From NCBI GenBank assembly GCA_002049455.2, contig KV918776.1:248001-312000 (forward strand): DNA of 64,000 bases, read 5' to 3'. Shown here piece after piece: positions 1-64,000 of this stretch. A program made the translations under genes and the position numbers. Below the pieces are notes generated by a model. That model was not told the DNA's origin. It did no database searches and saw nothing but the letters and a program-made list of their open reading frames with translations. Positions within the stretch are counted from its first letter, which is position 1. Every line of letters starts with the position of its first letter. This DNA comes from Porphyra umbilicalis (Eukaryota; Rhodophyta; Bangiophyceae; Bangiales; Bangiaceae).

Positions 1-49
1 GCTCCCCGTCGCGCTCCTCGGCAAGCGCCGCCGCTGCGTCACTGCCAGC

Positions 50-83
<34 letters not shown>

Positions 84-1626
84 GCCGCCGCCGCCGCGCC
101 ACCATCACCACCGCCCCCCTCACCCCCAACTGCGCCCACCAGGCGCCGGTACAGCAGCGCGAGGGCGGCGGTCGGCACCCCCCCCGCCGACCGCACCGCC
201 CGCTCCGCGTTGGCGCGCGACGTGGCGAGCGCGCCCGCGAGCGCCGCGAGCAACGCTCCGTCTGCCGCCGCCGCCGCCGCCGACGTGACGCCGCCCGCAC
301 CAAAGCGCACCACCTCCACGTCGGGGGTGGGCGCAAACGCGGGCGGCAGCTCCGCATCGTCAAGCGTCAAGCACAGGCGCTCGACGGCGGCGCCGAGCGG
401 CGCGCCGGCCGTCGCCACCGCTGCCGCGCGCGCGTCAGACGGGGCAAAGCCCATCGCGCCCAGCCGCCGCACCACGGCCGCCACCGCCGGGTCGTCGCTG
501 GCGAGCGCCGCAGCGGCGGCCGCGACGGAAGTGCCGGCCACGCCGGCGCCCCCACCGGCGGGGCCCCCCGACCGCAGCAGCACGTCTTCAATGAGCTGCC
601 GCGACTCGGCCGACACGGCGAGGCCCGCGGTGACTTCCCGCTTCTCCCGCGCCTCGCGGGCGGCGGTGATGCGCTCGCGCGTTTCGCGGCGCTCCGCGGC
701 AACGGCGCGGGACGCATCGGCGGCCGCGGCGGCGGTGTCAGCGTTGCGCCACGCATCCCGGTGTTCGGGGGGGAGCGCCCGCTCCAGCGGTTTGCCCCGC
801 TCGACAATGTGGAGAGTGGCGAGCGCGGCCGCCTCGTCCGAATCCTGGTAGCCGCCCGTGATGGCTTTGGCAGCGTCGGGGCCGCTAGATTTCTTGTTTG
901 GCTTGCGTCGCCCAGGGGGAATGATGCAAATGCGGCTACCAGGGGGGGCGTTGTTGGCATCTTTGATGCTGCGTCGGTGTCAAGGTCAGCCGTAAGGGGA
1001 GCGCGGAGTAGATGAGGAGCAAAGAACTCAGTGAAAAAGGGTGCGGACGATGTCGAAGAGGGACACCAACGCAGGACGTGTCAGCGAATGCGCTCAACAA
1101 TAGCACCCATGCTACGACACCGGGCACAAGCTCCTCTCGGGCGCCGCGTCCACCAAAACCCCGAGGGATCTGGGCCGGCCAGGCCCCTCCCCGCTCCCGC
1201 ACCCGACTCAGACGAAAAAGATAAAAGCCACACATACAATGCCCGCTTGCGGTTGTTCTTCTCACACCACTCGTTGAGGAAGTCACTGGGCTGCTTGCCG
1301 AGCCATTTGGACGGCTTGGGTTTGGGAACCGCCCGCGGCTTGCCGCCCGATGCGGCAGCGGCTTCGGCTTCGGCCTCCTCCTCTGGGTCCACTGCCGACG
1401 CGGTCGCAGCGGCGGCCGCCTTTTTGGCCGCCCGGCTGCTGCTCGAGCCCCCACCAAAGACGATGTCAACGTCGTCGGCCGCGGACTTGCCGCCGCCGCG
1501 CGACGACGAGCCGGCGGCGGGCGTGGTGCCCGGCTTGTTCTTTTTGGCACCGACAGTGCCGCCGGCATTGGTGGAAAGCGAAGAGACGACGGCACCACCA
1601 GGGCCCGTGCGGCCACGCCTGCCCAT
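1..1626 (-). CDS. 5' part of a DHX29-like DEAH/RHA RNA helicase, two exons seen, runs off the left edge
   Basis: Not complete in the window. Exon 1 runs from the ATG at 1626 to 1238; a GTATGT donor follows, and the intron (1237-969) ends in a ..GACGCAG acceptor. Exon 2 runs from 968 to the window edge with no stop. Exon 1 is Lys/Ala/Glu-rich and disordered and ends in WLGKQPSDFLNEWCEKN, the short dsRNA-binding-like motif found ahead of the helicase core in DHX29/YTHDC2-type proteins. Joined across the intron it continues with a conserved-looking segment (ICIIPPGRRKP; then DEAAALATLHIVERGKPLE and ALPPEHRDAW) and a UBA-like stretch ending AVERLCLTLDDAELPPAF, which resembles the ALDWLCLNLPDDALP segment of DHX29. 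A long Ala/Gly run follows near position 60-110. The helicase motifs themselves would lie left of the window, so the family call rests on the N-terminal architecture. Expected role by family: ATP-dependent RNA helicase acting on structured mRNA during translation. DHX57 or YTHDC2 relatives are the alternatives. Confidence 0.68.
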
Positions 1627-2147
1627 GTCGGGCGGGCGTGACAGAGCAGTCTAGGCGTCGCGCCGACTCGCGGTAGGCACTGCACCAAGACCGAAGCAGA
1701 AAGTGCGGCGCACGGACGAGGGAAGATCCAGCGCAAGGGACAATTGAGCGCCACCAACACATCCATCAAAATTGACTGACAATATTTTTACCGATCTTGG
1801 TTTGTCTTTTGTCAGCGAACCTTTGTCGGAAACTTGTACCGACTTGGATTTTCAAGTATGCGGTCGCTGTCTTTCACGCGGATCCGTGGCTGCCTATTGG
1901 TCACCTTCCGGTAGCATTGCAAAATGTGCGGTCAGAATCCTGTTCTGTGTCGGTCGAGGCCCTTCCGTCTGCCCCCCCTCTCACGGGTTGCTGCCGCCGT
2001 CGCCCAAAACTTCATCCACCACGGGCCCCCGCGATCCGCAGTCGTGCCCGGCGGCGGGTGACGCAGCTGCCCATCCGTCGCCGTCGACCTCGCCGCCCGT
2101 ACGAGCGGTGTGATCCTCGTCGATACTTTCCTTCCCTGATCCGCACC
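1627..2147. promoter_or_regulatory. Divergent intergenic region between the helicase and the phosphate carrier
   Basis: About 520 bp separate two start codons that point away from each other, so both promoters and 5' UTRs must lie here. The stretch is less GC-rich than its neighbours around 1770-1860, with an AT-rich patch (tgacaatatttttacc) near 1776-1791. No firm TATA box or other named element could be assigned. A frame in line with the carrier is open upstream of its ATG but shows no recognisable protein. Confidence 0.5.
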
Positions 2148-3420
2148 ATGGCGTACTCCAGCAGCCCTCTCTTCAACTCGGCGCTCCGCGTCACTGGCCT
2201 CCAATCGCTGACCGCCCCATCCGATGGCGGCATTCGCCTGCGGTCGGGCCCCGCCGGGTTCCGGGCGCCGGCGCCCGCGGCGGCTCCCAAGGTCGTCGCT
2301 GGCGCGGCACTGGAGCGCAAGTGGGATGCTCGCTATGCCGGCCACGTGCCGCATGACACGAACTATTACCTCAAGTGCATGCTCGGCGGCGTCCTGTCCT
2401 GCGGTCTGACGCATACTGCCGTCACGCCGTATGTTATCGCATCATTTCTGGCTTCATCTGTTTGTGTCTGTGTTTGTAGCTTAGCTGTACTCCTCTTCGT
2501 TGACTGAAGTAGTGGTGCCATCTGATTGTGCTGCGTTACAGGTGCTAACCTTCATGACCTGTTGCGTCTCTTGCGCTGGTGATCCTATCTGGTCTGTTGT
2601 GCTGTGCAGTTTGGACAATGTCAAGTGCAACATGCAGGTCAACCCGAAGCAGTACCCCGGCCTCGTGTCCGGCTTCCGTGTGATGGCCGCGGAGCAGGGC
2701 AGCATGGCCCTCTGGAAGGGCTGGGGCCCGACCTTTATCGGCTACAGCGCCCAGGGGCTGTTCAAGTTTGGGCTGTACGAGGTGTTCAAGGACTTGTACG
2801 CTAACATGGCCGGCGAGGAGAACGCCAAGAAGTACCGCGGTCTGATCTGGTGCGCGGGCTCGGCCTCGGCTGAGTTCTTTGCCGACATTGCCCTGTGCCC
2901 CATGGAAATGGTCAAGGTCAAGGTGCAGACGTCGCCCTTTGGTACGTGGCCGACGGGCCTGGGGGATGCCACGCGCCAGATGAGCGCGCAGAGAGCGGAT
3001 ACCCGCTTTCCGTTCGGCTCCCTGGGGCCTCTGTGGTCGCGGCAGATCCCGTACACGGTGGCCAAGTTCTTCTTCTTTGAGAAGTGCGTGAGTGCCTTTT
3101 ACACCCACGTCTTCACGGCGCCCAAGGACTCCTACTCCAAGTCCACCCAGCTGGGCATCACGACCATGTCAGGCTACGCTGCTGGTGTCATTTGCGCGGT
3201 CGTGTCCCACCCGGCCGACTCGATGGTGTCGCAGCTGGGCAAGACCGAGAACAAGGGCAAGTCGATCGGCACCATCGCCAAGGAGGTCGGCGCCTTGAAC
3301 CTGTTCACCAAGGGCCTCGGCGCTCGTATTGTTATGATCGGCACCCTGACCAGTCTGCAGTGGGTCATCTACGACAGCTTTAAGACGGCGTTCGGCTTGG
3401 GCACGACGGGCGGCAAGTAG
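2148..3420 (+). CDS. SLC25A3: Mitochondrial phosphate carrier (SLC25 family), two exons
   Basis: Imports phosphate with protons (or against hydroxide) across the inner mitochondrial membrane for ATP synthesis. Exon 1 is 2148-2428 and ends at a GTATGT donor; the intron (2429-2609, 181 nt) ends in GTGCAG; exon 2 is 2610-3420 and ends in TAG. The product is 363 aa, a normal length. Splicing restores the first carrier signature, TAVTPLDNVKCNMQVNP, which is split exactly across the intron. The second repeat has CPMEMVKVKVQT and the third HPADSMVSQLG, so all three P-x-[D/E]-x-x-[K/R/S]-type repeats are present, with about six membrane helices. The N-terminal 40 residues are rich in Ser, Ala, Arg and Pro and could be a mitochondrial targeting region. 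The ATG at 2148 is chosen because the product then begins shortly before the conserved YYLKCMLGG segment; the open frame further upstream has no family resemblance. It shares a divergent promoter region with the helicase. Confidence 0.96.
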
Positions 3421-3678
3421 GATGAGGTCGCCTATGTATCTTTTTTTTCCTTTTTGAAGGCGCACTTTGTTTGAGGTTGCTCTGCTGGCATGTTGACGCG
3501 GCGCGCTCGGCAGCGTGGTCTGGTGGCCGCTCTCGACTGTTCTGTACTCGTGTTGGTGCTTGTTTGTATCCATGTACACACGCTTTCCTTCTGTCAATGT
3601 GGACCGCATGTCTACCAACTCCTCCAGTGGCCCTCATCTACCGGCGGCGCGCAACATGGTGGTAGCAGCGTTCCTTGC

Positions 3679-5326
3679 TCATCTTCGTGGCTGGAACGGT
3701 TGTCGGCGTGCAGCGGCGCCCGCTGCCGGGAAGAGGTGCTCCGCAAGATCGTCGTTGTCCGCTGGTGCCGGTGTGCCGCCGCGGGTTGCGGGCAGTGCCC
3801 TGAAGTCGCCACGGGCCAAGGCACTCTCTAGGTAGGCGGGTTGTGATGCCGCCTGTGGCCGCAGCGGGCGCTGCCCTGGGGCACTCGGATTGCCAACGCG
3901 TGATCGCGCGGGCTCGTCATAGACCATGAGGGCGGAAGCGGCCCGCAAGCTTGACCGTGTCGGCCGAGATGTCGGGAAAAAACGGCTCAGCCGTCGAGGT
4001 GAGGCCGACGCGCTCGCCGCTGGGCCACGAGAGCTCCGCGCCTGTGGCGCCTCTTGTTCCCCCTGCTCATCATCCGCGCCATCGACGTGAAGTCCGTAAC
4101 TCGACAGACGGCGTCGGGATGTGGTCGACCCGAGCAAGCCGCTCGGCGTCTGCGGCCGTCCCGCAGCCGAGCTCCGCAGCCTCTTCAACCCCGACGGCTC
4201 CTCGCGCCTTTGGTCATCCTCGTCCTCCTGCTGAACACGCGCCGTGAAGTGCGACGGCCCCTGTTGCAGGCTCCGTTGGTTGGGCTCGATGTAGTCTTCG
4301 TGCCGTTGGCTCTTCGTCTTCTGCCAGCCCTTGCCCTTGCTCCCGGACGGCGTAGGGTGCTGCAGCGTCCGGATGGCGGCACTCTTGGCTGCGGACGGGT
4401 GCGCCGGTGCCGCAGCGACGGCGACTTGCTGCCCGTACATGTTCTGTGGGTGCTTCAGCTCATGCACGAGCGCCTTGAGTTGCGCTTTTTCTTCCTTCAG
4501 GCGGGTCGTGCGGGCGCGCTCTTCGTCCAGGGCTTGGCGGGTCTCTGCCGCCGACTCTTTCACTTTTTGCAGCTGTTCTTCCAGCGCCCGTGCTGATTGC
4601 CACGCCGCAGATGTACCATCCATTCAACAAGGGGTTGTACAGACACGCGATACAAGAAGCTTGTGCGACCCACTCGGTTAGTGAACCGCAGCCGGGCGAA
4701 GCAAGAACCTGTCAGCAAGCGAAGAAATATGCGACCGTCCCCGATAGGACCAAGGCACAATAAGGCCAGAGTCATTGTGCACGTACAGCGTGCGGCTTCG
4801 TGCAGCGAGTCTGCTCTCAGTTGCGCGGCCCAGAATTGAAGGCCGTGCCGCAGGATGTCCACAAGCGCGTCCGGTCCAAGCCCGAAGGATGAGGATGCCA
4901 GGGACCGGATCATGGCGTCGTCCGCCTCGACGGGAACAGCACGGACCCCATTTTTTGGGAGCACCTGGGAGCACAAAGGGCACGTCGCTGTCTTCTCGAG
5001 TCGCTGGAGTCCACACTCCGAGCCTGCCAAAAACGGGGACGGAGATGGCAGCAAGAATGCATTTGGGGACCAAGGAAAGGTGCACATGATGCAGAAAATG
5101 CAACGCAGGCTGCCGTGCAGCAGCGAAAGTGTCAGGAGAGGGGCGCTCGTCGACGAAATGCATTCCGCGGTTCCGTCCGTCCGTGCAGCCCGACCGCCGC
5201 CATAGACGAAAATGCATCTCCAAGGCGGGCCCACAAAACGCGGAGACCAAACGTACAGAACAGGTGGCGGCAGCGCGTGAGGAAGCCTTGCCCCAACACA
5301 TCCTTCCAGCACATGTTGCACCTCAT
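3679..5326 (-). CDS. HEI10: HEI10/CCNB1IP1-type meiotic RING protein (Zip3 family), three exons
   Basis: Family members are RING E3 ligases on the synaptonemal complex that set crossover sites. Exons: 5326-5257, 5023-4787, 4592-3679; both donors are GTACGT, and the joins keep frame, giving 406 aa. The first splice rebuilds the RING: MRCNMCWKDVLGQGF, then C19-x-H21-x2-C24-x2-C27, then C38-x2-C41 in CPLCSQVLPKNGVRAV. This matches HEI10, which begins MRCNACW and has CPICDQVLSK; the MRCN-CW start is diagnostic. Residues about 103-150 form a predicted coiled coil (ALEEQLQKVKESAAETRQAL and following). The last 250 residues are disordered and Ser/Arg/Ala-rich with many possible phosphorylation sites. 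The protein is longer than plant HEI10 (about 304 aa) because of this tail. The third acceptor has a weak pyrimidine tract, so that boundary is the least sure part of the model. The stop is TGA. Confidence 0.88.
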
Positions 5327-6421
5327 GGTGCCTGTACCAGCCGCGACCAGACTCTAATGAGCTTTGCGCGATGCTCCGACAGCAGCCCCGTCACGCCGCC
5401 GACCGCCACAGAGTTCTTGACACTCTGCGCACAAAGCTCAATACGTGGTGTAGTCTCGCCGGAGGGTGAGGTCCATAGACAGGAACAGCCCCACGCGGCA
5501 GGAGCGCATCGCGTTGGGCGGCAGCAGTCAACTGGGCGGACGGCATAGAGGATGTGCAAGCCCTTGCCTTTGGCCATTTTATCGCGTGCCACCCGCAGGG
5601 TACAGGGACGCTCCTCCTGGAATGTGTGGGGTTTGGCGCCCACTTGACTGCCCAGGTAGCCACAGCCCCCTTTGCTGCTGTCAGAGTGGGTGCCTTGGCA
5701 AAAACAGGGATTGCTGCCCACAAAAAAAAACGACATGGACGAGATGTAATTAGCAGAAGTCCTCTCGATCTTCGGTGCAACGGCTGCTCGTACTGCGCTA
5801 TGCAAACGTCGAGAGTCGGCGCGTTGTTCTTCTCTCTGCAGATGCAATCCACGCATGACGGCGCAGGAAGCGAGAATCACATGGACACATAGAAAAAGAG
5901 CTCTCCCAGCCAAGTGGTACGAGCTCAGCCGAGTCTGTACAGAGGCAGATGCTCATCATGCCGCATGCTCAAAAGTCATCCACACACTTCCGCTACATAA
6001 TGCCCTCACGTGCAGGCAGCTCCATGGCGATGGGCGCGCAGACTAACCTAGAGAAGTGGTGCTTAGCTCGAATGTCCAGCCCGCACTCGCACGAAATGGT
6101 TCATGTGCCGAGGGCATCGCCGCAAGTGTGGCCGACAGGGTGCCCTGTAAGCCCTCTTAGATGAACAGAACCCCGTACCCAGGTAGCCTCATTGGCTGCA
6201 CGGCCGTCACTTCTGGCTGGGAAGCCACTCTGCACGTTGTCCATGCCACACGTCTGGGTCTACCGGCTTCTTGCACAACTCCTCGTCGGCGCCACGAGAA
6301 GCAAAGCAGCAATACACGCATCACAGAGCGCAAAGTCTCACGGACCACGGGTATTGAGCCCGACCGACATGGCGCGGACCATCATGCGCGATACAGTTGG
6401 CGATGGCGCGCCATCATACAG
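5327..6421. other. Intergenic: upstream of HEI10, downstream of the RING-H2 gene
   Basis: About 1.1 kb of mixed composition between two minus-strand genes. Short open frames exist on both strands but none shows a domain, a credible start context or a splice partner. A run of nine A residues lies near 5721-5730. The HEI10 promoter should be in the part nearest 5330. No repeat or RNA gene was recognised. Confidence 0.4.
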
Positions 6422-7223
6422 TCAGCCGTTCGCGGCTTGGTGCTCCAGCGTCCGCGCCTGCTGCTGCCTCCGCTGTTGGTGGACAACAGATGCGGCCACA
6501 AGAGGGACTTCGTCGACCGGCGCGATGGCCTGGTTGCACACGGGACACCGGTTTTTGCGGGATGCCCACACGGCAATACATCTGCCGCCCGGACAGATAG
6601 AACCAAAAGGAAGACGAACAAGAAAAGAATGGGATTAGTGAACAGACTAAAAATGTTAGCATGCAAACTACCTGGTACCCGTCACCACCAAGCCACCAGC
6701 AGACCGAAAAGAAAAACAGTCCATACAGCGACTGCACCATCCCCCTCCAATGGAAAACGTACGCATCGTGAAACAGGTGTGCGCATGCTGGCATCTGGCG
6801 AACGATGTGCCCATCGGCCATTGCCTCTAAGCACACCGCACACGCTGGGGTCCCCTCCTCCCCCCCCTTGGCCTGCGGCAGTGCTATCGGCGGGCAGAGA
6901 CGGTCCAGCTCGGCACGCGATACGGGTAGTGGCGGCCGCTTGGCGGCCTCCGCCGCCTCCTCCTCTGGCAGCGACACGCGCGGCGGGGACGACACGCTAG
7001 TAATGGCGGTGGCGGCGCTGCGCTCCAGAACGTCCAAGACCAACGCACTGTCAACAGAGTCAAACGATGCCCTCTGCGCGTCGGCTGCGGGCTGCCCCCG
7101 ATCGCCGAGGAAGCCTGCGAGAAATTGGCGCCGTAGGACCGTCATCAATCGCACCAAGACAACGATGGCCACGAGCAGCGTCACTCCAAACGCGCCGTAG
7201 ACGACGTCAGATGGAACTCGCAT
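6422..7223 (-). CDS. ATL-like membrane-anchored RING-H2 E3 ubiquitin ligase, two exons
   Basis: Likely transfers ubiquitin from an E2 to membrane-linked targets. Exon 1 is 7223-6763, with donor GTACGT; exon 2 is 6581-6422 after a CGGCAG acceptor; together 206 aa, ending in TGA. Residues about 8-28 form one membrane helix (GAFGVTLLVAIVVLVRLMTV), followed by a cytosolic linker rich in Ala, Ser and Glu. The RING-H2 starts at residue 128 (CAVCLEAM), continues MPACAHLFHDAC across the splice, and ends NRCPVC. The order C-x2-C, C-x-H-x2-H-x2-C, C-x2-C is the H2 type, as in plant ATL ligases, with the hydrophobic helix before the RING. A short Gln/Arg tail (HQQRRQQQARTLEHQ) follows. The ATG at 7223 is chosen because it sits immediately before the membrane helix; the open frame extends further upstream without an in-frame ATG. 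Substrates cannot be inferred. Confidence 0.85.
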
Positions 7224-8923
7224 GGCAGAGGAAGGAGAGGGGGCATGGAGCGGGGGTGGCGGGCACAACGGGCAGGAAGACGGCGAGGGAACGGGGGGCA
7301 ACAAGCGACAGCACTCACGGTGTGCCGCGGCTCGGCCGAGCAGCTGTGGATGCCCACAACAGTCTCCATTGCGGCTGGCGAGCTCTCGCGTGCCGCGCGG
7401 CACTCTCGTTGATCTGTGGAGTTTTTTTAAATACCCACGTTGTCCCTCCACTCTTAATTACATGTGAAAGCATGCGCCTCAACTCGCGATGCTCTTTCAC
7501 GGGACCTCCTCTCCCGTTCGTGGCGAGGGCACAGCCGCATCTGCCCAAAGAAACGCCTTTTTCCACAGTGACTGGCACCCCCTCCGACATGTACAGCATG
7601 CGGGTCGCTGACGGCTCATGTGGGGAAGTGTTTGTGCCGACATCCTGCGGCGTCGACGTGCTCGAAGGCGTGGCGCCCGTCAAAGTAGCCGCGATGCCGC
7701 CGACGCCGACGTGGCAGGGGATGCGCCCCTCCCCCCCAACGCCACTGTCAATGATCGTGGTCAGCTCACATCAGAGGCATTCCCGTGCGGCGGCCACGCG
7801 GCTGGTCGGCTGAGTGGCGGTCCCTGTGGCACCACCCCGCCATCGATACCGCCGCTCGCGCCCCCACGTGGCATCAAGCCCGGCGCACCTTGTCGCGGTG
7901 CACGTCGAGATGTTTTTGGCAGTGATGCCCATTCACAATATTGCTCTCGGTCGAACCCGACGTCTCCAGCTGTACCTTGGGAGGGGCGCGAGAGGGCTGG
8001 GGCGGTCGCCATGCTGACTCTCTCGGCGCCCCACCTCCCTCGCGTTACTGGCGACTCCCGGCCGCGCAGCAGCCGAGTCTCGTCAACGACACCACCACCG
8101 TTCACTCCCTGCTCGACTGCACACCATGTGCTCGGGTGGCAATGGATACGGTACCTCGTCGGACCACGCCATCCCCGGGTGAGGGGGCAGGGGAGGTGCC
8201 ATGCGGAGCGGTCCTCCACCGCCTCTTGTCGTGGACGCGGTCAAAGCCATCCTCTTCGTCAACTGTCCTTTCCCAATGGAAACCCCACAAAAGTGGACCA
8301 AATGGCAGGCGTCCCTGCAGCAGAAAGTTGGGACAGCAGACAGCACGATGGTCGCTCTTCCACACTCCGCCCCGTCATGCAACGGCCGTGCACACACCCG
8401 GCCGTCCCTGCGCGCCGAGGCTGGTCTGCGTCCTGCCGTGCGGCGCGAGCACGATGCCGACCGTGCATGTCCCACCAACACGCTCTGCAGACCGACACCG
8501 CCAGGCGTCGCTGATCCGTGGGAGCGGCGAGGGCCCGGCGGACGCACTGTCCGCCGGCACCGCTGACGTGTGTCGTGGAAACCTCGTCACCCTGGTGACA
8601 AGGTCACTGCGACAACGCCGACACCAACGTTAAACGAGGTGCGAAATCGAACCGGCCAGAAACGCCGGCCGACGGGCAGACGCGGAGGCGACCCAGCCGT
8701 ATCTTCCACGGCTTCCGGTGGCCGACGCCTCACCGCCACACTGTCGTCGCTGCATGCGGCCTCCCAACGGAAAGCCAAACAGGAAACTTTTTCTGGCAAC
8801 AGGCAAACACATGTCGCTTTCTTGGTCTATCCATGCGGGAAACAGAGCCCGAACACTGCGTGTTTCCGTTTGGCGTCTCTCGTACCCTCTCTCGAGGCGG
8901 GCCCATGCAGGTGCCAGGCCGTC
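7224..8923. other. No confident gene between the RING-H2 gene and the small ORF at 8924
   Basis: About 1.7 kb. The left end is the promoter side of the RING-H2 gene. Open frames of 200-300 codons occur on the plus strand around 7618-8633 and of about 150 codons on the minus strand, but their composition (Arg, Pro, Cys, His) is what random GC-rich DNA gives, and none has a domain. A real but highly diverged multi-exon gene cannot be excluded. Confidence 0.4.
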
Positions 8924-9347
8924 ATGAGCGTAACGGCTCACATCGACAGGTTGAACAAGGAAATGGACAAATGTCTTGCAGCATGTGACCAGTACGCTTC
9001 AATCGCAATGTGAAACACACACCTGTCTGCGACTGCCTGTCTCCAAAGAGCAAACTGCGATCAAGTCCAGAAAAATCTTCACTAGTGTCGGTTAAGCAGT
9101 TCGGTGAAATGTCCCGGCCACAGACCGCAGCTGCAGCGAGGAGGCTGCCTTGCACCTCGCGTTGGCAGCCGCCCACGCCACGTGCACTGCCATCGCCGAC
9201 GCCATCGTCGTTGGCCGGATGTCACCGCCATCGCTCTCGCCGCACGCTGCAACGGCGCCGCCCTGCTCCCCTCTCCTCCTCCCCCTCTCGCCCCCGCGCA
9301 GCTCGTTGCCTCTACCTTGTCTTGCCACTTGCCCTGTGGATGCGTAG
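8924..9347 (+). CDS. Tentative small helical protein, two exons, function unknown
   Basis: Exon 1 is 8924-8991 and encodes MSVTAHIDRLNKEMDKCLAA plus two more residues; a GTACGC donor follows. A CTGCAG acceptor ends the intron at 9136, and exon 2 runs 9137-9347 to TAG, for 92 aa in frame. Exon 2 opens with an Ala-rich helix (EEAALHLALAAAHATCTAIA). Two short amphipathic helices in a small protein recall subunits of tethering or Mediator-like complexes, but I recognise no family. The Pro/Leu/Ser-rich end may be intronic instead: a pyrimidine-rich tract and CGCGCAG acceptor lie at about 9260-9300, and another GTACGT donor at 9375. The evidence is the phase-consistent splice and helical composition only. 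Confidence 0.3.
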
Positions 9348-11959
9348 TCTTTGAGGGCGCTGCTCCCCGCCTTATGTACGTTTGGTGCCTGCCTCTCGAC
9401 GCGCTTGTGCCTCCTCCCCGCAACCCCACCTGTCTTCAGCCCGTGCCCCTCCCTATACGCTTCCACTTGCACCGACCGTTTTATTGCCTCACGGCCGTGA
9501 CACCGCGGCGCAGCTGGCTATGTGCGCCTGCACGTGACGCGAGGTCTTTTTCTCTCTGACTGTGGCTGACCAGAAGCACTTTCACTGGTTCCTGATTCCA
9601 GCTTGTGCTTGGCTCGTTCTCCTATCATGGTCACTGTGGTTTCTTCACATGGTCCTATTGGCGTGTCTGCGTCCACAGGGATTTGCATAGGCGCATCGAG
9701 CGCACTGTTGATCGTCGAAAAGGAGGATATGAGCAAAAGTTTCCATGCATTGGGGAGGTGCAGCACCGGCTGCAACGGTCAGCACGGAGCAGCCCAGCAG
9801 GATGTATGTACTAGCAAGGGACTGCGGCGGCCAACTGCCTTGTGTCTCTCAAAGTTGTTTTCTTCTGACCCTCTAATTATGGCCATCGAACCTGCGTGAC
9901 CCGACTGTCTTTGGCACCGAGCTCGCGATCCGGGACTGCGCACCGCACCCGGCTTTTTCGAGCACAGCTTATCGAATAGATTTTTCCTCTTGAATCGGGC
10001 TGCCGCGTGGACCGAGGCTCGGTGCATCGGCGCCCCGCGCGAGGGCGCGAAAGCGCATGAATGGCGACGACGCCACTGTTTGCGCCTTGCATATTATCCG
10101 GTCCGAAAAATCGCGGGAGACTGTAAACTGGTTCCGCGGCTCTCCACCTTGCATTTTCCCGCGGCTCGCGCGGCGCCGGGTCTGAACGAATCGAGGCCCC
10201 ACCCGCGTCACGCCGTGTGTGGTTCAGTGTGCATTGCTGGTGTTGGCCACTTTGCCGCGGGAACGGCGGTGTGATACTGTACCTCGTCAGGGACCGTGAC
10301 GGGGCCCCGGAACGGTGGGCCGCCGCCGCAAACCACAGCACACTGACGCCGGGCACAACGCAGGGAAGAGCGGGCGGGCCACGGCCGTCACGCGCGGCTG
10401 GTGTCTCTGTTCCCGTGGCCCAGCCGCAACCGACCGACGCGGCTGGGCGGGCAGATTGGCGGCGGGGCGGCGCCGGGCGGGCGTGGAAGGGGCGGTAGCC
10501 CCCCATTCGCCAACATATCCGACATTGGCTCCCCACCGATTGGGCCATGCCCCCCCGACCGCGCGCCGGTGGGTTGATGCCTTTCCGGCCGGTGTGCGCG
10601 CACGATCACCGCCGAATGGGGGGGTGCTATGGACGCTATGTTCTGCCGATCCGGATATCGTGCATTGGCCCCGCACAGTGCGGGGAGTCGGGCCTGCGCC
10701 GACCACTCATCGCGCCGCTTGTCCCCTGTTGGAAAACGGGACTCGGCCTCAGAGGCGTCGCGACGCCTCAACGCGTCTACGTACGCGGCACAGCCATGGC
10801 CTCGTGTTCCACCAGTCCTGACGGACCGCACGGCACTGCGCTCGGGCGGGCGCCACGCGCTGTATCGTCCCTTCCGGCTTTCGAATTGTACGTTTGCTCA
10901 TCCGGCCACTGGGGCCCCCGCTGGGCGCGGCTGCCAGTGCGTTTGTGTGGCGCGCGCGCCCCCCGCCTTGCTGTCCTTGTCACGGCCCCCCCGGTCACCC
11001 GTCGGTTCACGATTGGGCGGCCACCGGCGCAGGCAGGCTTGAAAAAAGCAGGGCGGTACAGCGCACCCACGCAGCCGCCGCGGGGACCGCCCGCCGCCGG
11101 CGGCGCACTGCAAACCCGTTCACGTGGACGCGCCAGCGGCGCGCGTGGGGGGGGCACCGCCGGGGGGGGCTGCCAACCGCCCGGCCCCCCCCCCCCCCCC
11201 CCCAAACGGCGGCGACGCGCCAGCTGTGTTGCCGTCGGCAAAAGCATCTGTGCGCGGGGCGGGTCGCCGGGGGCGGTCCCCCCCCCCCCCCCACACGCCG
11301 CCGACACCGGCGCCCACGCCATCGACTGGGCCCCTTACCGCGCCACTGTGAGCGTCTGACAGGCGGCTGCCAGCGCCTGGGCGCCGGCGGCTGAGCGCGG
11401 GCGGCCTGCCGTTGGGTCCCGCGGCCATCGGGTCTGGGCGGGGGGGGGACGGACGGGGTCAGCGCGACGAGGCGGGGGGGGGGGGGGGGGCGCGGCCGGT
11501 GGTTGCGACCGCACTGACCGCCCACGCCTGGCGCTGACGTTGGCGTGACGAGGGGGGGGGGTGGCGGCGGCGCCACTTGAGCACCACCGCCGGTGGGAGG
11601 GACGCGCCCGCGCGCGCGTGGGGGGGGTGTGGGGTGGGACGCCGCCGCCGCCGCACACGCGCGCGCCATCGCCTCGTGGCCCGCGCCGACGCGCCTCGCA
11701 CCGGCTGCGCTGCAGCGGGTGCGTGTGCTGCATCGGCGGCTTTTGGTCAAGGCGCGGCCGCCTCCCCCCCCGCCGCAGTGCACGCGCCGGGGTGTGGGGT
11801 GTGTGTGCTGCCACCGACGTGGCGCGCTCGTCGGTTTTTTTTTTTTTGTCTTCTTCTTCTTGCTGTTGTCGTGCGTTCCAAGTGTCGGTGCCTGCCGCCG
11901 CTGCCGACACGCGTCGTTGGGCGTCGTCCCGCCCGTCGTGGCGCGCGCGCCGCCTTCCA
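9348..11959. other. Intergenic, grading into extreme GC
   Basis: Roughly 2.6 kb with no gene I can support. 9560-10150 has near-average composition. From about 10300 the sequence becomes strongly GC-rich, and from 11150 it is broken by C- and G-homopolymers of 10-17 bases. Open frames are long on all six strands here, which is expected when stop codons are rare. A T-run followed by a CT-rich tract (11825-11870) just before the deacetylase-fold gene could be part of its 5' UTR or an intron. Confidence 0.4.
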
Positions 11960-12077
11960 ATGCCCCCATGGAGCGTCGGCGGTCCAGCCGGTTTGTCCGA
12001 CGCCGCCGCCCCACCGGCCGACGGCGTCGACGGCCGGTGGGGCGGCCGCGTCGCGACTAGCGCCGCCGCCGGCGATT

Positions 12078-12128
<51 letters not shown>

Positions 12129-12332
12129 TGTCAGACGGGGGCGGGGGGGAGGGGGGGAGGAGGGAACCGCCGCTGCCGCGGCGGGCTGTGGGTGGTGCGG
12201 GGGAGATGGGCGGCGCGTCGGCCGCCGCCTGCGGCGGCTGCGGCGGCCGCGGCGGCGCCACGCCCGCCGGCGCAACGTGCGTGGTGCTTTCGGCGGGTGC
12301 CCCACCCGTGACCACGGTCGGCGGCGGCGGGT

Positions 12333-12370
<38 letters not shown>

Positions 12371-12927
12371 AGCGGCGGTGGCGGCGGGTGCGGTGGCGGC
12401 GGCGGCGGCGGCGGTGGCGATGGCGGCGACGGGTGCGGCGGCGGATCGGGGGGCGGGGGAAGAAGTTGCGGGCCCCCCCCGCCGCCGCCGCGGGGCTTTG
12501 GCGCCTCGTGCACCCCGTCCCGCTGGTTCTTCATCCCGTCTGCGATTGTGGGGGGCGCCCGGTACCGGGCCGCCGCCCCCGCGTCGGCGGCCAAGGCGGC
12601 GGCGGCGGCGGCGGCAGAGCCGCCCGCCCCGCGATCGGGCAAGGGCGCCGCCGGCGGCGGGGGCGGCGGCGGGGGCGGCGGCGGCGGCACCCTCCCCTCC
12701 TGGACGGGCGGCGGCGGCGGCGTCGGCGGCGTCGGCGGCGGTGGTGGCGGCGGCGGCGGGGAGCCCGACTCGCGCTTTGTGGCGACGCACGTGCTGCTGC
12801 TGCTCCTCGCGGTGCTCCTCGTGTCGATGCTCGCCGCGCTCGCCGTGCCGCTCGTCGGCCCCGCCTCGTCGGCGGCGTTGCAGAGCTCCCGCTTTGGTGT
12901 TGCGCTGGCGGGCGGGGGCGGGGGGGG

Positions 12928-12959
<32 letters not shown>

Positions 12960-14553
12960 GGGCGGGGTGGGGGCCCCCCCCCACCACCCCCCCCCCCCCC
13001 CCCGCCGCCCCCGCGCGCGGCCGGTGGCTCGGCATGGACGGCGGGACGATGGACCTCAACCGGCACCGCGCGCGGCTCGTCCCCGACCGCACCTTTGTCG
13101 TCATTAGCGGCGACGATTGGGGCCGCGTCGCCGACAGCGTGCCGCTCTTCCCCAACGCCACCTACTGGGCGGCGCGCCCGGACCTCCGCATCGCCAACGG
13201 GTCGCTCTGGTACGCGCGCGCGGGGGTGGAGACGGTCGCGGACGTGGCGCGCCTCGCCCACTTTTTGACCAACCTCAACGCGGGCGTCCCGTTTTCCCAG
13301 CGCGCCGTCCTCACGCCCCACTGGGTCGTCGGCGGGCCCGACTTTGCGGCCATGCGGGCCACGTGGGCGGCGGCGCCGCCGCCGCCGGCGGGCGCCGCCG
13401 CCGCTCCCGCCGTCGGCGGCAGTGCCGGCGGCGGCGGCGCCGTCGACGCGGTGCCGGCGTACCGGGAGCTGCCGCTCACGCGGGGGGGCCCGTTTGGGCT
13501 CGAGCGGCCCCCCTACGACCGCCCCGCGTCGCTCCGCACGCACTACCTCGACCTCTTCCGGCAGGGGTTGTGGCACCCCGAGTACCACGGGCGCTCCCAC
13601 TTTGGCACCGCCGCGTGGCGGGCGGCGCTCGGCACCGACGCCAAGGCGCGCGCGTGCTTTGACGCCAACCTCGTGTGCGCGGCGGACCCCGCGTCGCTGC
13701 GGTCGGAATTTTCCGCCGCCGCCCTCCCGACCGTGGCGGCGGCGCGGGCGTGGCTCGCGCCCGGCGTGGCGGCTTTTGAGGCCTTTTGGGGGTACCGCCC
13801 CGCCGTCATGTCCTCCCCCCACAACGTGTGGACGGGCGCCATGGCCGCCGCGGTGGCGGCAGAGGGGATGGTCGGCGCGGAGATGGGGGAGGACCAAGCG
13901 TGGGCCCTCGACGCGGAGGAGGGGGTGCGCTCCCTGAGCCTCCACGACCGCTTCCGCTTTGACGTCTTTTTTCCGGGCTTTGACTGCGACGCGGCCATTG
14001 AGGGGGTGCTCGCCGCCCTCGCCCCCGCCGTCGACGCGGGGTGGCCGGCGGGTGCGGGGGCGGGTGCGGCGGCGGCGGCGGCGGCGACGGGGCCCCCGCG
14101 GCACGTCCCCGGCGGCGACAATGCGCGCTTCCTCTCCCTCATGTGGCACGCGCAGAATGCGATGCGGTCGCCCTACCCGCGGGGCGCCTACGAGAAGCAC
14201 ATGCGGTGCCTCTCCACCGCCGTGCGGGCGGTGCGCGTCGCGCGCCCGCGCGCCGTCTTTTTGACCGCCTCGGAGCTGCACCAGGTGCGCGCGCGCGGGT
14301 GGTCGGTCGAAACGTGGTCCGCCGCCCTCGTCGTGCGCAACTATGGGGTCACCCCGCTCGCCTACACGGTGCCCGATTTGGGGGACGGGTACAAGTACGC
14401 GGCGGGGGGGGGTGGCGCGGCCGCCCGCTCCTCGTCGAAGACGCAGACGGGGGGGAGGGCGCCGTGCCGCTGCCGCCCCGCGCCGGCGTGCGCGTCGGCG
14501 ACGTCATCACCCTCCCGTCCGACGCGGTCGTGCGCATCCGGGTGGCCAACTGA
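11960..14553 (+). CDS. Membrane-anchored protein with a polysaccharide-deacetylase-like fold; frame changes in a G-run near the 3' end
   Basis: About 864 codons. Residues 1-275 are Gly/Ala-rich low complexity. Residues about 277-300 form one membrane helix (HVLLLLLAVLLVSMLAALAV), predicting a type II protein with a lumenal or outer domain. That domain has FVVISGDDWGRV (about 380), LTPHWVVGGPDF, HPEYHGRSHFG (about 538-548), AFWGYRPAVMSSPHNVW and MWHAQNAMRSPYPRGAYEKH. The paired Asp early and the His-x3-HG-x2-H cluster resemble the beta/alpha-barrel glycoside hydrolase/deacetylase superfamily; the activity itself is inferred. The frame holds to about 14400. After the G-run at 14403-14411 the plausible C-terminus (GVRVGDVITLPSDAVVRIR, stop TGA at 14551) is in another frame, while the original frame turns to low complexity. 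This suggests a homopolymer length error or a real frameshift. The start is uncertain: 11960 is the first ATG in frame after a T-rich tract. Confidence 0.6.
12074..12127 (+). repeat. (GGC)n trinucleotide microsatellite, about 18 units
   Basis: An uninterrupted run of GGC units coding for polyglycine in the deacetylase-fold ORF. A second, imperfect GGC tract lies at 12323-12440. Confidence 0.9.
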
Positions 14554-16492
14554 TCCGGGGGGGGGGGGGGGGGGGGGGGAGGGCGGGGTGGGGGGGGGAG
14601 CCACGCCCTGGTCTTTTTTTTTTCTTTTTTTGATTTTGATTCCCTCCCTTGGCCGCCGCCCGCGGCAGCCGCTCGTCCGGGCCCCGCTGTTTTTTTTTTG
14701 TCTCTTGTGTGTGCCGAGGCGGCCGCGCCCGCGCGCGCGCGCCGGCCACGCGCGGCGGCGGGGGCGGGGGGGGGGGGCGGTGCTCTTTTTTTCGTGCACC
14801 AGCCGCGGCCGCCGCCCGCGGCGGCGGCGGGGCCGACGGGCGGGGGGGGGCTTGTCCCCGGGGGGGTCGCCCCCGCGCGCGGCGCGCGTGGGTGCCCGCC
14901 GCGGCCCCGCCGCACCTGCGTGGGGTGCCTCGCGGCGGGGGGGGGGGGGGGGGGCGCCCCTGGGGCGGGCCGCGGGGCGGACCGGGGGGGGTCGGACACA
15001 CGGGCGCGGCGTCGGGGGCGACCCCCCCTTTTTTTCCGGTGGGGGGGGGACGTGCCACGGCCCCGCGGTGGTGTGTGTCGGCCGCGCTCCGCCGCTCCCC
15101 CCGGTCCGCCCCGCCGTGGGTGGGGGGATGGGTGGGTGGCCACCCCGTCGGCGTGTGTTGTGCGTGGTGCCGCCGCCGCCGGCGCGCGTCGGGCGCGCCG
15201 CGGCGGCCACCCGCCCGCGCGGCGCGCGCGCGCCGCCGCGCGGTGGTGTGCGTGTGGGTCTTTTTTTTCTCCGGTTGGCGGCACCCCCGACGGCGCGCGC
15301 CCCCGCCGCCCCCCGCGTGTGTCTCTGCCAGTGTGTCGTATTTTTTTTTTTTTTGTCCCTTCTCTGGCGCGCGCGCGCCCGCCCTTGTGTTTTTTTTTTC
15401 GCCCAATGGGCCCGCGCGCCGTAACAAACCATGCGTGGGGCGTCGGCGTCGTCCGCGGCCGACGCCGCGTCGCGGGGCGCCGTCGCACCGCGTCTCTTTT
15501 TTTTTTCTTTTTCTTTTTTTTTCTTTTTCGCGCCGTTTTTGCCCGACGCGCGCCCCCCCCGCCGCCGCGGTCTCCCCGCGGCCGCCCCTGCCGACGGGGC
15601 TGGCTGGGGTGTCCGCGCGCGGGTGGCCGCCGGTCAGAGGCACAGCGTGACGCGGACGCATGACGTGGCGGGCGGGCGACGGGGCCGCGGCCGGCCGGGG
15701 CGGTCGGTCGGCGGGGCGGGCGTCTCGGGAGGCGGCGTGGGCAGTGGCAACGCCTCCCGCCGCGCCGCGTCTGCCCGCGTGGACCGCTGTACGCACTGTA
15801 CGCGGCGGGCAGGGAGGGAGCGGGTTGCCAGCAAGGGAAACCAGGGGTGGTCCCCCCCTTGGGTATGGCAACCGGATACGAAAGGGCGCGTGCCAGAAGA
15901 GCGATGGACGGACCATCTGTAGGGTGTGCACGCACGAGGAACGTGCGCAGGTGCAAGAATGACAAGCGCGCCATACGGCGCACAGAGGATGAACGCGCCC
16001 CACAGAAATCACGGGTTCCACCGCAAAGCAAGGACGCGCGCAACGCACGAGGACAACAAGCAACCCCGCGGCGAGCCCCACGGCCCGCCGCAGCACGGCG
16101 CGCGCCACAGCCGAGGGCGGGTCCACCCCCCACCCCGCGCCCCCGTCGGCCGCCCGACGCACCCCCGCGGCGCCGCGGCGGTGCGGCCGCCGGCCCCGTC
16201 GGCGCCGCCGGCCCCGTCGGCGCCGCCGCCCGCCGCGCGGCGCCAATCACGCCAGCGGCAGGGTGGCCGCCCCGCCCGCGAGCGCGCGCCCCCCCCCGCC
16301 CCACGGCCGGGGGCGGCAGCACGGCGGCCGCCCCGGCCGGCGGCGGCGGCACCACCGCCGGCGCCCACGCGCACCCCAGGAACACACCGCGCACGGCGGT
16401 GGCGACGGGCCGACGTGGCACCCCCCCCCCACACGCCCACCGACGGCACCCCAACGGCAGACGCGCGCGCTCGGCGTGGCGGGTGGCCGGTT

Positions 16493-16524
<32 letters not shown>

Positions 16525-16935
16525 TGCGGGCGCACCGTCCGTGGCGCATCCCCCCCCCCCCCACACGCCCCGCGCACACCGGGCACGCGGGGCGGGTGGG
16601 GCGGCCGTGTGGGGCGGTTTGGGGCGTGGCCCACGGCAACGGCACAGCGCCCCACCGAGGCGGCGGGTGCGGCGGCGGCGGCGGGGCTGCGCCGCGCCGC
16701 GCCGCCCCTCCCTCCCCCCCCGCCATCCCCGCCGCGACCGGCGGCAACCACCCGCAGCGCACACGTCGCGGCCACGCCGCCGACGGTGGGCTCCTGGGAC
16801 GGGTGGTTGCCAGGCGGACGACGGCGCCCCTGCGCGCGTCGACGCTTTTGCCAGTCCCCGGTCCACGCCCCCCCCTGCCCCCCCCCCCACCCCCCCCCCA
16901 CCCTCCCCCCCCTTCCCCCCGCTCGCCCCCCCCCC
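14554..16935. other. Very GC-rich stretch without a supportable gene
   Basis: About 2.4 kb. Open frames of 300-850 codons on both strands are Arg/Pro/Gly/Ala-only and overlap each other. Direct repeats of short GC words (ggcgccgccggccccgtc occurs twice at about 16198-16225) and T-runs are present. 15650-16060 is slightly more balanced, with no domain. Confidence 0.45.
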
Positions 16936-17340
16936 TCACGGCACCGTCACCATCGCATCGACGAGTGCCGTGCCGCCATCCACCGCCACCACCGCCCACC
17001 GCACGGGGGAGCCGTGCGCCTCGAGGGCGGCGAGCACCGCGGCCCGCAGGGCGGCGGGACCCCCGCCAGGGGGCACCCCGACGCGCAGGGAGACGGCGGT
17101 GAGGCAGAGGGCCCCCGGTGCCGCCGCCGCCGCCGCCGCCGCCGGGGATGGGGATGGGGGGGGGGGGGTGCCGCCGGGGGGGCCACCGCGGGGGGGGAGC
17201 GCACGGGGGGGGGGGGGGGGGGGGCGCCGCCGCCGCCGTGCACGTGGGGGGGGGGGGCGCAACGGCGGCGCGGGCGTGTCGTTTCCGGGCGGCGGTTGGG
17301 CGCCCACGGAGGCCGCAGGGGGGGGGGGGAGGAACGCCAT
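16936..17340 (-). CDS. Small hypothetical protein with a possible alpha/beta C-terminal domain
   Basis: 134 aa from the ATG at 17340. The first 70 residues are Pro/Arg low complexity encoded by G/C-runs. The last 60 look like folded protein: a strand (ALCLTAVSLRVGV), a helix (ALRAAVLAALEAHG), then a strand pair (VRWAVVAVDGGTALVDAMV). This alternation of hydrophobic strand, helix and strand is not typical of random GC-rich translation. I do not recognise the family. The protein may be longer, with upstream exons lost in the homopolymer tract. Confidence 0.35.
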   Translation of the reverse strand: MAFLPPPPAASVGAQPPPGNDTPAPPLRPPPPRARRRRRPPPPPPRALPPRGGPPGGTPPPPSPSPAAAAAAAAPGALCLTAVSLRVGVPPGGGPAALRAAVLAALEAHGSPVRWAVVAVDGGTALVDAMVTVP

Positions 17341-18750
17341 GGGGGGGGGGGGGGGGAGAGGGGGGGGGGGGCGGGGTTAGGAGGGGTCGGACGTCTGGAT
17401 GCTAGGGGGAAGGGGGGAACGGGGGCGCTTTGCGGTGGGTGGGACGCGTCGGCGGCGCCGGCGGCGGTGGGGATCGAGCGCGGCGACGGACGTCGGGAGT
17501 GGCGGGCACGGCGCCGTGGCGCACGGAGCATGCCCAGATCCAAGGGCATGAGAGCGGGAGGATAAAAAGAAAAATGAAAAGTGCCGGATCCACGCTGAAC
17601 ACGTGTGCATCCGGTCTTTTGATGGGCGGCGAGTTTCGTACAGGACAGCACTGCGTGGTGGTATGAAGTTCACGGTATATGTTGAGATCCTTTCTTCTGA
17701 AAGAAATAAGGAGGAGTTATCAGGATTCGATAGCATCGAGTTCGTCGGCATATCTCTGGGAAAGTACCAGGATCGGTGTGGGATTATCTCAGGGATTATC
17801 TTCGCGGGCCGTTAGAATAATCCGGCTGATACGCCGCGGAGTTTTACTTGTCCGATCCTAGGATTGCCATGGTCTTCGATGGTGGAACGACCTGGGATCT
17901 GATCGAGGACTGTCTTCAAGATTGTTTGCAAGTTAGTTTCGCGGCGCATCCCATGGCATGGATGCATGACCGCCCAACAGAATAAACCCTGACACAGCAC
18001 CTCTTTACATCCTTCGGACTGGTCCAAATTTAAAACCACATCCATCCTGTGTCATGTACCTGAGGAAAAAGCAGGCGCATCGGTCGACGCGGCCCCCAAG
18101 GACAATCGAAGCGCCTGTTTGAGGGACAAGGATACCGACCGGATGCCCGCCCTTCCGGAGACGTGGTCCGGTGCTTATACTGGGCTTGACACGAGAGATA
18201 GGGAGAGAGATGATCTCGCATGCCTACATGGCATCAGAACGTGGAATGAAGCGAGATGCAACCTTCAGAGCGGTCCTCTCCCTAGGAAAAGGGATTATCC
18301 GTCGGATCGCTGCTTGGAATGCCTCGAGTGACGGCCTCAGTATTATCTGCACGTACAGATCTGAAATTGTCGTCAGAACAGTCTCCAGAACGACCCCATT
18401 TACTCGTCGTCAGACCGTACCCTGTATGCGCAGCCATCATGACCTCATTTTTATCTCCTGTATTATACGTGCGACTTTTTTAAATAAAAAGATGCGGGAA
18501 AAGGCAACAGAAGAAGCACAGAATAAAACCAAAATCAACCCATGGAGAAATATTTTGACAAACAAAGAAAGTCAGGCATAAAAAAGTCTCCACGAACAGC
18601 GCTGCAGTCGCTAACGCCGGCATCGGGGTGTCGTCCGCAAAACATCGGGTCATGGGATGACCTCAAGGCCAGCTCGTGTTCAGTGCAACCCCATCTCTTA
18701 CCGACGTGGTGAGAAGGGAAAACTGTGCTGTTGCAAGTCGTGCTTGTACG
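17341..18750. other. Intergenic with a lower-GC segment at about 17560-18720
   Basis: The composition changes abruptly from over 75% GC to near-balanced sequence at about 17560. The balanced part has recurring words such as gggattatc (17731 and 17791 area, and gggattatccg near 18292) and cctaggat. A similar composition change and similar words (ggaaaatccgac, ggaaaatccgat) occur at 33340-33720. The two patches bracket the JmjC/TNP2 block and could be ends of a large element, but no clean terminal inverted repeat was found. No gene is supported. Confidence 0.3.
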
Positions 18751-19894
18751 CTAGTCACCTTCCTCATCCGATAGATTGATATCGCCAGCCTTGAGGTCCT
18801 TCAACTCGTCACGCATGCACCGGATCACGCCCTTGCGAGCCTCCGTGCTCTCTGGGCGCAAGAACTTCGGGTACTTTGCGGTGTCCACATAGGCTTTCAG
18901 GCAGGCAGCTCCGGCTGCTCGCACGGAGCTCCATATTTCACTCGGGTCCAGAAACAACAGCTCGGCTATGATAGTCGCCGCCGCTCCGTTCATGTCAAGC
19001 GCTCGCTCCATTTCGTGGTCCCCATCTTTGAGCTTCAATCGATACCCCACGTCTGAGTTCATGGCCAGTGCGCCAGCGGCGAGGACATCTGCGGCGTCGG
19101 CAGCGACGACGACACGCTCCATGGAGGCCTCGTTCACGTCATCATCCATGTAAACTCCAAGGGTGCGGTACGCCAGCAGCCGACCCGAGGTACGCCGTCT
19201 ATTGCAGCGGGTACGTAGGCCCTTTTTCAGGGCCTGCTTCACGCCACGACGATTGTTTGACCAGCCGTTGGCACCATAGTCAATCTGGTTCGCATACTTC
19301 TCAATAGCTTTAGTCATGACAGCGCGGAGGGGGCGAGTACAGTCTTTGTTGGGTCCTTCGAGTTGTCCAGATGGGGCCAGCCATGAGAGGCAATCGTGTT
19401 CGGGCGAGTCGACGGCGCTTCCATTTCTTCCGGGGCTCGCAGTTCCTTCGAAGATTTTCTTCAGCATGGCCTGTGCGTATCGTGAAAACAGCGCGCTCAA
19501 CTCATCCTGGAGCCACAACAGATCCAAGAAGATAACAAAGCAATTCCGGTGCTCAACAGTGCGTACGAGTTAGTCTAGAGTCCGACACAGGTACGTAAAG
19601 ATCGGAGGAGATCGGCGAAAGCAAGGCTGCCAGGCACAATGGTCCTTGACTCAAAATGTGAAGAGGTCAACGTACTCGATGTGCGTTCCAGACACTCACG
19701 AAGAGGGCATTGTCGACCAATGGTGAGTGCGGAGGTGCGTCAGGGGCATCATCGGGGTCGCTGTGTGGCATGGCGTCTTCACCCTCAACAGTGTTCTCAG
19801 CCAAGTCACAACAGTGTTCCCAGTCAACGAGCAGTCGTCCCAGTAGCAGGTCAGGGCGTGTCACGTCTAAGCACCGTGGCAGACTGCGCTTCAA
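18751..19894 (-). CDS. Unknown spliced gene beside the tandem array
   Basis: The larger exon (to the stop at 18751) encodes about 260 aa. Upstream, a frame encoding ENTVEGEDAMPHSDPDDAPD and ending DNALF at 19700 is followed by a perfect GTGAGT donor. An acceptor ending TTGAG at about 19555 joins in phase 0 to HRNCFVIFLDLLWLQDEL, the start of the larger exon. The protein has an acidic linker, a helical Leu-rich part (LWLQDELSALFSRYAQAML), a basic segment (KKGLRTRCNRRRTSGRL) and an acidic end (INLSDEEGD). It runs divergent from the JmjC ORF, with the tandem array between them. I recognise no family; a DNA-binding accessory protein of the neighbouring transposon is one possibility. The true 5' end is not found: another GTGAGT donor at 19911 suggests at least one more exon. 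Confidence 0.45.
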
Positions 19895-20740
19895 AGTGAA
19901 TGAGTACTCACCGAGCCGACCTGTTGCAGACGGCGGGGTGTCCGTCCAGGCTCACATCAGAGGATCTCCCAAAAAAAGGGCATGTGACCTCGCCGAGCCG
20001 GATACCGGGCATGTGAGGCCCCTGGCCGCCTCCTCACGGCGGGTGTGACGCGGAGATGGGCTTGGCGTGAAATTATTATCGCATTTATTCCATACGATGG
20101 ACCAGTTGATCACTCACAGGAGAGGCACGCCCAGGAGCGAGCAGGATCTATCGCTAGCGCGATAGATTGCGGCATGCCCGGGCGGGGCAAACCCTTTGGC
20201 GCGCTGGAATCGCTGGAATCGGTCATGCGGCAGATTTCTACGGCCGGCGACAGCGGGTACTTGACACAAAGTGAGGGGCTTGTGGTAATTTTTAACAATT
20301 GATGCGAGATATTGTAACGTATCCGCCTCGCCCGGTCGGCGGCCGACGAGTGATCTGAATCAGATCGGCCCGCACCCTCCACGGCGCGGATAAACTGCGG
20401 AGCACCACACATCCGGAGGAGCGAGGCAGGGGAGCACGCCGCCAGGCCCATCTCCGTGAAGGGGTGCGTGCCGCTGCGGCATGGGGGCGCGCCACACCTG
20501 AAGACCGCCACGCGCGCTCGAGCGTCCACCGTACCGTCGTGCCACTCATCCCTGCCGCCGCTCTTTCTCTCTCAACGTACGTGCGCGACGCACCTCCCGA
20601 TCCCCTCATTGTTTTTTCTCTTTCCCCCTTCCACACTCTCCCCTCATTGTTTTTTTTTCCACCCTTCCACACTCTCCCCCCCGCCCTTTGCCGGCCCACC
20701 CCCCCCCCTCCTCCCCCGCTTGTAATTTTGAGGACCAAGG
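19895..20740. other. Spacer with a CT-rich tract, left of the 164-bp array
   Basis: About 850 bp. 20560-20725 is a pyrimidine-rich tract on the plus strand with two near-copies of a short unit (ctttcccccttccacactctcccctcattg and variants, each given here only by position: 20620-20650 and 20655-20685). No gene is supported. Confidence 0.4.
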
Positions 20741-22053
20741 CTCGTCACCCCGCCGGTGGGTGCAGGCCAGACCTTCGCCGGTCGCCCGAAAGGGCGATCG
20801 TGTCCTGTTTGTGCCGCGGGCTGCGCCCCATTTACTGGGGCCGACCGCTGGGATTTTTCGAGTGGCCGCCACGCCGGGTAGGCGGTCCTCACTGTGCTAT
20901 TTCGGTCGTCACCCCGCCGGTGGGTGCGTACCAGTCTGCCGCCGGTCGCCCGAAAGGGCGATCGTGTCCTGTTTGTGCCGCGGGCTGCGCCCCATTTACT
21001 GGGGCCGACCGCTGGGATTTTTCGAGTGGCCGCCACGCCGGGTAGGCGGTCCTCACTGTGCTATTTCGGTCGTCACCCCGCCGGTGGGTGCGTACCAGTC
21101 TGCCGCCGGTCGCCCGAAAGGGCGATCGTGTCCTGTTTGTGCCGCGGGCTGCGCCCCATTTACTGGGGCCGACCGCTGGGATTTTTCGAGTGGCCGCCAC
21201 GCCGGGTAGGCGGTCCTCACTGTGCTATTTCGGTCGTCACCCCGCCGGTGGGTGCGTACCAGTCTGCCGCCGGTCGCCCGAAAGGGCGATCGTGTCCTGT
21301 TTGTGCCGCGGGCTGCGCCCCATTTACTGGGGCCGACCGCTGGGATTTTTCGAGTGGCCGCCACGCCGGGTAGGCGGTCCTCACTGTGCTATTTCGGTCG
21401 TCACCCCGCCGGTGGGTGCGTACCAGTCTGCCGCCGGTCGCCCGAAAGGGCGATCGTGTCCTGTTTGTGCCGCGGGCTGCGCCCCATTTACTGGGGCCGA
21501 CCGCTGGGATTTTTCGAGTGGCCGCCACGCCGGGTAGGCGGTCCTCACTGTGCTATTTCGGTCGTCACCCCGCCGGTGGGTGCGTACCAGTCTGCCGCCG
21601 ATCGCCCAAACGGGCGATCGAGCTGTCGTGGTGCCACGTGCTGAGCCCCTCTTGCTGGGCTCAGCCGTGTCCCCCTCTTGCCCTGACCATTTGGTCGGGG
21701 ACAGAGGCTCGGCACCCCGCCGGTGGGTGCAGGGCAGACCACCGCCGATCGCCCGATCGGGCGGTCGTGCTTTGGTTGTGCGCCGCGGGCTGTGTCCCCT
21801 TCGCTGGGGCTAACCGCTGGCTTATTAGAGTGGCCGCCACGCCGGGTGGGCGGTCCTCACTGTGTTTTTTCGCTCGTCATCCCACGGGTGCGTGCGTGCC
21901 GGCCCGCAGGTGATCGCCCAGGAGGGCCTGTTCGCTGTTGTGCTGCTGCCGGCTGTGCCCGCTTTCTCGGGCCAGCCGCTGACAGTTGGGCGTGGCCACC
22001 ACTCCGACTGAGTCGTGCTTTGTGACTCGTCACCCCATCTGTGGGTGCGGGCC
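20741..22053 (+). repeat. Tandem array of about 164-bp units with internal palindromes, leading into the JmjC ORF
   Basis: Unit starts (tcgtcaccccgccggtgggt or a variant) fall at about 20741, 20905, 21069, 21233, 21397, 21561, 21706, 21870 and 22027. The central units at 20905-21560 are identical to the base over long stretches; the right-hand ones are diverged and two are shorter (145 and 156 bp). Each unit holds three inverted motifs: gtcgcccgaaagggcgatc, gccccatttactggggc and gtggccgccac. The ATG of the JmjC ORF lies 27 bp inside the last unit, so the array forms its promoter or 5' UTR. Arrays of short hairpin-containing units next to the ends are common in EnSpm/CACTA elements, where an accessory protein binds them; that role is inferred here. 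Confidence 0.9.
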
Positions 22054-25000
22054 ATGGAGGGGCGCGATGCCTCCGAGCCACTCAGGCCTATGCCCGGCGA
22101 AATTTCTCGCAACCAACGTCGCCAAGTGGCACGGGCCCGGCGGCGGGCGGAGGCCATGACCGCCGAAGCAGCCCGTGCGGCTGAAGAAGCCGCGCGAGCC
22201 GTTGAGGCCGCGGATGCGGCCGAGCGCGGGGCCGTGGCACTGGCCCGACGGGCCGAGACTGCTCCCCCACCGGCCCCCACGATTCCGCTCGGTATCAGCC
22301 GCGGAAGCGCTGGCCGGGGCGGTCGTGGCCGCGGACGTGGCCACGGCAGTGCCAGGGGACGTGGCGGTGGCGAGCACCCGCCGGCTCGAAAATTCGGGCC
22401 GTCCCTGCTGCAAGGACAGGTAGATGGCGGCGGATCGCGGCATGGTGCGGTTGCCGACACTGCATCCCACTCAGTGGGGGGGCGCCAACCCCCGCGTGCG
22501 ATGAGGGGACGAGGTCGGCTCGGGGCCCGGGGACCGAGCGTCGAGTGCACTCGCGTGCGGCCAGACGGGGCGCCATCTGGCTGTGACGGGTCTCTGCCGG
22601 CATCGGATGCCATGTCCGTCGTCAACGACGCACGCCGGGTATTGGCTGGTCGATCCGGTGGGCTGACAGCTTCGCAGCTGCGGATGCTCCTGTCCGCCCT
22701 GGAACTGGCTGGGCCGGAGTTTCTTCCCAGCCCCGTCCGGCTGCAAGTGCTGAGACAGTGTCGCGGGGGGTGTGGCGACGTGGAGGCGATTGATTCGCTG
22801 TTGGGTTCCGCTGTAAGGATCTTGCAAGGCGACCGCGGCGGTGTGCCCGACTCGGCCGATACTGCGCCAGCCGGGTTCCTCGTCCAGCAAGCACTGGCCT
22901 CCCACGGATGCAAGGGCCAGTGTCGCGCGGCTGCGCACCGAGCCCCACCTCCTGCCCGCCTCCCGAGTTCTTCTTGTCCACCGGCCGCACCCCCGTCCAT
23001 CCCGCCCCTCCAGCCTTCTGGCCACACCGCGGCAGAGGTGAGCGCTCGCAGGCGTCCACCTCGGCGCCCCGTGCCCCCTCCCCCCAAGCGGTTCCGCGGC
23101 ACGGGGAGCCGCGATGGCGACCCAACATCGACCGCCACCGTCACGACCTTTGCGCCACCGACGCCTCGTGGCGTGCCATCTATGCCATCCACCGCTCGCG
23201 CAGGTGCCGGCCGGCAGGTGCCCTCCGTGCCCGTTGGTCTGGTGCCACCACGTTTTCTTTTTCCCATCCGCGCTGAGCGGCAGCGCGAGCTGTTGACAGC
23301 GGACGTTGCGTCGTTGAGAGACGGCAATGACATGTCAACGCAAATGATGGACGGATTGCTGCTGTGGTTCCTCTACTGGACCAAGAGCGGCGGGGTTAAC
23401 GGGGGCCTGCGCGTGCTTTCGGCTCTCGATGCCCAGGACATCAAGGACGCGTCGATCGACGACAACCTGTTTGTCAACAGGGCCGCTAATGTCCTGCTCG
23501 ACCGCTTCGTGTTCAGCGGCGGGACGGTCCTGATACCAGTTTACAGTGGTCGGGGGTGGTCGGGTGTGGTTGTGAGAGACCTGCACAAGGTCGTGCCCTC
23601 GGTCGCCCAGGCCGTCCTCGATGGCGACGCTCAACCCGTTGCCGGGGCGTTTGTGATCCTCATCAACACGCATGCAGGGAACGGGGGTGCGGAGGTGGAC
23701 TTTGATGTGGTGAATGGCCTCTTCCACTCCTTGACTGCCGCCATCTGTCAGACACGTCTCCGCCACATGGACTCCGTCGGCATGAGAATGCGTGTTAACG
23801 GCTGCCTGCGGACACGGTTGCCCGTGCGTCGGGTGACGACCCCTGACGGGGAGCTCGCGGAGACGGCAGACCACCTTCTGGCGTACTTTGCGTTGCTCTT
23901 GTCCGCTGAGCCGAAAGCAGCAGATTGTCTTTTGCGCACTGACAATGGACTGCAGTGGAGCAAAGCCCATGCCCCCCGGCGGTTACGAGGCCTCGTCCGT
24001 CGCATCGTCGAAGCGCATCGACCGGAAGGCGAGGTCTGGAATGAGCAGGAGCCGGGCGAAGAGCTATTGAACGGTCGCGACGTGTCTGAGGACGAGGTCG
24101 CTGACAGTGGCGATGGCATGCGTGACTTGACGGACGACGACGAAGCTGGCGGAGACGGCAGCACACGCAATGGCGGTCACGATGGCGACGTTGTTGTCGA
24201 CGACCGACCACACGGCGGCGGCCAACGACGGGGACGCGGCGGAGGGCGTGATGGTGGCGATGGGGGACACGTGGGCACCAAGGACGACGCCGCCGGCGAT
24301 GTTGTCGCCGACGACGGGCGTCATGGCGGCGGCCAACGACACGGACGCTGCGGAGGGCACATTGGTGTTGACGGGGGACTCCTTTATGGAAGCGACGCCG
24401 GTGACGCCGGTGGCTACTCACGCGGTCACGGCGCAGGTGCAAACGACGACGCCGCCGACGACGTCGGCGTGGACGACCGACGACAATGCGGCGACCAACG
24501 ACAGGGACGCGGGGGAGGGCATTTCGGTGTCGACGGGGGACACGTGCACGCAAGCAGCGCCGGTGACGCCAGTGGGCGCGCACTAGGTCACGTCGTGGGC
24601 GCCATGGCCGAAGCCGCCGCCGACGTCGTCGTGGACGACGGACCGCACGGCGACGGCCAACGACAACGACGTGGAGGAGGGCGTGTTGGTCACGACGGGG
24701 GACTCGTCGGTGTAGTACCCATCGATGACGCCGCCTCCGAAGTCGTCGCTGACGTCGGACGTCACGGCCGCGGCCAAGGACACGGGCGCGGAGGAGGGCA
24801 CGTGCGTGTTGACGGGGGACACGTGCACGACGGCCGCGCCGGTGACACCGATAGTGACGGTGTTGTCGACGGCCGACCACACGGCGGCGGCCAACGACGG
24901 GGACACGGCGGAGAGCATGTCGGCGTCGACGGGAGACTCGTGCACCCACGCCAGGCCGCTTACGCCGGTGCCCACGCACTCAGTCACGGCGCAAGCGACA

Positions 25001-28000
25001 ACGACGACGCCGCCGCCAACGTCGTCGTGCACGACCGACGACACGGCAGTGGCCAACGACACGTACGCACCGATTCACGTGTTGGTGGCGACGGGGGACT
25101 CGTGGGCGCCAACGATGACGCCGCCGCCGACGTCGTCGTGGACAACCGACGTGGCGGCGGCGGCGCACGACACGGACTCGGTGGAGGGCACGTTGCCGGT
25201 GACGGGGGACACGTGCACAAAAGCCGCGCTGGTGACAATGATGGCCACGCACTTGATGACGTCGTTGGCGGCGACGACAACGCCGCCGCCAACGTCGTCG
25301 TCGACTACCGCCGACAAGGCGGCGGCGAACGACAGGGACGTGGAGGAGGGCACGTTGCCGGTGACGGGGAACACGTGCACCAAAGCCGCGCCGATGACAA
25401 TGATGGCCAAGCACTTGATGACGTTGTTGGCGGCGACGACAACGCCGCCGCCGACGTCGTCGCCGACGACCGCCGAAAATGTGGCGGCCAACGACACGGT
25501 CGTGGTGATGGGAATGTTGGTGGCGACGGGGGATACGTGGGCTCCAACGATGACGCCGCCGCCGACATCGTCGTGGACAACCGACGTGGCGGCGGCGGCG
25601 CACGACACGGACTCGGTGGAGGGCACGTTGTTGGTGATGGGGGACACGTGCGCAAAAGCCGCGCTGGCGACAATGATGGCCACGCACTTGATGAAGTCGT
25701 TGGCGGCGACGACAACGCCGCCGCCAACGTCGTCGTCGACTACCGCCGACAAGGCGGCGGCGAACAAAAGGGACGTGGAGGAGGGCACGTTGCCGGAGAC
25801 GGGGAACACGTGCACCAAAGCCGCGCCGATGACAATGATGGCCAAGCACTTGATGACGTTGTTGGCGGCGACGACAACGCCGCCGCCGACGTCGTCGCCG
25901 ACGACCGCCGACAAGGCGGCGGCCAACGACACGGACGTGGTCATGGGAGTGTTGGTGGCGACGGGGGATTCGTGGGCGCCAACGATCACGTCACCGCTGA
26001 CGTCGTCGTACTCGACCGACGTCGCGGCGGCGGTCAACGACACGGACTCGGTGCAGGGAACGTTGTTGGAGATGGGGGACACGTGCACAAATGCCGCGCT
26101 GGTGACAATGATGGCCACGCACTTGATGACGTCGTTGGCGGCGACGACAACGCCGCCGCCGACGTCGTCGTCGACGACCGCCGACAAGGCGGCGGCGAAC
26201 AACAGGGACGTGGAGGAGGACGCGTTGGTCGCCACGGGGCACTAGTGCGCGCAGGACCCGACGCCGACGCCGCCACAGACGTCGTCGTCGAGGGCCGACC
26301 AAACGGCGGCGGCCAACGACGGGGACGTGGCAGAGGGCATGTCGGCGGCGACGGGGGACCCGTGCACCCACGCCACGCCGCTTACGCCGGTGCCCACGCA
26401 CTCAGTCACGGAGCAAGCGACAACGACGACGCCGCCGCCGACGTCGTCTTGGACGACCGACGACACGGCAGTGGCCAACGACACGTACGCACCGATTCAC
26501 GTGTTGGTGGCGACGGGGGACTCGTGGGCGCCAACGATGACGCCGCCGCCGACGTCGTCGTGGACAACCGACGTGGCGGCGGCGGCGCACGACACGGACT
26601 CGGTGGAGGGCACGTTGCCGGTGACGGGGGACACGTGCACAAAAGCCGCGCTGGTGACAATGATGGCCACGCACTTGATGACGTCGTTGGCGGCGACGAC
26701 AACGCCGCCGCCGACGTCGTCGTCGACGACCGCCGACAAGGCGGCGGCGAACGACAGGGACGTGGAGGAGGGCACGTTGCCGGTGACGGGGAACACGTGC
26801 ACCAAAGCCGCGCCGGTGACAATGATGGCCAAGCACTTGATGACGTTGTTGGCGGCGACGACAACGCCGCCGCCGACGTCGTCGCCGACGACCGCCGAAA
26901 ATGTGGCGGCCAACGACACGGTCGTGGTGATGGGAATGTTGGTGGCCACGGGGAACTCGTGGGCGCGAACGACGACGCCGCCGCCGACGTCGTTGCCGAC
27001 GACCGACGTCGCGGCGGCGGCCACGGACACGGACTGGGTGGAGGGCACGCTGCTTGTGACGGGGGACATGTGCATCAAAGGCGTGCCGGTTACGCCGCCG
27101 GCCACGCAATTGGTCACGGCGCAGGCGGCCACGACGACGCCGCTGCAGACGTCATCGTGGACGAGCGACCAGTCGGCGGCGGCCAACGACACGGACGTGG
27201 TGATGGGAATGTTGGTGGCGACGGGGGACTCGTGGGCGTGAACGACGACGCCGCCGCCGACGTCGTTGCCGACGACCGACGTCGCGGCGGCGGCCAACGA
27301 CACGGAATGGGTGGAGGGCACGTTGCTGGTGACGGGGGACATGTGCATCAAAAGCGCGCCGGTGAATCCGGTGGCCACGCACTCGTTCACGGCACAGGAG
27401 CCAAGGACGACGCCGCCGCCGACGTCGTCGTGGACGACCTACCAGACGGCGGCGGCCAACGACACGGACGTGGCGATGGGAATGTTGGTGTTGACGGGGG
27501 ACTCGTTCGTGCAAAGCAAGCCGCTGAGGCTGTTGGCCACGGGCACAGCCGAGACGTGGCCGACGGCATTGCCAACGACGCATGTAACGCCGGCACAGGG
27601 GAGGGTGAACCCGTTGAACGTCCCACCGTGCGAGTTGGCCGTCTCGGGGGTGGTCTGTCGTTGTTGGGTGGAGTGTCTGTCTCGTGTCGCGATGATCCAT
27701 TGTCTAGCTTAGACGCCGAAGATCTCAGGTTCCTTGCAGGCGCTCTGTCTTCGTCTTGCTCGCCTGAAGGACTCCCGAGCCGTTCTGACCTGTCATGCCC
27801 GCACACTAGCGATGGAGAGCATCTCGGGGCTGTGGTTGCTGTCGCGAGCGCCCAAAACTGCGGTAAATCCGGAGTGGGTGGCGGCTCAGAGGTGCCCGCC
27901 CACGGGCTTGGGTCTCTACAGCGATGCGTCAAGCAGTTCCACTCAGCACCCATAACTAAATTATCATCGGTGCCTGAATTTGGACTGCACAGTCTGATTC

Positions 28001-29724
28001 GATCACACAGTGGGTCAATTCGGACTTTTGGTGCGCACGTGTTCCGCATAGTAGCACCCGAGAAACGCCCTGTGTCCAGTCGTATGCCAAAGCGACTTTC
28101 CGGGGACAAGATCAGGGTGCGGGTTCAAACCTTTCCACAGTTCCCGACCATTGTATGCGACGCATTCTGTGGCCAACCTGCGGCAGACCCTAGCGTTAAG
28201 CGCCAAGAGTTACGTGCTCATCTGCCGTCGGAACGGGAAAGGCGGTGGTCAGGTGCGGAGATCAACACCAAAGTCAGCCAGAGTGCAGACGCCCTTCGAG
28301 CGGAGTACAAACACTTTGATGTGAAACGCTTCCTCAGCAGCGTGAATGATCCGAGCTTGACATGGGTGAGACGGACAACCTCTGCTGGGAACGAGAAGAT
28401 GGTGTTGGGGGGTGAGCCAAGACCAATCGATGTGTACTATCTTTCAGATATGTCACCTCGCAACGAGGATGGATGCGGCAGGAGCCTTGGTGACCCTGCG
28501 TGCACCGCCATCGCGGCTCGTGTTCCTCCTCGCGAGCGATTTGAAAATCCACGCACTCTAAACCACCACACCATGCTCGGTGCCGCATCTACGTACGAAG
28601 GGATTAACACCAACTTGCTCTACATTGGTTCCAGAGGCTCCCACTTCAGCTGGCACGTGGAGGACAGTCTATTACAGTCCACATCGTACTTGCAGAAGGG
28701 CTCCAACAAGTTCTGGTTTTTTATTCCTGCCCCCGAACGTCCGCGAGCGGAGCGCGTCATGCGGGAACACATGGACCCGGCTGTACTTGCAGCGGCTGGA
28801 GGGGATGTATGGGAGGTACTCGCTGTGAAAGCGTGCCTGTGGCCTGCGACTCTTTTCCTAGCGCATGGCGTTCGCGTCGGGTTCCACAAAATGGAGACCG
28901 GTGACTTCGTTGTAACGGGGTACGGAGTACTGCACAGTGGATTCAACGGGGGACCAAACATAGCCTCGGCGGTGAACCTGGCATGCACCGGGTGGCTCTC
29001 GTATGCGATGGAACATGCCGCGCACTGGCGTACAAAGCTCACAATCCACATCCCTTTCGAAAAGTTACTGGTGCTTGCGGCTCAAAAGCTAGCCGATGGG
29101 GAATGGTGGTGCGGCGACGCAAAGACCTATGAATCGTGGGAGCCAGAAGAGTTCAGACGCGATGTGGTCGTGATGGTGTCGTACTTGGAAGAATACCTCA
29201 ACGCTGTCCTCGACTTCATGGAAATGGAATCCCAACCAGGCTGGGGGGGCAAAAAGCCCACTGCTGTGGCCCTGGAAAGCGCATCACGAGCTGTCCAACA
29301 GTTTATCGTTGAAAATGCGATCCAGCCGGACGGTGAGCCCTTGGAGCTCCCGAACGAGATAAAGGGAACTGCTACAGACTACTCTGTCGACGGCGCGTCA
29401 TGCCCGCACTGTGGTGTAGTGACATGGATTTCTACGGTTGTCTGTCCGTCGTGCATTGAGCAGCTCGGTGATGATGCGGTTGCAAATGCGCCACTGTGCT
29501 GCTGGCGGTGTGCACGTGGCATGCTCAATGAAGAGCATGATCGGCTTCGCAAGGGCCTGCAGACTTCGAAGGGCCTGGTGGGATGTCATGCTCCTGTGTT
29601 GGTGCAGCGGCTGGCCAACAGTGACGTGTACCTGTTGGTAGACAAGCTGAAGAGGCTCGGTGGGGGGGGGGGAAGGGTGGCTCTTGAGAAGACTCGTTTT
29701 TGGTTTCCATCGACTGTCTTTTAA
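22054..29724 (+). CDS. Giant JmjC-domain protein with a long Asp/Gly/His-rich repeat region and a possible dead C48-like domain
   Basis: 2,556 aa in one unbroken frame from the ATG at 22054. Residues 1-400: Arg/Ala/Pro-rich, with a basic-acidic helix near the start. Residues about 400-650: a folded-looking region with VLIPVYSGRGWSGVVV (about 491-507) and VILINTHAG; the pattern resembles the core of C48/Ulp1 peptidases, but the catalytic His position is not His. Residues about 705-1850: imperfect repeats of about 37 or 53 residues (core DDAAADVVVDDRR). Residues about 2100-2330: a JmjC domain with H2201 and E2203 (FSWHVED), K2219 (SNKFWFFIP) and H2294 (VLHSGFNGG), the iron and 2-oxoglutarate ligands of KDM4/KDM5-type oxygenases. 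Residues about 2450-2490: a Cys cluster (CPHC, VVCPSC, CCWRC) in the place of the C5HC2 finger of JARID-type enzymes. Predicted activity is lysine demethylation or protein hydroxylation. The stop is TAA. Confidence 0.82.
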   Translation: MEGRDASEPLRPMPGEISRNQRRQVARARRRAEAMTAEAARAAEEAARAVEAADAAERGAVALARRAETAPPPAPTIPLGISRGSAGRGGRGRGRGHGSARGRGGGEHPPARKFGPSLLQGQVDGGGSRHGAVADTASHSVGGRQPPRAMRGRGRLGARGPSVECTRVRPDGAPSGCDGSLPASDAMSVVNDARRVLAGRSGGLTASQLRMLLSALELAGPEFLPSPVRLQVLRQCRGGCGDVEAIDSLLGSAVRILQGDRGGVPDSADTAPAGFLVQQALASHGCKGQCRAAAHRAPPPARLPSSSCPPAAPPSIPPLQPSGHTAAEVSARRRPPRRPVPPPPKRFRGTGSRDGDPTSTATVTTFAPPTPRGVPSMPSTARAGAGRQVPSVPVGLVPPRFLFPIRAERQRELLTADVASLRDGNDMSTQMMDGLLLWFLYWTKSGGVNGGLRVLSALDAQDIKDASIDDNLFVNRAANVLLDRFVFSGGTVLIPVYSGRGWSGVVVRDLHKVVPSVAQAVLDGDAQPVAGAFVILINTHAGNGGAEVDFDVVNGLFHSLTAAICQTRLRHMDSVGMRMRVNGCLRTRLPVRRVTTPDGELAETADHLLAYFALLLSAEPKAADCLLRTDNGLQWSKAHAPRRLRGLVRRIVEAHRPEGEVWNEQEPGEELLNGRDVSEDEVADSGDGMRDLTDDDEAGGDGSTRNGGHDGDVVVDDRPHGGGQRRGRGGGRDGGDGGHVGTKDDAAGDVVADDGRHGGGQRHGRCGGHIGVDGGLLYGSDAGDAGGYSRGHGAGANDDAADDVGVDDRRQCGDQRQGRGGGHFGVDGGHVHASSAGDASGRALGHVVGAMAEAAADVVVDDGPHGDGQRQRRGGGRVGHDGGLVGVVPIDDAASEVVADVGRHGRGQGHGRGGGHVRVDGGHVHDGRAGDTDSDGVVDGRPHGGGQRRGHGGEHVGVDGRLVHPRQAAYAGAHALSHGASDNDDAAANVVVHDRRHGSGQRHVRTDSRVGGDGGLVGANDDAAADVVVDNRRGGGGARHGLGGGHVAGDGGHVHKSRAGDNDGHALDDVVGGDDNAAANVVVDYRRQGGGERQGRGGGHVAGDGEHVHQSRADDNDGQALDDVVGGDDNAAADVVADDRRKCGGQRHGRGDGNVGGDGGYVGSNDDAAADIVVDNRRGGGGARHGLGGGHVVGDGGHVRKSRAGDNDGHALDEVVGGDDNAAANVVVDYRRQGGGEQKGRGGGHVAGDGEHVHQSRADDNDGQALDDVVGGDDNAAADVVADDRRQGGGQRHGRGHGSVGGDGGFVGANDHVTADVVVLDRRRGGGQRHGLGAGNVVGDGGHVHKCRAGDNDGHALDDVVGGDDNAAADVVVDDRRQGGGEQQGRGGGRVGRHGALVRAGPDADAATDVVVEGRPNGGGQRRGRGRGHVGGDGGPVHPRHAAYAGAHALSHGASDNDDAAADVVLDDRRHGSGQRHVRTDSRVGGDGGLVGANDDAAADVVVDNRRGGGGARHGLGGGHVAGDGGHVHKSRAGDNDGHALDDVVGGDDNAAADVVVDDRRQGGGERQGRGGGHVAGDGEHVHQSRAGDNDGQALDDVVGGDDNAAADVVADDRRKCGGQRHGRGDGNVGGHGELVGANDDAAADVVADDRRRGGGHGHGLGGGHAACDGGHVHQRRAGYAAGHAIGHGAGGHDDAAADVIVDERPVGGGQRHGRGDGNVGGDGGLVGVNDDAAADVVADDRRRGGGQRHGMGGGHVAGDGGHVHQKRAGESGGHALVHGTGAKDDAAADVVVDDLPDGGGQRHGRGDGNVGVDGGLVRAKQAAEAVGHGHSRDVADGIANDACNAGTGEGEPVERPTVRVGRLGGGLSLLGGVSVSCRDDPLSSLDAEDLRFLAGALSSSCSPEGLPSRSDLSCPHTSDGEHLGAVVAVASAQNCGKSGVGGGSEVPAHGLGSLQRCVKQFHSAPITKLSSVPEFGLHSLIRSHSGSIRTFGAHVFRIVAPEKRPVSSRMPKRLSGDKIRVRVQTFPQFPTIVCDAFCGQPAADPSVKRQELRAHLPSERERRWSGAEINTKVSQSADALRAEYKHFDVKRFLSSVNDPSLTWVRRTTSAGNEKMVLGGEPRPIDVYYLSDMSPRNEDGCGRSLGDPACTAIAARVPPRERFENPRTLNHHTMLGAASTYEGINTNLLYIGSRGSHFSWHVEDSLLQSTSYLQKGSNKFWFFIPAPERPRAERVMREHMDPAVLAAAGGDVWEVLAVKACLWPATLFLAHGVRVGFHKMETGDFVVTGYGVLHSGFNGGPNIASAVNLACTGWLSYAMEHAAHWRTKLTIHIPFEKLLVLAAQKLADGEWWCGDAKTYESWEPEEFRRDVVVMVSYLEEYLNAVLDFMEMESQPGWGGKKPTAVALESASRAVQQFIVENAIQPDGEPLELPNEIKGTATDYSVDGASCPHCGVVTWISTVVCPSCIEQLGDDAVANAPLCCWRCARGMLNEEHDRLRKGLQTSKGLVGCHAPVLVQRLANSDVYLLVDKLKRLGGGGGRVALEKTRFWFPSTVF
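24170..27600 (+). repeat. Degenerate coding tandem repeats (about 110-160 bp units, with a higher-order duplication)
   Basis: Units begin near gacgccgccgccgacgtcgt and encode DD-A-A-DVVVDDRR, then GGG-x-RHGRGGGHV, then GDGGHVH; long units add a tail coding for KSRAGDNDGHALDDVVGG. Stretches of several units at about 25075-25560 recur nearly unchanged at 26495-26980, a higher-order duplication of roughly 1.42 kb offset. All six frames are mostly open, but only the JmjC frame is open throughout. Confidence 0.85.
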
Positions 29725-29919
29725 TAGTCTCCGGGTCTTGATATCCTAGTTCTGACGTTCCCGGGGGGGGGTTGGGCGTGGAGGTTGGTGTGCTCGCCGC
29801 ATTCTCTTTTTCGTGTGCTCAAGTTCTGTTCCGTGAGGTGATGCATCCAGAGAAAGCAAGATAGTAGTTTGCTCAAAACACCCCGCTACCGCATCTCCAG
29901 TGGCCATTGACACCCCTAG

Positions 29920-32877
29920 TCACCCACTCTTGAAATGGAAGCCAGATCTCTTGGTGAACATGATGTTGTGCTGCCCGCAAGGTAGCACGAAGGCAAGCTG
30001 CCTCACACGGTCAGCTGGTATCAAAGACAATCCAGCTACAGTGTCAATTGTGACCTCAGCAGGCTGTCCTAAGACGCTAAACGCCATCGCTGGTACCTTC
30101 CAGGTCTCACAGGCGATATGGAGCTCGCCATCGATGCTTCCAATCGACTGGACACGGACAAAGCGCCAGTCTTCGCTATCCACCACATCGGAACCGGACT
30201 CGTGTTCGGGGGCGGCTCCATTCTCAAGTAGTGACACTGTGGACCCTTCTCGGATGACAAACGATCGATGCGCTTGCGTGGCTTGGCGCCAGAATTCCAG
30301 AGTCGCGCTGGGCGCACGACTTCTCCAGAACTCCTCCGTGGATCCCAGAACCGTGCGTGCGGCTATTCTTGGACGCCAAAGCATGTTGGTGTACGGTGCT
30401 TGTCGTTTGTGTGGGCCGAGGCTATGAAAAACGACAGACTTCAGTGGCTGGCCTTCTTGACCGAGAAGCCACGAAGCGGGAATCCCATGTGCGCCTGGCA
30501 TGGCCAGCACCCTGGAATATTGCTCTGTGTCTCTCCACCTTTGCATTGAGTACTCAGCGGGGTTCCGACTGTTGCTCTGGCTCACCTCCCGCTTCGAATG
30601 TTGGTGGAACTTCTCGAAAATGAGCTCACTTATCGCGGACCCCAGCTGTGCAAGTGGGAGAGTGCGATATAGCAGTTCCAGTACACGATGCACGGACGGT
30701 CGCTCCCAACTTCCGTTAAAGAGTAACAGTCGACGTAGCTCAATCATGAGGCTCTCGCCGATAACTTGGAGTTCAGCGACGGTCGGCCGCTTTCTCATGG
30801 CCTTCTCCCCGTCGGACGAGGCTGTTGGCACATAGAACAGAGCAGTGGAAAACCGTCGCAGGGCCTTGAGAGCTCTGAGGGTAGCCACCGCATGAGGTGA
30901 AGTGGCAGTGTTATGCACGAGATACTGCAACACTGTGGGGCCTACGGTGAGAAGCACTGCATAGTCTGACATTGACAACGTTGTGCCACCCATTTTTTCT
31001 GGCTCGAATGAGGACAGTATCGTGTGTGTCGGAACATGCTTCGCGCTGCGGCGCATTTCCCGCATGAACTTGTCTCGCTGCTCGACCGAGAGTGCCTCGT
31101 ACGCTTCCATAAGCAGGTGTGAGCCAATGTTGTAGTACAGTAGATGTGAAGGAGCAACTATGACGTGCTCGTGTATGTCAAACGTTCCAGGTCCTCGGGC
31201 CTCTGCCAGGCGCATCATCAAACTGCCAGCCTTGTCTGTAAAGCCGTTCAGTAGGAGTGCGTCCCTCACTGCGTCTGTCGACAGCCCCGGTGTGTTCTTT
31301 ATAACAGACATGATGAGAGAAGTTCGCTCTTGCGTTCTCGAGTACCGTGAATCCTTCACATTGAAAGAAACAGTGCTGCTCATCGCCCGCTCCTTCCTTT
31401 CTGTGACTGTTTTTTTGTGGACAATGTCGCAGCTTGTGCAGTGCTCCGTGCCTTGGGCGCCGATCGAGTTAGAGAACTTTGCGGCCATGGGAAAATCAAA
31501 GACACCGAGACATAGGTATACCCGAATGACAACGCTCTCCTTCTTGAAAGCGTCATAGACAACCAAGCCCTCCTTACCCGCTCTTATCAAGTCGTCGACG
31601 ATCTTTTTGAGCAGGGCTTCCGGGCTTGCTCCTGGGGGTAAGTAGAAGAGAGGACGAACAGAAAACGCACGATCCTCCAAGCACAGAGAGGTGTAACCCC
31701 CGTAGTAGCCCTCCAGGCTTCCACGGCGACGTTTATGCACATTGAACTCGTCCCCGTACAGCGACACATACACTACGTATGGATCCTTCTCGGAGAGGTC
31801 GTCTTCTCTGGGCTCAGCCACACAGGACAGCTCTAAGGGGCTGGCGGCGGTCAAAGCTGACCATGAATCTTTCTCATGCTCGGTGGACTCCCGGACGGCG
31901 ATAACAAACACGCCACCGGACCGCGTGAAGCGTAGTGTAACCCGGCGTTCTTCCGTGAAACATGGAGCCCAGCGCTCTGGCGGCATAAACCCGGGAAGGG
32001 CCTCAAACAGCGCGATTGTGTCACCTACGCGTAGCGTGCGTTCAGATGCATACGTGGACGCCGACGCAGTTACGCATCCATCAGGCGCAATAGAAGTGCT
32101 CAATAAGCGGGCCTCGAACGCGGTCGCGTCATCAAAGGAGACCTTGGCAGTGCATCCAATGTCGAACCTGTATTGTTCACGGAAGAAGACGTTCTTCAAA
32201 TTAAACCTGGCGGGGTCCCTGGCTGCCACTGTTTGAAAGAACTCGGCCGGGCGCTCAGCTGTGCCCATTCGCGAGTCCCCCTTGTTGTGGAACAGAGCTG
32301 CCGTCACAGGATTCGCAAAGTCCCTCTTCAGGTGCTCAGAAAACGTAATGTAAGACACTTCCACGTTCGGCAGTGTGCGCATGGCTTTGCCTTTTCCAAC
32401 AGGTAACTGGCGCGTTGTCTTTTCCCGTCGCAAGGGGATTGCAGACTTCAACATGTGCTCGCGCAGCTTTCGCAAGCGCCACCGCGACGGCCATTTTTCT
32501 GTCGGATAAAAGGAGTTTTCTGCCTCTCGCATAATGTCGTACTGCCTCAGCGTGACACGCGCTCTGCCGTACAGGTATCCGAAGCACAAGAACTCGCGAC
32601 GCGATGCAAAGCCCCCAGCATCGCGGTCCTCGTCGCAGGAGAAGTCCGAGTCTTCTGAGGGACACCCGTCACGCCCAGAGTCGGAGGACAGAGCAACGTC
32701 CTCCCTGGTGCCCGAATCATGTGGGTTTTGGTTTGCCACACTGCATTCGGTATCCTCCAAGTCTACAGCTGGTGCGGCAGAGCCCGATGTCGCTTTTTGT
32801 TCTTCCATATGCAATAGGTTCCCATCATTGAGATCAAAGAAGGCAGCACCTCGCGGGCCACGTCTGCGACGCTTCAT
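29920..32877 (-). CDS. TNP2-type transposase (EnSpm/CACTA superfamily), 985 aa, looks intact
   Basis: An RNase H-fold transposase expected to cut at the element's terminal repeats. One frame from the ATG at 32877 to TGA at 29920. Residues 1-95 are basic then acidic (MKRRRRGPRG, SEDSDFSCDEDRD). Residues about 365-480 hold the catalytic core as seen in Tnp2 proteins: VSLYGDEFNVHKRRRGSLEG with D376, RPLFYLPPGASPE, then CLGVFDFPMAAKFSN with D461, followed by a C-x2-C pair at C480 and C483 (EHCTSCDIV). Later segments HLLYYNIGSHLLMEAY and ELIFEKFHQHSKRE fit the usual helical insertion and distal acidic region. It is convergent with the JmjC ORF, 195 bp apart. GC content is lower than in the neighbouring repeats. 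Fungal Plavaka-like and other EnSpm relatives are the nearest families I can name; terminal repeats were not seen. Confidence 0.82.
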   Translation of the reverse strand: MKRRRRGPRGAAFFDLNDGNLLHMEEQKATSGSAAPAVDLEDTECSVANQNPHDSGTREDVALSSDSGRDGCPSEDSDFSCDEDRDAGGFASRREFLCFGYLYGRARVTLRQYDIMREAENSFYPTEKWPSRWRLRKLREHMLKSAIPLRREKTTRQLPVGKGKAMRTLPNVEVSYITFSEHLKRDFANPVTAALFHNKGDSRMGTAERPAEFFQTVAARDPARFNLKNVFFREQYRFDIGCTAKVSFDDATAFEARLLSTSIAPDGCVTASASTYASERTLRVGDTIALFEALPGFMPPERWAPCFTEERRVTLRFTRSGGVFVIAVRESTEHEKDSWSALTAASPLELSCVAEPREDDLSEKDPYVVYVSLYGDEFNVHKRRRGSLEGYYGGYTSLCLEDRAFSVRPLFYLPPGASPEALLKKIVDDLIRAGKEGLVVYDAFKKESVVIRVYLCLGVFDFPMAAKFSNSIGAQGTEHCTSCDIVHKKTVTERKERAMSSTVSFNVKDSRYSRTQERTSLIMSVIKNTPGLSTDAVRDALLLNGFTDKAGSLMMRLAEARGPGTFDIHEHVIVAPSHLLYYNIGSHLLMEAYEALSVEQRDKFMREMRRSAKHVPTHTILSSFEPEKMGGTTLSMSDYAVLLTVGPTVLQYLVHNTATSPHAVATLRALKALRRFSTALFYVPTASSDGEKAMRKRPTVAELQVIGESLMIELRRLLLFNGSWERPSVHRVLELLYRTLPLAQLGSAISELIFEKFHQHSKREVSQSNSRNPAEYSMQRWRDTEQYSRVLAMPGAHGIPASWLLGQEGQPLKSVVFHSLGPHKRQAPYTNMLWRPRIAARTVLGSTEEFWRSRAPSATLEFWRQATQAHRSFVIREGSTVSLLENGAAPEHESGSDVVDSEDWRFVRVQSIGSIDGELHIACETWKVPAMAFSVLGQPAEVTIDTVAGLSLIPADRVRQLAFVLPCGQHNIMFTKRSGFHFKSG

Positions 32878-34767
32878 GTTTTACTGGATGAGAACAAGTT
32901 GGACTGATCCAGGCACTGACGCGACACGGTGCGACGGGAGGATAGGTGGTACCACAAGCTCTGCATGCGCACGGAGCGGAGGCGGTGAGGCGTGCACGAC
33001 GTCGAAGCAAAACTTTGAAGGGGCAACGGAGGAAGGAACTCTGGCGAAGAGCGAAGAGCGGGGCAAAGCCACCACCGCACGTGAACCAATGGGTGAGGCT
33101 CAGGCTCATGCGCTGGTGGCAACCGAGGCTCCCGTCTTCAGATCAATGTGGTGTGAGGCTCCTCGCCTGATTCCCGGATTCGTGGCCACCCAAGAGTATC
33201 CCGGCTGGTGCTACAAGGTGCACGGACCACTCCTACAGGAGATTTGCGATACAGAGCCTTCTGTTCTGCAGTGATTTGTCTGGCCCACCAACTGTGACCA
33301 GAGGCTATGTTCTGGCTGTACCCTAGGCGTATGCATCGCCTTGCCCGTCGTTTGATCTCGCAGACTATCTGAAGGACAGTCCCCGAAAACAGTCCCCCAA
33401 AACAGGCCTCACCTGATCTTCAACATTATCCTGAGGACGGTCCAGACGACGCAACGGGAAAAGCTCACAGGATAGATTCATGATTAATTCCACGACTCGT
33501 CCTGTACCGAGTAGGAGATCTCGTCCGGACAGTCCTCTGGAAAATCCGACCGACTTCCCTGAGCCGATCTCTGGATCGGTACAGGATGATCTCATGCTTG
33601 CGCCAAACCAACCTCGAGAATCGATGTGGCTGCATAAGAAATTCTATCCTTCATCATATCCTCGGGAAAATCCGATCTCGGGCCCAGGATTAAATAAGGA
33701 CGCGCTCACGTCTCGCCGTGTGGCCATCGGATGGCAAAATGGCACACCGATAGACTTGATCTCACCCCACACCATTGCCAACCCGCACGAGGCCATATGA
33801 CCGCTGGACCGGCGCCAACCGCCGAGCGACGACCGCGCGCGTGGCACGCGGGCACCCGCGCCGCATCGTTGGCCGCCCGCTTCGCGATTGCCACCGCCGA
33901 CGGATCTCGCTGAAGCAGCGGCGGGCGGGGGCACCAACGGCGGGCGGGCGGCGGCAGTCGGCGGCGGTGCGCAGGGCCCGTGACGATACCCATCGACAAT
34001 GACGAGCAGCTTGTGCGTGGCAGCAGTGGGGACCCCGCCGCTATCTTCTGCGCTGCCCAGCGGCGGTACACCACCGCGGCGGCGGCCGCTGCCGGGCGGT
34101 GCCGTCGACCGCACCGGTGTGTAGGCGTTCGCTGGAGCGCCGTCGCTCGACACACGACGCCGACGGCGACCAGCGGCTGTGGTGCCACATGACACGGGGG
34201 CGCACCAGCGGGAGGGCGCAGTAGAGCGGCGCGCGGTGCTTTCAGGCATGGAGGCCCGGCCGGCGAAGACGCGTGCGCCTCGGCTGGAGCAGCAAGCTCG
34301 GCGACCCGCGGAGGCGCTCACCTCGAGTACGACACGTGTCTTGCTGTCCTTATTTGGGGACTCGCGCTGAAGACTGACTCAATTGCTACGGTCGCAAACC
34401 GGGCCTAAAGTTAGTTAAGGCCCAGTGTATCCGCTCTCACGGGCTTTTGAAAAATTTGCTGCACATGGTTGGCTTCGACATCCAAAGGCAACTTCTCATT
34501 GGGTGACTGCCTTCATGTCAGATATTTTCCCACGACTGTTGGAAGGAAGCGTACTGAATTTTCTAGATCACAACATGGCTAATCTCACCTGCGCTCAAGG
34601 CCCAGCACGGGACGGTGGCGAGCGAATCGCTTTCGATCGTTGCGCGAATCTTGAACAGGTCGCGCAGGGGGTTGGTACAGCGGAATCGAGCTCACACCAA
34701 CGAGTGCCTGACGCTACGGCGGCAAAAACAGCGTATCTCCGCCCCTACTTGACCGTGTGAGCTCCTC
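32878..34767. other. Flank of the transposase gene; no gene supported
   Basis: About 1.9 kb. 32878-33340 is the 5' side of the transposase. 33340-33720 is lower in GC and contains ggaaaatccgac (33540) and ggaaaatccgat (33663), plus gatctctggatcggtacagg. 33790-34330 is GC-rich with compositional open frames. 34380-34760 is near-balanced. Nothing here shows a domain. Confidence 0.35.
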
Positions 34768-34967
34768 TTGAGAGCATTGTTGACCATGAGATGCTATCGT
34801 CATCTTCGCGCCACGTTGCGCAACGTGTTCCATCAAGCACCTGAAGTCCGACGTAACACCACTTTTTAGACGAAGAAGCTCTTTTTTTGTTCGGGCCATG
34901 GAATTCTAACTCCCTACTTGATTCTGGCTTCCGCTGACCAAGAATAGCTGTGCGGCTATCGCTTTTC
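34768..34967 (+). mobile_element. MITE-like arm (copy A), inserted at a TA
   Basis: About 200 bp that are over 85% identical, in inverted orientation, to 63340-63530. The right end reads gcggctatcgcttttc and is followed by TA at 34968-34969, then by sequence matching the dispersed repeat at 46918-46939 (reverse complement). The empty site at 46938-46939 has a single TA, so a TA target duplication is likely, as in Tc1/mariner-type elements. Only one arm is recognisable; the left side ends near a gagagcattgttgac motif that also occurs in the core of the large palindrome at 45754. Confidence 0.7.
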
Positions 34968-34969
34968 TA

Positions 34970-35055
34970 TTTCGAGTCGGAATAGCTTTTAGAGCACGGC
35001 CAACAACACCACATCGAGTCCGATCCCGAACTCATTTAAGGCTGCCACGTTTGTA
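34970..35055 (+). repeat. Part of a dispersed repeat shared with 45690-46975 and 63300-63860
   Basis: Begins ttcgagtcggaatagctttt and continues agagcacggccaacaac. The reverse complement matches the two flanks of the large palindrome (46918-46937 on one side, about 45690-45753 on the other), so this copy is the uninterrupted version of that junction. Confidence 0.75.
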
Positions 35056-36564
35056 ACGTGTGGGACTCTCATTGGGTAATCGGCTCACCCCGACCCTGCT
35101 GCGAACCCTGGCTCACACGAGCAGTGTACTTGAACGAAAACAGGGGCTACATCCTTACACGAAACTGTAAAAAATGTGGAAATCACATCCTACGTTGGTG
35201 GCTGTGTTTCTCCGCATTCAACAGGCGCAGAGGTCTCCCTCATGCCTGGGTACGGTGCCAGGTGTGGCAATGCAATCGTCACTGGTCATACCTGCGATCA
35301 TTTTTGAACTTTAGTCGATCGTTAAAGATCAGAGGGCCACTTGCGGCCAAAACACGAGTGCAGCACGCGGTCGTCGGACAATTTAGGGCTACGTTTCGGG
35401 TCAGCACGTGTCTCCATCGCGTGAGATGCCATCTCTCTCAGCCAGATTGTAGCCGGGGCTCACACGGACGCTTCCGGGCCACGATTGGCTCGGTTACGTT
35501 GCGGAGAGGGGCACACAGCGACGAACGAGGCACACAGCGACGAACGAGGCACGGAAAAGCCGTCGTGTAGCCGTTCCTGGTGGCCCTCAGGGAGCAGCCA
35601 TCCAGGCTACGCTGAAGGCAATGCCACGCGTACGGCACGAGGCGCGAAACAGTGGCCATCAGCCCCTCTTTTGCTACCTTTGAGTGGCCCTCGCACGCGC
35701 CAAGTCTCGAGTGAGGCCGGTGAACCGCCCCCGAGGCTCGGACGAGTCATCGGCAGGCTGTGGTGATTTTGTTGGAGTGGCCGTGTTGTGGATACGTCGC
35801 ACACCATGACGCACAGCCCGTCACGGAGGCATGAGACGCGGAAAAGACTGTCAGCGAGCCACTTGGGGCGCTGCATGTGCCACATTGCTGACGCTTCTCT
35901 GCGATGAACGATTTTGTCTGGAACTTTCCATTCGCATGCTTCGGTGTTGGCAGGTCAGCGGGGCAAGATGGGGCCCTCTGACCAGTACACAAAAACACTG
36001 GTCTGTAGGGCCTGAAGAAGGGCGTGTGACCATCTCCCGACACCCGTAAGGGGAGGTGGAGCGCTGAGTGGCCCCCTCAAGCATCCCAGTCAAGAGGGCG
36101 GCCGTGCGTCGGGAGCGGCGTTTTTGCCGGCGCTCCATCTCGCCATCGCCTGCTCACCCGACTGCTTCAACGGCGCTCACCGTGCCGACGGTGGACACCC
36201 ACATTCACACCCACCACCCACTCACGCGACACCCTACTCATCGCCTCTGATCCCATCGTCTGTGACCTCATCCTCTCTAATATCATCGTCTCTGGCCCCC
36301 TCTGCCGTGGCGAGGCCTTCGCGGTTGTCACACCATCATTCTCTCTCGCGCGCGGACCGTTGGCCTGGGTGCTTCAGGCCACCTGCTGGCCTCCCTCAAG
36401 GCCGACGAAGTGGGGCTCCATTCCGGCTGTCATTCACCTGGCTGCCTGCGGCCTCGGCCGGCGACAGCAGCAGAGGAGCCGCCCAGGCCAAAACGTCTGA
36501 GAACGACGTGGCCGTCAAGTCGGCCACGGCGGCGGGGGATACGGCCTCGACCAAGGCCGTCAAC
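35056..36564. other. Mostly intergenic, ending in the 5' part of the Lys/Ala-rich ORF
   Basis: 35056-36060 has no supportable gene; a 15-bp word (cacagcgacgaacgaggca) is repeated in tandem at about 35514-35550. From about 36124 a frame in line with the next gene is open. Between 36470 and 36564 its translation (TSENDVAVKSATAAGDTAST) resembles what follows the ATG at 36565, so the true coding region probably starts upstream, perhaps after the GACAGCAG acceptor at about 36470. Confidence 0.4.
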
Positions 36565-38229
36565 ATGAGCTGCAAGCACGGGAGTCCCACGCTGCAGCAT
36601 GCTGTCGCGGTCGAGTCGGCCGCGGCGGGGCGTGCGGCCTCAGCCGAGGCCGCAGGGAGTAGCGGCAAGCGCAAAGCTGACGGCCAGCAGGGGTACGATT
36701 CCCTCAAGGTAGCCAAGGTGGCACGCGTGGCACAAGGCCACTGCAAGGAGACCGATGCGACCGTTCCGAAGGCCAAGGCGCCGGTTGGGGGCGCCCCAAC
36801 GTGGGACAAGGCCGACATAGCCCACGTGGCCGCGACTTACAACTTCTCCGTCGATGACTTCGGCCGTGCATTCAAGGCCGTCGACGCACTCGGCCTGAAG
36901 TGGACCACGCGCCAGCAGCGAGTAATCCTTCGCCGTGCTACCATGGAGCAGCGCGCAATCGCCTTCCTGCTGGCCGAGCGCCTGTACGTGGCCAATATGC
37001 GTCAGTGGGCGGCGCTGAAGCTGTACTGGAATATGGTCCGCGCCACGGAGCAGGCCAAGCAGTCTACTGAGGCCTTTGGTCTTTACGGCGTGGCCTACAC
37101 CGGCTGCCCGGCCATCAAGGACCGCTACAAACAAGCATGCACGGCCGGCACTACCACGGCCGATGCGACCGAGATGCTCAAGGCCGCAGTGGGCTCGGCA
37201 GGTACGCTTGGGCAGGGCAAAGGCGAGGCCGTGGCGGCCTCGGTGGGTGCGGCTGAGAATGTCAAGCGTGAGGCCGTTGCGGCCTCGCCGGGGGTGGTTC
37301 TGACGAGCAAGGCCGCCGCGGCCTGTGCGGGGGTGGCCTCGAGTGCCGCCACGGGCAAGGGCAAGGGCAAGGCCGTGGCAGCCTCGGCGGCGGCTCCCTC
37401 GACGGGGGGTGCTGGGCGCAGCAAGCGTGCGGCCGCGGCCGCATCGGCCGCTGACACAAACGATGACGATGTCGTCATCGTCAACGTCATTCTGGCCAAG
37501 CCCATGGCCAACGCGACCAAGGAGGGGGGCTTTGCTGCTGCGAGAGCAGTACCATCGAGTTTTTTCACTCCGGTTCCGCACGCGGCGGTGCGTGACACCG
37601 GCAAGGTTGCTAAGCAGGAGCCGCTGCTGTCCCGCACGGCGTCACGGGTCGCCGCAGCGGCTTCCGTGGCGGGGGTCGTTGGATACGGGGACTTGGACTT
37701 GAGCGGCCCGGCATGGGCCGCGTGGGTTAGCAAGCGACTGGTGGCTGAGGTAGGGAGGGAGGGGAGAGTGGCCTTTGGTGTGGTGTGGCCGCTTGTACGA
37801 CTGGGCCGCCCACCTTCTCGTGGCCGCAGAAGCGGCCACTGTCTTGTGGCGCTTTTGCTGTGTGTGGCTCTGTACGGAGCCCTGGGTGTTGCATTGGTTT
37901 GTGCTTCGTGCTTGCTTCTCGCTTGTGTAGTGGGCGTTGGCGACGCAGTGTTTGCCGCAGCCTCTTATTTTTCTTTCTTGCTCGTGTTATGCAAACGACG
38001 CATCGTTCCTTTTTGGTATCCACACGTCGAGGCCATCCCTACAGCACACCATGAGGGCTTTGCGTGCGTGTGTGGATATTCCGGAAACTGCGCTTTTCTC
38101 AGACTGGGTCGGAAACAACGTCGGCAACAGGAAGAACCTGGTGCCTTTGCGCCCATTGCCTTTGCCATCTCCCATTCACTTTCCCGCTGCTCGTGCCTTC
38201 ATCTGCTTCTGCCTCAGGCCCTGTCTTAG
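36565..38229 (+). CDS. Lys/Ala-rich probably nuclear protein with a SUMO-interaction-like motif
   Basis: The first in-frame ATG is at 36565; similar sequence precedes it, so the start is probably upstream. Parts: an Ala/Lys-rich region with a basic signal (SSGKRKADG); a helical segment of about 100 residues with mixed composition (FSVDDFGRAFKAVDALGLKW, then LLAERLYVANMRQWAALKLY) that looks folded; a run of Lys/Gly/Ala repeats (GKGKGKAVAAS and variants); and an acidic-hydrophobic NDDDVVIVNVIL, which fits the SUMO-interacting consensus. The last 160 residues are hydrophobic and Cys/Leu-rich and may not be coding: a GTAGGG donor at 37751, just after SKRLVAEV, could end the exon. I recognise no family for the folded segment. 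Confidence 0.5.
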   Translation: MSCKHGSPTLQHAVAVESAAAGRAASAEAAGSSGKRKADGQQGYDSLKVAKVARVAQGHCKETDATVPKAKAPVGGAPTWDKADIAHVAATYNFSVDDFGRAFKAVDALGLKWTTRQQRVILRRATMEQRAIAFLLAERLYVANMRQWAALKLYWNMVRATEQAKQSTEAFGLYGVAYTGCPAIKDRYKQACTAGTTTADATEMLKAAVGSAGTLGQGKGEAVAASVGAAENVKREAVAASPGVVLTSKAAAACAGVASSAATGKGKGKAVAASAAAPSTGGAGRSKRAAAAASAADTNDDDVVIVNVILAKPMANATKEGGFAAARAVPSSFFTPVPHAAVRDTGKVAKQEPLLSRTASRVAAAASVAGVVGYGDLDLSGPAWAAWVSKRLVAEVGREGRVAFGVVWPLVRLGRPPSRGRRSGHCLVALLLCVALYGALGVALVCASCLLLACVVGVGDAVFAAASYFSFLLVLCKRRIVPFWYPHVEAIPTAHHEGFACVCGYSGNCAFLRLGRKQRRQQEEPGAFAPIAFAISHSLSRCSCLHLLLPQALS

Positions 38230-40060
38230 CGGAGGTGTTCGGCCCTTGTCTGGACACAAACACAGACCTGTCGTTGGTCAGACACTTGGCCGAAGGAGTG
38301 CCTGGCCAATCAGCACTCTGTATTCTCGTTTGAGATTCTCCCGATAATGACAGGGCCTCATCTCACGCGTTGTGTGTCATCTGGATGACCTGTGACTGTA
38401 TCGTTCCACCTCGGGACACGAGGCACTTTGGATTGGAGATCAAGTCTGACTCACGACTACAAATGGGTCCATGATCTTTCTGTAGGCCATCCTCAGAGGT
38501 GGGCGCGGGGCTTGGACCCTCTGTCACAAGGACAGACAATGAAGCATCCAAAGTGAGGCGAGTCTAGATGCCAGTCGAGATACCAGTCGAGATACCAGTC
38601 ATGTGGCGCAGATCCATGAAAAGAGGGCTTCCGATTGGTCGGAACCGAACACGTTGCAGATCATTGAAAGAGCGGCTTTCGATTGGTCCGAGCAGAACAC
38701 AATGAGAGGTGGGAAGAGCGTTGGTGGCGCGCTGACACTGCCGTCATCAGCGAATTACCTTCGGGCACGTGTGCGTTTCGATCTTGTTCCTTGTGCGCCG
38801 GCTTTCCCTCCGAAAGTGTGGCGTGCCTTGCTCCATCACATCCTCGGACTCGCGCGATGGTATCACGCGCCTGTGTGCGCTGTCCACTGCCGCGGCTCGC
38901 AGGCCGCGTCTCGCACGCGGCAGGGAACGTGCTCATTCCTTTTATTGCTGGCTGATGATTCACACAGTTGTGGGTCCAGTGTATCCTGGACCGTGATCCC
39001 GTGGACAGGCTCCACACTAAGGGCCTCGAGTGGGGCCCTGAAATTAATATTGCGAGATACACAAGCGGTGGTCGGTCGGTCAGTTCTGGCCCAGAATGGG
39101 CCTCGAACGGAGGGTGTTGGGCCCAGGCTCAGTGTCGCTCAGAGGATTCAATTTGGGTCCCTGGAAAGCACTCCATTCGGCCCCCCCAGGGGCCCAGAGT
39201 GACGCACGCGGTCCATTGATTTCGCTCGAAGCGGCCCATGGTCTGGGGAGCCGAAGACCAAGGGCCTCGGCATGCTCCATGGGGGACCCCGGTCCGCGTG
39301 TCAGCACCTCCTTTGCGACCCAACAGCGCATGGCTTGGGCCACGCAATGGCATCGGCACCCCCTTTTTTCGACCCGGCAGCGCCTGGCCCGGGACACGCA
39401 ACCGCTCGGAACCATCGACACGGCGCAGGGCCTGCCCTTCCACACTAACAACGGCTCAGTGCTGGCCCGGGACACGCAACCACTCGGAACCATCGACACG
39501 GCGCAGGGCCTGCCCTTCCACACTAACAACGGCTCAGTGCTGGCGAGAAGGTGTCCTTGCATTGCACGCACGCGCACACCTACAGGCGGATGCCAGCGCA
39601 CGCGCAGAATCATCGTGGCCCACACTCGCCTCTGGCGCACTCAATCGCTGCTTTGCATTCCTCACGGCCACGTTGCCGTCCCACGCTCCTGCGCGCGCCG
39701 ACCCACCCGTCGTCACCAATCTGCCGTCGGACCCCTTTGGTCCACCTTCACCCCTGTGCCGCTTGGCGGCCGCCGGCACGGCCGCCAACACCGCCCCTGG
39801 TCTGTCGCTTGGCCGCCGTGCTGCCACTTGGTCGCCGTGCTGCCGCTTGGCTTGGCGCCTGGCCGCTTTCACTGCCGCCTCGCCTCATTGCCGCTTTGCT
39901 GACCCGCTGCCGCGTGGCTTCGGCGCAGCGATCGCAACCAAGCTGTCTACGCTCCAATCTACTCTTGCAACTGTGCTGGGTTTGTGGCTGCGCCGTCGCC
40001 GTTTGCGGGGCTATCGACCCAACAACGGCTCTTTCCCGATCCGAGCCGAGCCCGAGTCCA
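38230..40060. other. Intergenic with short direct repeats and CCAAT-like boxes
   Basis: About 1.8 kb without a supported gene. 38626-38705 contains two near-copies of a unit with attggtc (inverted CCAAT) spaced about 55 bp apart. A tripled ccagtcgagata word lies at about 38573-38600. A 78-bp tandem duplication is listed separately. 39640-40060 is open in the frame of the next gene but has no motif. Confidence 0.4.
39384..39539 (+). repeat. 78-bp tandem duplication
   Basis: Two head-to-tail copies, 39384-39461 and 39462-39539, beginning ctggcccgggacacgcaacc. They differ at one base seen by eye (ccgctcgg versus ccactcgg), so the duplication is recent. Confidence 0.95.
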
Positions 40061-40882
40061 ATGGCTACGACGCCGCCTCCGTTTCGTAGGACGCCGCCAC
40101 CCGCTCCCTCGCGCGTAGCTCCGGCAGTGGCGGCTTCTCCGCCTCGTTCGACGCCCCCACCCCCTGCACGTAGTGTATCTCCAACTCCCCCGACAACGCC
40201 CCCGCGCGCTGACGAGAGCGGCGCTGACACTGTGGCCGTTGTGCGCGCGCCTACCTTTGCAGCGGAGTTGGCCGCCGCGGCGGAGATGGAGCCAGCAGCT
40301 GACATTGCTACCGGCGAGCAGCAGGCGGCGACGCGGTCTCGAGATGACGCCCCCGCCTTCACCCCCCGCCCCAAGCATGGCCCGCCGGCGCGGACAATTT
40401 CCAAGGCCCAGTTGCGGCGGGGCCTGCGGAGCATCTGTACGGAGTGCAAGCGCTCCCATACCGTGAGCAGCAACGTTTCCATGTGCCCGGACACCTGCCC
40501 CTGCCCCTGGGCGAGTCGGCCCTCTCCACAACCGGGCTGGGGGTGTCGGTGGGCCATGGCGGGTGACGGCGCGTACTTTAGCGGCACTGTGGAGCGGCGG
40601 GCGATGCGCCGCCTGTGCTTTGTTTGCCGCAACGCGCTGTCTGTCGAAAGCGAGCATCCCACGTGCCCGCCGTGGTGTCCCTGTCCGTGGGCGTCCCCTC
40701 CTAGCGTCCTGATTCCCCCCAAAGAGAAAGGCATCTCGGAGAGGGTTACGTGGGAGGGCCGCCAGGAGCGGCTGGACCAGGAGCGCGCGAAGAACCTGGA
40801 GCGCTTGCGACAATTGCCTCCTCGCTGGGAGCGTCGCCTTTCCTTGCCCGACGCCTCTGGCAACCGCAACGAGTATTGCTGA
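40061..40882 (+). CDS. Protein with two identical-spacing Cys modules (candidate new zinc-binding repeat)
   Basis: 273 aa from the ATG at 40061 to TGA. The first 110 residues are Pro/Ala/Thr-rich and disordered. Then come two modules of the same spacing: C126-x2-C129-x12-C142-x3-C146-x-C148 (CTECKR ... MCPDTCPCPWAS) and C186-x2-C189-x12-C202-x3-C206-x-C208 (CFVCRN ... TCPPWCPCPWAS). Each ends in CPCPWAS, and they are about 60 residues apart. Exact conservation of spacing and end motif between diverged copies indicates selection and suggests metal binding. A basic, Glu-rich helix follows (RQERLDQERAKNLERLRQL). I recognise no named family with this signature. The reading frame extends upstream of the ATG without motifs. 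No neighbour indicates a function. Confidence 0.65.
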   Translation: MATTPPPFRRTPPPAPSRVAPAVAASPPRSTPPPPARSVSPTPPTTPPRADESGADTVAVVRAPTFAAELAAAAEMEPAADIATGEQQAATRSRDDAPAFTPRPKHGPPARTISKAQLRRGLRSICTECKRSHTVSSNVSMCPDTCPCPWASRPSPQPGWGCRWAMAGDGAYFSGTVERRAMRRLCFVCRNALSVESEHPTCPPWCPCPWASPPSVLIPPKEKGISERVTWEGRQERLDQERAKNLERLRQLPPRWERRLSLPDASGNRNEYC

Positions 40883-41212
40883 TCCCCGAATTTTGTCCTG
40901 GTGGACAGAGACTGACTTGCGGACCGACTCTCTCCACCAATCAGATACGCCCCTGGGACTGACTTGGTGCGGCTGATTGCTTACATGTGCCCATCCAGCC
41001 TGGAAATCGACATCAGCTCCTCCTTTTTTCTGCACTTCTGGCAAGGAGACAGTAGAAAATCTCAAGATCTCGCATGGGCAGCTTGCTCCGTGCGAAGAAA
41101 ATCGGATCAAGGGGCAACAAACAGTGAGTTCTGCTGGATGCAAGGTCCTGGCATCTAATGCGGGCTTTCTATTGGCTTTGATGCCTTCTTACTGTCGTTT
41201 TCGACCAATAGA
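40883..41212. other. Short intergenic region
   Basis: About 330 bp between the twin-Cys gene and the next ORF. Two inverted CCAAT-like words are present (ccaatcag near 40937; ctattggc/accaatag near 41170 and 41206). Nothing else seen. Confidence 0.4.
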
Positions 41213-42742
41213 ATGCGCAAGCGCCTCAAGACAGCGGAGGACAACGAGAGTGACGACATGACCAATGGCGTGGGCGACTCGTCTTGGCGTGACGACATGA
41301 ACGTGGACGTCGGCGCGGCCACGGCGTCAGGCGGCCGACGAGGTGGCGACGGCAGTCGACGGCTTGGCGACGGCTGTCGACGTGTTGGCGACGGCGGTCG
41401 CCGCCGTGCACGAGCTGTCATGGAAGAGGAAGATGATGAACCTGCTGTTTCTGGCCAAGCTCGTGGCCAGGGCCCTGGGGGTGGTTGAGGAAGCCGCCGT
41501 GGGGGTGGTGCGCTTCGAGGTGTTGGTCGTCACGTGCAAGGCCGACATCACGGCCGAGGTCGAGCAACCACACGAGGCGGGGGGCGATGCCAGCGCGTCC
41601 GCACTGTACGTAACGCGGGTTTCTCGTCTTTTTCTTTGTCTTCTGCCACGTCGCGTCCCCCTCCGCCCTCGAAACCCTACGACGACGAGGACAACGAGGA
41701 AGTTTACTTCATGGGCGAGGACTACTACAACGTGGAGCCGCCGCCACAGACTGCGCCCGTGACGACGCCGACGACGCCGGCACCCGACGCTTCTGCCATG
41801 GACCCGCCTGCGCCTTCCACCCCCATTGAGGCAGCAGCGGAGGAGGCGGCCGCCATGATTGCGGCCGCGGCGGCCCGTACAGACTCCGACGTCAGCTGTG
41901 GGGAGCTGTCGGACGACGCGGACAAGGACGAGGAGGAGCCAGACCAACAAAGGGCGGGCGGCCGCACGAGTCGCGGCCGTGCCACTACCTCTGCCGCGGC
42001 TCAGTGGGCCGGCGCCAGTGCTCAAGGCGGCAGCGACGTCCACTTGAACAGAGACTTTGCTGCTGACGCGCTGCTAGACGGGGACTACCAGAGCGGCCGC
42101 AATCGCCGCGGCCGCATAGCTACTACTGCGGCTCGCCCACCTTTGCCGCCACGCCGTCTTGGTTCTGGACGGCGCGCGCGGTCGGCTGCGTCGCTGGCCT
42201 ATGCCGAAGTGACTTGGTCATCCAGCTCATCCAGCTCCAGCGAGGACGAGAAGGGGTGCCGTGACCAAGAGGGTCTTTGCACGGCGGCCGCGCCCCATCG
42301 CGGCCGAGCTGTAAAGAATGGCCGCCTTCGACGCGGCCGACTTTCAATTGCGCACATCGCGTCTGTTTTTCTTTCTCCGTTTGTTTCTTCTCTGTACATG
42401 CTTTTCTTTTTCCGTTTGTCTTTTCTCTTTACATGCTCTCCTTGCGTCTGCTGTTGCCTTTCTGTCATCGACTTTCTTTACATCTTAGCCTGTAGATACT
42501 GTACAGTCCGAGCTACGTCACCTCTTTGTCATGCTCTACGAAAGTTGCGCTCACGCGCACCCGAACACACGCAACTGCGGCCTATTCTGCCAATTCACAC
42601 AAAAAGGTGGATCCCGAAGCGGAAACAACCGCCCGCACAGCTAGGTCCCCAAAGCGGGAACAAACGCAAGGCATCCACACATCTAAGGCAGCCGAGATGG
42701 GGCCAAAACAAACGCAAGGCGGCCCAGATGAGGCCGCAATAA
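41213..42742 (+). CDS. Acidic, low-complexity protein, probably spliced; function unknown
   Basis: Two parts in different frames. The first, about 41330-41605, encodes near-perfect repeats (VATAVDGLATAVDVLATAVA) then a helical segment (WKRKMMNLLFLAKLVARAL) and ends ASASA at a GTACGT donor (41607). The second, in frame from about 41690, encodes YDDEDNEEVYFMGEDYYNVE, a Pro/Thr linker, an Ala/Glu helix, DSDVSCGELSDDADKDEEEP, Arg/Gly-rich basic patches and a Ser run (about 42220-42243). From about 42350 the frame becomes hydrophobic and Phe/Ser-rich (T-rich DNA), more like an intron or 3' UTR. The ATG at 41213 opens a different frame (MRKRLKTAEDNESDD), so the 5' structure is unclear. It could be a host gene or an accessory ORF of the adjacent Harbinger element; it has no Myb/SANT motif. 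Confidence 0.35.
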
Positions 42743-42924
42743 ACAACTGGGGGACGAAGGAAGCAGAACTCAAAAGAGGCACGGCGCCCGGCCATTGTCG
42801 CAAACTACTGACATGTCCACGAGGCTGGCGTAGCCAGCTGGCGTACATGGCTGCAGAAAAAGAGAGACAGTGTCGAGGGAAAAAACAACCGCACAGCGGG
42901 AAAAAAAATCTTTTCGTACTCTAC

Positions 42925-44439
42925 TCAAACGTATGGCAACAGCTTGCGGCCACGATCAGCAAAGATGTGCTCGGACAGGTCTTGAAGCAAAGCCCATTGG
43001 GCGCTCGTGTCCTTGGCCTCGCACTTGGCTGCATCGGTGTACCGCAGCGAGCCCACAGGCGCGTCTTGCTCGGTACTGGCTGCACTACCGCGGCGGAGGT
43101 CGGCATCCTCGGCCACTGCCGGTCCCCATACCCAAGGACTGCGTGGCCCGTCGTCGAGATAGAAAGCCGCCTCACGGTTGGGTGACGCTCGCTGACCACG
43201 AGTGGCCTCGTTGCGCGCCCTCTCGCCCGATGCCACATTGCTTGGCTCGTCCCCGTCCATCTCCTCAACACCTTCCCGCAGGTCCGCATCGTCCTGCATG
43301 CGCCGTTGCGCCAGAAATCCGCCACGCGTGCACTCGATGGCCATGTTGTGCAAGATGGCCACAGACATGCCGGTGTCGATCATCCGCGAAACCATCGTGA
43401 AGCGTGCCGGTCGTAATACAATGTTGAAGCGCGGTGGCATTACCGCGTACAGGCGCTCAGCGTCCTTGCGCACGGCTCCCTGAAGGCGATTGTACACTAA
43501 GAGCTTGGGAGTGTCGGGTTTGGGATGCGGCATAGCAAACAGGGCATAGCGGGGGTATCCTTTATCGGCCGCATAGAAGAGCAAGCGACGGGTCCGGCCG
43601 TTCAGTGTGTACTTGATGTTCCGCGGGGGCCACAGACCAGCGTTTACGTCCAACATGAGCGGGGAGGACGCCAGCACGTTTTTGTCGTTGTAGCTCCCGG
43701 GCGCCCCAATGAAAAAGTGCCAGATGTAGGTGTCCTCATGACACACACTCTCAAGCACGACAGAGCGCTTACCCTTGCGGTCATGGTACTGCCCGGCGAG
43801 GGCCTTGCGGCACTTGAGCCACTGCCAATGCGTGCAGTCAATAGAGTCGATGCAGCCCGGCATGCCGCGGGCCGCGTTGCGGGAAAGGATGTGCTTGAGC
43901 TCCTCCTCCGTCGGGCGGCGCAGGTACGTCTGCTACCACTTGTCCACAACGAGCCTGGTCAGACGCCTGGTAGCCTCGGCGATAGTTGAGCGCGACAGCC
44001 TGCAGTTGTCATCGGCACGGTCGCAGGACTCCCCGTAGCCCAGCACGCGGAGCGCAGCCACCAGCTTCTGGATCGGGTGCGACTGCAGGCGCCCGGTCGC
44101 GTTCACGGATCGCCTCCACCACGGCTCGTCGTGCACCGCCGCGTCGAGACGCATGAAGACCGCTCGCGGCATACGATGCCGCTTCTCAAAATGTTGCTCG
44201 CTGTAGACAGGGGGCTCGCCGCCGACCCCAAAGTAGTCACGCATGATTGAGTGCGCTCCCAGATCAAAATCGCGGTTGCAATTGGGCCGGCGGCCCGGCC
44301 GAGAGCCCCCCACCGGCCGCTTGCTCACGCGCCCATGCTGCAGGGCCCTCCGCACCGTCAGGGTGGCTCTGGCCCAGAGCACCACCGCCAGGTCGAGGTC
44401 CGCATCAAACTGCACGTCGTGAAGAATGTTGTCCTCCAT
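42925..44439 (-). CDS. PIF/Harbinger transposase (DDE superfamily 4) with one in-frame TAG
   Basis: 505 codons from the ATG at 44439 to TGA. The N-terminal part has the typical helical segment (PVYSEQHFEKRHRMPRAVFM, then KLVAALRVLGYGESCDRADD). The DDE core has D201 (SIDCTHWQW), D292 (LFYAADKGYPRYALF) and E328 (RKDAERLYAVMPPRFNIV), and the usual HNMAIE segment. A TAG codon at 43935-43933 interrupts the frame between VVDKW and QTYLRRPTEEELK; the segment around it is the conserved link between the two halves, so the stop is within the domain, not at a boundary. No other break was seen. The copy is therefore probably inactive unless the stop is read through. Intact terminal repeats were not found. 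Confidence 0.88.
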
Positions 44440-44448
44440 ACCGCCGCG

Positions 44449-44800
44449 GCCCGGTGTTGGTGCGCAGGTGACACGCGGCCTGGTGTAGTCCGCAGCAAAC
44501 GCGGGTGGGAAAGATGGTGCTCACGACGGCGGGGAGAGGGGCGGGCACAATGACGACGAGAACGATGATGGGGACGCGGGCAAGCACCTTCGATGGATGC
44601 GGCCCAATGTTGGTCCGCGGGAAACAGGCGGCCCGGTGAAGGTCCGCAGAGCACACGGGTGGGGAAGATGGTGCGCTCAACCGGGGAGAAGCGGGCGGGC
44701 GGGACGACGACGACAATGGGGATGGAACGGGGTGGGACGAGGGTGGGCGGGAGGACGATGGGGAAGCGGGGGGGCGGGACGTCGATGGATGCGGCGTGGC
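44449..44800 (+). repeat. Two imperfect direct copies of about 153 bp upstream of the Harbinger gene
   Basis: gcccggtgttggtgcgc (44449) and gcccaatgttggtccgc (44602) start units that continue in parallel (ctggtgtagtccgcag / ccggtgaaggtccgcag; gtgggaaagatggtg / gtggggaagatggtg). The copies are diverged, roughly 75% by eye. They lie directly upstream of the transposase ATG. Confidence 0.75.
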
Positions 44801-44927
44801 AGCAATGCGTGTGGTGGCCGCTGCAGGCCCCCCTCCACCCCCCCCCCAAAAAGGACACCGGCCAGCTGGTGGGCCAGCGGCACAGCCAGCCACGTGAGCT
44901 CCACCGGCCTCGACGGGGCTTTCATTC

Positions 44928-45105
44928 AGTGTAACCCCCCAAATCAAACCCGATGGAACGGGTGTGGCCAGGTGACGTGGGCTCCTGGCCGCACAGGCCC
45001 CCAAAGGGCCACAGTGCAGTGTACCCCCCGGAATCAGGCCCGTCCGAAGGGGTGCGGCCAGATCACGTCCGCGACTCGCCTCACTGGCCTCGACAGGCGT
45101 GTGTC
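44928..45105 (+). repeat. Imperfect tandem pair of about 90 bp
   Basis: cagtgtaacccccc at 44928 and cagtgtacccccc at 45019 start two units that both continue with an aatc-a/g-cccg word, a gg-gtg-ggcca(g/g) word and a cctcactgg or cctggccgc end. Low identity; likely old. Confidence 0.55.
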
Positions 45106-45753
45106 AGGCAAGCGTGCCTGATTGGGTGATCCCCGCTGGCTCCCTACCACCTCCACGGCCCCTTTTTTCTTTTTCTGTGGCTGGAGCAGATGAGGATACG
45201 TGTCCTTCAAGTGGGCCTTCCAGGGCCGTGCACTGCACCGCCTGCCGTTTCTGATACTCGGCAGGGTCGCGAAACCAGGACCCCGGCTCGACAACAGCCT
45301 CCGTTGCGGACCACTACGTTTGGCGGCCTCGAAAGCGCCTGCGTCGTCCGGTCCAGCCACGCAATCTCCGGAACGACTGTCAGAAAGTCCCAATGAGCGA
45401 TCAATCGGCCTGCGAAGGAGACACACGTGGTGACCGCAGCGGTCGTCCGGGGCCCTCGCTAGTCACTGACAGCGCTGAGATTCACTCTAAATGGTTCGGA
45501 TCCAGTCGGTAAAATGAAGAATTCGTCACCATGCAGGCCCTCCATGGGGCAGAGCGCCTCATATTACTGAACAGCAACGTACAACAGAAATTTTAATTCT
45601 GGTGGACTTATCGCGCAGTTTTCATTGGATACCCCGCGTTTGTGGACGGTTCTGCATAGCAGGCGTTGCTGGGTGTGACAGATTCTGCATAGAGCCGCCA
45701 CGTTAGCCACGTGGCAGTAATTTTGTGGAATCCGACATTGTTGGCTGTGCTCT
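45106..45753. other. Intergenic, grading into the dispersed repeat
   Basis: About 650 bp with a drop in GC from about 45480. No supported gene. The last 60 bases (ending gttggctgtgctct) belong to the dispersed repeat interrupted by the palindrome. Confidence 0.4.
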
Positions 45754-46975
45754 TAGGATACCCGAGGCTATCTCGCGGGAGCCTCTGATTGGCCCATGTA
45801 ATGGATCAACGACCCGTTTCCCAGCGAATAGTAGCACGTGGCTGAAACGTGTGCGCCACGTCTGCAAGATTGACTGCAAGTTCCTTCTGGTCAGAGATGG
45901 TCGCTGTTCCGGAACGTCCGCAGGAGCTGTCGTACATGGCAATGGTCCTACAGCGACGCCCTTCTAGGCGTGGATGTCTTCAAGCGCTGCACATTTTGAC
46001 CTGTTTCTTTGTCCATCTGCCGACGAGCGTTCTCTGCGTCTTCGTCATGGAAAATACGGCTGCTCACCACAGTTGTCGACTGCCGCTGCAGAGAATCAAG
46101 CCCTGGCGGAAAATATCGTCTTGATCGGGCCAAGAAAGGACGTGGTGTAAGGGATCCTGCAGGTAGTTAGGCTCATGACAGCAAAGCAGCCAACGGCTGA
46201 CGTACATGTGGCAATCTAAGGACGCGGACTTGGTTCTAGAAGGCAATAGCCGATAGTGATAGCCTGAGTTGTTGACAATACTCTCAGAGCTCTCAGAGCT
46301 CTCAGAGCTCTCAGAGCATTGTCAAAAACTTTGTTGACAATGCTGTCGACAATGCTCTCAGAGCTCTCAGAGCTCTCAGAGCTCTCAAAGCATTGTCAAC
46401 AACTCAGGCTATCTCTATCGGCTGTTGCCTTCTAGAACCAAGTCCGCGTCCTTAGATTGCCACATGTACGTCAGCCGTTGGCTGCTTTGCTGTCATGAGC
46501 CTAACTACCTGCAGGATCCCTTACACCACGTCCTTTCTTGGCCCGATCAAGACGATATTTTCCGCCAGGGCTTGATTCGCTGCAGCGGCAGTCGACAACT
46601 GTGGTGAGCAGCCGTACTTTCCATGACGAAGACGCAGAGAACGCTCGTCGGCAGATGGACAAAGAAACAGGTCAAAATGTGCAGCGCTTGAAGACATCCA
46701 CGCCTAGAAGGGCGTCGCTGTAGGACCATTGCCATGTACGACAGCTCCTGCGGACGTTCCGGAACAGCGACCATCTCTGACCAGAAGGAACTTGCAGTCA
46801 ATCTTGCAGACGTGGCGCACACGTTTCAGCCACGTGCTACTATTCGCTGTGAAACGGGTCGTTGATCCATTACATGGGCCAATCAGAGGCTCCCGTGAGA
46901 TAGCCTCGGGTATCCTAAAAGCTATTCCGACTCGAAATATGGTGCTTTTCTATAATTTGGCCACGCTGACCCTGG
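45690..46975. repeat. Copy C of the dispersed repeat, split by the large palindrome
   Basis: Left part about 45690-45753 (ccacgtggcagtaatttt ... ttggctgtgctct), right part 46918-46975 (aaagctattccgactcgaaa then tatggtgcttttctataatt and tggccacgctgacc). Joined across the palindrome, these match the reverse complement of 34970-35055. The right part also carries the empty TA site (46938-46939) that is filled in copies A and B. Confidence 0.75.
45754..46917. mobile_element. 1.16-kb near-perfect palindrome (foldback-type element), TA-flanked
   Basis: The two arms (45754 to about 46330 and about 46340-46917) are inverted copies at roughly 98-99% identity; only a handful of mismatches were seen, for example tctcgcggga versus tctcacggga. 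The outer ends read TA-ggatacccgaggctatctc and its complement. The centre holds 9-bp units (agctctcag) repeated about four times on each side. It encodes no credible protein. Its insertion into copy C of the dispersed repeat is shown by the uninterrupted copy at 34970-35000. The TA flank points to mobilisation by a Tc1/mariner-type transposase. Confidence 0.88.
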
Positions 46976-49888
46976 AATGGTTGTTCACAACCGCAATCGC
47001 GAGACCCCAACCCCTCTTCAGGACCCTGTGGGGGCATGTGTCGCGATCGCACACCGGACACTTTTGGCGGTTGCGAGCATGCGTTCCACAGCTCGCGAGA
47101 GTCGGGCCGGAACTGACGCCATACTATCTGGCCCGCATGCACAGAGTGCTGTCTTCGTTGGCCCCGCACACATAAGTGTAGCCCACGGGAGACCGACCCT
47201 CAGGGTGGGTGGGCGATGTATTGACCATGTATTCAGAAGGTGGGCTATTAGAGAATGGATACTAATGCACCTCCCCGCACGGGCGCCCGCAGCGCCAGCG
47301 GTTTCTGTAAAACATTTCCAATTGGGCCTGCGGCTCCCGCGGGTGGGCGTTCTATTCGCGATGAATTCGTCACGGGGGCTACACCTCATACATGTCTGGC
47401 ACACCCCATTGGCTACTGAGTGTGGGCCGACATCCGGGGCACGTCGGCGGGTGCTTGGACCACCGGATTCCAGGAACACGGTCGCTCGCATTTGATCTGC
47501 AGACCGAATCCATGCCGCCAGTATGCGGGAATAGAGTTGACATCAGCTGGTCAGTCAATGACATCGAGCTCAGCCTTTCCGGGCTGTTGGCTGGAGAGCC
47601 GCCGGTTTGGCCGGCGCCAAGGTCTGATTTGGCACCGGCGTCGAAAAATTGCCGCATGCTTCGTGCCCTCTGCAGATTTGGCTGTGCTTGGTGGCGGATC
47701 CTCGCTTGTCGCCACCGGTCGAATCGTGCCAAGTCGTTAGGCGGATCCGCGCCTGTAGCCATGGGACTAATCGTGCCAAGTCGCCGGGCGAACCGTCTTG
47801 CCGACGTCGCTGCGTGCGTTCGTGCCTCCTGCCGTGCGTTCGTGCCTTCTGCCCCCCCGCCCTTTTGTCACTCGTGCGTCCCCGCGGCCTTCTGAAGCCG
47901 CAATGGCCCGTCAACAAGCCAGCGCGGCCGCCGTTTGCACCCATCGTAGCGGTCGCGGTAATCGCGGCGGTGGTGGTGGCGCCGCGGCCTCCTTGGCCGG
48001 GCGGCAGGCCAGTCGTCGCCCGGTCGCAGCGGTGTTCGCGGCGTCGGTCGCGGCGGTGGTCGCGGCCGCGGTAGCGCCGTCGCAGAATCGTCGGCCGGGC
48101 GGCAGGCGAATAGCCGACGTCGTGCTTCTCGATGATCACCATGCGCTACTCGCGCGCGTCGCATTACGACGTGCGCCTCCGTATTGCATGGCGGCGACAG
48201 CCCCCCCCGCCCTCCCTGCTCCTTTCATGTCTTGGTGCACACGACTGGCACCCACCCCCCCCCCCTGCCCTCTAAGGAAGGCAGGCCACCCGTCGCCCCC
48301 TTCGAGGCTCCTTTTGTCGGGCGCAGTGCGTCGGCGCTGGGTGCCGCCACGAGTGCCGCCGAGGAGCCCCTCCCGTTTTGAGGTGGCCAAATAGCGGCCA
48401 GGTCGCGCGTGCCGGCCTGCAACGCACACGGCAGGCGCCGCCATCACCACCGCCGCCACGTCGGCACGTGGCTCCACGGTGCGGGGCAACGCGGGCGACG
48501 ACCGCGTGCCCGGCGGGGCACGCGCGGGGCAACGGGCCTCCTGCGTCAGCGGCAAGCCGGTAGCGGCCGCTGCCAGCAGAGCCGCCGCCACCGCGCGCGC
48601 GCGCGGCAACGGGCCGCCCGCAGCAGCGGAAATACTGTTGCGGCCGCTGCCAGCCGAGCCGCGGCCATCAAACGCGCTCGGGATGGGCGCTGGCCGCGCG
48701 GGCGCCGACAGCGTCGGCCGCCGCCGGTGCCACCGGCGGTGACGGGTCTGCTGCCGCCACGCTCCGTGGGCGGCGCGGCTGACTAGCGGGCCGTTGGCGG
48801 CGGGCGGTGGAGAGAGATGTGGTGGTGAGGACGGGCGGACGCCGGGAAGTGTTGCACCCGTGCCCGTGCTGCTAGCTATACGGCGGCGTGCGGGGGTGAG
48901 AGAACGTCCAAGGCGGCCGTGCGGGGATGCGGTGGCCGCGTGGCCGCGGGTGGGATATTGCCGCCGCGCACGTCAGTGGTTGGACTCTGGTGGACGGCGG
49001 CTTGGCCGGTGGTGGCCGCCACCGCCGCTGTCGCCACCACCTTTTTCCGGCTGTAAAAGGCCGCTGTCACGACGTACGTGCCGGCTAAGACGCGGGTGCC
49101 GTCGGGCGGCGCGGGCCGCGGCGGCTGCACGCCTGTCGGCGCGCCTCTCATTAGTAGGTGGAAATGGAGCCCTTGCCCCCCTAGCTATCCCCACACCCCG
49201 CACCAAAAGCGGGTGTCCGCGTGCGGCGGTTTCTGGCCTGTAGCTGCCAGCGTCACCGCGGCGGTGCGTACCGCCGCCACCCCGTGCCCGAAGCAGCCGC
49301 TTCAACGTACGCTGAACCCATCGGGAGGCGCAAGAGTGGGAGGCGGGTGTCAAGCGTCGGTCCAGTGCGGCCACGGCGGACCCGTGGGCGCTGGGCGCGC
49401 GCGGTACGGGAGGCGCGGCCGCGGCCGTTCGACACGGCCGCTCGTGCTGCCGCGAGCCCGCCCGCTCACTCTGGACGGGCGGCTTGTCGTGGCAGGCGCA
49501 GCGGCGGCGTGCGTTTGGCCGCGGCGGCCGCGTCCGCGGTCGTGGCGGCAAACATGCCTGCGCTGATGGCACTGCGCGGCGGCACGGTGCGACTGTGGCA
49601 CGACGGGTGGCGCCGTCAGCGACCAGCCGCAACCGCCGAGTATTCCAGCGACAACGACGCCGTCGGAGGTGGTGGCAGTGTCAAGCGGAAGCAGACGGGC
49701 GGGTAGAGCATTTCGGACGGGGGGGGAGCGCGACGGGCGGGGGGGAGCGCGACGGGCGGGGGGGGGGGGGGGGGTGGTGAGGACGCCCGAGTTGGTCTTG
49801 GTCATAGGACTGGCATCATAAAGAATCAACTATAAAGAGACCCTGTTGTTCCATAAGACAGTAAACAACAGCTCACACCCACACCAAG
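46976..49888. other. GC-rich intergenic region without a supported gene
   Basis: About 2.9 kb. 46976-47560 is near-balanced. 47694-47790 contains a 47-bp imperfect direct repeat (gcggatcc ... aatcgtgccaagtcg, twice). 47870-49700 is GC-rich, with Ala/Arg/Gly open frames on both strands that lack motifs. 49715-49780 holds a duplicated gggagcgcgacgggcggggg and a G-run. 49800-49888 is the 3' side of the Tc1/mariner gene, with a TATAAAG word at about 49829. Confidence 0.4.
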
Positions 49889-50914
49889 TCACGCCAGCAG
49901 CGCCGCGATGTAGTTGGAGATCCGCACAAACTGGCCTGCAATCTGCGCCTGGGTGAGCATGGCCGTCGCTGCCGCCATGAGGCGCATCGGCTTGGTCATG
50001 AACCTGCTATCCTGGTACACTAGGTCCCGCACGTTGCGCTTCAGCTGGTTGAATACCCCTTCCACTGGTTGGAGGTTGGGGGAGTAGGCGGGCAGTCGCA
50101 CAAAGGGCATGCCATTTGCCTGCATGAACGCATCCCCGGCAACGTCATGGATACCAGCGTTGTCGTAGAGGATGACGCAGGCGTCCGGCTGGAGCTCCCA
50201 CGGAAGGCCTGGAATGTAAGCGTTCATCTGCTGCCGCAGCCCGTGCAAGAAAAGGCGCCAGTCGTCCGACGTCTGGGCGTCTCCGAGGATGACCGTCGTG
50301 ACCCACAGCACCCCGTGGGTCATCGAGACCGCCATCATCGTACTCGTGCGTACGACTGGTCGGGTGTCGCGGTCGTAGAGCACACAGGGCGTGCCCTGCA
50401 CGCTGCGTCCGTACAGCCGGTACATGTCGGAACCTTGAGTGTGTGTTTCGTCAACGGAAATGATGCACCGCAGCGGAATTTGGTTGAAGGCAATTGCAAA
50501 AGCGCGTTGGTCTGTTTCAGAACGCTCCGAAAACAGCCGCTCCACGCGCTTCCTCGTGATGTTGTTGCGGCGCAGCACCCGGTACACCGTTGAAGCGCTG
50601 ACATACCGGTGATCGCTCGCCGGAAAATCCAAGCTCAGCGCGACCAGCAAGTCGACGTGGTCCTTCAGGAACGCGGCGGGCTCGCGCTGTAGTAGCGAGA
50701 GGATGGCGTGGTTCAGGGTGGGGTTCCGCACCGCCGCGTCCTCGTGGGAGTTGTGCATGGCAGGATCACGCCACACCGTGCCATTGTCACGCAAGAATTT
50801 GAGCCAACGCCGCATGGACCGCTTTGAGCAGCCCATGATGCCCCGCACCTCGTCACGGGTGTAGTCCTCCTCAAAAAGTCCGAGGACGTGTTGACGGGTC
50901 TCCTCCGAGAACAT
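49889..50914 (-). CDS. Tc1/mariner-IS630 superfamily transposase, intact-looking
   Basis: 341 aa, the usual length, from the ATG at 50914 to TGA. Residues about 1-60 form a helix-turn-helix (RQHVLGLFEEDYTRDEV, then GIMGCSKRSMRRWLKFLRD). A second DNA-binding segment follows (ASTVYRVLRRNNITRKRVER). The DDE_3 catalytic core has D155 (IISVDETHTQG), D251 (CVILYDNAGIHD) and E285 (AYSPNLQPVEGVFNQLKR), with 33 residues between D251 and E285. No stop or frameshift interrupts it. The ATG at 50914 is preferred over an open upstream extension, which is hydrophobic and motif-free. Clear terminal inverted repeats were not found; gtgcaacctgactg and gtgcaacctgattg occur at about 51207 and 51242 on the 5' side only. 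It could be a source of the activity behind TA-flanked elements nearby, or a tamed copy. Confidence 0.9.
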   Translation of the reverse strand: MFSEETRQHVLGLFEEDYTRDEVRGIMGCSKRSMRRWLKFLRDNGTVWRDPAMHNSHEDAAVRNPTLNHAILSLLQREPAAFLKDHVDLLVALSLDFPASDHRYVSASTVYRVLRRNNITRKRVERLFSERSETDQRAFAIAFNQIPLRCIISVDETHTQGSDMYRLYGRSVQGTPCVLYDRDTRPVVRTSTMMAVSMTHGVLWVTTVILGDAQTSDDWRLFLHGLRQQMNAYIPGLPWELQPDACVILYDNAGIHDVAGDAFMQANGMPFVRLPAYSPNLQPVEGVFNQLKRNVRDLVYQDSRFMTKPMRLMAAATAMLTQAQIAGQFVRISNYIAALLA

Positions 50915-53369
50915 AGCGTCCACCCGGCGAGCCCCTAGAACGGCAACCGCAACCGTCGCAGCGTCGAAGACGAGCAGGGGGACGCACACGCGCAAGACGG
51001 GGGAGACAATGGTGACCAGCTGCGTGCTGAGGCACAGGTGGGTCGATGTGGGCACCAACCGGACGTCACGGGCACCTGCACCGGCAAAGGGCCACAGTGC
51101 GCGGCCCACCTCTCCGGCGCCCTCTCGCAGGGCGGCGCTTGACCACTCGTTAGCGAGAGCACTGTGATTGCTGCCCTCCGATATTTCGTTGGGCCGGCCA
51201 CTGGTGCAACCTGACTGAGCAACAAATCAGAGCAAGGCATGAGTGCAACCTGATTGCCGCAGTCTTTCCCAGAATGTGTCCCTGCAGCGATTCACTCTGT
51301 CTGGAAATTCACGCCGAAAGTAAACCACCCGAAAGAAAAATGAACGTGTGGTCTGTCCAGAATGTAATCTCTTCGCGAAGGACGCGAGCCGGAAAAAGGC
51401 TGTCCTTGGATCAGAGTGCAGAGTACTTGGATCGCCATCTGATCCTGATGACCAGGGCTTTTCCAGCGAGCAGCCGTCTTTGTGCACCTTCTCCCAGCCG
51501 CCCCGGTCAGCGGCGAGCGTCAGAAGGGGTGCCACATCGGACAATATATATTCATGACAGAGTCAGTAGCAATTGTTGTCGATCAGGCGTTCCCAAAATT
51601 CGCTGGCCCCGCTGAGGTGGTAGATAGGTCAGGTCATGATTCTACCAGCGGCTCGGAAGTATATTCACATCCCGCTCACTTGCAAGTTGCACGGTATCTC
51701 GCGCCGAACGGTTTCTGTCCTCCCGTTCGAAAAAAGGAACAGAACTGGGCGGCTCTGGTATTGTCAGCGAACTGTCGCGGATCCGCCACCGGCGCCGCTG
51801 GCGTCGTCGTCGTCGCCACCATCGCCACCATCGCCACCATTGCCACCAGGACCCGCGTCGCTCTCTGCTTCGCCCCCCCCCCCGCTCTATACCCGTCGCA
51901 GAAGCGGACACCGTGGCAGCATTGTGGTTGAGTGCCGGCATTCGGCCTGATAGCTGGCACGGGCACCGTTGGCGATCAATAGTAAGGTACGCTGCGAGTG
52001 GCAGTACCACGGCCGGACGGCTAGCCCTGGGCAGTGAGTATCATTTCTGAGTGTATAGACGCTGACTCTCACCATGGGCCCGCTCTGATTTCTGGTGTAT
52101 TTTATGGCCGCGGGGCGTATCTGTGCGGGGGACGCGACGGAAGATGTGTTCCTGGTACAGAAAGCGGGTATCGTTTGGGGGGGATGAAGGAGGTGGAGCG
52201 CCAGTTTGACGAGAACGGGCGCTGACGTCCGCGGCTGCACTTTCTGTCTCTTTCTTCGCATGCGACCGCTGCGCGTTGCAGTTTATTTCCCAGCCAGGGT
52301 TGTTCCCCGCCACTTCCGTTGACGGCGTGGTGTCTTGCTGCGGTGGCCACCGTTTTTCCCACCCTACCATTGAAACCTACGCCGACGCCCACATCTGTGG
52401 CGTGCTACGGGTTTATGTTGGGCGTCCGCCCCCTCCGCAGTGGGTAGCGAGGCGGGGGCGGCGTGCCCCGGTCTGTAGCCGACCCAAATACGGCCTGGGG
52501 GGCACAGCCCAGAGGCACGCACAAGCTCTTGCTCGGGGGTTCGGACGCGCAGCGGGTCGCGGTGCCGCTCCCCCTTTTCGCGGTGCCGTTCCCCCTCGGT
52601 TCCCGAGGCCTTCGCTGCGACCGACGGGGCGCCGCCGGGGCATGAGTGTCGCGGGCGACGCGGCGCGACCCCTGCCGCCGCCGCCGCCGCCGCCACCGCT
52701 GCCGCCACCGCAAACATGCGATACCTGGTCGTCCGCGGAGACGACGAGCGTCAGCACTGGGTAGTCGGACGGGACGAGTGCGACCAATGCATGTCATACA
52801 TTTCTGATGCGGCCGACAAAGGGGTGATGGAAGCCGAGGTGAACTTTCGGCCGACGTCGGCCGTAGGCCATTAGAATGTGCCCCACTCTTTTCTCTGGCA
52901 GGGCTCCGCGGGTCGACAGCCGCCATGTGGGTCTTCAACACCCGGCCAGGCCATATCGCGGCAGCGCTTGTCGTCTGTCCGTGACGAATGTATTCATCGC
53001 CTCATGGCTGCACAGAGCGACACCTCGCCCGTCGACCCCCGCAGCTTCCACCCCGCCCCCCGAAGCCTTCTAGACTCTGAGGCCCGTGCGGCCTCACGGT
53101 TGTTCGTATGCGGCGTGACTCAGTTGGCTGGGTGAGGCACATCTGTTCATTGTAGGAGAAGCAAAATGGGTCAATTGGAGACGAGATCGAAGAGTAAGAT
53201 CAAGAGCATTCGTTCAGATCCTGCCACGCATCGTCTGTCTCGCCCCGCAATCGTGGTGGTGTTGCAAAACAGCCAGCCGCCTCCCTTTTGTCTCCGGATG
53301 CGAGCCAACAGCCGGAGCGTGCTCCGTCCGACCTCCTTCTTTTGGCAGCTGTTCTTTGGAGCTGGAGGT
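50915..53369. other. Intergenic; no supported gene
   Basis: About 2.5 kb. 51240-51640 is near-balanced. 51805-51845 is a (caccatcgc)n-like short tandem repeat. 52430-52760 is GC-rich, including ccg repeats at 52674-52700. Short plus-strand frames at 52878-53135 and upstream of 53370 show no motif; part of the latter may be an upstream exon or UTR of the next ORF. Confidence 0.4.
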
Positions 53370-54158
53370 ATGTCCTCGACCCGTCGTCCCCCCCGGCCAC
53401 CCGTGTCTAACACCCTCGACAGCCCCCACGCCCTGGCACAACGACTACAGGCTGCCGCCGGTCGTCGTGGACGGCAGCGCAGCTTCCCTCTGAGAGCGGG
53501 TGAGGCACTGGTAGACTGTTGGGGAGGCGAGAACATAGCTCCGCCTCGCCAAGTCAGTTTTCGAGCTGCCGTTGCCGATGGATCTGGAGCGGTAGCCGAC
53601 GCGCTACGCCGGAAGCGGCGCCGCCTGCGCGGTGGCACACCAAGTCGACCTGACGACTGCGGTCGTTTGCGTGCGCCGCGGCCGGGGAAGGGCGAGGCCG
53701 GGCCGTCAACGCTGCAGCTCGTTGCGAGGGCCGAGGTACTCCAAGCGCTGGCCAACCGCGCAAACGTCGCCGTCGCGGCCGTCGTTGCAGGTGCGAGAAG
53801 CAAGACAGCCGCGACAGGAGAGCACGCTGTGCGTTTGGAGGCAGTTTTAGCTGCCTCCGCAGCGGCAATGGAGGCGGTGACGGAAGCAAAAGAGGCAGCG
53901 GACGCGGCCATTGCAGCCGCCGCCGTTTCCAGCGCGGCGGCTAAGGTCAGTGCTTCGGGGGCGGCGACGGCTCCGGCAGACACGTCTGTACCCGCGGTTG
54001 CGGTCGAGAGTGCGATCGAGGTTGCGGCGGCGGTCGTCGCGGTTGTGCCAACCACACGACGCGCTGCAAGGAGCCGGCTGCAGCGATTCCGAGCGGGAGT
54101 TCGTAGCTGTCTTCGGCGCCATCATCGTAGTGAAGGACGTGGTGCGGGCAGTGAGTGA
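53370..54158 (+). CDS. Ala-rich basic protein, function unknown
   Basis: 262 aa from the ATG at 53370. The N-terminal 120 residues are Arg/Pro/Ser-rich with a basic cluster (RRKRRRLRGG), a likely nuclear signal. A long Ala/Glu/Val helix follows (LQLVARAEVLQALANRANVA, then AVRLEAVLAASAAAMEAVTE), which could form a coiled coil. The C-terminal end may lie in another frame: an alternative frame ends CSDSEREFVAVFGAIIVVKD before TGA at 54162, which looks more protein-like than the Arg-rich end of this frame, so an intron near 53960-54040 is possible. No family recognised. Confidence 0.4.
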   Translation: MSSTRRPPRPPVSNTLDSPHALAQRLQAAAGRRGRQRSFPLRAGEALVDCWGGENIAPPRQVSFRAAVADGSGAVADALRRKRRRLRGGTPSRPDDCGRLRAPRPGKGEAGPSTLQLVARAEVLQALANRANVAVAAVVAGARSKTAATGEHAVRLEAVLAASAAAMEAVTEAKEAADAAIAAAAVSSAAAKVSASGAATAPADTSVPAVAVESAIEVAAAVVAVVPTTRRAARSRLQRFRAGVRSCLRRHHRSEGRGAGSE

Positions 54159-56007
54159 ATAGAATGGGACCGAAGCACGAGCTCGGTGCAGGTGTGCGTG
54201 TGCTTGGATCTTTGCTGCATATCAATCAAATAAAAAGCTCGCTGCCGACTATCGCCACTTCGACCTGCGCACTGCGTGCACTAGAGCCAATCCTGCCAGC
54301 ACCAACCACCGTTACAGCCGTCAATAACAACTCAAAACGAAACCACGCAGTCGCATCCCTTCGCCTGGCAGAAGGCGGCTACGGTCGGCGGACCGATGAC
54401 GGCACCGGACGTTCATACGTACACCTGCGCGCCACTTGCTCTTTGGCGCGCCGCCGCCGCTACTGGCAACGGCGTCGGCCGCTGTCACACACGTGGTGGC
54501 CGTCACGGCGCCGCTCACCGGGCGCACCGATGGCCGCCGACGGCCGCCAACGGCTGACCCCAACGGGCGCTACTGGCGACGAAGGCGAACGATGGAGGGG
54601 GAAGGGGCAGCGGACAACCCGGTGCGCGTCTGCGCGCCCCTCGATCCGCGTTGCCGATCCCGCTGTCGACGCCGCCCTCGCCGTCCACTGCGCCGGCGTG
54701 AAATGTCGCCGCCCCCGTCCCGTCCGCGACGCTGATGCCGACCGCGTGCTTGTCCCGCGCCCCCCAACGCGCCATAGCCATCTGCTCCCGGCGTTGGCCG
54801 CCGACAGCCGACCTGAACTGACGCCGACGGCGATGACGGTGACGGCCAATGGTAGCGACGGCAGCCGAGCTCGCCGGCGGCAGCCGACCGCGTTCGCGCT
54901 CGACACAGCCGCCGATCTCGCTGGCACCATCGCAAATGGCGACGGTAACGCCGCCCTCGCCCCACCGGGAAGCCATCGTCGGGTGCGGCCGACATCTTCT
55001 TGTCCGTCACTTAGTCGCCTACCGCGCCCATGGTCCCCTCCCTCCCTTGCGCCAGAGTCCTCACCACCCGGTCGACGTCATCCGTCCCCAACCGTCGCTT
55101 CCGGCGATGCCGATGACGGCCCGGCGCCGTCGTCGTCGTCACCGTCCAGCGCCAGAGGAGTGAGCGTCACGCCCGGCTCTGGGGCAACGGCCCGGCGCCG
55201 TCGTCGTCGTCACCGTCCAGCGCCAGAGGAGTGAGCGTCACGCCCGGCGCTGGGGCACCACGCACCTCGGAGGCAGGGAGAGTCCATGAGCAGAATGGAC
55301 AAAACGGGAGATGCCAGACACCGTAGAGCGTGCCAGTCGACGTGCGCGTGTCTGAAGCCCCGTTGGGTATGGCTGAACATGGCTGAACTCGGCAGATCTC
55401 GGCTATCAGCACAATCAGTACACAAATCGTGCTAGAAGAGATCCTTTGAAAACTTGTGGCCCCTCGCGTACGCCAAGCGAAAAAAGCACGACGCCTAGGA
55501 ATGAAATTCCGAAGCTTCGGGCAATCAATGAATAGCAGTCCATGCTGGAGCGGTCTGACCGTCCCACTGGCGCGTACTGACGTCTCCTGTGTGTCCCATC
55601 CATAAGTTCGCCTTGTCAAGCAATGCACATGGCGAGAGCCGTGACCAGGATGACTTGGGAGGCTACTCCGTTCGACTCGGTGTCCCGATCCCATCCTGAG
55701 GGCACGCTTCCTCTGCAAAAGAGAGGGACAACAGCCCGGCAGGAAGTGTCTGGTTCCAGTGCACGCCTCCCGCGCAACAGAAAGGGACAACAGCCCGGCC
55801 GGCTGTGTCTGGTGCCTGCTGCCAACGCTGTTGCCACGGAAAAGGAGACCATGAACAGGGATTGATGCCGACTTTGCATTGCACATGTGCACGAGCAAAT
55901 ATAACAAGAACGGCAACAAACAGCATGTCCCGCAACAATGACAAACTACAAGAAAGCCAATGAACAGCATTCCCCGAACACAAAAGGAGCAGCAGCAGAG
56001 AGAGCAC
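54159..56007. other. Intergenic; GC-rich frames, then a balanced stretch
   Basis: About 1.8 kb. A plus-strand frame (to 55234) is Arg/Pro/Ala-rich without a motif and contains the 71-bp duplication listed separately. 55260-56000 is balanced. 55680-55830 contains an imperfect repeat of about 60 bp (agggacaacagcccggc occurs twice, at 55725 and 55784). The last part is the 3' side of the repetitive ORF at 56008. Confidence 0.4.
55117..55258 (+). repeat. 71-bp tandem duplication
   Basis: Two head-to-tail copies starting cggcccggcgccgtcgtcgt at 55117 and 55188. They are almost identical over the full unit (cccggctctgg versus cccggcgctgg near the end). Confidence 0.92.
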
Positions 56008-57927
56008 TCAAAGTCGGAGGGGCTTCTCAATGGTCCGGGTAGCAGGAAGACGCGGCGCGCGCGGCGACGCGTACTGATCCGCGGCATTGGTGGGCCCCTC
56101 CACCACCCCGCGCGCTGACCCTCCCTCCACGCTGCGCGTAGTCTCGCCCTCCACCTCCACGCCTGACAAAGCCGCGTGCATGCTGTCCGTGTCGTTCTTG
56201 CAGTGCATGCCTTGCATCGCCTGCTTTGGCAATGCCGCCACGTGGGTGGTCGCCGTGGCGGGTGCCGCCACCGGGACCTCGCGCATGGAGCACTTGCAAC
56301 AGGGCAACACCGTCGTCGCGTCCGCGACCTCTGCCGCGTCCGAGGCCCTGGCCCCGCCCGATGCCTGGGATAATGGCGGCGGGGCGCTGACGAGCGCGGT
56401 CAAAACGCGCGCGCTTCCCGCCGCCGCCAAGTTGCCGACCACGGCCCCTCCCGCGACAAAGTCGCTTTCGGCAGCCGTCTGCGAGTCCTCCGGCAGGCGT
56501 GCCTTGACCTCCTCCGCCTGGTTGTCGTCTGCCGCACCCGGTGCATCTGCCTGCGAGCGGCCCTTGGCCGTCACCGCCGCGTCGTCGCCCTGGAGCTCCA
56601 TCGGCGTAACGTCAATGTTTTCCTGCGCCCCTGAAACCGCGGGAAGGCGCTTCTTGACCGCCTTCCCTTGGTTGCCGTCCGCCGCCCCCGCCGCAACCGC
56701 GGGCAAGCGCTCCTTTGCCGCCGCCGCCGGGTCGCCGACCACCGCCTTCCCCGCAGCAGGGCTCCTGTCCGCCGCCGCCGTTGCAACCTCGGGCAGGGGC
56801 GTCTTGACGGCTTCCACCTGGGAGCCGTCCGCCGCTCCCGCCGCACCTGCGGGAAAGCGCCCCTTGTCCGTCGCTGCCGCGTCGCCGCCTCGAAATTCCA
56901 TCGGGACTCCCATCTTTGGCGCCCCCCCGGCAGCCGCGGGCAGGTGCGCCTTGACCGGCTCCACCTGTTTGCCATCCGCCGCCCCCGTCGCAACCGCGGG
57001 CAAGAGCTCCTTGGCCGCCGCTGGCCGGTCGCCGCGCACAGCCTCCCCGTCGACAGGGCTCCTGTCCGCAGCCGCACTTACAACAGGGGGCAGCGGCGTC
57101 TTGACTGCTTCGGCCTTGTTGCCGTCCGCCCCCCCCCGCAGCGGCGTCTTGACAGCTTCGGCCTTGTTGCCGTCCGCCCCCCCCCCCGCAGTTGCTGGCA
57201 CGCGCGCATTTTCCGCCAGCGCTCGGTCGCCGACCACTGCCTTTCTCGCGACAAGGGTGCTGTGCGCCGCCGTGCCCGCAACCGCGGGCAGGTGCATATT
57301 GGCTGCCGCCGCCCAGTAGACGCCCGCCGCCGCCCCCCCAACCGCCGGCAGGCGCTCCTCGGCCACCGCTGCCCGGGCGCCGTTCACCGCCTCCACCCCG
57401 ACAAGGCCGTCTGCCGCACCTCCCTCAACTGGAGTGGCGCACAGCGTCGCCGCAGCAACGTCCTCAGCCCCGTCCGCGTCCGCCGTGGGGCACGCCGTCG
57501 CCGCTGCGACGCAGACATGCACCACGTTGGCGGGCGTCGGCAGACTGGATGACGCCGCGCCACCAGCGGCGTTGTTGCCTCCGGGGGGGGGCGTCCAAAC
57601 GAAGCTTGCGACAGGCACAGCAGCGGCATCCGCGCCGGCCGTGCCGGCTGCACCGCCACCGCCTGCCGGCGTCCTCCCGGCGGCAGCCCCCTTCCCTTTC
57701 CCCCCCCCGCTCGCCTCCGCATGCCAGCCAGGACCACCCGGGACAGCACGCCCCTTACCCTTCCCCACAAGAGATGCCGCCACTGGCGAGCCAGGTCGAA
57801 CAGATGGAGTGACCACGGTCGTGTCGTAGGAAGGGGGCACCACAGGCAATGATGGACGCAGGTCACGTGGCCCAAAGGAAGGCGCGTCGCGCAGGTTTCG
57901 GACGAGCGTAACAGGGGACCGACGCCG
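56008..57927 (-). CDS. Repeat-rich Ala/Lys/Asp protein, in frame with the ePHD gene beyond a TAG
   Basis: About 639 codons with no ATG near the start; the frame is open right up to the TAG that ends the ePHD ORF and in the same phase, so it may be a read-through or alternatively spliced extension of that gene. It consists of imperfect repeats of about 35-40 residues (core KERLPAVAAGAADGNQ, then AVKTPLPEVATAAADRSP) with alternating Lys and Asp/Glu, plus a basic Lys/Gly start (VGKGKGRAVPGG) and a small Cys cluster near the end (LPCCKCSMREVPV). Likely disordered. A short duplication (GGADGNKAEAVKTPL occurs twice in a row, about 57110-57180) shows slippage. The stop is TGA. The strand choice rests on the shared frame with ePHD. 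Confidence 0.45.
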   Translation of the reverse strand, partial: RRRSPVTLVRNLRDAPSFGPRDLRPSLPVVPPSYDTTVVTPSVRPGSPVAASLVGKGKGRAVPGGPGWHAEASGGGKGKGAAAGRTPAGGGGAAGTAGADAAAVPVASFVWTPPPGGNNAAGGAASSSLPTPANVVHVCVAAATACPTADADGAEDVAAATLCATPVEGGAADGLVGVEAVNGARAAVAEERLPAVGGAAAGVYWAAAANMHLPAVAGTAAHSTLVARKAVVGDRALAENARVPATAGGGADGNKAEAVKTPLRGGADGNKAEAVKTPLPPVVSAAADRSPVDGEAVRGDRPAAAKELLPAVATGAADGKQVEPVKAHLPAAAGGAPKMGVPMEFRGGDAAATDKGRFPAGAAGAADGSQVEAVKTPLPEVATAAADRSPAAGKAVVGDPAAAAKERLPAVAAGAADGNQGKAVKKRLPAVSGAQENIDVTPMELQGDDAAVTAKGRSQADAPGAADDNQAEEVKARLPEDSQTAAESDFVAGGAVVGNLAAAGSARVLTALVSAPPPLSQASGGARASDAAEVADATTVLPCCKCSMREVPVAAPATATTHVAALPKQAMQGMHCKNDTDSMHAALSGVEVEGETTRSVEGGSARGVVEGPTNAADQYASPRAPRLPATRTIEKPLRL

Positions 57928-59067
57928 CTAGACCTTGAGGGCACTTGGAGGTTCAGCGGAGGCACTGTTGTCGTTGTTGGTGGGGGGCCTACAAGCCGCC
58001 TTCAGGCGCGCTAAAACACCACCCAGCACCGCCGCGGGCACGCGCATTGGCCGGTCCCCCAAAATGAGACGCTCCCCAGGTCCGAGCACGAGTCCCGTCC
58101 GCATCGCCACCGTAGCGGTCTTGCCATCTGGGGGCGATGAGGCGACCCCCTGGGACAGAGACACGATCGCCTCAGACTCCCCACGGCGGAGCCCTGTGTA
58201 GGGGAAGTGGGGGGCGTCCATCCCCGCCTCGGGGTTGCCTGCAGATGCAACGGCCACAGCTTCCGCCCTGGCCACCGCCGCCGCATTTGCGGCTTCGGCC
58301 GCCTGCATCTCCGACCTGTAAATCGGGTTGGCAGCCTCGGTTTTGTGACGTGGACAAAAGATGGCGTGGTGGTGCTTCACAAGGTGGCACCCCGCCGCCA
58401 TGATGCAAAGGTAATGAAATACCTTGCGGCACGATGGCACGTAACACCCGACAGTGGCGCCAAGACGCCTGCACTTACTACAATGCAGCCGCCGTCCGCG
58501 CCCGTGCGCCTTGAGGACTCCCACCATCGCCTTGGTTTCGGGGTCACGTTGCACGTCGGGCGCCCACAGAGCGCAAACCTCGTGGGCAAAGAAGTGGACG
58601 GCCCCTTTTCCGACAGTGCCCTTCGTGCTGAACGGCCCGAGCATGTCAGAGGCCAGCACCCCTCCTGTTCGCGAAAACCCTGGACAAAAGCAGCACTCTG
58701 GCACGGTGCCGGCCGTTGACTGTCTGCGGCCACCACCGCCCAGTCTACGGCCGCCGCCACTGAAGGGCTCATAGGAAGGATCCTCCTCAGAGGAGTGGGA
58801 GCTGTGGTGGGACGGTGAAACAGCGGGGGCGTCAATCTGCCTCTCCTCCGCATCCGCTGAAGAGGGGGGTAGGTGGATTGGAAGTAGACCGGGAAGATGA
58901 AGAGGCGGGGGCACGGGAGATGGACTGGGAGCCGGAGCCGCGGCGGGAGGGGTGTGTGCAGGGGAGCCAGGAGGAACAGGGCTCTCGGGGGGAGTAATCA
59001 AATTGATCACCTCCATGGGGGCGGCGGTACTGCCGCTACCGCGCCCACCGAGGTGTTGGTGCGCCAT
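57928..59067 (-). CDS. ePHD (extended PHD) zinc-finger protein with an N-terminal SUMO-interaction motif
   Basis: 379 aa from the ATG at 59067 to TAG. Probably nuclear and chromatin-linked. Residues 19-25 are EVINLIT followed by PPESP, a textbook SUMO-interacting core with an adjacent proline-directed Ser site. Residues 27-70 are Pro-rich; 90-100 are Ser/Glu-rich. Residues 125-241 are an ePHD: CCFC (125-128), FFAHEVCALWAPDV (H162, C165, W168), LHCSKCRRLGATVGCYVPSC (C196 to C213), KVFHYLCI (H218, C221) and IFCPRH (C238, H241). This order is that of the PHF6/PHF7/G2E3, KMT2 and BRPF ePHD. Residues 255-300 form an Ala-rich helix; the rest has a GERLILGDRPMRVPAAV segment. The ATG is preferred because the SIM follows directly. 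See the neighbouring frame beyond the TAG. Confidence 0.85.
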   Translation of the reverse strand: MAHQHLGGRGSGSTAAPMEVINLITPPESPVPPGSPAHTPPAAAPAPSPSPVPPPLHLPGLLPIHLPPSSADAEERQIDAPAVSPSHHSSHSSEEDPSYEPFSGGGRRLGGGGRRQSTAGTVPECCFCPGFSRTGGVLASDMLGPFSTKGTVGKGAVHFFAHEVCALWAPDVQRDPETKAMVGVLKAHGRGRRLHCSKCRRLGATVGCYVPSCRKVFHYLCIMAAGCHLVKHHHAIFCPRHKTEAANPIYRSEMQAAEAANAAAVARAEAVAVASAGNPEAGMDAPHFPYTGLRRGESEAIVSLSQGVASSPPDGKTATVAMRTGLVLGPGERLILGDRPMRVPAAVLGGVLARLKAACRPPTNNDNSASAEPPSALKV

Positions 59068-60109
59068 TCTGCCGTGTCCGTCAGCTTCGCCAGTCGTTGT
59101 CGTCGACGAGCAAGCAGCGTCAAACGGCGTCGCGGCTCACGGGTCACCGTTGCCACACCGCGAGCGTGTGGCGGTTCACGGGTCACCGCAGGCAGCCGCA
59201 CCGCGAGTGGCGTGCGCGCACGAGCGCCCCCCAACGAATGCTTCCAGCGAATGCCTCTGAGATCGGCCACCCCAACGGACCGGTCCTCATGAGCAGTGTG
59301 CACCAGACGTGGCCAGATCTGTTGGGGGCGCGGCCAACTTCTGGCCCATAAATATCAGCCAGCTGGACGGACCCGCCCCAAGCGCTGTTGGGACACATCA
59401 GCACCAGATCTGCTCGGACGTGGCGTCGATGAGGCCCAGGGGCCGCAGATCGGCGAGGCCGGCTGCCAACCGCCACCCTGCATGACCTTCCACGGGTCAC
59501 AGCTGCAAGTTTGGTGCCCAAAGTCCCGGAAATTTATGGGGCTGTGGGGGACCAGCACCAGTCCCTCCGGCAAGACCTCAGACGGTGGCGGGATTGCATG
59601 GGTTGTTTTTGTTTTTGAAAAATCTGGATCTCGACAGCCTGTCAGCCAGCAATGGTGGCACGCGAACTGGTCGGCGAAGGTTCCGAGGACGGGAGTAGCG
59701 CCAGCGCCAAGTTGATCTCTGTCGACTTGGTCCCCGGCACGCCGTCGTGCTTCCCTCTGTTGGCGCCTCCTTCGCCGTTGGTCCCGGTCCCGCTGTCGTC
59801 GCTACCTCTGCCGAGCCTACCGACGGCAGGGGTACACACCGGCGACGCTACTGCGCGGGTGGCAGGGAACCTGCCGGCGGATAAATAAGACGGGTCCCGC
59901 TGCTGGGAAGCGGGGGGGGCGGAAGGGAGGTGGTGGCGACGAAGGCGGTGCGTAGATGGCCGGGGGGGTGCGTGCGCCGCGCGCGTCGTCCCGCTCGACA
60001 GCTACGTCGGCCGCGTACGCGCAGTGCTGCCGCCGTGGCGTGGCGAGCGGGGCCATCCATACCACCCATACACGCACCCAGTTGCGGCGCCGATGGGCGA
60101 CTTAGGCGC
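59068..60109. other. Intergenic: promoter side of the ePHD gene
   Basis: About 1 kb. 59110-59200 contains two near-copies of a gg(c/t)tcacgggtcaccg word. 59600-59890 has a plus-strand frame with no motif. No gene supported. Confidence 0.4.
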
Positions 60110-60890
60110 GTGTGGGCGGTGCGTGGTCGGTCGCCTCTGCCGCCGAGCGCCCTGACGTTGCCACTGTGGGGGAGGGTGGAGCCCGGGGATTTTGCACCGC
60201 GTGTGGTCGGTTGGCGGTCTGCCGCCGCTGCCGCCGTGCGGGGCGACGCTTCCACTACAAGGACGGGCGAATCCGGGCGGGGGTGCCCCGCGGGTGGGCG
60301 GTGGGCGGTCTGCCTGCTGTGCTACTGCAGGTAGCCACAGTGGCACCGCAAGAGGGTAGTGGAACCGGGGCGGTGTGCACCACAGGTTGGCGTTGGGTGG
60401 TCGGCCGCTTTCGCTGCCATGCGTGCCGACGGCGCCACTGCAAGGGGGAGTGGAGCCAGGCGCGGGTCTACCGCGGGTCGGCGATGGGCGGTCCGTCGGC
60501 TTTGCCGCCGTGCGCCCCGACGTTGCCACAGCGGGGGCAGCTGGAGCCGGGCGGAGATACACTGCGGGTGGTGGGTGGGCTGCCGGCCGCATCTGCCGTC
60601 ATGCGGGGCGATGCTTTTACTGCGGGGAGGGACGCAGCGGGGAGGGGGGGCGACCGCTTATTGCCGGCGGGCGGTCGGCCGCCTCTGCCGCCATGCGGGG
60701 ACACATTGCCACTGCGGGGATGGGTGGAGCGGGGGAAAGCGGGAACCGTGAGTGGGCGGTGGGCGATCCGGCACCCTTGCTGCTGTGCGCCGCGACGGTG
60801 CCACTGCGGGGGTGGGTGGAGCCGGGGAAAGGTGCTCCGCGGGTGGGCGGTGGGAGGTCGGACGCCTCCGCCGACGTGTGCCAGCAGCGG
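60110..60890 (+). repeat. Diverged minisatellite, about 91-bp period, 8-9 units
   Basis: A landmark word (gtggagccsggg, variable) recurs near 60177, 60268, 60358, 60450, 60540, 60633, 60725 and 60816, that is, every 90-92 bases. Between landmarks each unit carries gcgggtgggcggtgggcggtc-like and ctgccgccatgcgg-like words. Translations in some frames give recurring Cys/Arg clusters (CTACGRLAVCRRCRRAG), but these follow from the repeat and are not taken as a protein. Confidence 0.8.
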
Positions 60891-61388
60891 TGCGTGGGGC
60901 CGCCGCCGAGTACGGTTCCTTTGTCCGGGCGCCTTCACGGCCTCGGCTGTGGCGGCGGTGGCCGACACAGGTGCCTGTCACGCCGGCAGCACGCCCACGT
61001 GCAGCCGGCGCGCCCAAAAAGCAAGAGGCGCGCCGGAGCCCTTCTGGTGGTCGTATGCCTCTGCCGCCGCCGACTGGCACACATCATCGTCGCGGGCGGC
61101 CGGCGGCGGAGCCAATTGGAGTCGACAGTCGTCTCCCACTGCCCACAGCAGGGGGGTTCGGCGCGGGAGGACGGGAGCGTGCACTTGGTCAGTGGCGCCG
61201 TGACGGCCATGGCAGCGTGGCGCCCAGGACGGGTGCGGCGGCATCATGAGGGCCCCGTGTGATACAGCTAACCAGTGCACTTTTCTTCATCGACGAGGCT
61301 GCACGTGCACCCAGAAACCCACGCCGATTCCCGCAGAAACTATCCCAACACATCACCTGTCCTCCACATCGTCCGCCCCACCAGACCG
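60891..61388. other. GC-rich spacer
   Basis: About 500 bp between the minisatellite and the end of the Cys/His-rich gene. No motif or gene recognised. Confidence 0.4.
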
Positions 61389-62687
61389 TCACAGGGCCTC
61401 ACCACCCAGTCGACGCTGCGCCGGGGTCTTGAGCCCGGCCGCCGTCGCAGCCTCCGTGGCGGCCTTTTCAACAACGTCGGCCACAGCACGCGCCACGGTG
61501 CTCAGTGTGGCTGCGCGCATGGCCCCGTCCATGGTCGCGCACATCCATTCCGCCACCTGCGCCGCCGATAGAGTCCCACTGGCAAGCATGTACCCGCGCA
61601 CGTGGCTTTCGACAGCGCCCTTCACGACGCAACCCCCGAGGTCCTTGTCCACGTCCCCAATGGGGCACTGGCACATGTGCTCGAGGACGATATGCGCCAG
61701 CTTGACCGGGGGGGTGGCGGCAAACGACGGGGAGAAAAAGGAAGGCAGTGGGACCCCAAAGACGCTGCGGGAGCCGATCGGCCAGTCGCCTTCCTTCATG
61801 GTGGTGTCTCCCTCGACGTCAATAACGTCGTCCCCCGCCGTGGTTGCCGCTGCCGTGGACATACCGCCTCCTTTCTTGGAGGGGGACGAGCGGGGCTTGC
61901 CGTGCCCCGCGCGCCCCGCCTTCGACTTGGCGCGGCTGCGGGCGATGGCCAACGCGTACCGGTCAATACGGCTCTTTCGCGCCTTCTCGTGTCCGCGGAC
62001 GGCCCTGTCGGTCTTTTTGCAGGCGGGCTTTTCGTCCCCCGTCCCGACCTCCTCCTCCCCGTTGTCGCTGTCGCTGCCCGAACTGCCATCCAGGCTGCTC
62101 TCGGCCGCCTCGGCGGCGACGCGGCTCGCCGTGATGGCGCCGAGGTGCGCATTCTTTGACAGGTTCAAGAAGTTTGGCTTGTTCACGTCAGACAGCAACG
62201 CCGACTTGGTGCCCTTGTTCTCCAGCAGAAGAATTGTCTCCTCTAAGTCCACGTTCTCGGAGTTGACGTTTGCCATTAAACGGGTAGTTGACACGCGGCG
62301 CTCGTGAGCATCGATGGCCTTGGCCGCCGACGTGCTTTGCGTGTTGTTCACCATGCTCTTGATGGAAAGCGGCGTCATCAGCGTGCATACAAAGTCTTCC
62401 ACTCCCAGCGGGTGTTTGTTTTGCCGCCGCACGATGATGCCCTTGTTGTTGAGCTTGAACCGCGTCACCGACAGCTTCTGCGTCCCGTACTGGTGCCCCG
62501 TAAATCCGCAGGAGTTGCAATGGGCTTGATGGATGCACACGGGCTTGACGCATTGCCCAGCTTGGTAGAACGCGTGGCCCTTGGGCAGGTCGCGCCGGCA
62601 CTGCACGCTGTTGAGCGGACAAGTCCGCGCGTCGTGCCCGGGCCCGTCAGGGGGGCTGATGTAGTGACAAATGCTGCACTTCACCAT
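61389..62687 (-). CDS. Cys/His-rich protein with a zinc-knuckle-like start, probably nuclear
   Basis: 432 aa from the ATG at 62687. It opens with KCSICHYIS, then GPGHDARTCPLN, a C-x2-C ... GH-x4-C arrangement like the CCHC knuckle (C-x2-C-x-x-x-GH-x4-C) with an insertion. More Cys and His follow (VQCRRDLPKGH, CVKPVCIHQAHCNSC), in all some nine Cys in the first 70 residues. Residues about 75-100 look like strands (LSVTRFKLNNKGIIVRR). The middle is Ser/Asp/Glu-rich, then strongly basic (KARKSRIDRYALAIARSRAK). DDVIDVEGD resembles a SUMO-interacting motif. The last 130 residues are helical and Ala-rich (KLAHIVLEHMCQCPIGDVDK; AQVAEWMCATMDGAMRAATL). The open frame continues upstream without an ATG; starting at 62687 places Met two residues before the first Cys. 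No family name is justified. Stop TGA. Confidence 0.65.
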   Translation of the reverse strand: MVKCSICHYISPPDGPGHDARTCPLNSVQCRRDLPKGHAFYQAGQCVKPVCIHQAHCNSCGFTGHQYGTQKLSVTRFKLNNKGIIVRRQNKHPLGVEDFVCTLMTPLSIKSMVNNTQSTSAAKAIDAHERRVSTTRLMANVNSENVDLEETILLLENKGTKSALLSDVNKPNFLNLSKNAHLGAITASRVAAEAAESSLDGSSGSDSDNGEEEVGTGDEKPACKKTDRAVRGHEKARKSRIDRYALAIARSRAKSKAGRAGHGKPRSSPSKKGGGMSTAAATTAGDDVIDVEGDTTMKEGDWPIGSRSVFGVPLPSFFSPSFAATPPVKLAHIVLEHMCQCPIGDVDKDLGGCVVKGAVESHVRGYMLASGTLSAAQVAEWMCATMDGAMRAATLSTVARAVADVVEKAATEAATAAGLKTPAQRRLGGEAL

Positions 62688-63299
62688 GATGGTGGGCCGG
62701 GATAGATCGGTGGGTGAAGGGGGGGAGGGTTGAAACCGAGGAAAGGGCGGCGCGGGGGTAGAAGCCCGAAAGAAGCCTGGGCCCTCGTCGACGGCGTCGT
62801 CCACCTCTGACTTGCGCCCGACGCGGACGGGACCTCAGCGGCCACATTCTTGTTTTGGCCGCACAACGCCGGCACCCGTGGCCACGCAATTGAATTTTTT
62901 CCTCCCTGGGCCCCGTGCGGCCGCCTGTGCGGGGATTCTCGCTGCTTTCCACATGGCTAGCGGCGAGGTGGCCGCAGGCGGCCCTGCCCACACAGTGACC
63001 TGTTCACGGGTGGCGGTTGTCGGTCCGGGTAGGAGATCGGCCATAGTGCACAACCTCTCAAGGAACCTCTCAAAGAACCCCCCTCATCGCCCGCCTGGAC
63101 CGACCATTCGCGGCTGCGATGGCGGGAAAGGGAATGCTTGGCTTTGTTTGATCTGCCAAAAAATCATTCCAACTCCTGATGACACACAGAACCTTGCATG
63201 TCATTTCTTCAGATCCTCGCTCAGCTATTGGCTGAGAAAGATCTCGCGTCAGCTTCAGATCTCGAGACTGAGTGGGCCACAACTGCTTATGGTCTTCCA
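62688..63299. other. Intergenic; promoter side of the Cys/His-rich gene
   Basis: About 610 bp. A pair of aggaacctctcaa/aagaacccccctca words lies at about 63060-63085. From about 63150 the composition drops towards the dispersed repeat. No gene seen. Confidence 0.4.
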
Positions 63300-63339
63300 T
63301 GCTGAGGTCGGCGTGGCCAAATTATAGAAAAGCACCATA
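63300..63339 (-). repeat. Left flank of copy B of the dispersed repeat
   Basis: gcgtggccaaattatagaaa then agcaccata is the reverse complement of 46938-46972 in copy C. The homology is cut at TA (63338-63339) by the MITE-like arm. Confidence 0.75.
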
Positions 63340-63530
63340 GAAAAGCGATAGCCGCACAGCTATTCTTGGTCAGCGGAAGCCAGAATCAAGTAGGGAGTTT
63401 GATTTCCATGGCCCGAACAACAAAAGGGCTTCTTCGTCTAAAAAGTGGTGTTACATCGGACTTCAGGAGCTCGATGGGACACGTTGTGCAATGTGGCGTG
63501 AATATGGCGATAGCATCTCATTGTTAACAA
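63340..63530 (-). mobile_element. MITE-like arm (copy B), inserted at the same TA as copy A
   Basis: Starts gaaaagcgatagccgcacag directly after TA. It is an inverted match to 34768-34967 for about 190 bp (shared word ctgaccaagaatagctg and its complement). It ends near ttaacaatgctctgagctt, related to the core of the 45754-46917 palindrome. Confidence 0.7.
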
Positions 63531-64000
63531 TGCTCTGAGCTTCACATTCTGTGCTTTAACTTACGATGCTATGCATGTGCACCACGTCGAAGAAAGGAGC
63601 CACACAACAAAGATATTCAGAGAGCCCCTGGCGCCCGTTTCTCGGGTCATATGGGGTCGGAAAAGAGGGGCACCCTTTGGAATGCACTTTCCGAGTGCAT
63701 ATTCGTGCTCAGCACGCATGCTTTACCCGGAGTGGCATAGGGGGCGGTACGTGCAGTCATTATTCGGTTATATCCATCGCCTTTTGCTTACGGTTGGTGA
63801 CAGTACTTAGAGCACACCCAACAACGTCTTCCCCAAGTTCAAATATGCTGACGTGTCAGAAATATGTCTCATAAATGTGCCACGTGCCTTAATTTCAGCT
63901 CTTGGGGATGGGGAGGGTCCCACAGCAACGTCAGGCACCCCAAAACGCTCAGATAGAACTTGAATACAGTTAATCTGAATCGGACAAGTCCTCGGACATT
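63531..64000. other. Remainder of copy B and unassigned sequence
   Basis: A word tatccatcgccttttgctta near 63773 may be a diverged second end of the MITE. ttagagcacacccaacaacg at about 63808 resumes the dispersed repeat (compare tagagcacggccaacaac at 34991). After about 63860 nothing is recognised. Confidence 0.45.

What the first reader, a model, noticed from the sequence alone, without database searches (positions are those of the whole stretch)
20741..32877. A JmjC oxygenase paired with a TNP2 transposase: a transposon that may carry its own chromatin modifier
Seen: a 2,556-codon ORF with complete JmjC ligands (H2201, E2203, K2219, H2294) ends 195 bp from a convergent, unbroken TNP2-type transposase; a hairpin-rich tandem array leads into the ORF. 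Known: JmjC enzymes of the KDM4/KDM5 type remove histone methyl marks, and EnSpm/CACTA elements usually carry a transposase plus an accessory DNA-binding gene. Some eukaryotic transposons are known to carry epigenetic enzymes (for example TET/JBP genes in fungal KDZ elements). I know of no described EnSpm family with a JmjC partner. Inference: the element could demethylate repressive histone marks on itself or on target chromatin. The Cys cluster after the JmjC domain resembles the C5HC2 finger position.
Basis: partly seen in the sequence, partly recalled or inferred. Interest (0 to 1): 0.88.

Follow-up and report, generated by a model that had tools for sequence, protein, structure and literature searches.

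The report
Jumping gene carrying a histone-demethylase-like enzyme
This stretch is a 16-kilobase cut-and-paste jumping gene that carries, besides its transposase, a gene for a JmjC enzyme of the kind that strips methyl marks from histones, and dozens of related copies in the same genome keep the two genes side by side, which suggests that the element brings its own tool against being silenced.

Summary
The JmjC ORF and the TNP2 transposase are parts of one 16,072-bp CACTA/EnSpm-type element (window 17649-33720) with CACTG...GTG ends. Exact 2-bp target duplications flank 13 of 15 copies whose two ends were read. Joined flanks of 2 of 13 insertions match 25 and 15 uninterrupted sites elsewhere. 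JmjC lies tail-to-tail beside TNP2 at 44 of 46 merged loci, and by Pfam at 60 of 69 transposases of this lineage against 0 of 67 of another TNP2 group. A third conserved gene sits at the left end. The JmjC core is under purifying selection between subfamilies (dN/dS 0.04-0.10 at moderate divergence). Iron and 2-oxoglutarate ligands are intact in 24 of 30 near copies. The element enzymes split from three presumed host JmjC genes. No C5 DNA methyltransferase was detected in the genome. Most likely the enzyme removes repressive histone methylation from the element; that function is inferred, not shown. Transposons with TET/JBP or SET genes are known; my paper searches listed none with JmjC. New variant of a known kind.

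The parts
17649..33720 (.). whole element, 16,072 bp, CACTA/EnSpm type
   Evidence: both boundaries shared, to within one base, with copies C27, C20, C101, C26, C149, C12
17649..17658 (+). left terminal sequence CACTGCGTGG
33711..33720 (-). right terminal sequence, CACGGCGAGA read on the - strand (CACAGCGAGA in six of the seven other close copies)
18751..19506 (-). ORF3, exon 2 of the proposed model
   Evidence: 145 matches, fragments included, in own genome and 47 metagenome relatives; model
19676..19771 (-). ORF3, proposed exon 1 (283-aa product with exon 2; GT..AG intron 19507-19675)
   Evidence: reading frame and splice sites; resemblance to the start of P0063 judged by eye
20742..21620 (.). 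164-bp tandem array between ORF3 and the JmjC ORF
   Evidence: the stretch lies in the part aligned to copies C27 and C391
22054..29724 (+). JmjC ORF, 2556 aa
23257..24096 (+). N-terminal region of the JmjC protein, about residues 402-681, no known family
   Evidence: 45-46% identical in two (C87, C64) of five upstream stretches read; not found in C157, C212 and C80; no Pfam family
24283..27541 (+). internal coding tandem repeats (periods of 162 and 435 bp among others)
28618..28977 (+). JmjC domain with H2201, E2203, H2294 (Fe) and K2219 (2-oxoglutarate)
29389..29520 (+). Cys cluster CPHC..CPSC..CCWRC (approximate bounds), perhaps zinc binding
   Evidence: present in the relatives that reach this far, P0001-P0005, with one Cys changed in P0017
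29920..32877 (-). TNP2 (Transposase_21) transposase, 985 aa; proposed D376, D461, E755 with C480-x2-C483

Best explanation
A CACTA/EnSpm-type DNA transposon of an unnamed eukaryote that carries three genes: the TNP2 transposase, a large JmjC 2-oxoglutarate oxygenase, and a small gene of unknown function. Shown: it is one mobile unit with fixed ends and 2-bp target duplications, and the JmjC gene is an old, selected part of it. Inferred: after expression, the JmjC protein acts on histones and removes repressive lysine methylation from chromatin of the element (and perhaps of targets), so that the transposase and the other genes can be expressed; its repeats, N-terminal region or Cys cluster, or the ORF3 protein, would supply targeting. 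The host shows no detectable C5 DNA methyltransferase, so a histone eraser would fit better than a DNA one.
For: Mobility: shared ends, 2-bp duplications in 13 of 15 copies with both ends read (chance 2e-14), uninterrupted sites for 2 of 13 joined flank pairs (25 and 15 matches across the junction). Linkage: 44 of 46 merged TNP2 loci tail-to-tail with JmjC, 40 of 46 within 600 bp; 60 of 69 against 0 of 67 in the other TNP2 group, within 8 kb; both distant JmjC loci examined (42-44% identical) also have TNP2 at 44-45% identity; JmjC and TNP2 identity to the window proteins correlate, Spearman 0.79 over 43 pairs that are not independent. Third gene upstream in divergent orientation at 70 of 105 JmjC hits. 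Function kept: ligands intact in 24 of 30 near copies and in 12 of 17 further copies of the clade; dN/dS of the JmjC core 0.04-0.10 at moderate divergence, TNP2 0.11-0.16. Class: best solved matches are JMJ13, KDM4 and KDM5. Host: 0 hits for PF00145, 85 for SET.
Against: No activity shown. JmjN, PHD, Tudor and C5HC2 domains of KDM4/KDM5 were not found by Pfam, and JmjC enzymes can have non-histone substrates. Six of 30 near copies have a changed ligand; between near-identical copies dN/dS is 0.31-0.56 for the JmjC region. Nine of 69 lineage transposases have no JmjC within 8 kb, not examined one by one; 45 of 105 JmjC hits have no PF02992 hit within 8 kb and 32 of 105 no ORF3 within 20 kb. The N-terminal region was found in only two of five other copies read. 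AlphaFold models were too poor to use. The window's own copy lacks a matching duplication. Absence of PF00145 can be a miss in split genes.
Confidence: 0.66

Rival explanations
1. The JmjC gene is a true element gene but does not erase silencing marks: it modifies the transposase or another non-histone protein, or removes activating marks (KDM5-like) to limit the element's own expression or copy number.
For: Matches to KDM4-type and KDM5-type structures score alike (65-72 bits for the best of JMJ13, KDM4D and KDM5A); no JmjN or reader domain found.
Against: The 58 solved sequences matched by the profile at E<=0.001 are, by their names, lysine demethylases KDM4/KDM5, JMJ13, JMJ14, RPH1, JARID2/Jumonji, one '2-oxoglutarate oxygenase' and one rice protein; restraint would not be expected to stay selected in several subfamilies (inference).
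Confidence: 0.25
2. Passenger: a host JmjC gene was captured once by an element and is carried without benefit.
For: Transposons do pick up host genes (general knowledge).
Against: Purifying selection on the JmjC core between subfamilies and catalytic residues mostly conserved down to 37% identity; presence at 60 of 69 lineage members.
Confidence: 0.05
3. Remnant of an endogenised giant virus with KDM4-like genes, as reported in Amoebidium.
For: KDM4-like JmjC genes are enriched in such insertions (PMC11244446, passages read).
Against: Unit is 16 kb with transposon ends, 2-bp duplications and a TNP2 transposase; no relative confirmed in the viral contigs.
Confidence: 0.02
4. Chance neighbours or assembly artefact.
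For: The window copy's left flank does not match that of C391, which shares its right flank.
Against: The same arrangement at 44 of 46 merged loci.
Confidence: 0.01

Closest known systems
EnSpm/CACTA transposons encoding TET/JBP dioxygenases in fungi (Kojima 2025, PMC12730594; abstract, section 3.1.5, first part of the Discussion and passages read)
   Same: CAC..GTG ends, short target duplications, EnSpm-type transposase, accessory Fe/2-oxoglutarate oxygenase proposed to counter silencing
   Different: enzyme is TET/JBP acting on DNA, not JmjC; duplications 3 bp there, 2 bp here; many transposon lineages in fungi there, one TNP2 lineage of one genome (plus metagenome relatives) here; the word JmjC does not occur in that paper's main text
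SET-methyltransferase-carrying HarbingerS and MuDR elements of Phytophthora (cited in PMC12730594, passage read)
   Same: transposon carries a histone-modifying enzyme
   Different: methyltransferase, not demethylase; other superfamilies
KDM4-like JmjC genes in endogenised giant viruses of Amoebidium (PMC11244446, passages read)
   Same: mobile invader with expanded KDM4-like JmjC genes, proposed counter to host chromatin silencing
   Different: large viral insertions, not a 16-kb DNA transposon
Plant Vandal (MuDR) elements with a regulator of their own silencing (passage in PMC12730594) and Spm TnpA (recalled, no call)
   Same: element-encoded anti-silencing
   Different: not a JmjC enzyme

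Membership tests
EnSpm/CACTA (CMC) DNA transposon | Transposase_21 (TNP2) type transposase | tested here: met
   PF02992: 26.6 bits as protein (cut-off 28.6), 29.5 bits over cut-off in the genome search, as are many other copies
EnSpm/CACTA (CMC) DNA transposon | 5'-CAC..GTG-3' ends, often CACTA/CACTG | tested here: met
   CACTG at the left end, GTG at the right end in copies of several subfamilies
EnSpm/CACTA (CMC) DNA transposon | 2-3 bp target site duplication | tested here: met
   2 bp in 13 of 15 copies
EnSpm/CACTA (CMC) DNA transposon | DDE residues with C(2)C and H(3-4)H between second D and E | tested here: inconclusive
   D376, D461, C480-x2-C483 and E755 proposed; H730 present but the position 4 further is E, not H; assignment by eye
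EnSpm/CACTA (CMC) DNA transposon | arrays of short subterminal repeats (recalled) | tested here: inconclusive
   two 6-mers with 7 copies each slightly exceed shuffles (95th percentile 6); no clear array
KDM4/KDM5 histone demethylase | JmjC domain with H-x-E...H and Lys ligands | tested here: met
KDM4/KDM5 histone demethylase | JmjN, C5HC2, PHD/Tudor/ARID domains | tested here: not met
   only JmjC passes in Pfam; so it is filed as a JmjC oxygenase of that type, not as KDM4 or KDM5
KDM4/KDM5 histone demethylase | demethylase activity on histone lysines | not testable with these tools
   needs biochemistry
TET/JBP-carrying transposon | TET/JBP dioxygenase gene | tested here: not met
   the oxygenase is JmjC; no TET/JBP family among the Pfam hits of ORF1, ORF2 or ORF3

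The most novel reading that the evidence does not exclude
A histone demethylase is a fixed core gene of an old CACTA transposon lineage and lifts histone-based silencing in a host that lacks cytosine DNA methylation: transposons capture the eraser that matches the silencing mark of their host (TET/JBP where DNA is methylated, JmjC where histones carry the mark).
Probability: 0.45. Interest if true: 0.9.

Novelty: new variant of a known kind. Interest (0 to 1): 0.8.

Why it matters
It would be a transposon lineage that has kept a histone-demethylase-like gene under selection through deep divergence, with dozens of natural variants in one genome. It makes testable whether mobile DNA can erase histone silencing marks by itself, and whether the kind of eraser captured follows the host's silencing system.

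Tried and rejected
Ulp1/C48 peptidase idea for residues about 400-660 of ORF1: no such Pfam hit in the window sequence or in copies C87 and C64, dropped. C5HC2 finger: no hit. Structure predictions of the JmjC region (mean pLDDT 42.1) and ORF3 (41.6) were too poor, so no fold search was made. Viral-contig scans for JmjC and TNP2: no confirmed relative. tblastn of the JmjC region against plasmids: no match. TNP2 profile against solved structures: 0 hits. SET genes as partners of TNP2: 6 pairs within 20 kb for the other TNP2 group against 2.7 expected, three of them with near-identical spacing of about 10.4 kb and possibly one duplicated segment; 0 pairs against 2.8 expected for this lineage. 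The host organism could not be named with the tools at hand.
Full report
What is there. The two ORFs are as described: JmjC ORF 22054-29724 (+) and TNP2 ORF 29920-32877 (-), 195 bp apart, tail to tail. Pfam gives JmjC (E=6.9e-15) and Transposase_21 (E=4e-6, slightly below the curated cut-off as a protein). The C5HC2 resemblance is not supported: Pfam gives only a weak hit to another family (DUF7575, E=0.84) at that place.

The genome. The last 574 residues of the JmjC protein have 79 matches there, 42-100% identical, and the transposase 49; only the best candidates were scored (76 of 163 and 46 of 305), so these are lower bounds. After merging fragments, 44 of 46 TNP2 loci have a JmjC match tail-to-tail within 10 kb, one has one in another orientation, one has none; 40 of 46 are within 600 bp. 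Twenty-nine of 75 merged JmjC loci have no match to this TNP2 protein within 10 kb. By Pfam models there are 136 TNP2 and 105 JmjC hits. I split the TNP2 hits after the fact by where they start in the profile (position 60 or later: 69; earlier: 67). JmjC lies within 8 kb at 60 of 69, always tail-to-tail, and at 0 of 67 (Fisher p 2e-29, which ignores that copies are related). The 9 of 69 without JmjC were not examined one by one. Forty-five of 105 JmjC hits have no PF02992 hit within 8 kb. Three of these (C263, C30, C344) look like host genes, judged by their place in the tree, low identity to the element enzyme (30-35%) and absence of ORF3 nearby, though 29 other JmjC hits also lack ORF3 within 20 kb. 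Two distant ones that I read (C212, C31) do have a TNP2 at 44-45% identity that the Pfam search had not listed.

Element ends. DNA searches show that similarity to other copies stops at window 17649 on the left and 33720 on the right. Six of seven close copies end at the same right base or one base off; C391 shares the right flank beyond it. The left end reads CACTGCGTGG, the right end, from outside in, CACGGCGAGA (CACAGCGAGA in six of the seven other close copies). Two-bp duplications are exact in 13 of 15 copies where both ends were read: C27, C20, C26, C149, C12, C391, C117, C17, C294, C301, C62, C64, C15; they fail in C101 and in the window copy. In four further copies (C80, C98, C157, C2) one end was not found or not fetched and they are left out of the count. 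The chance of 13 of 15 is 2e-14. Joined flanks with the duplication kept once match uninterrupted sites for two of 13 insertions: 25 places for C117 and 15 for C26, each across the junction at 97-100%. For the other 11 no match spanning the whole joined site was reported; only 40 candidates were scored.

The window copy. It shares 2.8 kb of right flank with C391 at 100% (to the end of that contig) but not the left flank. C391 itself has the TG duplication. So one of the two has been rearranged inside the element, or the assembly joined two copies; this cannot be settled here.

Third gene. Window 18751-19569 (-) is conserved: 145 matches, fragments included, in the genome, and 70 of 105 JmjC hits have one within 20 kb upstream on the opposite strand, against 0.07 expected per JmjC hit in any orientation. 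Splice signals suggest a two-exon gene of 283 residues. No Pfam family at E up to 0.1. Its conserved basic stretch (GLRTRCNRRR) hints at nucleic-acid binding, by eye only.

N-terminal region of the JmjC protein. About residues 402-681 are 45-46% identical in copies C87 and C64; in the other three stretches read (C157, C212, C80) the region was not found, apart from a weak 56-residue match in C157. Whether it was lost there or lies outside the stretches read was not settled.

JmjC enzyme. Solved-structure matches are JMJ13, KDM4D, KDM5A and relatives (best E=2.8e-19; profile, best E=5.6e-24). Ligands H, E, K, H are intact in 24 of 30 near copies; of 17 further copies of the clade read, 12 are intact, 4 changed and 1 only partly covered. 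Nei-Gojobori dN/dS was computed for chosen representatives. For the C-terminal region it is 0.12-0.24 between subfamilies at 61-86% identity, and for the JmjC core 0.04-0.10 where dS was finite; TNP2 gives 0.11-0.16. Many of these pairs have dS above 1.3, so the ratios are approximate. More distant pairs give 0.17-0.26 for the region and 0.19-0.22 for the core, or infinite dS, and are saturated. Near-identical copies give 0.31-0.56 for the region and 0.25-0.76 for TNP2, as expected of recent transposon copies. In a tree of 39 JmjC rows, the 36 element-type rows (33 from this genome, 3 metagenome relatives) are split from the three presumed host rows by a branch with support 100/98. The host rows and one element-type row are long branches, the tree has no outside reference sequences, and not every element-type row was checked for a TNP2 neighbour.

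Elsewhere. Relatives occur in metagenome proteins: 24 for JmjC, 13 for TNP2, 47 for ORF3 at E<=0.001. Equal longest-contig lengths for P0005 (JmjC) and P0031 (TNP2), and for P0026 (TNP2) and P0048 (ORF3), suggest linkage there too, unproven.

Mechanism. Shown: a mobile unit with a conserved and selected JmjC gene. Inferred: the product is a histone lysine demethylase that opens chromatin of the element. In support, no C5 DNA methyltransferase was found in the genome while SET domains are plentiful, so the silencing mark may be on histones. The exon-by-exon search can miss split genes, and none of the ten control genomes named as hits is a eukaryote, so its power here is untested.

Literature. 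TET/JBP genes in fungal transposons including EnSpm, and SET genes in HarbingerS and MuDR, are described (PMC12730594; abstract, two sections in whole or part, and passages read). KDM4-like genes in endogenised giant viruses are described (PMC11244446; passages read). Eight paper searches that could have shown a JmjC-bearing transposon listed none by title or start of abstract; apart from the two papers above I read none of the listed papers, and searches listed 20 of 31 and 15 of 20. The library holds open-licence papers only and Repbase was not searched, so an earlier description elsewhere is possible.

Noticed in passing
window 49892-51226 (-): Another transposase: DDE_3 with HTH_23.
   Followed up: no
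window 57931-59136 (-): PHD-like zf-HC5HC2H zinc finger ORF.
   Followed up: no
window 34989-36600: A second repeat, 90-97% identical at ten other places in the genome (some partial), begins 1.3 kb right of the element.
   Followed up: no
window 34412-34772: A 361-bp repeat at 83-88% identity at 17 other places listed.
   Followed up: no
L091 and L092 (C15 copy): This copy sits in the middle of a palindromic target: its two flanks are inverted repeats of each other, by eye.
   Followed up: no
G000 contigs C5, C313, C482: Three TNP2 genes of the other group each have a SET domain about 10.4 kb away; could be a SET-bearing element or one duplicated segment.
   Followed up: partly
own genome: 85 SET hits, many in long open frames, look like a dispersed multi-copy family.
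   Followed up: no
window 17649 and 33721: The window copy and C391 share the right flank but not the left flank: a rearrangement or an assembly join inside the element.
   Followed up: partly
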